Virus record (IMG/VR): IMGVR_UViG_3300009702_000365
Coordinates: 1 to 48,388 of that record
Source of the DNA: a virus
Length of the DNA: 48,388 bases
Strand: one strand, 5' to 3'
Under the pieces are notes generated by a model. It was not told the origin of the DNA. It saw nothing but the letters and a program-made list of their open reading frames with translations, and ran no database searches. Both the position numbers and the translations under genes were made by a program. Shown here piece by piece: positions 1 through 48,388 of the stretch (position 1 is its first letter; every line of letters starts with the position of its first letter).

Positions 1-3000
1 CAAGACCCTCGTCATCGAAGGAGTCGGGGAAATCTATTTCTAGTTCTCCACCCAGTTCTCCATTAAGATCATTACCGATCTCATTACCGATCTCATTACC
101 GATCTCATCACCGATCTCATCACCGATCTCATCACCGATCTCATCACCGATTAGATCGTCACCAATTTCGGTAGCGTCGGTTACGGGTTTGTCCATTGGC
201 ATGGCGTCCATTGATTTTGCACCTGGCATTCCGCCCATTCCTGGCATCGGCTTCGACTCCATCATATCAGTTGGAGCAGCCATTGGTTTCGGTGTAGCCA
301 TTGGTTTCGGTGCCGGTTTGGCTGGCATTGGTTGGGCCATTGGGTCAAACTGGGCAATTGCCTCGATCATCAAATCTTCCGTATCAGCATGAGCAGCGCG
401 TAGACCGTCACAAGCTACACAGGCATCGTCCATGTCGAATCCGTCACGGACCAACATAGCGATACACGTCTTGATTGGAGAATTGACCATCGGGTTCTTG
501 TCCAACAGCGTCTTAGCTACCTTTGCAGCAACGCCATCAGAGTAGACACCCAAACCTTCAAGCTGTGTGCATACGCACGTAGCAAGATTCTTACCTTCGC
601 ACGGACCACTCATTGCTGTGGCATTCTCGCCAAAGCGACGAGCCAGACGTTCCATACAGCTTGCTGATGGGAACTTATCGAACTTCTCACTACCTTTCCA
701 TCGGGCTGAGGCGGCCATCTTATTAAGTGGAAGTTCTTCCCGCATCACATTAGGCAGGCTGTTGAGAACCCCAGACTTTGCCATCTTCAATACAAATGGA
801 GCCTGAGCAGTAATGTCACCTAGATTGTCAAATTCATCTCGGGTTACGCCGTATTCCTTAAGAGCTTCATCAAAAGCCTCTCTCATACGATTGCAACCGC
901 CACACTCGGAATCAGCAGTCTTAGGAATCCAGACGTATTGTCCGAATACCTTATTTGCTTGACCCTTGCTGGCTACAACACGGAAACGGAATTCCTGACC
1001 ACAACCCCAGCAAATACCTTCGTTACCGAGTTTAGCAGACTTGATAGTATCGGTGCGATTGCCGCCGCAATTCGGACAGATCAAGCCAACCTGAATTTTC
1101 TGATCTTTCAAGGTTTCGAGTACTCGCGGAGTAATGCGATAGGAAGAAGCATACGCAGCGCGCTGTGCTTTCGAGGCGAGCTTGGTCAAAACGTTCTTGA
1201 CTGCTGCTCCAACGGGTACATTTGGTAGCGTAGTACCGGCACCTTCTCCCATTGGCTCTTCTTCGCCAAGTTCGTCTTCGGCTCCAAGTCCGAATCCTTT
1301 TTGCTCTTCATCGCCCCTTTCTTCAATAGTTCCGGGCCATTTTTTGACATTTAGAGCAACAGCGATATCACCTTCTGCACCGCAGTTGTTACAACGGAAT
1401 TCGCCGTTATCTACGTCTACGTCGCTACCACCGCAGGAAGGGCAAATAGTTCCAGGCGGCTGGGGTTCGCCCGTCCCACCTTCTTCTCCACCACCTGCAT
1501 CCATTAGTGGGTCTTGTGACAGACTCTCACCTACTGGGGGAGCGCCCATGTCGCCGCCACCGGGAGGTGCCATAGGATTTCCCATTTCAGGACCGGCTGC
1601 TGGCGGCATTCCGCCTGCGCCACCCATCTGGGCTTCCTTGATATTAGACTCTTTGACAAGTTTACGTCGAGCTTCGGCTCTTGCTTTTAGCTCTGCTTCC
1701 TTCTTGGAAGGATCGTAGAAAACTACTACATAAGTCCCGTCACTCTCATTAACATCTAAAGACTGCGGAACAATGTCTATATCTTTTTCAGCGGCAACCA
1801 AAATTCTCTTACGAGCAAATTCTGTTGCTGCTGTCTTGAACTCTTCGGGTTTGCCTAGGCTGGCTTCGACCTCAGTTAGCGGCCCGGTGTAGGAATAAAA
1901 CCCATCATCATCATTGCCATTCTTTGTGTCGTTCTTGGCATCGGTGCCGCCAGCTAATACTTGCTTGAATACATCCATGTTGGATGATTCTTTCTGTCTT
2001 TCTTCAGCCAACTCACCCTTCATGCAGCAATCACAAGCTTCGTCAATCTTGCCCTCGAAATCGTCCGAGCCAGCAAGAGCAACGAGTCCATCAACAATAA
2101 ACTGAGGACTGTAATTCATCGCAGCCAACTGGCGTACAACAACATCAGCAACCAACGAGGAATGGTAGTTGTGGTCCGTATTGGCAGTCTTGCCGAAGTA
2201 ACGAGCCTTCGCAACCCTCTTCTTGATTGCTTCAATATCCGAACCTGCATAGCATTTGAGTACGTTAGCTAAAACTGGATATTTACTTGGGTGAGACACA
2301 AGTTGACGTACCGTTGCACTCAGGTCTGCTGGTGTGACACCAACAGAAAGTACAGTGTTGCCAAGAGCTTGCAATGCTTCCTTAACGATCTTGTTGGCAA
2401 CTTCTGCCGTTAGGCGAGATAGTTCACCGTCCTGCTGTTGTAGCTGATCTGGACCCTCAGTGGTCGTCAAAGGTTCAGTCCACTCATGATGCTTAAGTAA
2501 CTCCATAAGTTGCTTTTCGCCAATGATTCGCCATTGCTGCTCGACTCCTCCATCGAATTTAGAGCCCATTTCGCCTCTGTCGCTCTCACCGACATCGGTA
2601 TAGTCATTCACACCTTCCTCAAACTGTCGTTCGGTGACAGTGTTGCGATCTTCTTTTTTCCAATCACCAGCTGTACGATCTGCGCCGTAGAACGTGGTAT
2701 GCTCATCCCTGAACTGTCCTTCTGTGATCTGATCGTATGTACCCGGTCGCTGCCCGTGTTCTGGAAGTTGTTTTTGAGTTACATTGGTATAGTACTCATC
2801 AGTGCGTGGGTGCAGGGATGGTTTTTGCTCATCGAATTGCTTCTGGGTAGTCATATCCAGAGTCTCAGGGCTCTGCGTAGAGTGAGCCGCTGTCTTCTCT
2901 GTTTTCTCGCTATCCTGAGCAAAGGTTTCCTCATCAAAATTAGATCGGAATCCCTCCAACATACTGTGAGCCGCTTCTTCCGGCGAGTTGCTCATGAATT

Positions 3001-3199
3001 CGATAATGTCGTCGTCAAGTTCTGCTATCTTAGTAGAACCGACTTCTGCTCCCTTATAGAACTGCTTCACGTCTTTGCTAGACAAGACAACTTTATAGTC
3101 GTCTTTTTCCGCGACGAACGCAGTGCGAATATTGGAGCTTGCTTTCTTCATATGCCCCTGTAGACGTTCTACAAGTGCCTGTCTTGCTAGTTGATCCAT
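1..3199 (-). CDS. Large Zn-ribbon virion-type protein, 3' end outside window
   Basis: The frame is open from ATG at 3199 to the window edge (about 1066 codons, no stop), so the gene is partial. An AAGGAG Shine-Dalgarno lies 7-8 nt before the ATG. I do not recognise a named family. Visible parts in order: an N-terminal region; a region at about 2480-2870 with repeated T.(K/G/R)Q(F/L) units (TTQKQF, TQKQL, TEGQF, TERQF); a helical middle; a Pro/Gly/Met-rich linker; two four-Cys zinc ribbons (CPSCGG...CNNCG near 1380-1450 and CPNCGG...CWGCG near 1000-1080); further Cys pairs; a second Pro/Met-rich stretch; and an acidic G[DN]EI repeat. It follows the protease gene after a 122-bp gap. Position and composition suggest a virion or assembly protein. 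This is inference; specific function unknown. Confidence 0.85.
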   Translation of the reverse strand, partial: MDQLARQALVERLQGHMKKASSNIRTAFVAEKDDYKVVLSSKDVKQFYKGAEVGSTKIAELDDDIIEFMSNSPEEAAHSMLEGFRSNFDEETFAQDSEKTEKTAAHSTQSPETLDMTTQKQFDEQKPSLHPRTDEYYTNVTQKQLPEHGQRPGTYDQITEGQFRDEHTTFYGADRTAGDWKKEDRNTVTERQFEEGVNDYTDVGESDRGEMGSKFDGGVEQQWRIIGEKQLMELLKHHEWTEPLTTTEGPDQLQQQDGELSRLTAEVANKIVKEALQALGNTVLSVGVTPADLSATVRQLVSHPSKYPVLANVLKCYAGSDIEAIKKRVAKARYFGKTANTDHNYHSSLVADVVVRQLAAMNYSPQFIVDGLVALAGSDDFEGKIDEACDCCMKGELAEERQKESSNMDVFKQVLAGGTDAKNDTKNGNDDDGFYSYTGPLTEVEASLGKPEEFKTAATEFARKRILVAAEKDIDIVPQSLDVNESDGTYVVVFYDPSKKEAELKARAEARRKLVKESNIKEAQMGGAGGMPPAAGPEMGNPMAPPGGGDMGAPPVGESLSQDPLMDAGGGEEGGTGEPQPPGTICPSCGGSDVDVDNGEFRCNNCGAEGDIAVALNVKKWPGTIEERGDEEQKGFGLGAEDELGEEEPMGEGAGTTLPNVPVGAAVKNVLTKLASKAQRAAYASSYRITPRVLETLKDQKIQVGLICPNCGGNRTDTIKSAKLGNEGICWGCGQEFRFRVVASKGQANKVFGQYVWIPKTADSECGGCNRMREAFDEALKEYGVTRDEFDNLGDITAQAPFVLKMAKSGVLNSLPNVMREELPLNKMAASARWKGSEKFDKFPSASCMERLARRFGENATAMSGPCEGKNLATCVCTQLEGLGVYSDGVAAKVAKTLLDKNPMVNSPIKTCIAMLVRDGFDMDDACVACDGLRAAHADTEDLMIEAIAQFDPMAQPMPAKPAPKPMATPKPMAAPTDMMESKPMPGMGGMPGAKSMDAMPMDKPVTDATEIGDDLIGDEIGDEIGDEIGDEIGNEIGNEIGNDLNGELGGELEIDFPDSFDDEGL
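71..152. repeat. 12-bp tandem repeat inside the Zn-ribbon protein gene
   Basis: Six full 12-bp units (three attaccgatctc followed by three atcaccgatctc) plus a partial seventh. On the minus strand they encode an acidic G[DN]EI tetrapeptide repeat. The unit switches once between two versions, as expected from recent unit duplication. Copy number may vary between relatives. Confidence 0.95.
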
Positions 3200-3321
3200 A
3201 AAAATATCTCCTTATACACCATTTTAATAGTGTTGAGGTACACTAAACCTATGCTGATGATTCTACGGAGAAATTTTCAAAATTCCTCCCTAATTGTGCA
3301 GACTTTATTGTGTCGGGGGGT
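3200..3321. other. Intergenic gap with 23-bp imperfect palindrome (3267-3289)
   Basis: This 122-bp gap separates the protease stop from the next gene's ATG. It holds an imperfect palindrome at 3267-3289 (GGAG/CTCC and AATTTT/AAAATT arms). No T-run follows it on the minus strand, so it is not a standard terminator. It could be an operator or an mRNA structure. I see no clear -35/-10 pair; the Shine-Dalgarno of the downstream gene is at the 3200 end. Confidence 0.5.
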
Positions 3322-4713
3322 TTACCGACCGAAATTTAGTCGCTTCTGTGATCTGTTTTGAAAGATTTTCTTGATCCTAAAGGTTTTGCTCGATTCTTTT
3401 TGAAGCGCCATAGCCATTTTGGTCATATCAAAACGTCGGCTTGCCATTGGTGTCGTTACTGTTCCAGCCTCACCTGCGGACCCGGATTGAATCTTTGAAC
3501 CACCACCAGGAGTGGGATTAAGAGGCTGCAAAGCTGCTTCTTGCCCTGGTTCTGGATTTCCAGGCTGGGCTGCTTGCCCTTCTTGACCTGGAACTTCAGC
3601 AGGTGATGGTAAACGAGCATATCCTTGTTGTGTTAGTTCGTCTGTAACTGTCTGCAAATCGGAAAGTACTGTCACAAGATCACTTAGGAATTCCAAATCC
3701 AACTGGTCTTTCTGCTGCAACATAGATTGAGACACAGTAGTCATCAGGTCTAGAGCCTGATTGAGACTGTCAATCTCTTTCTGACCAGCATATTTGACAC
3801 AACCCGTATCACAGCACATCACGTTATGGGATGCTGCTGCCTTCAACAATCTTGGCAACGTGCTCTGGATAACGGCAATTTTCTTCAGAAACTCTTGTGG
3901 ATCAATAATTTCCGTTACACCACAATCATGGCATGCAGGGTTAACTACGAAACTGTTCTCTATAAACTTGATACCATAGTTGTATTCAAATGCCTCTTCA
4001 TCTTTGACATCATATTTCTTAGTCTCACCTTTCTTGCAATTACAAATTGGGCAGGGCTCATCTCCACCGTTCTCGTGATACTTACATTCGCCCTTCTCAG
4101 ACAGCTTGCGGGTCTTACGTTCGCGAATGTGAGAGCAATATTCACTCTGATTCTCTGCTTTTGTATGACAGATAGAGCAAACCGAGTACTGGACTTGACA
4201 ACCCATACTCGTGCCCATGATCATTTCCTCTTTAATACCACGGGCTAATTTGGGATAAGCTTCAGCATCCACTCGGGCAATGATCATAATACCATTACGA
4301 TCATCATTCCACCACGAATGCACTACCTTGCCCCGCGCTTCTTCAACATCACTGTTGTTATGATTAGTAAATACTGGGCATCCCACAAACGTAGCAGTAG
4401 CTTCTTTAAGCTCATCCTTCTGAAAGTGGTCACCATTGTCGTTAGTTTCATCTGCTTTGATGGCAAAGCATTTGACGAACAGTGAGTCAGGATGTGATTT
4501 AATTTCTGCCTCTAGATCAAAGTCAGGGCTATCGCCATCTGTCTGCATCTCGGCAGTCTTAGAGGCCGTTTTGATTGTATTCAATGTTTCCTGTAATACA
4601 GACTCATTGAATATGCTGTCGTTCACCTTTATGTAAGAGGACTTACCCTTAAAGATAGGCAGGTTGAGTGGTTGTGCATCAATTAACGTGTATTTAGCTG
4701 TCTTGAGTAGCAT
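3322..4713 (-). CDS. Prohead (capsid maturation) protease-like protein
   Basis: 463 aa. The region at residues ~85-200 matches the pattern of phage prohead serine proteases: a strand with N.NGD, an F.G.PVFTNHNN segment with a candidate catalytic His, and a MGTSMGC segment with a candidate catalytic Ser. A Cys-rich insert follows (CSIC, YCSHI, CPICNC), probably zinc-binding. The C-terminal third is a Gln/Pro-rich linker and a basic tail. In known phages this enzyme cleaves scaffold and capsid propeptides during head maturation. The gene overlaps the 3' end of the upstream 1262-aa gene by 20 bp, and no strong Shine-Dalgarno precedes the ATG, suggesting translational coupling. Position after portal genes fits a head-assembly role. 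The catalytic assignment is by pattern, not alignment. Confidence 0.65.
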   Translation of the reverse strand: MLLKTAKYTLIDAQPLNLPIFKGKSSYIKVNDSIFNESVLQETLNTIKTASKTAEMQTDGDSPDFDLEAEIKSHPDSLFVKCFAIKADETNDNGDHFQKDELKEATATFVGCPVFTNHNNSDVEEARGKVVHSWWNDDRNGIMIIARVDAEAYPKLARGIKEEMIMGTSMGCQVQYSVCSICHTKAENQSEYCSHIRERKTRKLSEKGECKYHENGGDEPCPICNCKKGETKKYDVKDEEAFEYNYGIKFIENSFVVNPACHDCGVTEIIDPQEFLKKIAVIQSTLPRLLKAAASHNVMCCDTGCVKYAGQKEIDSLNQALDLMTTVSQSMLQQKDQLDLEFLSDLVTVLSDLQTVTDELTQQGYARLPSPAEVPGQEGQAAQPGNPEPGQEAALQPLNPTPGGGSKIQSGSAGEAGTVTTPMASRRFDMTKMAMALQKESSKTFRIKKIFQNRSQKRLNFGR

Positions 4714-7700
4714 CTTTTAATTTCCATAAAAGTAGATCAATTTTATCGGCTAGCATTGGAATGCCTCTCTTATCCAGTTCATCTGCTACCTTTTCGAGCC
4801 GATCTACGACTGACGACCCTTTCTGCGATGGGTCTCTGAATAAATGTCGCTTGGCTTTGTCTTTACCAACGAACGTTGTATTATTACCCGGCATTGACTT
4901 CGGAACCTTTTTTTCTTCCACTGGAGGTGGTGGAACGTTCGTGGGCACAGAATCTTGCGGCATCTGAGGCAGTGGAGGTGCACCTTCAGCGCCAGGCGTC
5001 GGAGTGACCGGTTGTGGTTGCGGAGACATCACATCTGTTGGTGGCATTTCCGTTATAGGAATACCTGTCGAATCTTCTACTCTTTCCGTAGCTGGCAATC
5101 CATTATCAGGTGCTTCGGTATTATCACCCATTCCAAGTTCAGGTGCTTCGGTATTATCACCCATTCCAGCTTCGGGTGCTCTAATATCTCCTGGTTCGCC
5201 AGGCATGACCATATCCTCGTTACCATTGTCAGACTTGATATCATCAATGAAGTTTTCCAGGCTAGAAGCATCACTGTCTAGTTGGTCGGTAGATAGTACT
5301 GATGTTCCATTGTCTTGCTCAAGGATAATTTCAAATTCAGTCCTCAGAGCAGATGGCTTACCTGCCAACTCTGCTGGTGGCTCTTGCTCTAACTTCTTGC
5401 GCACGTTGTCTATAGCCCTTTTGGCACTAAGTTCTAGCAAGTCTAGACGAGCGTTGACTGGCATAATCAGCATATTGAGTTGCTTTTGCAGAGTCGGGAA
5501 TCGCCTCTCCAACTCGCTCAAGATTGATTCCCAGTTATTAGACTTCACAAGCCTCTTGAGCATACCTTCCGCACTACCCGCTTCACCGATAAAGTAGTCA
5601 AGGGTCTCGATAACCTTGATGGTACGTACTTTTGTACCAGTTCGGTTCATATCGTAGGCTTTACGCAATGCTTCTTCTTGAAGTTCTTCTGGTGTTGCCC
5701 CATATGGCAATGGAGTATGCTCACCTAAAACAACTTCCTCGCCTTTGTAGATAGCAGTACGGTCTTCCATTCGCTCCCAGTATGATGACTTGCGATAGGT
5801 ATTATTGTCCTTGCGTATACGAAATGCATCATGTCTGCGATTACGCTCTTTGTTAACCATCGCCCTGACTATTTTAGCCTCAGACCTCTGTTCATCTGTG
5901 AGTCTAGTATCATCTGGGTCAGCGGACACCTCTTCTGCGTTGAATGCATAATGCAAACCAATCATAATCTGACCACCATCACCCTTGCCGGAACTGGTAG
6001 AATAGTGACGACCGAAAATTTCATCTTCTTTAGGCGCGTCTAAGCCTCGGGCGGCACCCGGAATCTTTTCCCCACATGAAGCGTGCATCAGACAGGATAC
6101 AAAGTCCATCATCTTTGCAATGCTATAACCGTACTGGCTGAACATATTCCAACCGTGAGCATCGATCTTGGTATCTTGATCTGTAGCCATGACGCTATCA
6201 AGGTGATTGTCAATATACTTGGATATCCTATCCCAATCACCCGTCCGTTTATATTCTTGAATAGCACCCAGCAATGGGTTAGACGGTAGATTATTCTTAA
6301 CGACATCAAACATTTCGGTCAAGAATTGGAATTCATCTTTGTTTCTAGGGTACTGAGATGCCAAGGTCTTGCATGGATTCTTGCCTGGCAATCCACGGCA
6401 TATGGTCTTAACCTGTTGAGCCATACGCTTCCACGCATCGACATCCTCGCCACCGGGCAGCCCGTTAGCAAACATTCTAAATAGCGGCCTATTTAGCTCT
6501 GAGTCCTCTAGTTGTGGGTTATACTCGTAATAGGTTTCTAATGCAGTTGCCAGAGATCGGTCTAATATATCCTTATCAAGCGCCTGATAGTTGTCACCAT
6601 ATTTTTTGATAAGGTTTTCATAAACGGTTTCAGCACCGGTTCTATTTTGCATTACAGTTTTCCAGGCGACATCAGCAACTGAGGGGTCTTCTTCATTACC
6701 ACTAAACGGTGCTATACCACGCAATCCTGATAGATTGCGAAGTGCTTCAATAGAGGGTGTTCCCCACTTCTCTACCACAGCAGCCAATGCAGGTTGCTGG
6801 ACCCTCTTTGGTCTGCCTGTTGAGGTATCGACCGTTATCTGATTCCAGTTCTTTATTAGGTGATTCCTTCCTAAGTTTACCGTGTCACGGTCGTATAATA
6901 CCTGTCCTTGGCCCTTATTCCATACAGGTAATTTACGTAACATGGGGATAACCGGCATATGTTGTGAAGTACCAGGATCAGAGTCTAGACCATTGGAAGA
7001 GAAGTACATAGAGAAGTTAGGAACGTAGAACTCGTTGCGACCAACGTTATATCTATTTTTCTCATTCTCTGCCCAACTAATATAGTTTTGGCTAAACTGT
7101 GGCAACTTAGCATCACTGAATTTGTATGCAGGCATTGATTTGAAGTAATCAAATGCGTCTAATGTTAAATTACTTAACAGCAATTTAAGGTCAGTAGTAT
7201 TAAGAGTGGTCATTATATTACGTTTTGCACCACCGGTAATCTCTAGTCCAACTCTATACATTACCCTTCCATTGGAAGTCTGTACGCCCCAGTGCAATAG
7301 TGAATCCCGCCTACCGGGAGGGGTTGCCATACGGCTAATCTTAGTCATCAGCTTTGACTTTTCTTGTCCAGATGCAGACTGCATTGCAGTCATCATCTGT
7401 TTCATTACCATCTTTTTCTCTGGGCTCATGGGCATCTCAACAAGTCGTAATCCTTTGTCGAATTCCTCTATGATTCGTCTAAGTTGTTGATTGGCCTCAA
7501 ACTCTGCCTCACGATATTCATCGGGAGACATCTTAGAAACATGGCTGTTGATCGCAAGTTGTTTACTGATCTCGGCATGCAAAGTCCTAGTATTCATAGC
7601 GTAGCCTTGACGAACCTTGTTAGCAATAGCACGCATAGTGTAGCTATCGTAATTCAATTCACTAACTTCATTGTTTCCGAATTTCATACCGCCGGTTTGA

Positions 7701-8482
7701 CGCTGTCTATTGAGTTGCAGATCACCGTGCTCAATATACTTGTTTTTGTGATCCTGATAGAACCTTCGGCTGTCTATACCTAGCATATGAGGGTCGGCAG
7801 GTGTAGATTCATATCGTTTGTTTTCACTTTTAATGAATTTGATTAAGTCATCTTTCCTGATTGCACCACCCTTTTCTTCTGATAGTGAAGAAGCATGATA
7901 GTACGGATTCAGGGATATGTTATTTTTCTCAAGATCAGTAATGAAACCATCAACGTCGAAGCCAATAGATCGGCTTACCTGACCGATAGCATCATCTGCT
8001 ATTCTTAGAGCATTGACATTAAATTTTGGTTTGATGTGACGGCGGTATCTAAACCTCATGACTAATGTAGCTAGAGGCTCGCCAGAAACTTTGTCATCTA
8101 CTAAATCAGGTGCTTCATATCGGTAAAGGCCACCCTTGATAGGAAGGTTGGGTTGATGTAACTTGCCTGATTCATCGTGCTCCCTTACTTTCTGCTTCAT
8201 ATAGGGATGGAAATTCTCTTCGATATCACGTTTGATGGCAGCCGCTTTCGGTCCCACATCTGGATAGTCCCAAGAAAGATTCCAGACAGCAGTATTCAAA
8301 CTGCTATAGCCGGTATTAAAAGCCATTCCAGATTTACGCAACTTATCTAATCTCTGCTCGGCTTCGCGAAGGAAACCTTGTTTCAATTCGGCATTATCCA
8401 TAGGAACAGAGTTTCGCTTAGCCTGTTCAACCCTACGTGAAGCCTCTTTGATTAGATGTTGCTTAATATTGTGTATGTTCAT
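4694..8482 (-). CDS. 1262-aa putative structural protein
   Basis: I do not recognise a family. The N-terminus (HNIKQHLIKEA) resembles the FNLKQH motif found in other proteins here. The body (to about residue 1080) is a soluble mixed-composition protein without membrane segments. It is followed by an acidic, Pro-rich linker (about residues 1090-1200) with a duplicated 11-residue unit containing GMGDNTEAPE. The C-terminus carries an ADELDKRG...ADKIDLLLWKL helix resembling the N-terminus of the 648-aa protein at 22250-24196. Start: ATG with AAGAG about 8 nt upstream, 2 nt after the previous stop. It sits between portal and protease genes, so a head or internal-virion role is plausible but unproven. 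Confidence 0.8.
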   Translation of the reverse strand: MNIHNIKQHLIKEASRRVEQAKRNSVPMDNAELKQGFLREAEQRLDKLRKSGMAFNTGYSSLNTAVWNLSWDYPDVGPKAAAIKRDIEENFHPYMKQKVREHDESGKLHQPNLPIKGGLYRYEAPDLVDDKVSGEPLATLVMRFRYRRHIKPKFNVNALRIADDAIGQVSRSIGFDVDGFITDLEKNNISLNPYYHASSLSEEKGGAIRKDDLIKFIKSENKRYESTPADPHMLGIDSRRFYQDHKNKYIEHGDLQLNRQRQTGGMKFGNNEVSELNYDSYTMRAIANKVRQGYAMNTRTLHAEISKQLAINSHVSKMSPDEYREAEFEANQQLRRIIEEFDKGLRLVEMPMSPEKKMVMKQMMTAMQSASGQEKSKLMTKISRMATPPGRRDSLLHWGVQTSNGRVMYRVGLEITGGAKRNIMTTLNTTDLKLLLSNLTLDAFDYFKSMPAYKFSDAKLPQFSQNYISWAENEKNRYNVGRNEFYVPNFSMYFSSNGLDSDPGTSQHMPVIPMLRKLPVWNKGQGQVLYDRDTVNLGRNHLIKNWNQITVDTSTGRPKRVQQPALAAVVEKWGTPSIEALRNLSGLRGIAPFSGNEEDPSVADVAWKTVMQNRTGAETVYENLIKKYGDNYQALDKDILDRSLATALETYYEYNPQLEDSELNRPLFRMFANGLPGGEDVDAWKRMAQQVKTICRGLPGKNPCKTLASQYPRNKDEFQFLTEMFDVVKNNLPSNPLLGAIQEYKRTGDWDRISKYIDNHLDSVMATDQDTKIDAHGWNMFSQYGYSIAKMMDFVSCLMHASCGEKIPGAARGLDAPKEDEIFGRHYSTSSGKGDGGQIMIGLHYAFNAEEVSADPDDTRLTDEQRSEAKIVRAMVNKERNRRHDAFRIRKDNNTYRKSSYWERMEDRTAIYKGEEVVLGEHTPLPYGATPEELQEEALRKAYDMNRTGTKVRTIKVIETLDYFIGEAGSAEGMLKRLVKSNNWESILSELERRFPTLQKQLNMLIMPVNARLDLLELSAKRAIDNVRKKLEQEPPAELAGKPSALRTEFEIILEQDNGTSVLSTDQLDSDASSLENFIDDIKSDNGNEDMVMPGEPGDIRAPEAGMGDNTEAPELGMGDNTEAPDNGLPATERVEDSTGIPITEMPPTDVMSPQPQPVTPTPGAEGAPPLPQMPQDSVPTNVPPPPVEEKKVPKSMPGNNTTFVGKDKAKRHLFRDPSQKGSSVVDRLEKVADELDKRGIPMLADKIDLLLWKLKDATQDS
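5109..5168. repeat. 33-bp direct repeat, two copies
   Basis: A 27-bp identical core begins at 5109 and again at 5142 (33-bp period). It encodes a duplicated 11-residue acidic Pro/Gly linker unit in the 1262-aa protein. It looks like a recent in-frame duplication. Confidence 0.9.
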
Positions 8483-8484
8483 TT

Positions 8485-8892
8485 CTAACTCTTAATATGC
8501 TTTGGAATCTCGATTGCTTGCAAATCTTCCTTAGTCCATTGCCCTGCATTTTCGGGCATCCTAACTCCCCACATTTCAATAGCATAAGCTATGGCTGATC
8601 GTAACGTAGGGAAGTACTTTCCTGACGGCGAGTACGCCTTTTTCTTAGGGTCGCTAGGCATCTTCTTGTTGCCAGCGAAGAAGGACTTCCCTTCACGCTT
8701 CGACACAGCAGGACCGACGACCACATATCTCCAGCACGCATCCTCATAGTCTTTGCCAACCCATCGAAAGTATGATCCAGGCAAGATTTCCTCAAACTTT
8801 TTCTTAACCTCTTCGGATTTCTCACCGTAGTGCTCTTCCCATCTAATGCCTTTCTCTTTGATTCGTCTTCGCCCCGCTCTTACTTTTATCAT
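8485..8892 (-). CDS. Hypothetical basic protein, 135 aa
   Basis: The ATG overlaps the portal stop as ATGA, and GGAAGA in the portal tail serves as Shine-Dalgarno. The protein is rich in Lys/Arg at the N-terminus, has many aromatic residues (WRYVVVG, YFPTL, MWGV) and no membrane segment. Family not recognised. Tight coupling to the portal and to the 1262-aa gene (2-bp gap) suggests co-expression with head-assembly proteins. Confidence 0.8.
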   Translation of the reverse strand: MIKVRAGRRRIKEKGIRWEEHYGEKSEEVKKKFEEILPGSYFRWVGKDYEDACWRYVVVGPAVSKREGKSFFAGNKKMPSDPKKKAYSPSGKYFPTLRSAIAYAIEMWGVRMPENAGQWTKEDLQAIEIPKHIKS

Positions 8893-11800
8893 TTGCGTCT
8901 TCCTATAGTTCTTTTAGTGTCGGTCTTCAGCCCGGATTTGTAGAATCTTCCGAGATAGTCACCATAGTCATCTACTAGATATACCTCACCCTTCCTCATT
9001 GTATGAAGAATTGGCTTTACTGATTCTGACTTAGAAGCAGTCTTCTTACCAGCCGACTGCATTGCTTTGCCGATATACTCTCCTATAGTGTTGCGAACAG
9101 CTTGCTGCGCTTCCTCTATAACTTCGTCGTCAAACCGTAAGATAGTCCAACCACGTTGAGCCAATAAATAATCTCTTTGCTTATCGCTCTCTGCTTGCTC
9201 TGGGTTAGAGTGCCATACATCGCCGTCGCAATTGTGCGTTACAATATGACCAGCACAATAAGTGTGATCCTCAGTTTCAAAGTTAACGACAGCCCCGTCA
9301 TAATGCTCTGTAGTAACACTATTGACTGGAACGTAATAATAGCATTCATCTTCTCGATGTTTTGATTTAGTATATCCATCAAACTTAATTGTTAATTCCC
9401 ACAATCCTCGTGTGGTGCATTCACGATCAAGAATTATAGACAGTTTTGGTTTTCTGCTTTGTGATAGAGTGGCAAAATATCCCATACTAAATACCAAAAA
9501 TTGCATGTCCGTAAGCAGTTGTTCAGAAGAAGAGATCAACCTGTAATCGCCTGACTCCGAGCGAATACATCCATCTCCTTCCATAAAGGCTTGAATAAAT
9601 CCATTCTGAGTTTGTCGTGGTGCATGTAATATAAATGCGGGTAATTGCTTCTCTGGAGCATGTAGACCAAAATTATCTATAAACCACCTAGACAAACCAT
9701 TGCAACATACAATAACTTTAGCAATACTGTCTACTGGATAACTTGTAACCCGAGATTTCAGGTTAAATTTCGATTCTAATATATTTTGCGTTCTAGCTAT
9801 CAACTCTGTTTCTTTAATGTTAAACGAAAGTTCTATAGCAGATCGCTCGTAATTAACACATCCTTCCGCCGCATAAATACCAAGCAACCAACCCAAATCA
9901 TAATCAAGTGCTATAAATTGTGGCAACTTCGTAGCATTATGATCTTTTCCTTGATAATCCGACAGGTCGAGGATATATTGCTCTGTTCTCCAATGACATT
10001 TAGGTATCATTAAATAGTCGCCTTTTGCGATTTCTGAAGCATTGATGAATGTATTATTTTTATCAGGAACAGTGTATGACCTAGTTCTAGTTATTGTAGG
10101 CTCTTCCCGTAATACTCTACTTGACTTTGGCTTACACAACATTAACGGGTGATTCTTTGTCACCTTAATTGGACGTAATCCAAGGGGCTTAATAACAACC
10201 AGATCATCGTCATGTTTATTTCGGATAACATTTTTGATCTTAGTAAATTTTCCATTTTGATCTAACAAATCATCCTCATGTGTAACATCCTTTGCAAATT
10301 TAGAACCACATTTGGTCATAACTCGTTGTTCTGGATGTAAGCACTCCACGCCCAGCTTCAGGTGGGGTAGAGCAAAATCTAAAGCGTAAGGCTTTGCTCC
10401 CGTGGGATTTTCCACAGGGAACTGTGCTTTGATAAACTGCGGATTCAATCGATAGACTTCAGATAGATCAGTTAGTATTTCAGCCATTGCTTGCTCAATA
10501 CTGGTCAACTTAATCATAGGTATCTGTTCAGGTTGCAACTGATTTTGTTGATCTTTCTGCTTGCCTTTCTTCAATACCTTACCGCCTTCAGCCATAGGTG
10601 CCATACCGCCTGGTGCCATTCCACCAGCACCAGCACCACCCATCATTCCTGCATCAGCGGGACCACCCATACCGGGTGCCATTTCGCCGCCTGTACCCAT
10701 AGCACCGGGGTCACCACCACCTGGCGGCATTCCACCAGCGCCACCACCCATGCCACCCATGCCACCCATTGCATCCATTCCCGGCGGCTGTCCCATAGCA
10801 GCGCCAGCAGGACCGGACTGCATCTGCTCGTAACGCATTCTTTTGACTTCCTGATTGTAGTCCAGATCAAGTTCCTCAAGGAATGTCTGAGCCGATATCA
10901 ACTGCTTGTCATGCAACTGGTTAAGAAGTTGATACCATTGGGTCTTGTCTTTAAGATTCAGATCGTTCCACTTTAGGGTTGGATACAAGAAAATGGTCTC
11001 ACCAAGTTCTTCACTTTCTTCCTTATCAATAAACCCCTGCATTTCTGCAATGGGCTTGAAGATATTAGTCTCGCACCACTCAGCCAGAGAACTTCTCCAA
11101 GATTCGATACGACGAATTAGAGTTTCAACACCAACTTGAGCCGACTGATAGCCAGAATTGGAATGTATGTTTAGTTTGCCATTGCGCTCGGTTACAATAA
11201 ATCCATTAGGAACCGTGACACACCAAACTTTACCACGATATGGAAGCTTCGTGATTGTATCGTGTTTCTTGGATTCGAGTGTTATGGTCTCTTTGCCGAG
11301 ATCGTAATCTGAGAAAGATATCTCCCAAATAGTACGTCGCTTGCGGAATCTCGGGAAGTAGCCACACTTCAAAGCAATTTCCATGACATCATCACGAAGT
11401 TGCATACTCTTAGTGTAATAAGTATAGTACTTCTTCGGCCCGTGCTTATCTCGGGTTCTTAATGCCCCATCACCGTTGATGAGATATCCAAGCACCACTC
11501 TGAGGTGATAAGGGCTAAGGTCTTTTACCCACAGCGGAAGTTTCTTATTGTGGCTGAGATGTCCACATTCTTCCATTAAGATTCTGGCTAATTGAGTATT
11601 GTGAATGGCAAACCCATGTTTTGTTTTTGACACTTTATATTCTGCGTCTTTCCTAAGTTCACACAAATCACTCCACCCTTTGCCCTTATCAGTTTGTGAT
11701 ATTTGCACACTTTGAGGGTTGCCGTAAGTTGATCTATTTCTACGTGTTTCTTTCTGTATATGCCCTTCAGATACGTAATAGGCTATTATTTTCAACTGAT

Positions 11801-14800
11801 CTTCAAATGGTATTGATTTGTCACCTATTCTTAGTATACGATTTTTTTCAACAGAAGCACCCTGCTCTCCGTGCCATCCGACAGTTTTTCTAAACTTAGC
11901 TCTATCTCGCACTGTGTCTGCTGTGTCTACAATCCATTCGTCATGATCCCGCTTCTGATAGAGCATGCGATGGTTAGGAGTGCAAGCGAAATCTATCCTA
12001 TCAGTCTGGAAGTGCATCAGATCACCATCGTAGTCGTATTCATGAATGGCAGTTGGCTTCTGATACTCAAGCATGCCAGTTTCTATGTTGAATGTAGCTA
12101 TCTCATCATCTTCAGAAATCTGAGACAGAGATTTCAGTCCATCCTTTGTGAGCATTCGGTCATATTGAGGAATGCACATTTCACCATTAAGCAGAGATTG
12201 GTTAAGCATAAATCCGTCAAGGATTTCTTTGCCGATATTCTCCATTTCTTGCGTTACTTGAAGAATCTTTCCAGCAGCTCCATACCATTCATAATCAAAG
12301 TTATGATGGGTTACGATGGTTAGGTTCGGATCGTTTGCCGTTGCTGCAATCTGCTGCTGTATGTCTGCAATGTCTGCTGAAGTCGCAGGTCGTGCATCGC
12401 TGCCAATTTTGACCACTCTAACTGGAAGAATCAAACGCTCTGCTACAATCCAGTTGGCTGTCATAATCTTGGTTTTGTAAGCCAAAGTAGTAAACAGACG
12501 ACGTATCAAACTAGAACCGTAAGTACCATATGGTACTGGCATATGTTTGATGTGAGAGATAGTACGATTAGACATTGGGATAGGCTTGTTCTGAATAACA
12601 AGCTTCTTCACTGCGTTTGGAATACTATCATAAATATTCTTGGGTTGCTTATAGAATACGATGCGCTTCAATTCTTCATCTGGGACCATAACTATGGTGG
12701 GTTCCTCGGCAAGAATTGACTGTTGTACTTCCATCCAGTCCGGGTTGAGTATTTTGATTGATTTAATAGTTCCGCCTGGATGATTACATCTGTCACCCGT
12801 ACCTGGATCAATCCCACTACCACCACATACTGGGCAAGCAATGTCTGTGTGTACAAATACATCTCCAAGCATGAAGTATTCTGAAGACATCATCTTGAAG
12901 TTTTCATTTATATTAAGCTTGGATGGCGGTACCACTTTCTTGTGGTAGTATCGCCAAATCTTATGATCCTTGCAATCTAATTTGAAGCCGTTCATCGGGA
13001 ATCGGCTATTATGGCAGGATATCCTATTAGCTACATATGAATGAGAATTCTCTATCTCCAAGTCGTATACAATACCGGAGAATTTAGTTTGTTTTATTGA
13101 CCTTATTTTTCTGAAAATATAATTGCCATCTTTGAAATATGGAGTGTTACTAATTTTATCCTCATCAACGCAATTATCTGATATCTTATAAGTAAGTCTT
13201 GATAAAGAGCTACAAGCTCTGCGGGACAATCTGACATTGTAGCAAGTTTGGCGGTTAATTTTTGATATTTTAGTAGAAGTGAAAGAGTATTCTAAACCTA
13301 ATCTATCACAAATATTAGCTATTTGTTCAGATAGTGTTTTAGAAACTCCAACTCCTTGGAACCCATTAACCTTATTGAAACATCCATCACCGTCCAAAAA
13401 CCCTGCCAACAGATGCAGTAAATCTTCATCCCCAAACTTCATTATTATGGGTGCAAATCGTTTACTGCCATCCTTAGACATACCTGGACATAAACCAATG
13501 AGATCATCGGCTATTCCTTTGCCATAAGCTGCAATTCTCTGTATTCCCTCTTCTTCTACTTTGCGAACTGTGACTTTGTTGTTACCATACAATTTATGGA
13601 TAATCGTAGTTACTTTTTCTACCAGCCCATTTTCCTCTTGGTCAAGAGTTAAATAAACACCCTTGTAGTAAGAACTATAATGACCTTTTATATCGGTATG
13701 TTTATATGGTATGCCACATCCTTCTGCGGCATACAACCCTAATAACCATGCAAAATCAGTATCTATGGTCTTATTATTCCTAGAATCACTATAATCTGCC
13801 GGGGTTAATAAGTAATCACCTTCTTTCAAATGTTGGGCCTGGACAAACTGAATTTCTCCTTCTCGCTTAGTTAATAACTCGTGTCCTTTAGTTACTCCTA
13901 AAGATTGCCCAAGAGAAACGCCTGCAATACTTATTCTAAGTATTTCTTCTTCTGTTTGTCTTGCAAATGTTCGAACAACCTTATTAGTATTGCCGTCATG
14001 CGATCTTATTAAATCTCCTGGCTGTATAGATGATATAGATTTCTGAGCACCATTCGCCATAAGGATTTGAGTTTCAGGAGTGAAACAATAGAAGTCAATA
14101 GCAGCAGCAACTTTCGGTTCATTCTCGTAAAAAAAACGGCAATTGGATGTTACAAATCCACTTGCTACAAATGAACGCTCTGGATCAATTTGCAAGTCGT
14201 AACCCCGACCTGTGTATCTAAATTGTTTGATGCTCTCAATGGGTTGAGCCAAGTATGTAACACCATCTTCCTCGTAGAAAAAACGAAGTTCTCTCGTATT
14301 TCTAGGTTCAAAATCATCAGGAATTTTCCCACTTCGCATATATGGCTTTAGCAATAGAATATCAGATTGAGGAATAAATACACGGTAGCACCATTTGCTG
14401 TCAGTTTCATAATGATCACCGTACAACGGATAGCGACCCAGCGAGGCTCGAATACCTACAGACAGAAGAAGCCAATAGATTTGATCTGCCATATCGCAAG
14501 AATAATTATTGGCGATTAATTTGCCTTCACGTTTAGAAAAAGAACCATCGCCATCAAAGTAGCCGCCTAATACATGGAGACGTGATTCTTTATCAAGATT
14601 GAAGAGACCTTCGGTGAAGCACTTTTCAGTTAGTTTACCAGTGATATATTTTGCGAAAAATGAGTGACATTCTTTGTTACAAACTTGTATACGTTGTGAC
14701 AATTTACTGTTATGATGCTCTCTAGAAATTACATTGCCCCAGACAGACATATGCGACTCTAGGTCATCCCTAAATTTCTCGTATTTGTTTATGGTAAAAT

Positions 14801-15539
14801 GAACCCTATTATCACATAAAGAGACACATCCGTCTGCCGATGCAAGTCCTAGCAACCATGCATCTGAATATTTAAGTTCTGATTCCCAGACTTTTGGAAT
14901 AGGAGCAAGCAAATAATCAGAAGCCTGTATGTCTTGTGACTCTTTCCTACCAATAAGATTTTCTGGAAAATCTATTTTTGGTTTATCACCACCAACGGGA
15001 ATGCCTTTGGATCGACGATAAATGGCATCTTTTTCCAGCTTTCTTTTATGGCGATAAGATTGGCCATTAATGACATATAGTGGATGGTTCTCTGAAACAG
15101 TTAAATTTCGCCAATATCCATAAACACTGAATTCAAGAGCAAGTATATCCTTATTCTTCTGTACAGAATATCGAGGGAACTCTCTAAAATTACCCTGACC
15201 ACTCAAAACTTGTTCAGAGTTTTTGACCTCATAAATGAGTCCATCTGTCAATCTATCTTGGATAATATCTTCTTCCTCAAACGACAATTTATCAATGTCT
15301 TTGAAAGTATAATTTGACGTAAGTGCTTGACCTATAAGCACTTGCCACTGGTAAATTTCTCTCCTCTTACTGGCAATCTGCCAGTTTTGTGGAGTATGTA
15401 ATGGGCTGAACCACATAGGTTGGCCCATCATATTGCTGACTCCAGTCATTTGGGCATCTTTCTGGAAGCCTGTAAATCGAGCATCAGCAGATGCAGCTAT
15501 TGCACTGCTGGCATATTTGAAAGTGCCACCCGCACTCAT
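8889..15539 (-). CDS. Portal protein precursor with four inteins and C-terminal VSR/DUF559-like nuclease domain
   Basis: 2216-aa precursor; removing the four inteins leaves 744 aa in five exteins of 65, 18, 277, 271 and 113 aa. The joined exteins read like a large-phage portal: SPLHTPQNWQ, EIYQW-CRFFYENEPKVAAA, AIDFY-SRFPMNGF, then VPYGTYGSSLIRRLF and the long helical LLNGEM-SGYQSAQVG segment. A DnaJ-like zinc knuckle (CPVCGGSG...CNH) lies in extein 3. A Gly/Met/Pro-rich linker (10590-10830) leads to a restriction-fold domain: LTSIEQ helix, YALDFALPHLKLGVE-CDGDVWH, DKQRDYLLAQRGW and RFDDEVI. Portals form the dodecameric DNA gate at the capsid vertex; the nuclease fusion is unusual. Start: ATG overlapping the stop of the 43-aa gene. 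Confidence 0.85.
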   Translation of the reverse strand: MSAGGTFKYASSAIAASADARFTGFQKDAQMTGVSNMMGQPMWFSPLHTPQNWQIASKRREIYQWQVLIGQALTSNYTFKDIDKLSFEEEDIIQDRLTDGLIYEVKNSEQVLSGQGNFREFPRYSVQKNKDILALEFSVYGYWRNLTVSENHPLYVINGQSYRHKRKLEKDAIYRRSKGIPVGGDKPKIDFPENLIGRKESQDIQASDYLLAPIPKVWESELKYSDAWLLGLASADGCVSLCDNRVHFTINKYEKFRDDLESHMSVWGNVISREHHNSKLSQRIQVCNKECHSFFAKYITGKLTEKCFTEGLFNLDKESRLHVLGGYFDGDGSFSKREGKLIANNYSCDMADQIYWLLLSVGIRASLGRYPLYGDHYETDSKWCYRVFIPQSDILLLKPYMRSGKIPDDFEPRNTRELRFFYEEDGVTYLAQPIESIKQFRYTGRGYDLQIDPERSFVASGFVTSNCRFFYENEPKVAAAIDFYCFTPETQILMANGAQKSISSIQPGDLIRSHDGNTNKVVRTFARQTEEEILRISIAGVSLGQSLGVTKGHELLTKREGEIQFVQAQHLKEGDYLLTPADYSDSRNNKTIDTDFAWLLGLYAAEGCGIPYKHTDIKGHYSSYYKGVYLTLDQEENGLVEKVTTIIHKLYGNNKVTVRKVEEEGIQRIAAYGKGIADDLIGLCPGMSKDGSKRFAPIIMKFGDEDLLHLLAGFLDGDGCFNKVNGFQGVGVSKTLSEQIANICDRLGLEYSFTSTKISKINRQTCYNVRLSRRACSSLSRLTYKISDNCVDEDKISNTPYFKDGNYIFRKIRSIKQTKFSGIVYDLEIENSHSYVANRISCHNSRFPMNGFKLDCKDHKIWRYYHKKVVPPSKLNINENFKMMSSEYFMLGDVFVHTDIACPVCGGSGIDPGTGDRCNHPGGTIKSIKILNPDWMEVQQSILAEEPTIVMVPDEELKRIVFYKQPKNIYDSIPNAVKKLVIQNKPIPMSNRTISHIKHMPVPYGTYGSSLIRRLFTTLAYKTKIMTANWIVAERLILPVRVVKIGSDARPATSADIADIQQQIAATANDPNLTIVTHHNFDYEWYGAAGKILQVTQEMENIGKEILDGFMLNQSLLNGEMCIPQYDRMLTKDGLKSLSQISEDDEIATFNIETGMLEYQKPTAIHEYDYDGDLMHFQTDRIDFACTPNHRMLYQKRDHDEWIVDTADTVRDRAKFRKTVGWHGEQGASVEKNRILRIGDKSIPFEDQLKIIAYYVSEGHIQKETRRNRSTYGNPQSVQISQTDKGKGWSDLCELRKDAEYKVSKTKHGFAIHNTQLARILMEECGHLSHNKKLPLWVKDLSPYHLRVVLGYLINGDGALRTRDKHGPKKYYTYYTKSMQLRDDVMEIALKCGYFPRFRKRRTIWEISFSDYDLGKETITLESKKHDTITKLPYRGKVWCVTVPNGFIVTERNGKLNIHSNSGYQSAQVGVETLIRRIESWRSSLAEWCETNIFKPIAEMQGFIDKEESEELGETIFLYPTLKWNDLNLKDKTQWYQLLNQLHDKQLISAQTFLEELDLDYNQEVKRMRYEQMQSGPAGAAMGQPPGMDAMGGMGGMGGGAGGMPPGGGDPGAMGTGGEMAPGMGGPADAGMMGGAGAGGMAPGGMAPMAEGGKVLKKGKQKDQQNQLQPEQIPMIKLTSIEQAMAEILTDLSEVYRLNPQFIKAQFPVENPTGAKPYALDFALPHLKLGVECLHPEQRVMTKCGSKFAKDVTHEDDLLDQNGKFTKIKNVIRNKHDDDLVVIKPLGLRPIKVTKNHPLMLCKPKSSRVLREEPTITRTRSYTVPDKNNTFINASEIAKGDYLMIPKCHWRTEQYILDLSDYQGKDHNATKLPQFIALDYDLGWLLGIYAAEGCVNYERSAIELSFNIKETELIARTQNILESKFNLKSRVTSYPVDSIAKVIVCCNGLSRWFIDNFGLHAPEKQLPAFILHAPRQTQNGFIQAFMEGDGCIRSESGDYRLISSSEQLLTDMQFLVFSMGYFATLSQSRKPKLSIILDRECTTRGLWELTIKFDGYTKSKHREDECYYYVPVNSVTTEHYDGAVVNFETEDHTYCAGHIVTHNCDGDVWHSNPEQAESDKQRDYLLAQRGWTILRFDDEVIEEAQQAVRNTIGEYIGKAMQSAGKKTASKSESVKPILHTMRKGEVYLVDDYGDYLGRFYKSGLKTDTKRTIGRRK
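9231..10343 (-). other. Intein 4 of portal (371 aa), inside nuclease active site
   Basis: Starts with Cys (CLHPEQRVM), ends VTHN with +1 Cys (CDGDVWH). Block B is VTKNHPLML. Homing motifs are LLGIYAAEG and IQAFMEGDG. The insertion divides the GVE-CDG motif of the portal's C-terminal VSR/DUF559-like domain, between the acidic residues expected to bind metal. Confidence 0.93.
11157..12176 (-). other. Intein 3 of portal (340 aa)
   Basis: Starts with Cys (CIPQYDRML), ends IHSN with +1 Ser (SGYQSAQ). Block B is ACTPNHRMLY. The C-terminal block has the form VWCVTVPNGFIVTERNGK, different from the YDLEV...HSYVANG form of inteins 2, 4 and the one at 16302-17453. The penultimate residue is Ser, not His. 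Weaker LAGLIDADG motifs are IIAYYVSEG and VLGYLINGDG. It looks like a separate intein lineage. Confidence 0.9.
13008..14087 (-). other. Intein 2 of portal (360 aa)
   Basis: Starts with Cys (CFTPETQIL), ends SCHN, with +1 Ser (SRFPMN). Block A is typical (PGDLIRSHDG) and block F reads YDLEIENSHSYVAN. Homing endonuclease motifs are LLGLYAAEG and LAGFLDGDG. It is separated from intein 1 by an extein of only 18 residues. Canonical class 1 residues are present, so autocatalytic splicing is expected. Confidence 0.93.
14142..15344 (-). other. Intein 1 of portal (401 aa, starts with Gln)
   Basis: Inserted between W65 of extein 1 and the Cys of CRFFYENEP. The intein begins with Gln (codon CAA), not Cys or Ser, and ends Thr-Ser-Asn before +1 Cys, so it also lacks the usual penultimate His. 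Block B is present as SENHPLYV (about residues 84-91). Two LAGLIDADG motifs are visible: LLGLASADG (164-172) and LGGYFDGDG (259-267), each keeping its acidic residue. The boundaries restore an uninterrupted portal reading. No frameshift or alternative Cys start was found at the junction. Confidence 0.85.
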
Positions 15540-15667
15540 TCTATCTTATCTAGTTCTTGTATTCTTTTTTGATGTGCCAGTTTAGGAGTCAATGCATTCG
15601 CATATGGGTCGCCCATAATAATGGGTTGCTTCCAATTAGGATCGTCAGGTAATATGAGATTTCCCAT
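15536..15667 (-). CDS. Small 43-aa protein upstream of portal
   Basis: ATG at 15667 has AAAGGA about 6 nt upstream. It encodes 43 aa beginning MGNLILPDDPNW and ending with a charged helix, stopping in a TGA that overlaps the portal ATG (ATGA). The start signal and coupling make it a convincing gene despite its size. Function unknown. Confidence 0.75.
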   Translation of the reverse strand: MGNLILPDDPNWKQPIIMGDPYANALTPKLAHQKRIQELDKIE

Positions 15668-15684
15668 TTATATTCCTTTCAGTA

Positions 15685-16179
15685 TCAATTTTCCATTGCC
15701 AAATCTTTAGATGTTTCTTCAATATCACTACGGACCCGCACTTTGAGCCTTTTGATAACATCAGGATTATCACAGTTACGTTCCATTATACGTAGTTCTT
15801 GTTTGTTCAAAGAGTCAATAAAGTCAAGAACTTCATCTTTGTCTCCATTAAACAATGATAGAATCGATGGAGTTATCTTTGTCGTGGGAGCTTGCATAGG
15901 TTTGAATGCTGCTTGAGGAGCTGCTTGAGGAGCTGGAGAAGCTGCTGGAGAAGTGGGGGCTAATGTCCCTCTTTGCTGCTTACCATACATATTTTGAAAG
16001 TGCTGACGCCACGCCTTCTCTCGGCGCTTACGATCCCATTCCTGTTTTTGCTTTTGCAAAGCAGTGCCTATTTGGCGTCCAGCCTGGCCGCCTGGTTGTA
16101 TTTTCTTATGGAACCGGTCAAACGGGTCTTGAACCTGGATTTGAGTTTGAGCAGCAGTTTTGGTTGGGGCTGTGCCCAT
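15685..16179 (-). CDS. Hypothetical 164-aa structural-type protein
   Basis: ATG lies 2 nt after the stop of the intein-bearing gene, with no Shine-Dalgarno in the A-rich sequence before it. The N-terminal half is basic and Gln-rich (a charged helix around RKRREKAWRQHFQNMYG); a Pro/Ala linker follows; the C-terminal ~60 residues form a compact helical segment (LSLFNGDKDEVLDFIDSL). No known family recognised. Expression may depend on coupling or on slippage in the adjacent A11 tract (16186-16196), since one added A would join the two reading frames. Confidence 0.8.
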   Translation of the reverse strand: MGTAPTKTAAQTQIQVQDPFDRFHKKIQPGGQAGRQIGTALQKQKQEWDRKRREKAWRQHFQNMYGKQQRGTLAPTSPAASPAPQAAPQAAFKPMQAPTTKITPSILSLFNGDKDEVLDFIDSLNKQELRIMERNCDNPDVIKRLKVRVRSDIEETSKDLAMEN

Positions 16180-16181
16180 TG

Positions 16182-19100
16182 TTAATTTTTTTTTTTAGAT
16201 GCAGTCTTAAAGTCCTGCATATTAAAGGATTTCTTATCCTTTTTCTTGTCCTTCTTATCCTTTTTGCGATCTCTATCCTGATCTTTAACGTGTTGTACAC
16301 AATTATGTACAGAACAGAGATTTGCAACATAAGATTCATCACCAGCAACTTCTAAATTATAAACTTTGCCTGAATAAATCTGCTTGGTTACTTCTAAAAT
16401 TCTACCATAAGTGCATGCCGCCATCGCAAATCTTCTTCCTCTTTTATATATATTCACAAACTTTTTCTCGGGGAAATAGGAAGATAGTTTATAAGAATTA
16501 GAAGCATTTATGTGAAGAGACCATTGGTCAAAACATTTATTACGATCAAGTGGACCACCAGTAACTTGCCTAAATTGCATTGTACTTGTAATTCCACATC
16601 GGTCTGTAAGTAACAACAACTGCTGTACTAATTGTTGAGATGCAGAAGCCATCGATATTTTATTTAACCCCTCATGATTATAAACACATCCATCACCGCG
16701 AATATAACCAGCAAGAAAAGCCTTCTGAATAGATGGTGCTGCGCTCATAAGTGATTTAGAAAGCTTCTTAGTTCGCGCTCCTTTCCCTACGTGTTTACAA
16801 CACAATTCAGCAAATGATCTACTGTATATTGTGACAATTTCCACTAATGAGCTTGAAGTACCTTGCCTGGATTTTACTGGACATCCTAAAACGTTTTGTC
16901 CGAAATCATACAGTTCATCAACAAGCATTTTATCTTTTTTTGCATTCAAAGAAAATACCGCTCGGAATCCTTTTTCTGTACGATTGGCATATTTTGTAGT
17001 TGCTCCATTGTGACCACATTGCCATTCTGAAACTATGCTTTCTGTCCCCTCACAGTGTCCCTCAGATGCATATATTCCTAACACAAATGCAGTTCTTTCA
17101 TCTATATTTTCATCCGTCATTTCCAAATTAAGGGTAGGTGTGTGAACGCAATCACCTATTCGCAACTCTCTTGCTGGAATAAATTCAGATTTCTCAGCAT
17201 ATTCAGTAGGTATGCCCGATTTGCCATCTTTTAGCTTTTTCAAAGAATAGATAGGATGTTCAGATGTAACCCACAATTTATATGGTAATCCACTAACCTT
17301 AATTCCTATAGATTCTTCCTCTACATGATGCTCTAGACATCGCATTACTTTGCGAGGATGCCCCTTATGAGTAATAACCAAATCTCCCACCTCAACCTTT
17401 TCTATAGGTTTGAAACTACCATCGTCCATAGTTACCGTAGTTCCCGGTAAACAACATCGCTCAAATTTGGCGTCACCAGCTTCATTTTTGCCACCGGTAC
17501 TCTTGTTACAAACTGCCCAAGGGTTATACTTAAAATGCTCACCTTTGTAGGTAACACCCTTTTCTGACTTGGCTTCTTTGCCCACAAATAGTGAGTCATA
17601 TGCTTGGGCAAGTAGAGTTTGCTGTTCTCGTACAGTAAGTTGTTGCCACCTGGAGAGATTGCTACGTAAATCTGCATTAACCCTGCGATCTTGTGCCAAT
17701 GCTGTTACAATGGCATTCTGCTCTTCTGGCGGAAAAAACGGAGTTTGAGTAATAAACTCTTCTCTAGTAGCTCCTGATGCATGTATTAAATCTACGATAT
17801 TATCGCTTGGCATCTGTTCTATGTCTTCTATTTTCCTGTCCAGGTCATTTAGGGCATTATCGAATTCCGATTGAGCATTTTTGCCTTTGAGTCGCCGCTG
17901 TATTCGCTCACGATCTGTTTCACCCTTTTCGCCTCTCATTCTGCGAAGTATTCTTTGCCGATCATCATCTCTGACCTTCTGCTCATGTGGTTCTATAGGA
18001 GTTCCATCTTCTGAGACGGGAATGCCTGCACCTTGGGCCTTTTTATGCTGTTTTAGATTAAATGACTTGGTCACTTCACCACAAGACTTGCACTTTTGCT
18101 TGATCGGGTCTCTATTAAAATCCTTAATCTGAACCTTGACAACTTTATCATTTTCTACAGATGCCTTCTTGTCAGTCCAGTTTTCTTTTCTGTTCTTGTC
18201 ATTAACGTAGGCGCTATATGACTTACCCTTGTCTAAGTCTTCGTGACATCCACATTCACCCTTGTTTTTCCCGCAACCACAAGGACACTTCTCTGTCTTA
18301 GCAGTCTTGAAGTCCTTCATATTAAATGACTTCTTAGGATTGTTTTCAGCACCCTGCCCAGGTGCTAGTTCGTGACCAGACGCTTCTTCTCTGCGATTGC
18401 GCTCTTTCTGAGTTTGTTCTACGTTGTTTTGGTCTTGATCGTGGCACCACTCAAATGGCGGCGAGGTATCAGTTGTTGGCGAATAACCTCTCTTCTCGCC
18501 TTCCTTCTCTCGCATTGCTTGCATGCGAGCTTCCATGTTACCAAAAATCTCTGCTGGACGAGGCTTGCGGGTTTCGCCTGGCTTCAGGCGCATCTTATTT
18601 TCTTCGGGGACGTTGCGGTTGATCTCGAAACGCTTGTTAATATATCCACCAACTATGTCGCCATCGGGGTTGACATATTCACGAGAGAACTTATCCATAG
18701 CATTAGCGCGCCATAAAGCTTCACCACAAACAGTCTTGTTATCATCAATTACGATGCCATCAAGACAGTGATGGCGGCAGATATATTCAGAAACTACATC
18801 TCCAGTACCTGGCAGACCGCCACCTTTGCCGCGAAGTTTAGGGCAAATGCGTTTCTCGCTGGGACCGTACAACATATATTGCTGCCCGAACTGATCGGCA
18901 GCAGTCTTGATCATTGCTTGCTTATTATTTAAGACATGATCGCTCAAATTGAATTTGATTATACCTTTTGGATTATGTTCACTCATAACTGGTTGCTCCA
19001 CAGTGCTAGTTCCTAAAGCAGCAGGGGCAACGAAATTCTCATAAACGATACCTAAGAATTGTCTTGCCTTATCCTGTTCATTATGCCCTAAAACCTGAAT

Positions 19101-19802
19101 CGCCTCTAGAGCGTCATTGGCATCATTTTGGAGCGCCCGGCTTACCGCCCCTAAAATCTCCTGCTTTGCCTTCTCTGAAATCGTATCTCCCTCTCCTCTG
19201 TCTCCTTGGTAGGCCACAAGAGAATATAGATACTGTTCGATAAACTTTCCCTTCTCCACTTCGTCCACAGGATCAGGTGCTATTACTTCAGACTGAGCAG
19301 TTCGAGATGCCATCGGCATCGCCATCTGAGCCTGATCTCTTTGAACTTGTTTCTGGTCCTGATTGGCATCAATCAGAGATTTCAGCCGATCAAAGTGGGT
19401 TTTAAGTTCCTCTGGCTGTACGACTCGGTCTGTTGCCTTCTGAAACTGCTCGACCGTTGGACCGAGTTGCTCATCATCAATTGTTTGTCTCAACACCGTC
19501 AAATCATCTGCTTCTAGCAGCGCTCTAATTTCTGGCTGCTGACTGATAACTTGAGCATATGGCTTATATTCTGGCAATGCCAACAACCTTTGTATCTCAT
19601 CTATAAGAGGAAGGTTCTGGGCTTGTTGCAAAATTGCCTGTTGATCTGCATCCCTCGCAGTATCAACCACATCTTCTGTTTGGATATCTACATTCTCATC
19701 AGGATCGTACATATCCTCTAGAGTGCTAAATCCTCTTTGAACAGCAGGGCTAGCATCCGTACTGGGTACTGCTTCCGAATACTTTTTGAGATTAAACGCC
19801 AC
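16182..19802 (-). CDS. Cys-rich structural-type protein with intein
   Basis: 1206-aa precursor, 822 aa after splicing. I favour a GTG start at 19802: GGAAAG lies about 4 nt upstream, the gene then follows the preceding stop directly, and the product begins with an FNLKKY motif. An ATG at 19835 in the same frame, without Shine-Dalgarno, is the alternative. Features: an N-terminal helical region; a Cys-containing domain (ICP...ICRHHC...VCGEALW); a segment MDKFSREY...GGYINKRFE; a CPCGCGKNKGECGC cluster; and KCKSCGE. The motif SFN[LM][KQ]...K.A occurs three times (18300-18329, 18036-18065, 16200-16229). The C-terminal NPWAVC...FERC-CVQHVK region carries the intein; a Lys/Asp-rich tail ends in A11. 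Probably a virion protein; function unknown. Confidence 0.8.
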   Translation of the reverse strand: MAFNLKKYSEAVPSTDASPAVQRGFSTLEDMYDPDENVDIQTEDVVDTARDADQQAILQQAQNLPLIDEIQRLLALPEYKPYAQVISQQPEIRALLEADDLTVLRQTIDDEQLGPTVEQFQKATDRVVQPEELKTHFDRLKSLIDANQDQKQVQRDQAQMAMPMASRTAQSEVIAPDPVDEVEKGKFIEQYLYSLVAYQGDRGEGDTISEKAKQEILGAVSRALQNDANDALEAIQVLGHNEQDKARQFLGIVYENFVAPAALGTSTVEQPVMSEHNPKGIIKFNLSDHVLNNKQAMIKTAADQFGQQYMLYGPSEKRICPKLRGKGGGLPGTGDVVSEYICRHHCLDGIVIDDNKTVCGEALWRANAMDKFSREYVNPDGDIVGGYINKRFEINRNVPEENKMRLKPGETRKPRPAEIFGNMEARMQAMREKEGEKRGYSPTTDTSPPFEWCHDQDQNNVEQTQKERNRREEASGHELAPGQGAENNPKKSFNMKDFKTAKTEKCPCGCGKNKGECGCHEDLDKGKSYSAYVNDKNRKENWTDKKASVENDKVVKVQIKDFNRDPIKQKCKSCGEVTKSFNLKQHKKAQGAGIPVSEDGTPIEPHEQKVRDDDRQRILRRMRGEKGETDRERIQRRLKGKNAQSEFDNALNDLDRKIEDIEQMPSDNIVDLIHASGATREEFITQTPFFPPEEQNAIVTALAQDRRVNADLRSNLSRWQQLTVREQQTLLAQAYDSLFVGKEAKSEKGVTYKGEHFKYNPWAVCNKSTGGKNEAGDAKFERCCLPGTTVTMDDGSFKPIEKVEVGDLVITHKGHPRKVMRCLEHHVEEESIGIKVSGLPYKLWVTSEHPIYSLKKLKDGKSGIPTEYAEKSEFIPARELRIGDCVHTPTLNLEMTDENIDERTAFVLGIYASEGHCEGTESIVSEWQCGHNGATTKYANRTEKGFRAVFSLNAKKDKMLVDELYDFGQNVLGCPVKSRQGTSSSLVEIVTIYSRSFAELCCKHVGKGARTKKLSKSLMSAAPSIQKAFLAGYIRGDGCVYNHEGLNKISMASASQQLVQQLLLLTDRCGITSTMQFRQVTGGPLDRNKCFDQWSLHINASNSYKLSSYFPEKKFVNIYKRGRRFAMAACTYGRILEVTKQIYSGKVYNLEVAGDESYVANLCSVHNCVQHVKDQDRDRKKDKKDKKKDKKSFNMQDFKTASKKKN
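16186..16196 (-). other. A11 homopolymer at gene end, possible slippage site
   Basis: Eleven consecutive A residues on the coding strand encode the final Lys residues of the upstream gene, just before TAA. Adding one A reads through as KKKKLT and continues in frame into the ATG of the 164-aa gene. This is read directly from the sequence; use as a slippage signal is inferred. Confidence 0.5.
16302..17453 (-). other. Intein in Cys-rich structural protein (384 aa)
   Basis: Starts at the second Cys of FERC-CLPGTTV and ends SVHN before +1 Cys (CVQHVK). Block A PIEKVEVGDLV, block B VTSEHPIYSL, homing motifs VLGIYASEG and LAGYIRGDG, block F VYNLEVAGDESYVAN. All canonical class 1 residues are present. 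Splicing leaves adjacent Cys-Cys in the extein, within a Cys-containing C-terminal region. Confidence 0.93.
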
Positions 19803-19803
19803 A

Positions 19804-20808
19804 TTACTTTCCGTTGTAGTAGTCTGCCAGCCCATCAAAGAGTTTATCTACAGACGCTCTGTGGATATTCTTACGCTCTACATCTGTTCCTAAAACGTCA
19901 TCTAACAAATGGCTTTCTGCCTTCTTAGCAGGCTCTGACTTGTCCCACTCTTTACGAGCGGCCTGTTTCTTCATGGTGACATCTTCTTCAGACTGTTTGA
20001 TCGATTCCCCTACAGTCTTGTCAGGAAGTTGATCGAAACCATCATTACCCCAAATATCCATTGAGTTTTCCGGCATTTTCTGGTTACCTACATGCTCAAC
20101 AGTGGAAACATTTGCTACAGAAGCGGTCTTACCCTGGATAACATCCTGGTGCGACATTTTATTCTGTAGTTCTTCCCAGTACTGTTGCTTCTGATCGGAA
20201 GCCAACTTTTCCTTAGCTGCTTGGCTTTCCTTAATATGTTCATCACCACGGGGCTGAGTTGCCAATTCTGCTAATCTGCCACTATCCCAAATACTATTGG
20301 GGTTCATTGACTGCCCCATGTAACCACCAGTCTTATTTTCATTCTGACCATACTCTGGATTATATCCCGCAGGAATAACAGCGTGGTCATTTGCGTTGTC
20401 CAAGAGATTTGATGAGAGAGAATTTCTGGTATCGCCTATCGGTGGTGCTGACTCGGTAGCAATCTGATTACAGAACTTCTGAGCTGCCCTTTCCAGTTTC
20501 TTCCCTCGCAATCCATCGTTCATGGCATCCTTAGCGAAGGCGACAACGTGCTCTCGGGCAATACCCACATGAGCGCGGTCGGCAGCAAATTCTAGCTCAC
20601 CAATAATGTTTCTCAGTTCTTCGTTCTGCACACCTCTAAAGTCTGAATCAGTTACAGACGAAAAGATATCCATTCCACTGACTGGTGCTTCCTCTTGGCG
20701 AGTGTTATTTTTAGCGTGAGCCGCCTTGGTGAAAACAACATCCTTCGTGATGCCGTTCAACAGACTACTCATTACATCGTTATTGTAACTATGTCCTGAT
20801 AGTTTCAT
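19804..20808 (-). CDS. Hypothetical 334-aa structural-type protein
   Basis: ATG with AAGGGT 8 nt upstream. Polar, largely helical, no membrane segment. It contains an Ala-rich helical stretch (AADRAHVGIAREHVVAFAKDA), a disordered Asn/Gln-rich middle and a charged C-terminus with several KKA.../K.A patches. Family not recognised. It lies between the GTG-started intein gene (adjacent to its stop) and the 178-aa gene (10-bp gap) in the structural operon. Confidence 0.8.
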   Translation of the reverse strand: MKLSGHSYNNDVMSSLLNGITKDVVFTKAAHAKNNTRQEEAPVSGMDIFSSVTDSDFRGVQNEELRNIIGELEFAADRAHVGIAREHVVAFAKDAMNDGLRGKKLERAAQKFCNQIATESAPPIGDTRNSLSSNLLDNANDHAVIPAGYNPEYGQNENKTGGYMGQSMNPNSIWDSGRLAELATQPRGDEHIKESQAAKEKLASDQKQQYWEELQNKMSHQDVIQGKTASVANVSTVEHVGNQKMPENSMDIWGNDGFDQLPDKTVGESIKQSEEDVTMKKQAARKEWDKSEPAKKAESHLLDDVLGTDVERKNIHRASVDKLFDGLADYYNGK

Positions 20809-20818
20809 AATTCTACCC

Positions 20819-21355
20819 TTATACCTTTTCTACCAATTTGCCTGAGCTAGCGCCTCTCATTGCTGGAACCTTCAATTCCAAACCACCACCACCAATGGTA
20901 AACTTCGTCCCCATTGGGTCAGGAGAGAAAGTAGCAGACATCATCTCGGCATCCCTCAATTCATTCAGAAAACTAGCAACAATGCGCGCAACCCTGGGAC
21001 CATACTGAGCTTCCAAAGATTGTTCAAATCCTGCACTATCTCCCGTAGTTTGAGTTTGTGGAGTGCCAAATTCGCCACTCATCTGAATTTCATCAGGACC
21101 GGGACGGGTCTGGCTTCCACCCATATCAGCACCTTCAGGCATTCCACGCTCTGGGTCAAGTCCACCTGAATTCATTGCATTCTGCAAATCATCAGGAACA
21201 TTTGGCGCAACTTCTTTTTTGTCCATAATAGAGCCAGGGGCTAATGCAATTTTATCTGCAAGAGACTTGAATACATCAGTATTCAGCATGGATTCGTGTT
21301 TGAATCCACCCTGATTGACCTGATGTTTATTTTTCCCAACAGGCACAATACTCAT
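20819..21355 (-). CDS. Hypothetical 178-aa protein
   Basis: ATG preceded by AGGAG at about 8 nt. The N-terminal two thirds are polar and Gly/Pro-rich, probably disordered. The C-terminal third is ordered: a helix (YGPRVARIVASFLNEL) followed by short strands (TKFTIGGGGLELKVP). No family recognised. Adjacent to other short structural-operon genes. Confidence 0.8.
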   Translation of the reverse strand: MSIVPVGKNKHQVNQGGFKHESMLNTDVFKSLADKIALAPGSIMDKKEVAPNVPDDLQNAMNSGGLDPERGMPEGADMGGSQTRPGPDEIQMSGEFGTPQTQTTGDSAGFEQSLEAQYGPRVARIVASFLNELRDAEMMSATFSPDPMGTKFTIGGGGLELKVPAMRGASSGKLVEKV

Positions 21356-21370
21356 TGATAGGCTCCTATA

Positions 21371-21562
21371 TTAGCGGTCTGCAACCATTTCAGCTACATA
21401 CTCTGGTGGATACAGCGTTTGCCAGAAATCTTTGAACCATTCCTTCTCTTCGCTAGTGAGGTTAGCAACCTTAATACCCGCCATTGCCTCGGAGTATTCG
21501 ATTGGGTATTCCTTGTTGGAAGAAAGTGATGCAAAGAAAACCAACTTTTGCAGTCGGTCCAT
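21371..21562 (-). CDS. Small 63-aa helical protein, paralogue of 28179-28367
   Basis: ATG with AAGG upstream. The C-terminal half LTSEEKEWFKDFWQTLYPPEY aligns with LSSKNKKYLKRYFSTIYPRSY of the 62-aa protein at 28179-28367, and both continue with a V-A-containing helix. Similar size and operon position suggest a duplicated small virion or assembly factor. No known family recognised. Confidence 0.75.
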   Translation of the reverse strand: MDRLQKLVFFASLSSNKEYPIEYSEAMAGIKVANLTSEEKEWFKDFWQTLYPPEYVAEMVADR

Positions 21563-21607
21563 CGAAGCGACCTTCCTGAACTTAGATGCAAGTTGAGCAG
21601 ATACCGG

Positions 21608-22150
21608 CTAACCGGGTTGCTTCTTGTTATCACCCTTTGCCTTGCCAGGATTAGTTGACTCGCCCTTCTGATAGTTAGGGTCGTTGTTAATCAAGACTTT
21701 TGGCTCTGGATTTTCATCGTCGCCAGGTGAGGCTTCTGTATGATCCTCAGTGACTTTACCTGCGTCATCTGATTCACCCATTTCTTTGCCGCATTTGGCC
21801 TCCTTTGTTTCGACTTCTTCGGCTGCACCTTCCTTGTCAGACTGCTCGTGATCTTTTTGGTCGGTCGTGCCACCCTGATCTGGACGAGCATTACCACCTT
21901 GCTTCGGGGATTCAGGATTATTCGTCATATCCTCTTCACCCTCAGTATTGACCACTTGCCCACGCATTTGACCGCGTGGTTCGTCGTCAGTATCCATTCC
22001 GATACCAGGAGCTGCCTTGTCAGAAGCCTCTTTGATCTGTTGTGAAGCTGCATTCGCAGCAGCGTCCTTCATCAGATTTGCAACCCAATCAGACCATTTT
22101 GGTGCGTTACCGGCTGGGTTAGCGATTCTATTGGTGATGAGCTTCATCAT
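21608..22150 (-). CDS. Acidic low-complexity 180-aa protein
   Basis: ATGATG start with AGGAGA just upstream, after a ~100-bp gap. A short N-terminal helix (WSDWVANLMKDAAANAASQQ) is followed by a long Asp/Glu/Gly/Lys/Asn-rich region that is almost certainly disordered, ending in a basic Gly/Lys tail. The two Cys-free flanks bracket one KCGKEMGES patch. Scaffold-like or decoration roles are possible but not shown. Confidence 0.75.
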   Translation of the reverse strand: MMKLITNRIANPAGNAPKWSDWVANLMKDAAANAASQQIKEASDKAAPGIGMDTDDEPRGQMRGQVVNTEGEEDMTNNPESPKQGGNARPDQGGTTDQKDHEQSDKEGAAEEVETKEAKCGKEMGESDDAGKVTEDHTEASPGDDENPEPKVLINNDPNYQKGESTNPGKAKGDNKKQPG

Positions 22151-22249
22151 ATCTCTCCTATAACTCTACTGGACTAAGAACATCTTACTCTTGGACACAA
22201 TTAGACCTTAGTCCTTTCGGTATTATGTGTAAGTTACGCCAAAATCCCG
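22151..22249. other. Intergenic gap with inverted repeat 22171-22178 / 22207-22214
   Basis: An 8-bp perfect inverted repeat (ggactaag...cttagtcc) with a 28-nt loop lies between the 648-aa gene and the acidic gene, in what would be the 5' leader of the latter. No T-tract follows it on the minus strand. It could be a leader structure or protein-binding site; I see no convincing promoter. Confidence 0.45.
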
Positions 22250-24196
22250 TTATCCCTCTTTTTCTTTCAAAAGAACACCGAATTCTGGCAACTTCGGGAG
22301 ATTCACATCTCCATGCTCTTCAATATACTTGTCGATAACATCGGCCAAGTCCTTTGTAATTGGATCAATGGCGTCTGCTATTTTGGCTAGCATTTCATTT
22401 TGCGTACTAGCTTGCTCCCATTCTCGTCTTCTTCGTATCTGTAGATCATCAGGTATTTGTACATGTCCTGTGCCCTGTTCAACTGGTTCAGGCGCAGATG
22501 GAAGATTTTCTGCGTTTAGTATATCTACAGACGGACTATCTTTTGTCGGGGACTCTTCTGGTACTGCGATATCTTCGGTGGCCTCTTCTGGCATTACCTG
22601 CTTTGTAGACTGCCTGCCTGCATCTAACTGGTCCAACACAGCATCGATCAACGGAGTGAATCCCGCTGCTGCATTAGACATACTTAGTTCTCTCAATGCT
22701 GTAGCAGCACTATCTATATCTCCTGCTCGTTCCGTTATACTATGAGCTATTGCGGACGCTTGTCCCAAATCAAGCTCGGCAGGAGCAGGAGTAGGAGTAG
22801 GAGCAAAAGGAGCAGAAGGTGCAGCGGTGGATGGCGTAGATGGTGTAGACGGTGTAGTACCTGGCGTAACCTCTACATCAGTGGTTGTCTTGTCTCTCTC
22901 TGCCGGTGCCACATCTCCTTCCAACCAATTCTGAATTTGTCTGTGTAGTTCGAAATCGTGTACATTCTCTTCGGTGGGGACTGGAGAAACATCCCCTGGT
23001 TTGGAAACCAGCGAATCATTAAGCCTGTTAATTTGGCGAAGTGCCAAATCGTGACCACGAAGATCAAGAGGATTTTCGGCAATGCCATCTATGACTTGGC
23101 CTAGAACCATATATTCGTTGGCAATCACCTCACCTTGATTCTTTGCACCATAAGGTCGAGTTCCCATCATTGCTTCGTGAGTACGAAGAGAATGCATTGA
23201 GGCATAAATATCATCAACTGCGTCATCCACTTCCATCCTTGATCGGCTCAGTTGTTTTGCTAATTCTATTGCTTTGTTGAAAACTCGGGCATTGTATGTT
23301 TTTTGCCCGTGGATTTCCCGAGCTAATTCAAGAATCTGTTGAGAGGTTTGATCCCAATTGGTGGGGTCTAGTCCCTCAATGGTTTGTTTGACTTTTTGGG
23401 CAATTGCTAGGTTTTCAGGCGAATAATATTGCGTTTCTTGGACTAAATTTCGACTATCACGTTGAATACGCTGAATCTGAATACGCATTGCACGAGCTTG
23501 GGTGGATATATGCGAAATCTTTTGAGCAAGGAATTGAATCTCACTCATTAAGTCCAAATCATCGCCGTACCGTCTCCGACGCTTTCCTTTGTCTCCCCAG
23601 CCAAAAGGACTAAAGTTCTCTTTGCCAGGCGTTAGAAAACGACTCCACCAACTTCTTCGAGACGGTGCGGCTACCTTAAAAGGGCGTGTTGAAACTGCCT
23701 CCTTCCGCAGAATATCACCTAGTAGGTCGATATGAGATAGGATCATATTGATCTTCTCTTCATCAACTTGCTCTTCTCTAAAGATGCCAACAGCTTCTCG
23801 AACAGCGTTGATGTGATTTTCCATACCCCATTCCTGTCCTAATTCGCTCAGGAAGGACAAGTGAGATTCTTTGAAAAGATCAGGATGACTGCCTACAACT
23901 TGAGCATACTTTGAAGTCCACTCATCATTGTGGTAATCCTGACCATCTTGGTATTCTTTCAGACAAGACAAGACAATATCTTGCATTGATCCACCTGTTT
24001 TCGCCCTCTTTCGACGCACACAGTTGGACACTGCTCTTTCTTGTTTCAGAACGTAGCCAATAACTCCGACATATTGGGCAACTTTGTTGAGTGATGCTGT
24101 TTTGATTAGGTTATCTACAGCATTGGCACTTTTGTGCCTACCCGACTGGTCCAGTTTATCGGCTAGTTCTATCAAATAATTTTGTAGATTAGCCAT
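22250..24196 (-). CDS. 648-aa putative virion protein with ADKLD helix
   Basis: ATG preceded by CGGAGA at 7 nt. The N-terminal ~35 residues form a helix LADKLDQSGRHKSANAVDNL, resembling the C-terminus of the 1262-aa protein. Residues ~50-165 are helical, followed by a basic Trp/Arg patch, a long coiled-coil-like region (about 215-340), a Thr/Pro/Ser/Ala-rich linker (TPSTPSTPST) and a charged helical C-terminus. No membrane segment. No family recognised. Architecture and location fit a structural or internal virion protein. Confidence 0.8.
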   Translation of the reverse strand: MANLQNYLIELADKLDQSGRHKSANAVDNLIKTASLNKVAQYVGVIGYVLKQERAVSNCVRRKRAKTGGSMQDIVLSCLKEYQDGQDYHNDEWTSKYAQVVGSHPDLFKESHLSFLSELGQEWGMENHINAVREAVGIFREEQVDEEKINMILSHIDLLGDILRKEAVSTRPFKVAAPSRRSWWSRFLTPGKENFSPFGWGDKGKRRRRYGDDLDLMSEIQFLAQKISHISTQARAMRIQIQRIQRDSRNLVQETQYYSPENLAIAQKVKQTIEGLDPTNWDQTSQQILELAREIHGQKTYNARVFNKAIELAKQLSRSRMEVDDAVDDIYASMHSLRTHEAMMGTRPYGAKNQGEVIANEYMVLGQVIDGIAENPLDLRGHDLALRQINRLNDSLVSKPGDVSPVPTEENVHDFELHRQIQNWLEGDVAPAERDKTTTDVEVTPGTTPSTPSTPSTAAPSAPFAPTPTPAPAELDLGQASAIAHSITERAGDIDSAATALRELSMSNAAAGFTPLIDAVLDQLDAGRQSTKQVMPEEATEDIAVPEESPTKDSPSVDILNAENLPSAPEPVEQGTGHVQIPDDLQIRRRREWEQASTQNEMLAKIADAIDPITKDLADVIDKYIEEHGDVNLPKLPEFGVLLKEKEG

Positions 24197-24207
24197 TTGG
24201 TTCTCCG

Positions 24208-24765
24208 TTATTCTACACCGACCATAATCTGTCCTTTAGGATAGAATATTTCATCCTCATATCTTACGCCATTCGGTTGGATGTTTCCTATTATGAAAGC
24301 ACGTATGTCGTCAACATCACGGTCCCAAGTCACTAGAATCATGTTGCCAGTCGTGTACGCATGAAAAGTATAATGAGGCTCAACCGTCCTCCATCCCGCA
24401 TATGCCCCGTGTCTGTTAATGTAATCAAATCCAATTACTTCTCGTCTTGCAATGGCGTCAGAAATCATGTCGTCGGCTATTGGGTAGATGATCTCACGAG
24501 TTGCATTAGGTATTAAGTTTTCATTTATTGTCGGGATTTCACTCCTATAGTCATCAACGGGTGGTTCTGCGGGAATCTCTGGTGTATTAATTCCCGGTTT
24601 TTCCGGCAATTCGGGAGCTTCTTCCACATCATCTGTCAGATAATTATCAAGATTAGTTTCATCGACCAACTTACTAGGAGTATCGTCTCCCCAATCCACA
24701 TCTTCGATGTCTTCTTGCCAGGACTGAGATAGTTTCTTCACACTTGCATTAACGATGCGGAGCAT
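24208..24765 (-). CDS. WYL-like domain protein without HTH
   Basis: 185 aa. ATG preceded by AAGGG. An acidic, Pro-rich N-terminal half is followed (about residues 105-180) by a region resembling a WYL domain: a strand IGFDYINRHGAYAGWRTVEP, then TGNMILVTWDRDVDDIR and a following AFIIGNI strand. WYL domains usually act as ligand or nucleic-acid sensors in bacterial regulators and defence proteins, attached to a helix-turn-helix. None is visible here, so a virion or modulator role is possible. Assignment is by pattern. Confidence 0.6.
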   Translation of the reverse strand: MLRIVNASVKKLSQSWQEDIEDVDWGDDTPSKLVDETNLDNYLTDDVEEAPELPEKPGINTPEIPAEPPVDDYRSEIPTINENLIPNATREIIYPIADDMISDAIARREVIGFDYINRHGAYAGWRTVEPHYTFHAYTTGNMILVTWDRDVDDIRAFIIGNIQPNGVRYEDEIFYPKGQIMVGVE

Positions 24766-24767
24766 TT

Positions 24768-25136
24768 TTAGCCCTTTTTGAAAGAAATCTCAGCCTTGTT
24801 ATCATCCTTGGACACAATTATTACTTCGTGTCCAACATTAATACCGTTGCTTTTGAAGAAACCTAGATTCGCTTCAATCGCCATAACACACTTGCCACCA
24901 CTTCTGACCGATCTTGTAGACATAGGGGTGATGTCCTTGATCGAGATAATCCGATTGCTCGCATCGACAAATGCAATGTCTAGTGGAATGTATGTGTCCT
25001 TACCCCAGAATCCAGCTTCCAAGAACATTGGAAACTTAAAAAGCATTCCCTCGTTCTGAGGTAAATTCTTGACACCCATCAAGCCTTTAGACAGGCTTGC
25101 GGCGTCGTCGGCGATTGTGGCTATCAAGTTTGCCAT
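24768..25136 (-). CDS. DUF192 family protein
   Basis: 122 aa, close to the family's domain length. Family hallmarks in order: KGLMGVKNLP, EGMLFKFP, FWGKDTYIPLDIAFVD, ISIKDITPMS, and a MAIEANLGFF...GINVGHEV end. DUF192 proteins are small beta-rich proteins of unknown biochemical role, in bacteria often secreted. No signal peptide is visible here. ATG has AGAGGA at 7 nt and overlaps the upstream gene by 50 bp. Presence inside a structural operon is unusual. Confidence 0.88.
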   Translation of the reverse strand: MANLIATIADDAASLSKGLMGVKNLPQNEGMLFKFPMFLEAGFWGKDTYIPLDIAFVDASNRIISIKDITPMSTRSVRSGGKCVMAIEANLGFFKSNGINVGHEVIIVSKDDNKAEISFKKG

Positions 25137-25530
25137 ATTGATCCTCTTCGAGTTTTAACTCTTTATGCAACTGCTGTGCATCATAGTCTGAAGTTATTTT
25201 GTGATCGAACAAATCCCTGGCCATATCTTCAAACCGTCGTACATCAATAGTCAGGACTATGTTTTTCCCAGTATCGCTCTCCACCTCAAAACCAAATTCA
25301 TCTTGTTTCTCGGCAACCCACTGTTGAATCAGTGGATAGTCGTTTTGCCACATGTCTTCTTCGTGGTCTACGACGCTTGGAACCGATCTTTTGGTTGCAG
25401 GATCATACTTATATTCAAGCCTACCACCTCGACCATGATACATTATTTTGTTTAGTTGGTCGTACCAATAATGGTCTTTCTCGACCGTGCCCCTAAGCAT
25501 TCTGTTGCGGGATAACAGCGTCACTTCCAT
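25087..25530 (-). CDS. Hypothetical 147-aa protein
   Basis: I chose ATG at 25530, with AGGGG about 8 nt upstream, over an ATG at 25581 that would overlap the previous gene by 89 bp. Soluble, rich in aromatic and charged residues (HYWYDQLNKIMYHG), with a poly-Arg C-terminus. No family recognised. It overlaps both neighbours, implying coupled translation. Confidence 0.7.
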   Translation of the reverse strand: MEVTLLSRNRMLRGTVEKDHYWYDQLNKIMYHGRGGRLEYKYDPATKRSVPSVVDHEEDMWQNDYPLIQQWVAEKQDEFGFEVESDTGKNIVLTIDVRRFEDMARDLFDHKITSDYDAQQLHKELKLEEDQYGKLDSHNRRRRRKPV

Positions 25531-26272
25531 TTGCAGGCCCCTGTAATCTACCCGAAGCCAGGACATTCTGTAGATACTCACCTAGTAACCCCATCTGTTG
25601 CAATTGGTATTCACCAATAGCATTGATACAATCATCTATAGATGCCCTAAACTCTTGAGTCCCTTCTTTGGGATCAGCCATAATTCTAGATTCAACTTCA
25701 GATTCTCTAATCTCATCCATCTTCTCAACAGCCGCTTCGGCGTATTGTTTTAATTCGTATAACTCACCATGCAACCTTCTGACATCCACATCGGCAAAAT
25801 CAGAATCGGCAGTCCACTGGGATGCTTTGGTGATCTTCTGTAACCAACTCGACGCCGTTTTGGCCTCTGCGGTAGTCGGAGCACCGTCAGTCAGAGCACG
25901 ATGAATGCCTTCGTAATCCACGACATTCTTATACTTGGATTCCTTGTCGAAGGTGTTGCTCTCAGTCAGCAAAACAATATTTCTAACAATGTCCTTGCCT
26001 TTTTTGGTGATGGTGACAGATCGGCTACCCGTATCAAGCACGGAAGCCACGTTACGCATGCCTTCTAAGTATCCTTTAGTAATCAGCCCTGAGACAATCA
26101 TCGGGTCCAAGTCTTCAGGAACCAACGGATTACCCCAGTTATCTCTGTCACTTTCCCAGATCGCGTAAATAGCCTGCGCCTCTTTGTTGGAGATAGGTGA
26201 TCGCCGAACATTTACAGATTTTAACGGAAAAAAGTTTATGAAATCCAAAATAGACTGGCCTTCTTTAATCAT
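25493..26272 (-). CDS. Protein with winged-helix-like N-terminus and NWL-type motif
   Basis: 259 aa from ATG at 26272, chosen because GGAGG lies 6 nt upstream within the preceding gene's end (8-bp overlap). Residues ~25-105 read like a winged helix: LDPMIVSGLITKGYLEG and a wing VTITKKGKDIVRNIVLL. Then comes an SSWLQKITKASQ motif similar to NWLTKISQ in two neighbours, and a coiled-coil-like C-terminal half. Function unknown; DNA binding is only suggested. Confidence 0.75.
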   Translation of the reverse strand: MIKEGQSILDFINFFPLKSVNVRRSPISNKEAQAIYAIWESDRDNWGNPLVPEDLDPMIVSGLITKGYLEGMRNVASVLDTGSRSVTITKKGKDIVRNIVLLTESNTFDKESKYKNVVDYEGIHRALTDGAPTTAEAKTASSWLQKITKASQWTADSDFADVDVRRLHGELYELKQYAEAAVEKMDEIRESEVESRIMADPKEGTQEFRASIDDCINAIGEYQLQQMGLLGEYLQNVLASGRLQGPANGSDAVIPQQNA

Positions 26273-27059
26273 CTCCACCTCCCAAGTATTGCTTAAGTTC
26301 CGGCACAAGAAGCATGCGCCCCATGTTGTACTTCTGGAGCATTTCTATGCCTTGTTCTGCATCAATCTTTAATATTCGTACTATCTCCTTGATGATCCTT
26401 TCTGCGGATACTGAATTACACAGATTATCTGTACCCGCCTTCATTGCTGATCGCATATCGTCATCGATATGAAAATCGTATGTCAAAGCAAAACGAATAG
26501 CCCTAAGAATCGCCAGGGGGTTGTATTTAACGAGGAGATCAGATGGAATAAGGGAAGATATAATTTTTCGCTCCAGGTCTTCGACCGCTAGTCCAGTTGG
26601 ATCATAAACTTTTTCATCATCCAGAGCATAGATCATTGAATTGATCGTAAAATCCCTGCCATATATATTGTTCATCAAAGGCACGTCTTCGATCCCTTGG
26701 TTGTGCATCCATTGACGAACTTCTTGGTTATGCATATATTGGTTAACGCTATGACCTTGAAACTCTATACGAATTTCACCAGCCTCGCTTTTGAAATTGA
26801 CTGCCGCCGCCCCCGATCTTTTGTAAACTTCAGGTGAGGTGTTGAGAACTTCAGAAGCAAAGAGATTACCTAATTGAATTGCCTGATCGTGGAATGCAGA
26901 TGCCACATCTATATCACTTGATTTCCAGACTGTACCATAATACAACTCTCGGCAAAACCCTCCAACTATGAACAGTGATTCGATGCCATACAGTTTGGTA
27001 AAGTATGTCAACTTCGCAACTACTTCATATATTAGAATCTCTTTGCTTGCTGGGTCCAT
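26265..27059 (-). CDS. Short class II tRNA nucleotidyltransferase/poly(A) polymerase-like protein
   Basis: 264 aa, shorter than typical bacterial enzymes (about 400 aa or more). Family motifs: VGGFCRELYYG...SSDIDVA (nucleotidyl-transfer Gly-Gly and DxD aspartates), GRDFTINSM, DPTGLAVEDLERK, and LRAIRFAL. The usual EDxxR nucleotide-template motif (EDPLRILRA) reads YNPLAILRA here, so three specificity residues are changed. The C-terminal body and tail domains are missing. It may add nucleotides to RNA with altered specificity or be a binding/regulatory derivative. It sits between unrelated structural-operon genes with a 2-bp gap upstream. Confidence 0.85.
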   Translation of the reverse strand: MDPASKEILIYEVVAKLTYFTKLYGIESLFIVGGFCRELYYGTVWKSSDIDVASAFHDQAIQLGNLFASEVLNTSPEVYKRSGAAAVNFKSEAGEIRIEFQGHSVNQYMHNQEVRQWMHNQGIEDVPLMNNIYGRDFTINSMIYALDDEKVYDPTGLAVEDLERKIISSLIPSDLLVKYNPLAILRAIRFALTYDFHIDDDMRSAMKAGTDNLCNSVSAERIIKEIVRILKIDAEQGIEMLQKYNMGRMLLVPELKQYLGGGDD

Positions 27060-27061
27060 TG

Positions 27062-27424
27062 TTAATTCACTATTTGAATTTCTACTATATTTATCTGAGC
27101 GTCATGATCGGAATAAGTTCCTATTTTTTCATAGAATGAAGCAGTTTCACTTTCTGCCATTTCTCGGCTGGTGTAAGTAGTTTTTGAAATTATCTGTCCC
27201 CTTCCGTTAAATTCATTATAAGTCGCAGAAAAAACGGGCAAGTATACAGTCATTTTCTCTATAAGATCAGAATTTTCTTGTATCGGTGAAATTATTTGCT
27301 CTGCTTGATCTTCCTGTTCTTCAGAAACAACATCATCTGGAAGTGAATCTGTTTGAGATATTTTAGTTAGCCAATTTGTGAATTTTCTCATATCTATTAT
27401 TCGGATATTTTGAACACTTGTCAT
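27062..27424 (-). CDS. 120-aa protein with NWLTKISQ motif
   Basis: Start is uncertain: ATG at 27424 or ATG at 27391; neither has a well-spaced Shine-Dalgarno. The shorter form begins MRKFTNWLTKISQ, matching the N-terminus of the polyvalent-like protein at 34833-37775. The rest is an acidic linker and a compact beta/alpha segment with YTSREMAESETASFYEK. No family recognised. Confidence 0.7.
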   Translation of the reverse strand: MTSVQNIRIIDMRKFTNWLTKISQTDSLPDDVVSEEQEDQAEQIISPIQENSDLIEKMTVYLPVFSATYNEFNGRGQIISKTTYTSREMAESETASFYEKIGTYSDHDAQINIVEIQIVN

Positions 27425-27445
27425 TCCTATGGGTATTCTTTTTTA

Positions 27446-28216
27446 TCAGGGAATCAGCATTTGATGGCGACTTTTGTACGGGCTGTCCGTCTTCATATCC
27501 TCGAACTTATACGGGTCTCTAGTTAGGTCTTGCCACACATAAAAGAAACCATCTTTGGTATACTCTGGATTATAACGCACCTGCTCTCTTCTGGCTTTCT
27601 GTCGGAGTGAGAAGTACTCATCTTCGCCTTCATCCCATTCCCACACTCTCTCCTTCATTGGTAAATCCAAGTTGGCCCACGGACCAGATATTTGTGCAGA
27701 CTTATTCAGAGTTTTGAAACGCACGATGAGCTTGATGCGATATAACTCTCGCATAATCATTCGATGTAATAGTTTGATCGATAGATAGAGTTTGTTGAAT
27801 TGAGAAATCAGGTGGTCACTGATCTCTGATATATCCTGATTGAAAAGTGAATGCAATGACTCTCTAACTTCATCCAGATCAGAGAATAAAGATGACAGAA
27901 GAAAGCCCTTCTTAACGTTGGCTAGAAACAACAGATTGTCCAAGCCACCATCATTACGAGAGTTATTATGGGTAATCAGTTCAGCTACATCCCTGAGTTG
28001 ATTCCATTTTTCCCATATGTGAGTGGTAAGTTCATAGGCTGCCTCTTGAATTAGATGCAAACCTTCATCAAGACTCTTCACTTTGATTGAATCGTCGCCA
28101 ATCTGTATCCTGAATCTACCACCTCTGGTAGTGTGAATTCCAAATGCACTAAATTCACTTTCCAAGAGTTGTATGCCGCTATTCTCTCCCGTGCTGTGCT
28201 GTTTTAGATTGAACAT
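27446..28216 (-). CDS. 256-aa protein starting with FNLKQH motif
   Basis: ATG with AGAGGAAG at 6 nt. It begins MFNLKQHS, the motif repeated inside the intein-bearing structural protein. A short beta region (GGRFRIQIGDDSIKVKSL) is followed by a long helical core and a Trp/Asp/Tyr-rich C-terminus. Family not recognised. The start overlaps the upstream 62-aa gene by 38 bp. Confidence 0.8.
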   Translation of the reverse strand: MFNLKQHSTGENSGIQLLESEFSAFGIHTTRGGRFRIQIGDDSIKVKSLDEGLHLIQEAAYELTTHIWEKWNQLRDVAELITHNNSRNDGGLDNLLFLANVKKGFLLSSLFSDLDEVRESLHSLFNQDISEISDHLISQFNKLYLSIKLLHRMIMRELYRIKLIVRFKTLNKSAQISGPWANLDLPMKERVWEWDEGEDEYFSLRQKARREQVRYNPEYTKDGFFYVWQDLTRDPYKFEDMKTDSPYKSRHQMLIP

Positions 28217-28367
28217 TATCTTCCTCTAACATGGCCACGAGTTTACGCACATATGACCTTGGATATATCGTGCTGAAATATCTCTTTAGATATTTCTTGT
28301 TCTTGCTCGATAATCCTGCAAAGATGCACAGCCAATGGTTGGGAGAAAACTGGATTATTTTATCCAA
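28179..28367 (-). CDS. Small 62-aa protein, paralogue of 21371-21562
   Basis: TTG start at 28367 supported by GAGGA about 6 nt upstream and by adjacency to the preceding stop. The segment LSSKNKKYLKRYFSTIYPRSY matches the 63-aa protein at 21371-21562. Function unknown. Confidence 0.65.
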   Translation of the reverse strand: MDKIIQFSPNHWLCIFAGLSSKNKKYLKRYFSTIYPRSYVRKLVAMLEEDNVQSKTAQHGRE

Positions 28368-28369
28368 CT

Positions 28370-29365
28370 CTATTCCTCAGTCTGTTGCTTACTCAGCACA
28401 GGGTGCTTCTGAATTCGCTCAACAGTATCGAGATCATCAATAAAATCTACACCATTGTCGCGAGGCTGCTTGCTCAAAATGGGATGAGCAGCAATACGTG
28501 CTTCGTTATCATCTATGTCTGCGATGACAACCAAACCTTCATCATCTGGGAGCGGCTTGTCCTTCAACTTGGGGTGTGCAGCCCGCCGTTGCTTTGTTTC
28601 ATCGGCATCAACAAACTTGATTTCTGCTGGCTTGTTGGTAACATATGCATTCAACCTCGCCTTGTGAGGATCAACGACAATTGAATGACGGCGAGGATCA
28701 TCAGCATTAGGGTCTACTTCCTTAATCTGGTCATCCTCGATAACCTCCGAAGGGGTGTCTATACCAACTTTGTTCCATACCACACCCTTATTGTCTTCTA
28801 CTACCACAGAAGAAATAACATCTTCGTTGGTTTCAAAATCCAACTTAACCGTGCCTTCGCCTTCTGCGGTTTCAACAACTTCCGATTCAATGACTTCCGT
28901 CTCGGATTCGACTGGTGATGCAATATCTTCTTGCATACGCTTTGTAACATGTACTCTTCCTTCAGTACCAACCTCGTCTTTTTTAGAACTGGCTACTCCC
29001 AGCGGTTTGATAAGACCTTTGGAAATTGCCGCTCTAATGGCAGGAGAATCCATCTCGGATTCCTTCAGAGTGAATACTTGACCCGGTCTGATCTCTCTGT
29101 CATTTTCACGCATACTAATAGATCGACAGTGATTGTTGACGCATTGAATGTATCTATCCCCCAGAGGGGCTTGCGATTTAACCCCCTCGGGACTAGAAGG
29201 GTTCGCTTTGGTTTTAATCCATCCCATTTTGATAGCGGTTTGAACATCAGACTTCCAAAAGTCGTCGTCCTTCAGATATAAAGTTTGCCCCTTTACAAGT
29301 TGTTGGCGTATACTTCCTAAGTCGAGCACGCCCTTGATCCTGTCAGTTCCTTGTATAGTAACCAT
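28370..29365 (-). CDS. 331-aa protein with two kinds of internal repeat
   Basis: ATG with TAGGAG at 8 nt. The N-terminal region has two similar units (YLKDDDFWKSDVQTAIKMG and FTLKESEMDSPAIRAAISKG). An acidic Val/Glu-rich middle follows. The C-terminus has three units of the form D.D....R.AAHP.L...P (AAHPKLKDKP, AAHPILSKQP, QKHPVLSKQ). No family recognised. Repeats suggest a binding or structural protein of the virion. Confidence 0.8.
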   Translation of the reverse strand: MVTIQGTDRIKGVLDLGSIRQQLVKGQTLYLKDDDFWKSDVQTAIKMGWIKTKANPSSPEGVKSQAPLGDRYIQCVNNHCRSISMRENDREIRPGQVFTLKESEMDSPAIRAAISKGLIKPLGVASSKKDEVGTEGRVHVTKRMQEDIASPVESETEVIESEVVETAEGEGTVKLDFETNEDVISSVVVEDNKGVVWNKVGIDTPSEVIEDDQIKEVDPNADDPRRHSIVVDPHKARLNAYVTNKPAEIKFVDADETKQRRAAHPKLKDKPLPDDEGLVVIADIDDNEARIAAHPILSKQPRDNGVDFIDDLDTVERIQKHPVLSKQQTEE

Positions 29366-29375
29366 TTTCAGTCTC

Positions 29376-29888
29376 CTAATTCAGTTGAGAATCTACTTTA
29401 TACCGACGATGTGGCAGTGCAACAGGAGTAGAAGTTCGTATCTTTCTCATGTGATCCATAGGTGAGTCTCTGCCAGTATCGTTCAGTCTGAGTTGCATAA
29501 ACACTGGATTTCCTACATCAACCGCATGATAGGGAGCCAAATTTTCACCCTTGGGATTAAATTCACTTTTGTGTCCTGGCCCTGTCTCATCGTCAGCACG
29601 TTCTCCATCATTATACCCGGAACTCAGGCGATTATCTTTGCTTTCGTTCGGGTCTCTGCCCAGGCTGGAGCCCGCACCAGGATTAGCAGCACGTTCATTC
29701 TGCGAGTCTAAACCTAGCCAGGCATCAAAATTGGTTTGCCTCGGTTTTCCAGAGTCATATTTGTGGTTTTTGCGAGGCATATCTGGATGAACGCCGTTCA
29801 ACCAATCTTGCAACTGATTAAACGGCAGTTCATATATTAACGGTGTACCCTTGAGGGCCACTATTTGTTTGCTCGTTACCCGTAGCAT
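29376..29888 (-). CDS. Hypothetical 170-aa protein
   Basis: ATG overlaps the end of the upstream gene by 13 bp and lacks an obvious Shine-Dalgarno, suggesting coupling. A short ordered N-terminus (ALKGTPLIYELPFNQLQDWL) leads into a long polar, Asn/Asp/Gly-rich region and a C-terminal VGNPVFMQLRLND segment. Family not recognised. Confidence 0.75.
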   Translation of the reverse strand: MLRVTSKQIVALKGTPLIYELPFNQLQDWLNGVHPDMPRKNHKYDSGKPRQTNFDAWLGLDSQNERAANPGAGSSLGRDPNESKDNRLSSGYNDGERADDETGPGHKSEFNPKGENLAPYHAVDVGNPVFMQLRLNDTGRDSPMDHMRKIRTSTPVALPHRRYKVDSQLN

Positions 29889-30601
29889 TGCTTCATCATT
29901 GCCTTTGTTCTCGCTATTTTGAGATTGGCAATAGTGCGCTGTTCTACATCTCCCAGTTCACGTCGCTCTCTTTCGGCGTCCCTCAAAATAGCAACAATTG
30001 CAGCATCGTATTCTACTGAATGACCAGTCTTGATCTTCTCAGCAATCGAATCGACATCTGCTGTTGTTATATTACCTACCAACGGCTTAATCTTAGGTTT
30101 CTTGCCATGAGCGGCATCATTCTCGGACTGGATGGCACTTGTAGGCAAATTTCCAGACTCTTGGAATCTACGAGGATCGTTATTAAGAACTACTTTATCA
30201 TGCTGACCTATGTTTTTCTTCAGCTTTGGTAGCGACCCTTGCTGTTTCTTCTCATTAGTAGTCTGGCTCCAATGAGGACTTTTTGTAGTCTCCCAGTTCT
30301 CATTCATGCGTTCCTTGCGGTTGAATTCCACTAGAGCATTCACAGGTGGGACTGCTATTTCACCAGCATCACTGCGATGCTGGATGTAACTCTCTGCTTC
30401 ATTCAGTACTTTCTCTATAATAGGAATGTCTGAACTAGCTCGATCAGTCATCTGATCCTCAGTTGTAGTATACATAACTCCTTGTCGATGCTTGAGTTCC
30501 TTGTCCCAAATAGACTGTCCATCATCGGCTTTAGGATCAACGGTATGATCACGAAGCATCTTTTCATGAGTCTTTATCTGCGCTTTTTTATGATTGTACA
30601 T
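29876..30601 (-). CDS. Hypothetical 241-aa charged protein
   Basis: ATG with AAGGAG at about 7 nt. Very hydrophilic, Lys/Glu/Asp/Asn-rich and largely disordered, with a C-terminal helix (DAERERRELGDVEQRTIANL). It is the first gene after terminase. Family not recognised; scaffold or head-completion roles are speculative. Confidence 0.75.
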   Translation of the reverse strand: MYNHKKAQIKTHEKMLRDHTVDPKADDGQSIWDKELKHRQGVMYTTTEDQMTDRASSDIPIIEKVLNEAESYIQHRSDAGEIAVPPVNALVEFNRKERMNENWETTKSPHWSQTTNEKKQQGSLPKLKKNIGQHDKVVLNNDPRRFQESGNLPTSAIQSENDAAHGKKPKIKPLVGNITTADVDSIAEKIKTGHSVEYDAAIVAILRDAERERRELGDVEQRTIANLKIARTKAMMKQCYG

Positions 30602-30652
30602 CAGTTTCTCCTTCTGGACACTTATATTTCGGAAAATGTCTCGCGAAGTCCT

Positions 30653-32557
30653 TTATGACATACCGGGATTATAGCCGAACTTCCTATGCATAAATTTCCA
30701 TTGATCCCCGGTGTAGACGCCACTCCCTACTTTCCACTGTTGATTATCTATTGTACGGCTCTGAGGAACATAAACGGTCCCACCCTTCGGATAACCAGTA
30801 AAAGTTGTTTCTAGGGCAACACCACATGCTCCTGCAAGCCCATCGCATAAATCATCCGTGTTTACCGCTGCCTCTGCATCAGGTTTAATCTTGAAACCTT
30901 GTGGACCATAAACCCTTTGCAGGTGCTTTAATTCTTGTTCCAGCATCGTTGCCCACGGGCCGATGGTTGGTAGAGCAAGTTGGTGATTAACTAGCAAATG
31001 CTCCAGATGATCGTAGATGTGCATCTTATACTGCTTGCGGAATTGAGTCATCTTGCTAGGAATCCCTTTTGCTCTCAACTTTTGAATACTTGATAGTGAG
31101 TTCCAACTGTCGTAAGATACCATCGCAAATCTGAACCGCTTGGCAAGTTGAATAATATAATCATCCACCTTGGACACGATAATAGATTCATTCAAAGTAG
31201 GTTGCCAAGCCATAATGTGATCTACGACAAACACTTTGACTTTTTCCTGTACTCTTATCCCGTGGTTATTGTCTTTGACACGAATATGATCTTCAACATG
31301 CAAGACAATAAGAGCATAGTTGTGAGAGGTTGCAGCAGGATCGAGATGGGCATAGTATATTAATCCAGGCTTCCCCGCTAGTCGTTGCTGAATACCCATC
31401 TTCGTACCCATCTCACGGGCTTCATCAATATATTTGGCAGGAATAAATAGCTCACCAGCAGTACCAGAGAACTCAGCACCGAACTCCATAGCAAACATAA
31501 CCGGGCTCATCAACTTAAATTCATGGCGCAGCATCGCTTCAGTAAACTTGAGATTCACCTTCCACGTTGGTGCACGAAATGCAAGCCTCTCAGGTACTTC
31601 TTGAGATTCCTTGTACATCTTATGCAGGATACCCTCTTCTGCTCTCGGAGATGAAATACTAATAATCTTTGAGTCCAGAATGGGCAGACCTTTGGGGCAG
31701 TCATCAGTTATTGAGTTGGGTTTAATTTTACCGCTAGGTACTTTGAAGTCTGCTGTTGCCGGGATAAGAGCTTGGTAGATCAAATCACCAGACTGAACGG
31801 CACCCGTTGTCTTAAACGATGCAACCTCATCTAGTAGCAGGGCGAAGATACGTTTACCACGCAAACCCTCTGAGTTAGAGTGACCAGATAGCACGACCAC
31901 ACTTCCTGGCGTAGTAGCTGTTTCGAGCCCGTTTTCGATCAACTTCTTGTTATTCGCCTTGTCTTCAGGGGTTAACAACCAAATACGGTCACTTTCTACC
32001 TTACCTATTTTGTTCTTAAAGTAATCACTCAACTGTATACGAGTCTTCATCTCGTTAAATAGAATCTTCGCTTGGTCACTTGAGGTAGCAATGGTCAGAA
32101 TGTAAATAGGATTACCGGCTGCCATCTCGTAATACTTGAACGGACTGCCACCAGGAATCTCCAGCAACCACAAGGTTTCATACAAAGCCATTAAAGCAGT
32201 CATAAAGTCCTTGCCTGACCTTCGTCCTAACACCAACACTAACTCTCTAAATAGATCACCAGATCGATACTTTTCAACAATATTTTCCATCTTGTTGTCG
32301 TGAAGGTATTCTATCTCATCTTCGGTTAGTCCGATATGTTCGTTGCCGATTTGCCCTCTATAGAAAGTCTTTAGGATGATACGCTGTAGAGGGAATAGTG
32401 AAATATTATCAGCACCCAAGTTCAGGTACTTCTTATGCTCACAAAATTCTATAATGTTGGGTATATACGCTTCTTGGCCTACGGATTCAAGAAGTATCTT
32501 CTCCTTGAGTTTACCGAAGATGGTCGTTATCTCGTTTGGTGGTTTTCTTCTGGCCAT
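30653..32557 (-). CDS. terL: Terminase large subunit
   Basis: 634 aa. ATPase: Walker A GRRSGKD (residues 111-117), Walker B FALLLDE (238-244), coupling motif ISISSPRAEEG (~299-309). RNase H-like nuclease: YYAHLDPAAT (D406), VFVVDHIMAW, MVSYDSW (D483) and the late acidic pair in NTDDLCDG (~567-573). The enzyme packages DNA into the prohead and makes the end cuts, docking on the portal encoded at 8889-15539. ATG follows the previous gene by 11 bp with an A/G-rich leader. All key residues appear intact, and unlike the portal it has no intein. Confidence 0.93.
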   Translation of the reverse strand: MARRKPPNEITTIFGKLKEKILLESVGQEAYIPNIIEFCEHKKYLNLGADNISLFPLQRIILKTFYRGQIGNEHIGLTEDEIEYLHDNKMENIVEKYRSGDLFRELVLVLGRRSGKDFMTALMALYETLWLLEIPGGSPFKYYEMAAGNPIYILTIATSSDQAKILFNEMKTRIQLSDYFKNKIGKVESDRIWLLTPEDKANNKKLIENGLETATTPGSVVVLSGHSNSEGLRGKRIFALLLDEVASFKTTGAVQSGDLIYQALIPATADFKVPSGKIKPNSITDDCPKGLPILDSKIISISSPRAEEGILHKMYKESQEVPERLAFRAPTWKVNLKFTEAMLRHEFKLMSPVMFAMEFGAEFSGTAGELFIPAKYIDEAREMGTKMGIQQRLAGKPGLIYYAHLDPAATSHNYALIVLHVEDHIRVKDNNHGIRVQEKVKVFVVDHIMAWQPTLNESIIVSKVDDYIIQLAKRFRFAMVSYDSWNSLSSIQKLRAKGIPSKMTQFRKQYKMHIYDHLEHLLVNHQLALPTIGPWATMLEQELKHLQRVYGPQGFKIKPDAEAAVNTDDLCDGLAGACGVALETTFTGYPKGGTVYVPQSRTIDNQQWKVGSGVYTGDQWKFMHRKFGYNPGMS

Positions 32558-32568
32558 AGTTTTCTTCT

Positions 32569-32979
32569 TTATATTTCAATATTCGCAGCGCTGATGGATT
32601 CACCAGACAATGCAGCAATAGCAGCAAACGTTGGATGGACTTGGAGACCCTGATCGGTTAAGTACTCGTCAAGGCTTCCTCCTGTCCATTCTCTTATATG
32701 AGCCGACAAACCCACGAAAGCGGGCTGCATTGGTAAAAGTGAAACAGCATCTATGTCCACTTGTTCTGCTGTTTGCAATAAATCTTGGACGAAACCATTT
32801 CTGGCCACAACAACATCACTGTATTGTGAAGGAGTGAAAGTAGACATATCAACAGATTGCACAGTAGCAGCCGCAGTACGTAGTGGATCATCACTGGTAA
32901 TCCCAGATAATGCTGCCTCGGCAAATTGATTCTGATAGTAATCAAATTCTGCGTTGCTAATTTGTTGATTATACGACAT
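32569..32979 (-). CDS. Hypothetical 136-aa protein upstream of terminase
   Basis: ATG with AGAGG at 7 nt; 2 bp after the TIGR03790-like gene. Acidic, Ala/Ser-rich, mostly helical, no membrane segment. It occupies the position where a small terminase subunit often lies, but I see no helix-turn-helix to support that. Function unknown. Confidence 0.75.
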   Translation of the reverse strand: MSYNQQISNAEFDYYQNQFAEAALSGITSDDPLRTAAATVQSVDMSTFTPSQYSDVVVARNGFVQDLLQTAEQVDIDAVSLLPMQPAFVGLSAHIREWTGGSLDEYLTDQGLQVHPTFAAIAALSGESISAANIEI

Positions 32980-32981
32980 GA

Positions 32982-34829
32982 CTACCTCTTGATTATCATC
33001 CTATTGCTATCTGTATTCCAATCGGATGTCAGGTTGTTTCCATTGGAATCCAACGCCCTCCACCTGACATAGTATACATTTGTCTGAGTCAAATAGTTGG
33101 CTTCCGTAGACTCATAACGAATTCTTCTACCGGAAAAGTTTGAAGGAAATCCGTCACTGAGTATAGAGATAAATCCCCCATATGCCTCTGCTTCGTATTG
33201 CCAACCATCTACTTCGAGATAACTGTTTGCAACCACGACAACAGCAGTAAAAGACTTATCTGTTGCCAACTGCATGCGAAAATGTACATTCTCTAATGTA
33301 TTCCGCACATGTGTATATACGAAATCGTAGTCCCAATGTCCTGTTGGATACACATAATCTTCATCTATTGCATCACCCTCTGAGGTATCAATGACTGTAG
33401 ACAGCAACTCGCTGATTTTTTCATCGTGTAAATCCAACCAATCTTCTAAAGTGGTCCCGGTGGTTTTCAAAACGTAGTTTAGCAGTCCGATCACTGGCCT
33501 ATTGAATAGCCAATTCCTAGATTCTAAGCTTTTAGCCGTATGCCAAGTATTGATTGGCTCTAGTAAATTAAGTTCTTCAGAGAAGTTTTCAGATGCAACA
33601 ACCGTATCTTTCATGTCGTCTATAAGGTTATATTGTCTGGTTGACCAGGCTATTGCTGTTTCTAAGTCATCTATCGCCCTGCGTATCACCTCTATATTAG
33701 TCAATGATTCATCTGCCAAATCTTGGTCAGGTGGTAAATCAGAAGGGAAATTAACAACCAGCAGAGGATCACCAATCAGGATGATCTTCCAATTAACATA
33801 AGGAGATGAGTACAAAAAGCATTCACCCAGCGATGCTCCACGATGCATTGACTCAAAGAATGGACGTGGCCGCAAGTAAGCATCTTCGTCAGGAGCATCA
33901 ACTGCCCCAGCACAGGATGCATATCCTGGGTCAATTCCAATAGCAATATTACACCACGGATCGCTGCCGTTTTCGTCAAATGCCAAAGTGATATCTGCTG
34001 CTGCGTCGTCATCTGCATTATACAGGAATGCCCTGCGCTGATTCTGATTCAAGAACAACAACCTTGAGTACCGAGGAGTATACCATCCCCAATAGAATGA
34101 ATCGCTTTGGAAGAATTGTACCAAAGGATCGCGATAAGGATCGTCAATATCTACAGTCACATCTATCTGTAGACCGAGACCGTTGACAGAGTTATTCACC
34201 CAATCCAGTATATCATTTTGGTAAAGTATTTGATCTGTTGTAGTCTTGTTACCATACGGGTCTATATATATCTTGCCAGTGACAAATATTTGGTTGTCCA
34301 CATCTTGCGCTCGATCTATTAATTCCAAAGCCAACTCTTTAGTTGGACCGTCAATGACTGCTGTTATCATAAGTTCATTGGCGTCATCGGGATCAAAGTA
34401 TCGCCAGTCACCTCTACGGTCGTAAGAAAAATTGGGTAATTTTTCTTCCATAGAAAATCCTATGCGATGTAGTCGGCTAGCTACAGCGATGGTCTCACCA
34501 GACGGTCGGGTATACATATGAGGAACATGATGACCTAGTATGATTGCCCAAATAGGTCTCTCGCCACCCGATGAGAAATTCTGACCCAAACCATTTAGCG
34601 CTGACAGTATGGGTGTTTCTATTGTAGATTCAAAATCTGATTCTGTTATTATGTTGCTACTGCTGCATGGTATCGCAATTATGTTTTCATCAGGTAGCTC
34701 TCGTTTGGTTTTGTAATATTCAGCTACTTCTAGTGAGTCTGCGTCACCAGACCGGTAGCAGAAGATAACCTTCTCGGGAAAGATACCGTGCAATGTAGGT
34801 TCGTATCCTAATTGACCTGTACCGGGCAT
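32982..34829 (-). CDS. TIGR03790-like protein with C-terminal beta domain
   Basis: 615 aa. The N-terminal ~370 residues match the pattern of TIGR03790 proteins: VIFCYRSGDADSLEVAEYY, KRELPDENIIAIP, IWAIILGHHVP, and the C-terminal GASLGECFLYSSPY...IILIGDPLL, the last resembling gingipain/caspase-like (C25-type) folds. No clear catalytic His-Cys pair is assigned. The middle is helical; the last ~100 residues look like a fibronectin III-type module (VYYVRWRALDSNGN). No signal peptide. ATG with GGGGA about 5 nt upstream. A TIGR03790 protein in a phage structural block is unexpected; it may be a virion surface or tail protein. Confidence 0.65.
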   Translation of the reverse strand: MPGTGQLGYEPTLHGIFPEKVIFCYRSGDADSLEVAEYYKTKRELPDENIIAIPCSSSNIITESDFESTIETPILSALNGLGQNFSSGGERPIWAIILGHHVPHMYTRPSGETIAVASRLHRIGFSMEEKLPNFSYDRRGDWRYFDPDDANELMITAVIDGPTKELALELIDRAQDVDNQIFVTGKIYIDPYGNKTTTDQILYQNDILDWVNNSVNGLGLQIDVTVDIDDPYRDPLVQFFQSDSFYWGWYTPRYSRLLFLNQNQRRAFLYNADDDAAADITLAFDENGSDPWCNIAIGIDPGYASCAGAVDAPDEDAYLRPRPFFESMHRGASLGECFLYSSPYVNWKIILIGDPLLVVNFPSDLPPDQDLADESLTNIEVIRRAIDDLETAIAWSTRQYNLIDDMKDTVVASENFSEELNLLEPINTWHTAKSLESRNWLFNRPVIGLLNYVLKTTGTTLEDWLDLHDEKISELLSTVIDTSEGDAIDEDYVYPTGHWDYDFVYTHVRNTLENVHFRMQLATDKSFTAVVVVANSYLEVDGWQYEAEAYGGFISILSDGFPSNFSGRRIRYESTEANYLTQTNVYYVRWRALDSNGNNLTSDWNTDSNRMIIKR

Positions 34830-34832
34830 AAA

Positions 34833-37775
34833 TTATCCCCACATGTCTTCAAGATCATTAGCAGATGGAGTTTCCACTTCCTCAACTTCAGCAGCTTGAT
34901 AAGGGTCAAATTCTTGTGTTTCTAACAAATATGTGCGAACCTGATTCTTAAAATCACGACTCAGGTCATCGCCTTCCTTCAACTCTGGTGGAACAAGTCT
35001 GAGCCATATGGCAAAGATATTCTGCTTATCTTTAATGCGAGATAGATTTTCTTCTCTCATAGGATCAACATCTACATACCCACCCTCAAACTCTTGGGTT
35101 GGACCTTCTATAGATTCTATAGTCTGGTCATAAACATCGTCTGCCAGAGTTCCCTGCATTGAGTTGAAGAAGGCGTCTAAGTGTTCTTGCCACGCCATCT
35201 TTCCTGATGTGGGATTAACCGCAAACCACGTTTCGGCTGATTGAGCCTGAGCAACTTTTTGTAACCAGTTAGCTTTCATTTCTGCCACCCTCAATTCTGG
35301 GTTCTGTAAATCTATATCGTAAAATCCGTAACCATCCCACACTCCGTGGGTGGCATTGTATCGTAGTGCAGCAGTACGGTCGTAAACTCTCTTAAACAAC
35401 TCAACCGTATCTTTGTCACTATACTGATTCCATATTTTAGCTAGACTACTAGCGTCTATTATACGTACTTTATTGAACTCACGTCTCTTGGCTTCCCTAA
35501 TAGCCACATTGAAGAATATTGGCACCCAATCTTTGAATAAGTTCTCTACCTTAGATTTATAGTCATGCCAATATTCCGGGTTGCCCTTCGTGTAAACTTG
35601 GTCTGCTTTTGATCCAGTTGGCCTGGCTTGAGCTTCCTGCAATTGCCGAGTCACATCATCTATCTGTTGTTCAATGTGTGAAGTGTCTTGTACATCAGGC
35701 ATGCGTGATAACTGAGTTTCTAACTGTTCGACCCGACTCAAGTTTTGGTTATACTTTGGTGAATTAGGGTCTAGTGCTGCATTCTCTTGCCGTATCCTGA
35801 CTATAATTTGACGCATATTCTGTTTCGGATTACTCTGCTGTGCTTTCTCAAGAGACCTCTGTAGCTGAGTGAGTTTATTTTGGAACTGTGCTATATCCCT
35901 AGTCTTGGCTTCTTCCATTTTTTTAGGATCACGCATATGGCTAGTACGTTGCATTAGGTCACTCTGCACTTCCATTATATACATCACGCCTTCATCGTAA
36001 TCTGCATAACCTCCGATCCAACCCATTGCCGGTAACGGTTGCCACTGACCCTGACGCTTCGCTGCTTCTTCTTCAGGAGTGACTGGACCAGGCTCCCCCA
36101 TCGTGTGAAGGCTAAAAGTACTAAACAATTCTGGAGGTATTACAGACTGGTCTATCTCGGGAGAAACAGTAATGCGGAAAGGATGCAGATTTTGATTCAT
36201 CTGCGCAAAACCCGCACCAGGATACTGGCTTCTTTCTACAACATAACGATGAGGGAATGGACGCCTTGCCAACCCCAACTCCTGCATACGTTCTAGGTCT
36301 TCCTCTGTGAGTCGTCCTGTCTCTCGTCGCAACTTCCAGTGACGTTTGAGAAGTGCTTGCTCCCTAATCTTCATTTGCTCCATGATCTTAGCCATGAAGT
36401 CTTCTGCGTTAGTATTGGCTCGTAGTGCTTCGGGAATCTTATCGTAGTTTGCCTTCATGTCATCAACTTTCTTTTGCTGACGATCTAAGAGTTGCTCCTC
36501 AGTTTCTCCTTCAGGAACTTTTTCATCTTCGTTTATTCCCAGCATCCAGTTGATTGCTTCGTGTATCGTATTAGGATCAGCCTGTAGATTAGCTGCCTCA
36601 TCACCAAAATACTTTTTGAGAGAGTCATCTCTCATGATGACCGTGTGAATTGCTGCCACGTTTAATTGTGTAACACTTGCTATAGTACGTGCATTGTTGA
36701 TGACTCTTGCAGCATCGCCATCCATCAGATCGTCCGCAATGTCTTGCGTCATGGACAATTCCATTACATACCGTGGGTCGTTATCTAATTCATCAGTGTC
36801 TTCCTGGTCATCTTCTCTTTCGTAGTTATCGAATAGCACCTCTGGGTCCATACCGTATCCGTGCTCAAACTGTCTTTTGACCTCGTTATAATTCTCCCAT
36901 CTACTTTCGGATATGGACTCTCTGGCACTATAGTCTAACCCACCATACTGGCCAGTATTATCTTGTTTATACCAGTTATGTAGAGAGTCATCAAAGTCAT
37001 CAGTCAAAGCATCCTGAAGTTTTGACCAGTCAATCCAAAAAGGAACATCTTCGACAGGTAGTTTGTCATAGTGTCGGCCCCAACTGGAGCTTGAATTCTC
37101 GTACTCTATATTCCCAAGCATAACTTCAGTGGTCATCTCTGCAATTTTGTCTAACAAAGCTTCATCACTTCCATTCGGATCATCTCGGTAATCTATGTAT
37201 TCTTGAACTACCTCTTGTAAAACACTGTCATCAACAGCGACATCGGCAGCTTTGTTGGCTTCCATCCATCGTTTTGCTTCACCCATCATTCGATTAAAGA
37301 ATCTGCGAGATGTACCAGGATTGTATAAATACTGTTCAAAATTGAATGCCGCTCGCCAAGCTTCATTAAGTTCTTCATCTGAGATGTAGTTTATAAACTC
37401 CCAAGTCTTGCTCTTGTCGTCATTACGAAAAGCAAAATTCTCTACATACATATTGACGTACTCATTTACTTCATTTTCAACTTCTTCCTCGTCGTAGTCA
37501 TCATTGACAATATTGTATTTTCCGAGTCCCCATTCTTCAAAAATGTCGTTAAAATATTTTCTAATCTCTTGAATATTTTTGGCTGATTCAGCAGGTTGTC
37601 GTCGTCGTGCATGTTGTAAGTCTGGCATGTTCCAGAAATATTGCTGCCCAGGAATATCCATATCTGACTGTTCCAGAACGTATTTTTGCAATTCACGCAA
37701 GGAGAGCAGGGTCAAATTATGGTCTAAAGTGACGGGTTCTGTACCTAATTGTGAGATTTTAGTCAACCAATTCAT
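34833..37775 (-). CDS. 980-aa polyvalent-protein-like virion protein
   Basis: I place the start at ATG 37775 (GGGAG about 10 nt upstream) instead of a farther upstream codon that would run through the terminator and into the dUTPase. It begins MNWLTKISQ. The first half is acidic and helical. At about 35950-36120 the sequence HTMGEPGP...GGYADYDEGVMYIMEVQSD resembles the E(V/I)QSD core of phage large polyvalent proteins, followed by a coiled coil and IREAKRREFNKVRIID. A second NWLQKVAQ motif lies near 35250. Large polyvalent proteins are thought to be injected with phage DNA. It opens the morphogenesis block. Confidence 0.7.
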   Translation of the reverse strand: MNWLTKISQLGTEPVTLDHNLTLLSLRELQKYVLEQSDMDIPGQQYFWNMPDLQHARRRQPAESAKNIQEIRKYFNDIFEEWGLGKYNIVNDDYDEEEVENEVNEYVNMYVENFAFRNDDKSKTWEFINYISDEELNEAWRAAFNFEQYLYNPGTSRRFFNRMMGEAKRWMEANKAADVAVDDSVLQEVVQEYIDYRDDPNGSDEALLDKIAEMTTEVMLGNIEYENSSSSWGRHYDKLPVEDVPFWIDWSKLQDALTDDFDDSLHNWYKQDNTGQYGGLDYSARESISESRWENYNEVKRQFEHGYGMDPEVLFDNYEREDDQEDTDELDNDPRYVMELSMTQDIADDLMDGDAARVINNARTIASVTQLNVAAIHTVIMRDDSLKKYFGDEAANLQADPNTIHEAINWMLGINEDEKVPEGETEEQLLDRQQKKVDDMKANYDKIPEALRANTNAEDFMAKIMEQMKIREQALLKRHWKLRRETGRLTEEDLERMQELGLARRPFPHRYVVERSQYPGAGFAQMNQNLHPFRITVSPEIDQSVIPPELFSTFSLHTMGEPGPVTPEEEAAKRQGQWQPLPAMGWIGGYADYDEGVMYIMEVQSDLMQRTSHMRDPKKMEEAKTRDIAQFQNKLTQLQRSLEKAQQSNPKQNMRQIIVRIRQENAALDPNSPKYNQNLSRVEQLETQLSRMPDVQDTSHIEQQIDDVTRQLQEAQARPTGSKADQVYTKGNPEYWHDYKSKVENLFKDWVPIFFNVAIREAKRREFNKVRIIDASSLAKIWNQYSDKDTVELFKRVYDRTAALRYNATHGVWDGYGFYDIDLQNPELRVAEMKANWLQKVAQAQSAETWFAVNPTSGKMAWQEHLDAFFNSMQGTLADDVYDQTIESIEGPTQEFEGGYVDVDPMREENLSRIKDKQNIFAIWLRLVPPELKEGDDLSRDFKNQVRTYLLETQEFDPYQAAEVEEVETPSANDLEDMWG

Positions 37776-37840
37776 CGCGAACAACTCCCTTTCCCAATCA
37801 TACATAGAAATACACTGGCGATCCTTCCCCAAACACAAAA

Positions 37841-37872
37841 GAAAGCCCGCACAGTTACCTGTACGGGCTTTC
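37841..37872 (-). terminator. Rho-independent terminator after dUTPase
   Basis: A 9-bp perfect stem (37841-37849 with 37864-37872), a mismatch, a further 4-bp stem and a TTAC loop. On the minus strand it is followed by a T-rich tract. It separates the nucleotide genes from the morphogenesis block. Confidence 0.85.
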
Positions 37873-37896
37873 AGGAAAAGAGATGAACGGATTAGA

Positions 37897-38376
37897 TTAA
37901 CTACCAGTTGATCCAAATCCTCCAACACCACGCTGAGTACCTGATAAGTCTTCAACCCATTCGTATTCAGCTTTTTCGGTTTTTCGTAACACAAGTTGGG
38001 CTATTCGATCACCCTTCTTAAACTTCTTCAGATTAAACTTCTTCAGATCGATGTTTTTAAGTAGTTGTCCCTTGATGTCGGATTCTTCTTGCTCAGGAAT
38101 AATCTTGAATCGCACCAAAATTTCACCTCGATAAGCCTCATCAACCAGACCGATACTGTTCGCAAGCATGAAGTTAGTTTTACTAAGGCTGGATCGGGGG
38201 AATATTTAGGTGTGGTACCCCGAGGGGGGTTCGATAGCGATACCAGTTTTATACTGAACATAAGTATCTTTAATTTCTCCATCGTCAATTGCAACCAAAT
38301 CATACCCTGCATCAGTTGGAATTGCAGATGCAGGTAACTTAGCATCAGGGTGTAGCTTCTTTACTTTGATTTTCAT
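37897..38376 (-). pseudogene. dut: dUTPase frame interrupted by in-frame TAA
   Basis: A single frame from ATG 38376 (AGGAG 6 nt upstream) to 37897 encodes an ordinary-length trimeric dUTPase (about 158 aa), but codon 57 (38206-38208) is TAA. Before it: LPASAIPTDAGYDLVA (motif 1) and IEPPSGYHT. After it: IFPRSSLSK (motif 2), IGLVDEAYRGE (motif 3), KGDRIAQLV (motif 4) and RGVGGFGSTG (motif 5). Everything else is well conserved and the frame does not change. TAA is used as a normal stop in neighbouring genes. Options: recent nonsense mutation, readthrough, or sequence error. dUTPase hydrolyses dUTP to dUMP, matching the adjacent ribonucleotide reductase. Confidence 0.88.
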
Positions 38377-38385
38377 AATTCTCTC

Positions 38386-41300
38386 CTAAGAACATCCAGA
38401 CATTCCACAGTCAATACATAAAACACAACCTTCCTGCCTTATGAGATTCTCGCTGCCACAGTTATCACAACGTCTCCCAGTAACTTTAGTCCCATTAGGG
38501 ATGTACTTCTTGAGTACGCGGGCAATGGACCTCGCAAAGTTAAGCAGATCACCAGGTACTTTCTCTAGGACATTGACGCAATGCTTCATATCTGCGCCAT
38601 GTCGCAATGATAGCGAGATCAGACGAGTTACTGCTGCCTGTTCATCAGTGATATACTCACCTATGTTCGATATAACGGTATTGTCTTCTAGTAAAGCCTC
38701 GTAAGCACCTCGGGTACGTTTGGTGATCTTGGCTTTATTGACTTTCCTACCTATGAATCCATTTTGACCTGCAAAAACTTCGTATGGCTCCCCCTTGAGT
38801 ATACCCACCATAACAAAGTACAACTCCCCTTTCACGGTGGCGTGGTAAACATCTGCATCTAAAGTCTTAGGTCGTTTAGGAGCATCGGTCTTATGAATTG
38901 TATTGTCCTCAGATACAAGTGGCTGGCCTTCACGGCAGCCATCAACGTATACGGTGAAGCCTTTGCATCCCTGTTTATAGGCTTTCATGTAAACTTGCTT
39001 AACCACTTCCTTGTCGGTGCCTGCTGGCAAATTACACGTATTATGATTCACTATGCCATTGGCAATGTAACTATTCCCATCAGGTACAGACAAATCCCAC
39101 GTTTGCCTAATTCCTGACTCAGTTTTATCTTTGACTCGTTTGAAAGTGTAAGTATTATCTACAAAATAATCTGGAACTTCAAGTCCCAAATCTACCATTT
39201 CTAGCAAACTTTCCCTATTCATTAACCTTCCTTGCTTATCATAACAAGTTAATGAATGAAACATTTCATATAATCGCGATGAGCGAATTAATGGCAAAAT
39301 CATCTCTCGAAATTTTAATCTGAATCCAAAATCAGGTATTTGCCCAATACGCTTTAGCCTACTTGTGTGTTTGAACTTGGTTTTGCATTCTTCGTTTTTG
39401 CGGTTTTCAGCAAATCCGATACTATTAATGAACCTTGATGCTTCCCCTGCATCCGAGATAACTAATGTCCAACTAGGTCGAGTGATATATTCGTTACCTA
39501 AAGGAAATTGTCTTTTTGCCACGTCAGACACTTTTAACAAATTAGATTCAATTCCAAGATTAAGCAACAAACACTGTATCTGTTGAAGCATCTTATATGA
39601 AATACTGGAAGCCACACATACATTACCAGATGAAACATGCCCGTCTAGAGTCATGCCTTTAATGAATTGCTTCACCATCGGAGACGAACCTCGTCTAACG
39701 ACCAAAGGTACTGAAATTTCATTATGGTTGCTCAATCCTAACCATTTAAGCCATGAGGCTGCCTCTCTGCTATTAACCTGTAAATTGAGTAAATTTGGCA
39801 CTCGATTATCAGAAACTCTAGTAACAGGTAAATCAAATAACTGATCAACTAAATCTTCAAAATCGTCACAAACATTGTTATCAATTTGTGTCAATTGAAA
39901 TCCGTTTCGGCTAACGTGACCATCCGAACATATGTATCCCAGAAATCTGGCCAACCGTGATGACATATATTTAGGTATTTGCACATTTTTGGAATTGGTC
40001 TTGCGATCATAGTCAAATCTGTCAGACATGTTCAAAGTGTGGATACTAATTCGGCTGGCATTACTTTTCCAAATATTTAGACCTTTTCTCCCCACAACAA
40101 TATCATCTACAGAAATTTCATTAAGTTCTTTCCAACACAATCCTCCATTGTGATCGAGTACATTGATTTTATGTTGCGTCGTGCCTATAATTTTTTGCCC
40201 ACCCTGCAAGGTGATTTCTAATGTTTCAGAAGCTCCATTATTATAGACCTCAGTAATAGAAGCTCGGCTATTTTGTATATTAACAGATTCACTATCAACT
40301 TTGGGTTTTTGGAATGATTTAACTAGTTCGTGAGGGTTAAATTCTTCAATTTCTAACAACCCTTCAGTTGTAGTAATTGAAGCAGTTCCTTCGGCCAAAC
40401 AAGAACTAATGGCGTGGTCAATCCACTTCTGCATCGTTGCTTGTAGCTTGACACGTTGATTCCAATCTATCTCGTGCGACTCAACAAAGTATTGAGGTAA
40501 TTTAACCTCGGACTCATCGTTGGTATCGAGCTTGATTCCTTTATATTCAAGGTACTGTTGAACGTTGTGATGAGCTACCGTATACTCTTGCCAGTACTCT
40601 CCCATCTTGTCTTGGAATAGACTGCCTTTCGGAATACTAACCGCCTCATTATGGGTAATCTTGCGTCGGCGCGTATAAAAGTTTCGGAAGACCGGCTCAA
40701 CACCTGACGATGTTTGACACATACACGACAGCGATCCTGTTGGCGCACAGGTTAAGCATGCAATGTTGCGACGAGGCTTACCAGCAAAGCCTATGCGATT
40801 TAGAAAGGGATTGCCTTTTTCTTTCTTGGCATCAAAAATAGGGAAGGCTCCCTTTTCTCTAGCCAATTCAACAGAAGCACCATAGACTGTTTTCGCATAG
40901 AATTTATACAACTCATCTACAAACTCCACTGCTCTATCTGAGTCATACCGAATGCCTAGATTAGCCAGGGCGTCACCCAGGCCGTTAGTCCCCATACCAA
41001 TGCGTCGTCCCTTAGCAGCAATATCCTTCTGCTTTTTCAGGGGCATCAGTTTCAGGTCGATCTCTTTCACGTTATCCAAGAATCGAGTTGCTATTTGCGT
41101 ATCCTTCTTGAATGCTTTGAAATCGAAATGGGCTTCTCGGGTGAAATTGTTGCGAGTGTACTTAGTTAAGTTCATTGACAACAGGGTACACGCATCGTAT
41201 GCAGGGAGTGGAATCTCACTGCACGGGTTAGCACATATGGTTCTAAACCCTTCATCAGCATAGCAGTCGGATGGTGACTCTTTGAGAATGGTGTCCCAGA

Positions 41301-42081
41301 ACAGAATGCCTGGCTCTGCCGACGTTGTTGCTGTCTCAACTATCAAATCCCAGATGTCTCTGGCTGGCATTGTGCGAGTCATAGTTTCGTGCTTGGTATC
41401 GAAACTCATCTCCCACTCTGTGCCATCCGATACCGCCTGCATAAACTCATCAGATAAACGCACAGAGATATTAGCCCCTGTCACTTTAGTCTTATCTTTC
41501 TTGGAGTTTATGAAGTTCAGTAAATCAGGGTGTGAGTCAGCAATAGTTATCATCAGTGCTCCCCGCCGTCCATGCTGTCCGATGAGGCGGGTTACGTATG
41601 AATAGAAGTCCATAAAGGACCACGCACCTGTAGAAGTGCGAGCGGCGTTGCTAACTACGGCACCTTCAGGGCGTAACGCAGAAATATCTGTACCAACACC
41701 ACCTCTGTAAGCATAGGTTTTAGACATTTCCTTTGCACAATCAAAAATCCCATCCAATGAATCGTCATGGATGGGGATTACAAAGCAGTTGGAACACGAG
41801 GAACGCTGATATGGATTCCCTAAAGCAAACATAATAGAGCCTTGAGGGACCATTTTCCAGTCCGTCAAGGCATCATAGAACACCTGCGCCCAATGATCTT
41901 TGTCCACTTCTACAGAAGCGGCAGCCTTTGCCATTCTCTCCCACATTTGACTGGGAAGGTACTCGACTAGACTGCCATCGGGTTTGGTTACTGCATATTT
42001 CTTTAAGAACACATCAGCGGCTAACTCGTCTCCACCAAAAAAAGACAAGGCATCTTGCCTTGACAAGCCGGATGATTTCAT
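38386..42081 (-). CDS. nrdJ: Class II (adenosylcobalamin) ribonucleotide reductase with intein
   Basis: 1231-aa precursor, 777 aa after splicing. I use ATG 42081 because AAGGAG lies 7-8 nt upstream; an upstream TTG has none. Visible: SSCSNC (C96/C99), active-site NPCSEI (N285, C287, E289), MNLTKY, APTGSLSCMCQTSSGVEP, KWIDHAISS-TCNLPAGT (intein site), GCKGFTVYVDG, and a C-terminal Cys-rich tail (RRCDNCGSEN...LCIDCGMSGC) for redox transfer. The class II enzyme reduces ribonucleotides using coenzyme B12 and needs no oxygen, supplying dNTPs for phage replication. It is 9 bp from the dUTPase frame, so the two are co-transcribed. Confidence 0.95.
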   Translation of the reverse strand: MKSSGLSRQDALSFFGGDELAADVFLKKYAVTKPDGSLVEYLPSQMWERMAKAAASVEVDKDHWAQVFYDALTDWKMVPQGSIMFALGNPYQRSSCSNCFVIPIHDDSLDGIFDCAKEMSKTYAYRGGVGTDISALRPEGAVVSNAARTSTGAWSFMDFYSYVTRLIGQHGRRGALMITIADSHPDLLNFINSKKDKTKVTGANISVRLSDEFMQAVSDGTEWEMSFDTKHETMTRTMPARDIWDLIVETATTSAEPGILFWDTILKESPSDCYADEGFRTICANPCSEIPLPAYDACTLLSMNLTKYTRNNFTREAHFDFKAFKKDTQIATRFLDNVKEIDLKLMPLKKQKDIAAKGRRIGMGTNGLGDALANLGIRYDSDRAVEFVDELYKFYAKTVYGASVELAREKGAFPIFDAKKEKGNPFLNRIGFAGKPRRNIACLTCAPTGSLSCMCQTSSGVEPVFRNFYTRRRKITHNEAVSIPKGSLFQDKMGEYWQEYTVAHHNVQQYLEYKGIKLDTNDESEVKLPQYFVESHEIDWNQRVKLQATMQKWIDHAISSCLAEGTASITTTEGLLEIEEFNPHELVKSFQKPKVDSESVNIQNSRASITEVYNNGASETLEITLQGGQKIIGTTQHKINVLDHNGGLCWKELNEISVDDIVVGRKGLNIWKSNASRISIHTLNMSDRFDYDRKTNSKNVQIPKYMSSRLARFLGYICSDGHVSRNGFQLTQIDNNVCDDFEDLVDQLFDLPVTRVSDNRVPNLLNLQVNSREAASWLKWLGLSNHNEISVPLVVRRGSSPMVKQFIKGMTLDGHVSSGNVCVASSISYKMLQQIQCLLLNLGIESNLLKVSDVAKRQFPLGNEYITRPSWTLVISDAGEASRFINSIGFAENRKNEECKTKFKHTSRLKRIGQIPDFGFRLKFREMILPLIRSSRLYEMFHSLTCYDKQGRLMNRESLLEMVDLGLEVPDYFVDNTYTFKRVKDKTESGIRQTWDLSVPDGNSYIANGIVNHNTCNLPAGTDKEVVKQVYMKAYKQGCKGFTVYVDGCREGQPLVSEDNTIHKTDAPKRPKTLDADVYHATVKGELYFVMVGILKGEPYEVFAGQNGFIGRKVNKAKITKRTRGAYEALLEDNTVISNIGEYITDEQAAVTRLISLSLRHGADMKHCVNVLEKVPGDLLNFARSIARVLKKYIPNGTKVTGRRCDNCGSENLIRQEGCVLCIDCGMSGCS
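39040..40401 (-). other. Intein in ribonucleotide reductase (454 aa)
   Basis: Starts Cys (CLAEGTASI), ends VNHN with +1 Thr (TCNLPAG). Block B is IGTTQHKINV. Homing motifs FLGYICSDG and IKGMTLDG are recognisable. The C-terminal block (TWDLSVPDGNSYIANGIVNHN in form) is canonical. The insertion is in the conserved WIDHAISST motif region. Class 1 residues suggest active splicing. Confidence 0.93.
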
Positions 42082-42166
42082 TAAAAAGCTCCTTGCATTT
42101 GGAGTCAACGCGTAGAAATATATTAGCCGACTGGTTGAAAATTCCTCTACGCTTTTTGGAAGTTTT
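42082..42166. other. Short gap between deformylase and reductase
   Basis: 85 bp containing the reductase Shine-Dalgarno near the 42088 end. An A/T-rich patch could hold a -10 element, but no matching -35 is seen. No hairpin of note. Confidence 0.4.
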
Positions 42167-42916
42167 TTAGTCGAGACTTATTGTACCACTGGCGATTGCT
42201 TTATATAGTTCTTCAACAGCAATTTGCTTGCGTCTGCGCTTGTCTGCACTCTTTTGCTGCTTCTTCAGCTTGGCTGTTTTCTTGGGGTTAGGCTTGGTAA
42301 CCTTCTGCTTTGCAGCCGTTTCCTGCTTCACTTTGCGTTCATGACGCTTCTTGTGAATGCGTTGATAACGATCTTGGAAACGTTTGGTTGTATCTTCACT
42401 GCGAGACACAAATTCTTTATGGTCTGTTATAAGCACCCCTTCAAGGTGATCGAATTCATGTTGTACAATCGATGCGTTGACACCATTCATTTTTCCAAAT
42501 TCAGACACAACTGTAGCAAGATCATCGAAGTAGGGAATGGCTTCAGCTTTGTCTCTGTGCTCGATGTTGATCTTGAAAATTGCATCAGCTTCAACCGTTG
42601 CCTGGCTTAATCGCAGCAGGGTTCTAGTGCACCCCGGCAATGAGAGACATCCCTCAGTGGATGGTATTAAAGTTCCTCCACCAGTCACAGTTGGATTAAT
42701 GAAAGCATACATCCCCATATCAGGAAAGTTGGCTATGAAAGCTCGTTTGAAGTAGTTAATTTGTGGTGCAGATAAGCCCGCAGCATCTTCAGGTATGGAT
42801 GCAACTAATGCACGTATGATTTTTTGTGCGTCATCACTGATTTGTCCATCTGTTATAATGACCGGGGTTGAAACTGTATGTAGAGATTCCGTATTTGTAA
42901 GTATTTCACACGCCAT
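42167..42916 (-). CDS. def: Peptide deformylase with basic C-terminal tail
   Basis: 249 aa from ATG 42916, chosen for AAGGAA 6 nt upstream; ATG 42937 is possible but lacks one. Motifs: AAGLSAPQ (residues 45-52; the first Gly of GxGLAAPQ is Ala), EGCLSLPG (metal ligand C90) and QHEFDHLEG (H153, E154, H157). The enzyme removes the N-formyl group from nascent proteins, using a metal ion. Residues ~180-249 form an unusually long Lys/Arg-rich tail (RIHKKRHERK...KTAKLKKQQKSADKRRRKQ), possibly binding rRNA or nucleic acid. Phage deformylases are known, mostly short ones. Confidence 0.92.
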   Translation of the reverse strand: MACEILTNTESLHTVSTPVIITDGQISDDAQKIIRALVASIPEDAAGLSAPQINYFKRAFIANFPDMGMYAFINPTVTGGGTLIPSTEGCLSLPGCTRTLLRLSQATVEADAIFKINIEHRDKAEAIPYFDDLATVVSEFGKMNGVNASIVQHEFDHLEGVLITDHKEFVSRSEDTTKRFQDRYQRIHKKRHERKVKQETAAKQKVTKPNPKKTAKLKKQQKSADKRRRKQIAVEELYKAIASGTISLD

Positions 42917-42961
42917 TGCAATTTCCTTATAAGCCATAGACCATCGACATAGACTTAGACT

Positions 42962-42967
42962 ATTATA
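42962..42967 (-). promoter_or_regulatory. def: TATAAT-type -10 element upstream of deformylase
   Basis: A perfect TATAAT on the minus strand in the 59-bp gap before the deformylase start. No good -35 at 16-18 bp spacing, so this is a tentative promoter. Confidence 0.4.
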
Positions 42968-42975
42968 CCCGGTTG

Positions 42976-43218
42976 CTACGGCTTCTTGAAGAGGTTAATT
43001 GGATTTGCCGACCACAGTAACTTCTTGCCATTAGAAGGTTTAGAACCACCAAACTCGATGTCATCACCAGCATTCATCATGGTCTGCACCACCTTCTCAT
43101 TAGCCTTGGTCTTGCGCACAAAGTTAACAACTATGGTAGCCACTTCAGCAATGGTTGCTGCTGCTCCGACTATGATAGATTTATTCTCGGTCAAAAATGT
43201 AAGGATAGATTCTAGCAT
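42976..43218 (-). CDS. Small 80-aa single-span membrane protein
   Basis: A single hydrophobic helix (about residues 14-34, SIIVGAAATIAEVATIVVNF) followed by a basic patch KTKANEK and a polar C-terminus. Size and topology resemble phage holin-like or small membrane proteins, but no family is recognised. The ATG lies only 12 nt beyond the HNH-gene terminator hairpin, with a weak GAG upstream. Confidence 0.7.
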   Translation of the reverse strand: MLESILTFLTENKSIIVGAAATIAEVATIVVNFVRKTKANEKVVQTMMNAGDDIEFGGSKPSNGKKLLWSANPINLFKKP

Positions 43219-43230
43219 TATATCTCACAG

Positions 43231-43264
43231 AAAAGGGTCTCATGCGTCTGGCTGAGACCCTTTT
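43231..43264 (-). terminator. Rho-independent terminator after HNH gene
   Basis: A perfect 12-bp stem (43231-43242 with 43253-43264) and a 10-nt loop, with A/T-rich ends giving a terminal T-run in either direction. It follows the HNH stop by 9 bp and immediately precedes the small membrane-protein gene. Confidence 0.88.
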
Positions 43265-43273
43265 CGTTTACAC

Positions 43274-43927
43274 CTACGGTTCAAGCTCTACATCCCAGTA
43301 AAGCTCATCGATTTTCTCCTGAAGGAAGAGCTTCCACGTTGGCGGATATTCCCTCAGCTTTGGCAGACTGTAGTGCGGGTTCCACCGTGGCTGGATTGGC
43401 CGGTGGTAGAACTGCACCTGTGGCTTTCCATCTGGTCCACGTACAATCCGACGCAACCTCATGCCTGCTTCTTCAGGTGTCTTGTTGCCTTTCTTAAGGT
43501 TACACTTCAGGCAACAGAGTACCGAGTTCGGGAAGGTACTCAGACCACCACGCGACTGCGGCTGGATGTGGTCAATTGTGATCTCATCTGGCCGTGGACG
43601 CTTGCTGCAATACTGGCAGCGGTATCCGTCACGCTTGTAGAGGTTCTTGCGGTTGTACAGAACCAGTGAGCGCTTGTGATCGCGCTGATGTTCTGCAAAC
43701 CGCATAATCTCTGGTACGCGGATCAACTGCCGTGAAGTAGCAACCGTGTTATAACCATCAATGTCAAGGCCCATCCACCCAGTAAGGTCATACTGCTGGT
43801 AGTTATCGTCAACGAACGTAGCACGATTTGCCATAACCTTCCCGAAGGCATTACAAACAGGCATAGCATCATATGCCTGGAAACTCCGGTCGATCATTAG
43901 GACTGGCTTGTGAATTACACTTGTCAT
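43274..43927 (-). CDS. HNH endonuclease
   Basis: 217 aa. HNH core: YRCQYC (C104, C107), ITIDHIQPQSRGG (D119, H120), N134 in FPNSVLCC, and CLKCNLKKGNKTP (C139, C142 as the second zinc pair). The N-terminal ~90 residues (KPVLMIDRSFQAYDAMPV) match the common bacterial/phage HNH type with this architecture. ATG has AGGAGA at 7 nt. Phage HNH proteins can be homing nucleases or assist genome packaging; which applies here is not known. Not associated with an intein. Confidence 0.9.
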   Translation of the reverse strand: MTSVIHKPVLMIDRSFQAYDAMPVCNAFGKVMANRATFVDDNYQQYDLTGWMGLDIDGYNTVATSRQLIRVPEIMRFAEHQRDHKRSLVLYNRKNLYKRDGYRCQYCSKRPRPDEITIDHIQPQSRGGLSTFPNSVLCCLKCNLKKGNKTPEEAGMRLRRIVRGPDGKPQVQFYHRPIQPRWNPHYSLPKLREYPPTWKLFLQEKIDELYWDVELEP

Positions 43928-43960
43928 AGCAAATCTCCTGTTACCTTTACCCGAATTTAC

Positions 43961-44152
43961 CTACGTGTCGAAAATAGGCTTCATTCTTAGTCTCCCTTTT
44001 GTGGGCCTTACCTTGAGCCCCTTTCTAAACCGTTCTCTCGCTTTTTCATCCTCATACGTTGGAACGAACAATCCGTAATGCAAACGCATCCATTCTCTTG
44101 TTGGAACATTCCGATTATTCAAGTAATGAATAATCTCAGTCATTCTCCCCAT
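43961..44152 (-). CDS. Small basic 63-aa protein
   Basis: ATG overlaps the stop of the DHH gene (TAATG). Basic, with EWMRLHYGLFVPTYEDEKARE and a C-terminal RPTKGRLRMKP tail. No clear Shine-Dalgarno; coupling is likely. Not recognised. Confidence 0.6.
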   Translation of the reverse strand: MGRMTEIIHYLNNRNVPTREWMRLHYGLFVPTYEDEKARERFRKGLKVRPTKGRLRMKPIFDT

Positions 44153-45300
44153 TACTTGCTAGTCACTTTCTGAAATCTGCTTTCTACCACCGACTTCACA
44201 TTATCCCATAGTTTGGTTCTATCGTCATCACAGTTGCCGTCCACAATTGAGCTAAACAACCCCAGCCCAACCTTGGCTCCTCCAATGCCTTGTTTGGTGC
44301 CTCCAGTGCCGGGACCAAATACTTCTACAATCAACTGTTCGGTATCGTAGGCTGCACTGTTGTTTCTTACAGACGATCTTACTTTGTTGCCTACAATGGC
44401 ATAAACCATGACTGTCTGTATACCTTGCAGCCTCATATACTTATCTGCAAGATAGGGGACACAATCCCCTCTACTTTCATCGACATAACCAATCCCAATA
44501 ACGCAGGTTGGATTATCAACAATTCTGTTCTCGTATGCTATACGTTCATATTCAAACATATATGGCGGAAGTTCATAATTCACTACCTTGTGGAATTTCT
44601 CCACCTGCATGTAGCTGGTGCAAAGCTTGTAAGCCTTATAGTCATAATCGGTACTATTCTCACTCAAGAAATCAATGGTATCAATCTTGATACCCATAGC
44701 AAGTGCCGTACACAACTCTCTTACTCCATCTACTTCATGGTTAAAACACCAGTCCTTCTCCCCACTCTCCCCTGTTGTGGGAGGCATATTAAGCATTAAA
44801 TCGGCGACCAATGTTGCACAAGCACCAATGTCATCATGCAGAAACAAAACATCTTTACTCTTTGGTACTGCCTTGTGATGATCTACAACAAGGCTAGGAG
44901 CATATGGAATGCTCATATTGCTTTGCTCTGGACCAGTCACATCCACGAAAATAAAAAAGCACTCATCACGCTTTGCAGCAATAGACTTCTCTACTTCGAT
45001 GTTCCACTGCCTTACCGGTAGATTAAGAGCAACTTGCATCGCTCTATTCTGAGGATGCCCGATCTCTCCGCAATACCAAATTTTGTCTGCTTCAACTCCT
45101 ATAAAGTTCAAGACTCGTAGCATTCCCAGGCCGGATGCCAACGCATCAGGGTCGGGGTTGTCGTGGGTGCAGATGAAGAATTCTTTATCCTTGTTGTCCA
45201 GAATAAGTTGAGCTACTTGTTCTGCCTTCTGTTTGACCTTTCTGTTGCCCACCGCTGCTTGTGATGCTGATGGTTGCTTAATCATTTCGCCATCGTTCAT
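44152..45300 (-). CDS. DHH family phosphoesterase (NrnA-like)
   Basis: 382 aa from ATG 45300 with GAGG about 8 nt upstream. DHH motifs: THDNPDPDALASG (H46, D50, D52), FVDVTGPEQ (D120), VVDHHK (D140, H141, H142) and MGIKIDTIDF. The C-terminal GTGGTKQGIGGAKVG stretch fits the DHHA1 glycine-rich loop. NrnA-type enzymes degrade short oligoribonucleotides or dephosphorylate pAp using Mn2+. In a phage this could recycle RNA or detoxify pAp; a pAp link is attractive because a sulfotransferase-like gene lies nearby (sulfotransferases release pAp from PAPS), but this is inference. Confidence 0.85.
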   Translation of the reverse strand: MNDGEMIKQPSASQAAVGNRKVKQKAEQVAQLILDNKDKEFFICTHDNPDPDALASGLGMLRVLNFIGVEADKIWYCGEIGHPQNRAMQVALNLPVRQWNIEVEKSIAAKRDECFFIFVDVTGPEQSNMSIPYAPSLVVDHHKAVPKSKDVLFLHDDIGACATLVADLMLNMPPTTGESGEKDWCFNHEVDGVRELCTALAMGIKIDTIDFLSENSTDYDYKAYKLCTSYMQVEKFHKVVNYELPPYMFEYERIAYENRIVDNPTCVIGIGYVDESRGDCVPYLADKYMRLQGIQTVMVYAIVGNKVRSSVRNNSAAYDTEQLIVEVFGPGTGGTKQGIGGAKVGLGLFSSIVDGNCDDDRTKLWDNVKSVVESRFQKVTSK

Positions 45301-45302
45301 AC

Positions 45303-45566
45303 TCAAAACCTCACAGCTTCACGCATTGCGTCAGCGTGACAACTAAAATACCTTCTGACAGACAATATCGTGTCCGTTTCCAACTTCAACTGGTCTTTAA
45401 GCGAACCGAACTCTCGATCCTCTCTGTGACACTCATTTAATAGGGTTGCTATTGTGCCACCTAATTCGGTTTTTACAATCGCATCCATAATCTCTCGATA
45501 AGATTGCCCTTTATTGAATGCTTGCTCCATTGCTTCGTCATGGGTCTGTGCCTCTTTCCCAAACAA
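45303..45566 (-). CDS. Hypothetical 87-aa protein
   Basis: The frame is open to about 45615 but has no ATG upstream of the internal one. TTG 45566 or CTG 45575 may be starts; support is weak. Helical, charged, with QSYREIMDAIVKTELGGTIA and two His/Cys residues near the end. It ends 2 bp before the DHH start. Not recognised. Confidence 0.5.
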   Translation of the reverse strand: MFGKEAQTHDEAMEQAFNKGQSYREIMDAIVKTELGGTIATLLNECHREDREFGSLKDQLKLETDTILSVRRYFSCHADAMREAVRF

Positions 45567-45616
45567 ATCAAACAGACATCTAAAGTATCCATCTTGTAGA
45601 CCGTCCCGATCTCACC

Positions 45617-46645
45617 TCACCTTTCCAACGGAGCACCATCCGCTGTGCAATTAATCACGGTTGGTGGCTGGTATGGCGACACACCCTGTTGCTCACCGAC
45701 GATTGCCCATCTCGTTGGGACGCCTTGCTTGGCGTCAAACCGACACTTCTCTGCCTTCATCCCCACGCCGCCAAACAATAATCCGATTTTAGTTTGAGGG
45801 CCGAACGTAAAATCGCAATCGTAGAACGTGGCATTCCGAACATCTTCGGTCATATCTTTGTTCTGTGGCGCGACCGAACACAAGTAGTCTTGCGTAGACG
45901 AACCAATGAATGTACAACCTTGAATCCAAAGTCCACTTGAGAATGGTTTACCCAGTCTTGTGGCATTGTGTGCTTTGATCAACAACCGCCTATCGGACGA
46001 CTCAATTGTAGTGTCGTAAACCACGGCGTTTTTGTAGTACGGGAGTCTCAAGCATGTTCCGCCTATGCGGCGAATTTGAGACCCAATCACCGCAATCTCT
46101 GTACCCGGAAGATACGCCCCGTAGTCTACACAGTCTTCAATAATACTGTTAACGATCCACACCTTAGCATCAGGCGATCCATTACCTACTCCTGTCTGCC
46201 AGTTTTTGATAGTACAATTCAGGATAAGCGTATCACCCCTGACATTAACCGCCGTTTTTGTCCAATCACCAATCAACGTTTGGTTCGATATAGTTTTGGA
46301 CGGTGGTACGCTGATCGTATACACCTGATGCGGCAGCGTCAACGTCACGGTATTAATCGTCGGGGTGAGGTCGATTCGCAGCGGATCGGTAACTGGCGGC
46401 GGTGTAGGTGATGGCGTGGGCGGGCATTCAATACGCCGCCCCCAGTTTAGGCCGCTTCGGATCACCAGCAGGTCACCCGAGTCAACTACACCGTCCATAT
46501 TCACATCGGCGCGAGGATCGTCTGCGGGAACACATAGTTCGTTCGCCGAGTATATGTTGTTCGCCGAATTCGACGAGACGCAGCCTGCGAGCATCAGAAA
46601 GGCAACTCCCAGCATCCACGCCGGATTTTTAATCGTAGTAATCAT
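45617..46645 (-). CDS. Dockerin-type lipoprotein with beta-helix domain
   Basis: 342 aa from ATG 46645, chosen for AGGAGG 7 nt upstream and because the product then begins with a lipoprotein signal peptide (MITTIKNPAWMLGVAFLMLAGC, lipobox LAGC, Cys22). Residues ~46-68 form one dockerin/EF-hand-like repeat (ADVNMDGVVDSGDLLVIRSGL). A Pro-rich linker (PPTPSPTPPP) leads to a right-handed beta-helix-like region with repeated short strands (LILNCTIKNW, VWIVNSIIEDC, AVIGSQIRRI, LWIQGCTFIG). Probably anchored in the host envelope; roles such as superinfection exclusion are guesses. Confidence 0.8.
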   Translation of the reverse strand: MITTIKNPAWMLGVAFLMLAGCVSSNSANNIYSANELCVPADDPRADVNMDGVVDSGDLLVIRSGLNWGRRIECPPTPSPTPPPVTDPLRIDLTPTINTVTLTLPHQVYTISVPPSKTISNQTLIGDWTKTAVNVRGDTLILNCTIKNWQTGVGNGSPDAKVWIVNSIIEDCVDYGAYLPGTEIAVIGSQIRRIGGTCLRLPYYKNAVVYDTTIESSDRRLLIKAHNATRLGKPFSSGLWIQGCTFIGSSTQDYLCSVAPQNKDMTEDVRNATFYDCDFTFGPQTKIGLLFGGVGMKAEKCRFDAKQGVPTRWAIVGEQQGVSPYQPPTVINCTADGAPLER

Positions 46646-46679
46646 CTTGTTCCTCCTATATTTAATAAACTTCCGTATC

Positions 46680-46685
46680 ATTATA
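46680..46685 (-). promoter_or_regulatory. TATAAT -10 element upstream of lipoprotein gene
   Basis: A perfect TATAAT on the minus strand, placing a start point about 28 nt before the ATG and leaving AGGAGG in a short leader. The -35 region at 16-18 bp is poor, so confidence is moderate. Confidence 0.5.
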
Positions 46686-46859
46686 CGAGAGAAATCAGAC
46701 AGAATCTTGCCTAAAAAGAGAGGAAGCCCCGAAGAAGAAAAGATCGTCAGAAGAGGTTTGAAGGTTGAACTTGCTTTATCAGACTGAATCTTGACGTTTT
46801 GAAATTTGAGCGACTTGACACTCGCCATCTGATTCGGCTTGTTTAAACCACTCTGATTA

Positions 46860-46896
46860 GTCAGGGCTAGGCCCTGACGGCACTGTCCAAGGACAG
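46860..46896. other. Two tandem perfect hairpins in the 46646-46934 gap
   Basis: The 290-bp gap contains two adjacent hairpins: 46860-46867 with 46871-46878 (8-bp stem, 3-nt loop), and 46883-46888 with 46891-46896 (6-bp stem, 2-nt loop). A T7 run follows at 46904-46910 on the plus strand; no T-run follows on the minus strand. They lie downstream of the coiled-coil gene, so they may protect or terminate its mRNA. The rest of the gap holds the lipoprotein promoter and no supported gene. Confidence 0.6.
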
Positions 46897-46934
46897 CAGA
46901 CGATTTTTTTGCTTACTCCGAGGCCCCTCAATAA

Positions 46935-47402
46935 CTAGAACTTTATCTCGTCAATCTCGACAAAGTTCGTGTGATTGTGGCTGTCCAGTTCCTCCTGAAT
47001 GCGGTCTACGTCATCTTCCAATGATCTGACTAGCACATCGACATCAGACTTACGGAAGTTGGCTTCGTACTCAAGCTCTGAAGAAGGCGTGCCATATCGG
47101 TACGTATCAACAATCTTACCATGCTGAGTATTCAATGAACGCAAAACCTTGATCTTGCTCTTGATTTCAGCAAGGCGCAGAATCTTCTCGTAAACTGATA
47201 CGTTCGACGCAAAGATTTTTGCCTTGAGAGAAATCAGGTCATCGATCAACCGATCATACTCGGTCATCGCTTCCCTTGTGTCCACTTCCTTAGCACCGCC
47301 TGCAACGGTACTGTTGTAGCTCCCCATATCAGAGACGAGGGAACGAATTCTCGACTGAAGGCGATTCTTCAACTTCAAAGCTCTAGCAATAGTAATTTTC
47401 AT
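46935..47402 (-). CDS. Coiled-coil protein, possibly DIP1984/septicolysin-like
   Basis: 155 aa from ATG 47402 with AAGGAG 7 nt upstream. Almost entirely helical: MKITIARALKLKNRLQSRIR, LIDDLISLKAKIFASN, LRLAEIKSKIKVLRSL, and a C-terminal acidic helix. The order of short helices, with an ALKLK..LQ start and a LI...I..SN middle, resembles the DIP1984 family, whose function is unknown. The resemblance is by eye and tentative. It has its own strong promoter. Confidence 0.75.
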   Translation of the reverse strand: MKITIARALKLKNRLQSRIRSLVSDMGSYNSTVAGGAKEVDTREAMTEYDRLIDDLISLKAKIFASNVSVYEKILRLAEIKSKIKVLRSLNTQHGKIVDTYRYGTPSSELEYEANFRKSDVDVLVRSLEDDVDRIQEELDSHNHTNFVEIDEIKF

Positions 47403-47421
47403 CTTTTTCTCCTTACCCTGA

Positions 47422-47450
47422 ATTATAGCCTGATTGACTAGAAAAGTCAA
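47422..47450 (-). promoter_or_regulatory. Sigma70-type promoter for the coiled-coil gene
   Basis: -35 TTGACT at 47445-47450 and -10 TATAAT at 47422-47427 on the minus strand with a 17-bp spacer. The predicted start leaves a leader of about 13 nt carrying AAGGAG before the ATG at 47402. This is the clearest promoter in the window. Confidence 0.8.
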
Positions 47451-47476
47451 ATCCCAATACCCCATTATACTTCAAA

Positions 47477-48388
47477 TCAAGTCAAACAGCAGTTGAAATA
47501 CAGATTTTCTGATGTTCTTCGCTCACAATCAGGTATCCCCACGAACTCCAGAATTGAGTTTTGTCCAGACTGGCTATTCAGAGTATCTATTGGAAAGACC
47601 TTAAAATTGTGCGAAAATTGTTCTTGGAATGATTCGGCCTGAGCATAATAGTCGTCGTAGTATTGTTCCAACCCAGGTTGTTTGTCTAAATCGTACTTCG
47701 GATAACACTCATCATACCTGTCAGAAACCCATTGCGAAGACGGATTCTTGCTCCAATGATTTTTGTTCTGAGTCCAGGTCATATAACTGGCAACCGTCTC
47801 TTGTTTGTCTCGTTTCAAACAGACAAACTTGACATCAGGCTCTTTTTTGACCAACTGCGGGACATATGGCAACCAATAGAATCCTACATCGCCTGAAAAC
47901 TCGAATCCAACTTTCTGAATAGACTCCAGTGCCTCACTCATGCTAGCAGTATCACTCTCCCAAGGCAAGAGATGGCCTTCGTGAGTTGCAAAAACGAAGG
48001 GCTGCAAATTGAGCAACACCCGAAGAGATACCGTTCCGCATCTGCCCGTCCCCAATCCTATAACCGTCCTGTTATTCCACGATTGTTTTTTGTTGATTTG
48101 GCGTCGTATCCACATGCGGTTCTTTTTGACCCTGAGATATTCCTGGCGTGGCACTATGCCTTCAATATCTTGGGACCACCGTTCGGCTTCTTTATGCCTG
48201 CCACTATAATAGGCACATAGGGATGCCTCGTCTTTCACTCGCCAATCGTAGAAATCTTTATGTATGAACAAAATATCATCTGGTATAGGGGTTTGTATCG
48301 CACTCTCAGCGAATAGGTATCCCACATCAAACTGTTTATGTTCCCTGTAATATCGTATAAGATGATAAAGTGGTTCAACTCTAGCAGG
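47477..48388 (-). CDS. Glycosyltransferase-tail/sulfotransferase fusion, 5' end outside window
   Basis: The frame is open to the window edge (303 codons seen), so the start is missing; a GTG at 48325 is probably internal. The first ~75 residues (EPLYHLIRYYREHKQFD, GYLFAESAIQTPIP, VKDEASLCAYYSGRHKEA) resemble the TPR-like tail of a common glycosyltransferase type. Residues ~105-300 form a sulfotransferase-like domain: GLGTGRCGTVSL (5' phosphosulfate loop, about 111-122) and CLKRDKQETVASYM (3' phosphate motif). Such enzymes transfer sulfate from PAPS to a sugar or other acceptor. The fusion suggests a glycan is built and sulfated, on the host surface or virion. Confidence 0.72.
   Translation of the reverse strand, partial: PARVEPLYHLIRYYREHKQFDVGYLFAESAIQTPIPDDILFIHKDFYDWRVKDEASLCAYYSGRHKEAERWSQDIEGIVPRQEYLRVKKNRMWIRRQINKKQSWNNRTVIGLGTGRCGTVSLRVLLNLQPFVFATHEGHLLPWESDTASMSEALESIQKVGFEFSGDVGFYWLPYVPQLVKKEPDVKFVCLKRDKQETVASYMTWTQNKNHWSKNPSSQWVSDRYDECYPKYDLDKQPGLEQYYDDYYAQAESFQEQFSHNFKVFPIDTLNSQSGQNSILEFVGIPDCERRTSENLYFNCCLT

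Follow-up and report, generated by a model that had tools for sequence, protein, structure and literature searches.

The portal gene in the window, a 48,388-nucleotide viral DNA sequence comprising positions 1 to 48,388 of IMG/VR virus record IMGVR_UViG_3300009702_000365, is interrupted by four inserts, and it is very probable that this jumbo-phage gene was separately invaded by four mobile inteins, each of which would remove itself after translation and join its exteins. Intein 1 probably follows the class 2 route, and the other three the class 1 route. The gene is a single open frame of 2216 aa (8889-15539, minus strand) containing inserts of 401, 360, 340, and 371 aa; the five portal exteins rejoined amount to 744 aa. 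An earlier sequence-only reading had proposed four interruptions of these lengths in this order, and both the open frame and the empty alleles of relatives confirmed them, together with the single 18-residue extein that separates inteins 1 and 2. The residues at the +1 positions of inteins 1 to 4 are C, S, S, and C. The features of the gene are as follows, with a slash marking a splice junction and sites given in the numbering of the intein-free relative L008.

15536-15667, minus strand: N-terminal portal segment of 43 codons (MGNLILPDDP...), in another frame, its stop overlapping the start of the portal ORF in ATGA
15345-15539, minus strand: extein 1, aa 1-65, ending ...KRREIYQW and rejoining exactly as in L006 and L008
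14142-15344, minus strand: intein 1, aa 66-466, 401 aa, site 108, first residue Gln, ending ..TSN/C, apparently class-2-like, LAGLIDADG type
14088-14141, minus strand: extein 2, the 18-residue spacer CRFFYENEPKVAAAIDFY
13008-14087, minus strand: intein 2, aa 485-844, 360 aa, site 126, Cys1..HN/S, HEN present, Intein_splicing 5.9e-16
12177-13007, minus strand: extein 3, aa 845-1121, portal core, PHROG portal 6.7e-22, phage G portal 31%
11157-12176, minus strand: intein 3, aa 1122-1461, 340 aa, site 401, Cys1..SN/S
10344-11156, minus strand: extein 4, aa 1462-1732, C-terminal part of the portal, Gly/Met-rich linker, and start of the nuclease-like domain
9231-10343, minus strand: intein 4, aa 1733-2103, 371 aa, site 661, Cys1..HN/C, within the E/CDG motif of the DUF559/EDxHD-like nuclease domain
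8889-9230, minus strand: extein 5 and stop, aa 2104-2216, remainder of the nuclease-like C-terminal domain, MTES_1575/DUF559

The exteins matched PHROG portal families (6.7e-22), and the intein-free relative L008 matched Pfam Portal_Mu above the cut-off (2.1e-7). Among isolates, Bacillus phage G comes closest, its annotated portal (gp14) showing 31% identity across extein 3. On these matches, the assignment of the exteins to a tailed-phage portal, which the sequence-only reading had also made, holds. Contigs bearing the relatives reach 494 kb, which makes it most likely that the 48-kb window record is part of a jumbo-phage genome. All of the contigs compared are metagenomic assemblies. In every portal relative, the Gly/Met-rich linker is followed by a DUF559/MTES_1575 domain that resembles an EDxHD homing-endonuclease-type protein (PDB 3r3p; 4.9e-7). 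Intein 4 interrupts the E/CDG motif of this nuclease-like domain in the window. Motifs like this one are a frequent location of such inserts.

The length of 744 aa, given earlier as that of the continuous protein, is correct for the rejoined exteins but is probably not that of the full portal, since the portals of relatives begin about 43 codons earlier (MGNLILPDDP...). The ATGA overlap at 15536-15539 joins the corresponding 43-codon segment of the window to the portal ORF, whereas in L006 and L007 the same segment is in frame with the portal and uninterrupted. The break may stem from an error in sequencing or from damage to the window's copy of the gene, either of which would count against the reading given here, or it may be a natural split with translational coupling.

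The inserts matched the Intein_splicing, LAGLIDADG_3, and TIGR01445/01443 profiles, with the intein_Nterm match (TIGR01445) of intein 4 at aa 1733-1800. Five stretches of the portal ORF matched LAGLIDADG_3, and intein 1 alone gave 4.9e-11. A HINT splicing domain (blocks A, B, F, and G) and a C-terminal Asn were found in all four inserts, in intein 1 by fold. Inteins 2, 3, and 4 carry the Cys at position 1 and the Asn at the end that mark class 1 inteins.

Comparison with portals from viral metagenome contigs located each window junction in an empty state. L008 lacks inteins and crosses all four sites at 64% identity over 720 residues, and L006, which is 89% identical in its N-terminal half, is empty at sites 108 and 126 and occupied at 401 and 661. 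Other relatives combine the sites differently: L005 is occupied at 108 and 401 and empty at 126 and 661; L007 is occupied at 108, 126, 368, and 661 and empty at 401; L009 is occupied at 108, 126, and 405 and empty at 661; and L010 is empty at 661. The intein 3 alleles of L006 and L005 are 79% and 75% identical to that of the window, and the site is empty in L007 and L008, while the intein 4 allele of L006 is 84% identical, with the site empty in L005, L008, L009, and L010. The intein at site 126 is full sized in the window, and the alleles in L007, L009, L017, and L043 are HEN-less and 142 to 152 aa long. All four inserts are thus in frame and absent from orthologues at the exact junction, every window junction being matched exactly by an empty allele in some relative when the joined exteins are aligned.

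It is hardly conceivable that the inserts are ordinary portal domains or that the ORF is an assembly chimera, as might be supposed from a frame that is open throughout on a metagenomic contig. Intein-free relatives align straight through all of the junctions, the inserts recur at identical codons in independent contigs from other samples, and their family matches are to inteins and not to portals. Since empty alleles reproduce every junction, chance and ordinary portal domains are ruled out, and the chimera is rejected on the same alleles. The sequence-only reading had named a comparison with intein-free portals as one check and ordinary portal domains in relatives as a refuting result; the segments turned out to be absent, or diverged or HEN-less at the same sites, which is the opposite of what ordinary portal domains would give.

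Further viral scans and an insert map against L008 yielded 53 complete inteins and 31 non-redundant portals of the jumbo-phage clade, with 0 to 5 inteins per gene at 12 insertion sites (108, 114, 126, 186, 361, 364, 368, 400, 401, 403, 405, and 661). Five portals are free or nearly free of inteins, and the covered sequence of L008, L018, L019, and L024 contains none. L025 holds five inteins in one 2416-aa frame, in which the exteins between neighbors can be as short as CRFFYQ (6 residues) and SGYQ (4 residues), and L034 holds four complete inteins plus the first residues of a fifth at the contig end. The counts are not frequencies, because L038-L047 were retrieved with intein 1 as the query and are biased to an occupied site 108. 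Across sites 108, 126, 368, 401, and 661, each of the 45 occupied cases has Cys, Ser, or Thr at +1, as do only 55 of the 107 empty cases, the others including Ala, Val, Gly, Pro, and Leu; the contrast would have a p value of 8e-11 if the cases were independent, but the alleles are related and the figure is a guide only. The patchwork among relatives would follow from repeated invasion combined with the loss of endonucleases and of whole inserts.

The inteins are under purifying selection (pN/pS 0.20 to 0.41). The relative age of intein 4 was judged from counts of four-fold sites, with dS set aside as near saturation. Between the window and L006, intein 4 differs at 33 of 115 such sites (29%) and the exteins at 139 of 248 (56%; p 1e-6), so that intein 4 was shared between the two phages more recently than the surrounding gene, as homing would predict. 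The LAGLIDADG endonuclease of each intein probably cuts intein-free portal alleles in coinfecting phages, after which the insert would be copied across. Among the intein 1 alleles of the window, L007, and L009, the second half is about 90% identical, compared with 42 to 53% for the first half.

Intein 1 begins with Gln, not Cys or Ser, a departure that was overlooked in the sequence-only reading, which otherwise identified all four inteins. It belongs to a set of 13 alleles at site 108 whose first residues are Q, D, S, K, L, L, M, E, L, V, L, Q, and M; Cys and Ala never occur, and 12 of the 13 lack Cys, Ser, or Thr at this position, the exception being Ser1 in L009. As the L007 allele has Cys at position 2, the starts of these two alleles could be read otherwise. 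Invariant in all 13 are His B:10, Asp F:4 (in GYD), Ser G:6, Asn G:7, and Cys+1, the last being the only invariant Cys of the clade, and the residue preceding the insert at site 108 is always Trp. The window allele has Leu at B:12 and Thr at G:5, the latter shared by some alleles only.

Searched alone, intein 1 had no match to Pfam Intein_splicing. Its AF2 model (pLDDT 80) matched the full-length inteins TliVMA and PI-SceI with E values down to 1.5e-15; pLDDT falls below 50 from residue 408 on (block G), so the model does not give a readable active-site geometry. A PDB sequence search with the intein 1 profile returned PI-PkoII only. Bacterial and archaeal genomes contained neither a portal relative of this family nor the block F motif of intein 1, and in viral contigs the exact motif was found in the portal site-108 inteins and in no other genes. 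In a tree built from the splicing parts after exclusion of the trait columns, the 13 alleles form one clade (support 99). It adjoins Ser1/Cys1 inteins of site 108 that end in His-Gln, although at a support of 78 this placement is not firm, and a topology grouping the 13 alleles with KlbA, though less likely, is not rejected by the AU test (p 0.19).

With Gln in place of a position 1 nucleophile, class 1 is out for intein 1. Class 3 is out as well, given that the WCT motif (Trp B:12, Cys F:4, and Thr G:5) is absent and Leu and Asp stand at B:12 and F:4. With both excluded, class 2 is the remaining known route. The class 2 signature, reported only from KlbA genes, consists of Ala1, Ser G:6, Cys+1, Asp F:4, and His B:10 (PMC4031507, PMC3196547). 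Intein 1 shows this signature with a nonnucleophilic position 1 in place of Ala1, and on sequence evidence it appears to work like a class 2 intein while lacking the Ala1 and KlbA orthology that define the KlbA class. The Mja KlbA intein (PDB 2jmz and 2jnq) likewise has no Cys or Ser at position 1 and carries Ser G:6, Asn G:7, Cys+1, Asp F:4, and His B:10; its GFAVS, from the 2jmz alignment, compares with GFVTSN/C in the window. The two lineages differ in that KlbA inteins have Ala1 and reside in the KlbA gene, whereas the site-108 inteins reside in a phage portal, have a variable first residue that is never Ala, contain a LAGLIDADG domain, and group in the tree with other site-108 inteins. 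The full KlbA ending is GFAVSN/C, of which the final N and the +1 C lie outside the alignment.

It is improbable, though less so than any other alternative considered here, that intein 1 no longer ligates. It would then undergo C-terminal cleavage only, or nothing at all, leaving a two-piece or N-terminally tailed portal while inteins 2 to 4 splice normally. Position 1 is Gln in the window and nearly any residue in relatives, an experimental change to anything other than Ser, Thr, or Cys blocks splicing in class 1 inteins, and an inactive phage intein pseudogene is on record (PMC3196547). However, the 13 alleles stay in frame down to about 40% identity with their five invariant residues kept, and the L050 allele retains its splicing residues despite a degraded first DOD motif. 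An element that only cleaves would have no need of Cys+1, yet it is present in 13 of 13 occupied alleles, whereas C, S, A, and V all occur at this position in empty ones. The joined region, REIYQW/CRFFY, is also among the most conserved parts of the portal.

A start from some other internal nucleophile than Cys+1, in a class 3-like or new route, is quite unlikely. Class 3 inteins also do without a position 1 nucleophile and are phage linked (PMC4031507, PMC5050341), and the window allele shares the class 3 Thr at G:5. Against this, F:4 is Asp, not Cys, in all 13 alleles, B:12 is not Trp, G:5 can be T, A, I, V, or S, and no Cys apart from Cys+1 is available throughout the clade. Direct attack by Cys+1 is the likely mechanism of intein 1.

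In the class 2 reading of intein 1, translation would yield a 2216-aa precursor from which inteins 2, 3, and 4 would be removed by an N-S acyl shift, transesterification to the Ser or Cys at +1, Asn cyclization, and acyl rearrangement. Intein 1 would skip the first step: Cys+1 (C467) would attack the W65-Q66 bond directly, and cyclization of Asn466 would follow. The 18-residue extein is at once the C-extein of intein 1 and the N-extein of intein 2, and one of the two must therefore finish in the presence of the other. Because site 661 lies in the C-terminal nuclease-like domain and all the other sites fall within conserved parts of the portal, it is reasonable to infer that splicing precedes dodecamer formation and is complete before the ring assembles.

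Portal inteins, four inteins in one gene, multisite hot-spot genes, and class 2 inteins are each already known. Four inteins in one gene are exceptional in general, as the sequence-only reading held for a capsid protein, but there is a precedent in a Trichodesmium gene, and within the phage clade considered here the five of L025 exceed them. That precedent is the four-intein ribonucleotide reductase gene of Trichodesmium erythraeum (Liu et al. 2003, cited in PMC4649490); it encodes a cellular metabolic enzyme and also carries group II introns, whereas the gene considered here encodes a phage structural protein. The mycobacteriophage cluster C1 portal group has six inteins in all, and the inteins reported from those phages all belong to class 1 or class 3 (PMC5050341); these too are phage portal inteins, and the portal family considered here is that of Bacillus phage G. 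Hot-spot genes include Prp8, with 7 sites, and mycobacteriophage TerL, with at least 5 (PMC6805012), as well as haloarchaeal MCM, with 4 sites, in which competition between inteins has been studied (PMC10643990). As in those genes, the portal has many independent sites in its conserved parts, with inteins grouping by site; unlike them, it has twelve sites, up to five occupied at once, and neighbors 4 to 18 residues apart. Neither the combination seen here nor the site number, the spacing, or, above all, a clade outside KlbA that pairs the class 2 signature with a free first residue was found in the open-licence papers searched.

The chances are slightly better than even that the site-108 inteins represent a second, phage-borne class 2 lineage apart from KlbA, with direct attack by Cys+1 and a freely variable first residue, within the densest single-gene intein hot spot described (12 sites, five occupied at once, and exteins down to 4 residues). 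What distinguishes the known intein classes is the way in which the first bond is broken. If the proposal is true, a free residue 1 combined with a fixed Ser G:6 and Cys+1 would mean that the class 2 route either arose at least twice or extends beyond KlbA, and such ready-made inteins, making no demand on the first residue, would be useful in protein ligation. The portal gene is also a natural laboratory for competition between inteins only a few codons apart, and it bears on how a virion protein that must form a ring copes with four or five splicing events in each subunit.

The window contains two further inteins outside the portal gene.

16302-17453, minus strand: intein of 384 aa in the upstream ORF at 16182-19838, TIGR01443
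39040-40401, minus strand: intein of 454 aa in the gene for B12-dependent ribonucleotide reductase (NrdJ)

In addition to the four inteins of the portal gene (2,216 codons, minus strand), the window contains two further inteins, bringing its total to at least six in 48 kb:

16302-17453, intein in the open reading frame directly upstream of the portal gene, close to the C-terminus of that frame
39040-40401, intein in a B12-dependent ribonucleotide reductase

Among relatives of the same jumbo-phage clade, contig L025 contains a portal open reading frame (5166-12413) encoding 2,416 aa, with five inteins in a single frame, and neighbouring inteins in this protein are separated by exteins of just 6 and 4 residues. 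The inteins at portal insertion site 108 in L025 and three other relatives (L021, L023, and L034) form a probable sister clade to the intein 1 alleles, are inserted at the identical codon, begin with Ser or Cys, and end in His-Gln, a rare C-terminal residue, rather than in Asn. The alleles of intein 1 (14142-15344) in the window, L007, and L009 are 42 to 53% identical in the first half, compared with about 90% in the second.

The C-terminus of the portal protein is a DUF559/EDxHD-like nuclease domain located behind a Gly/Met-rich linker (9231-10400; C-terminus of the intein-free L008 portal). This domain is kept in all of the relatives, including those with intein-free portals, and its catalytic-looking motif is split by intein 4.

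Portal codons 1 to 43 (15536-15667) are out of frame with the rest of the gene, with an ATGA stop-start overlap; the portals of two relatives (L006 and L007) differ in having no such N-terminal frame change. On the 187-kb contig L035, at about 7668-8728, the portal frame ends after 254 codons and similarity runs on, which may reflect a frameshift or an intron.

The window also includes the following genes:

26265-27059, poly(A) polymerase-like gene
32982-34829, TIGR03790 family protein
42167-42937, peptide deformylase
47477-48325, sulfotransferase-like gene
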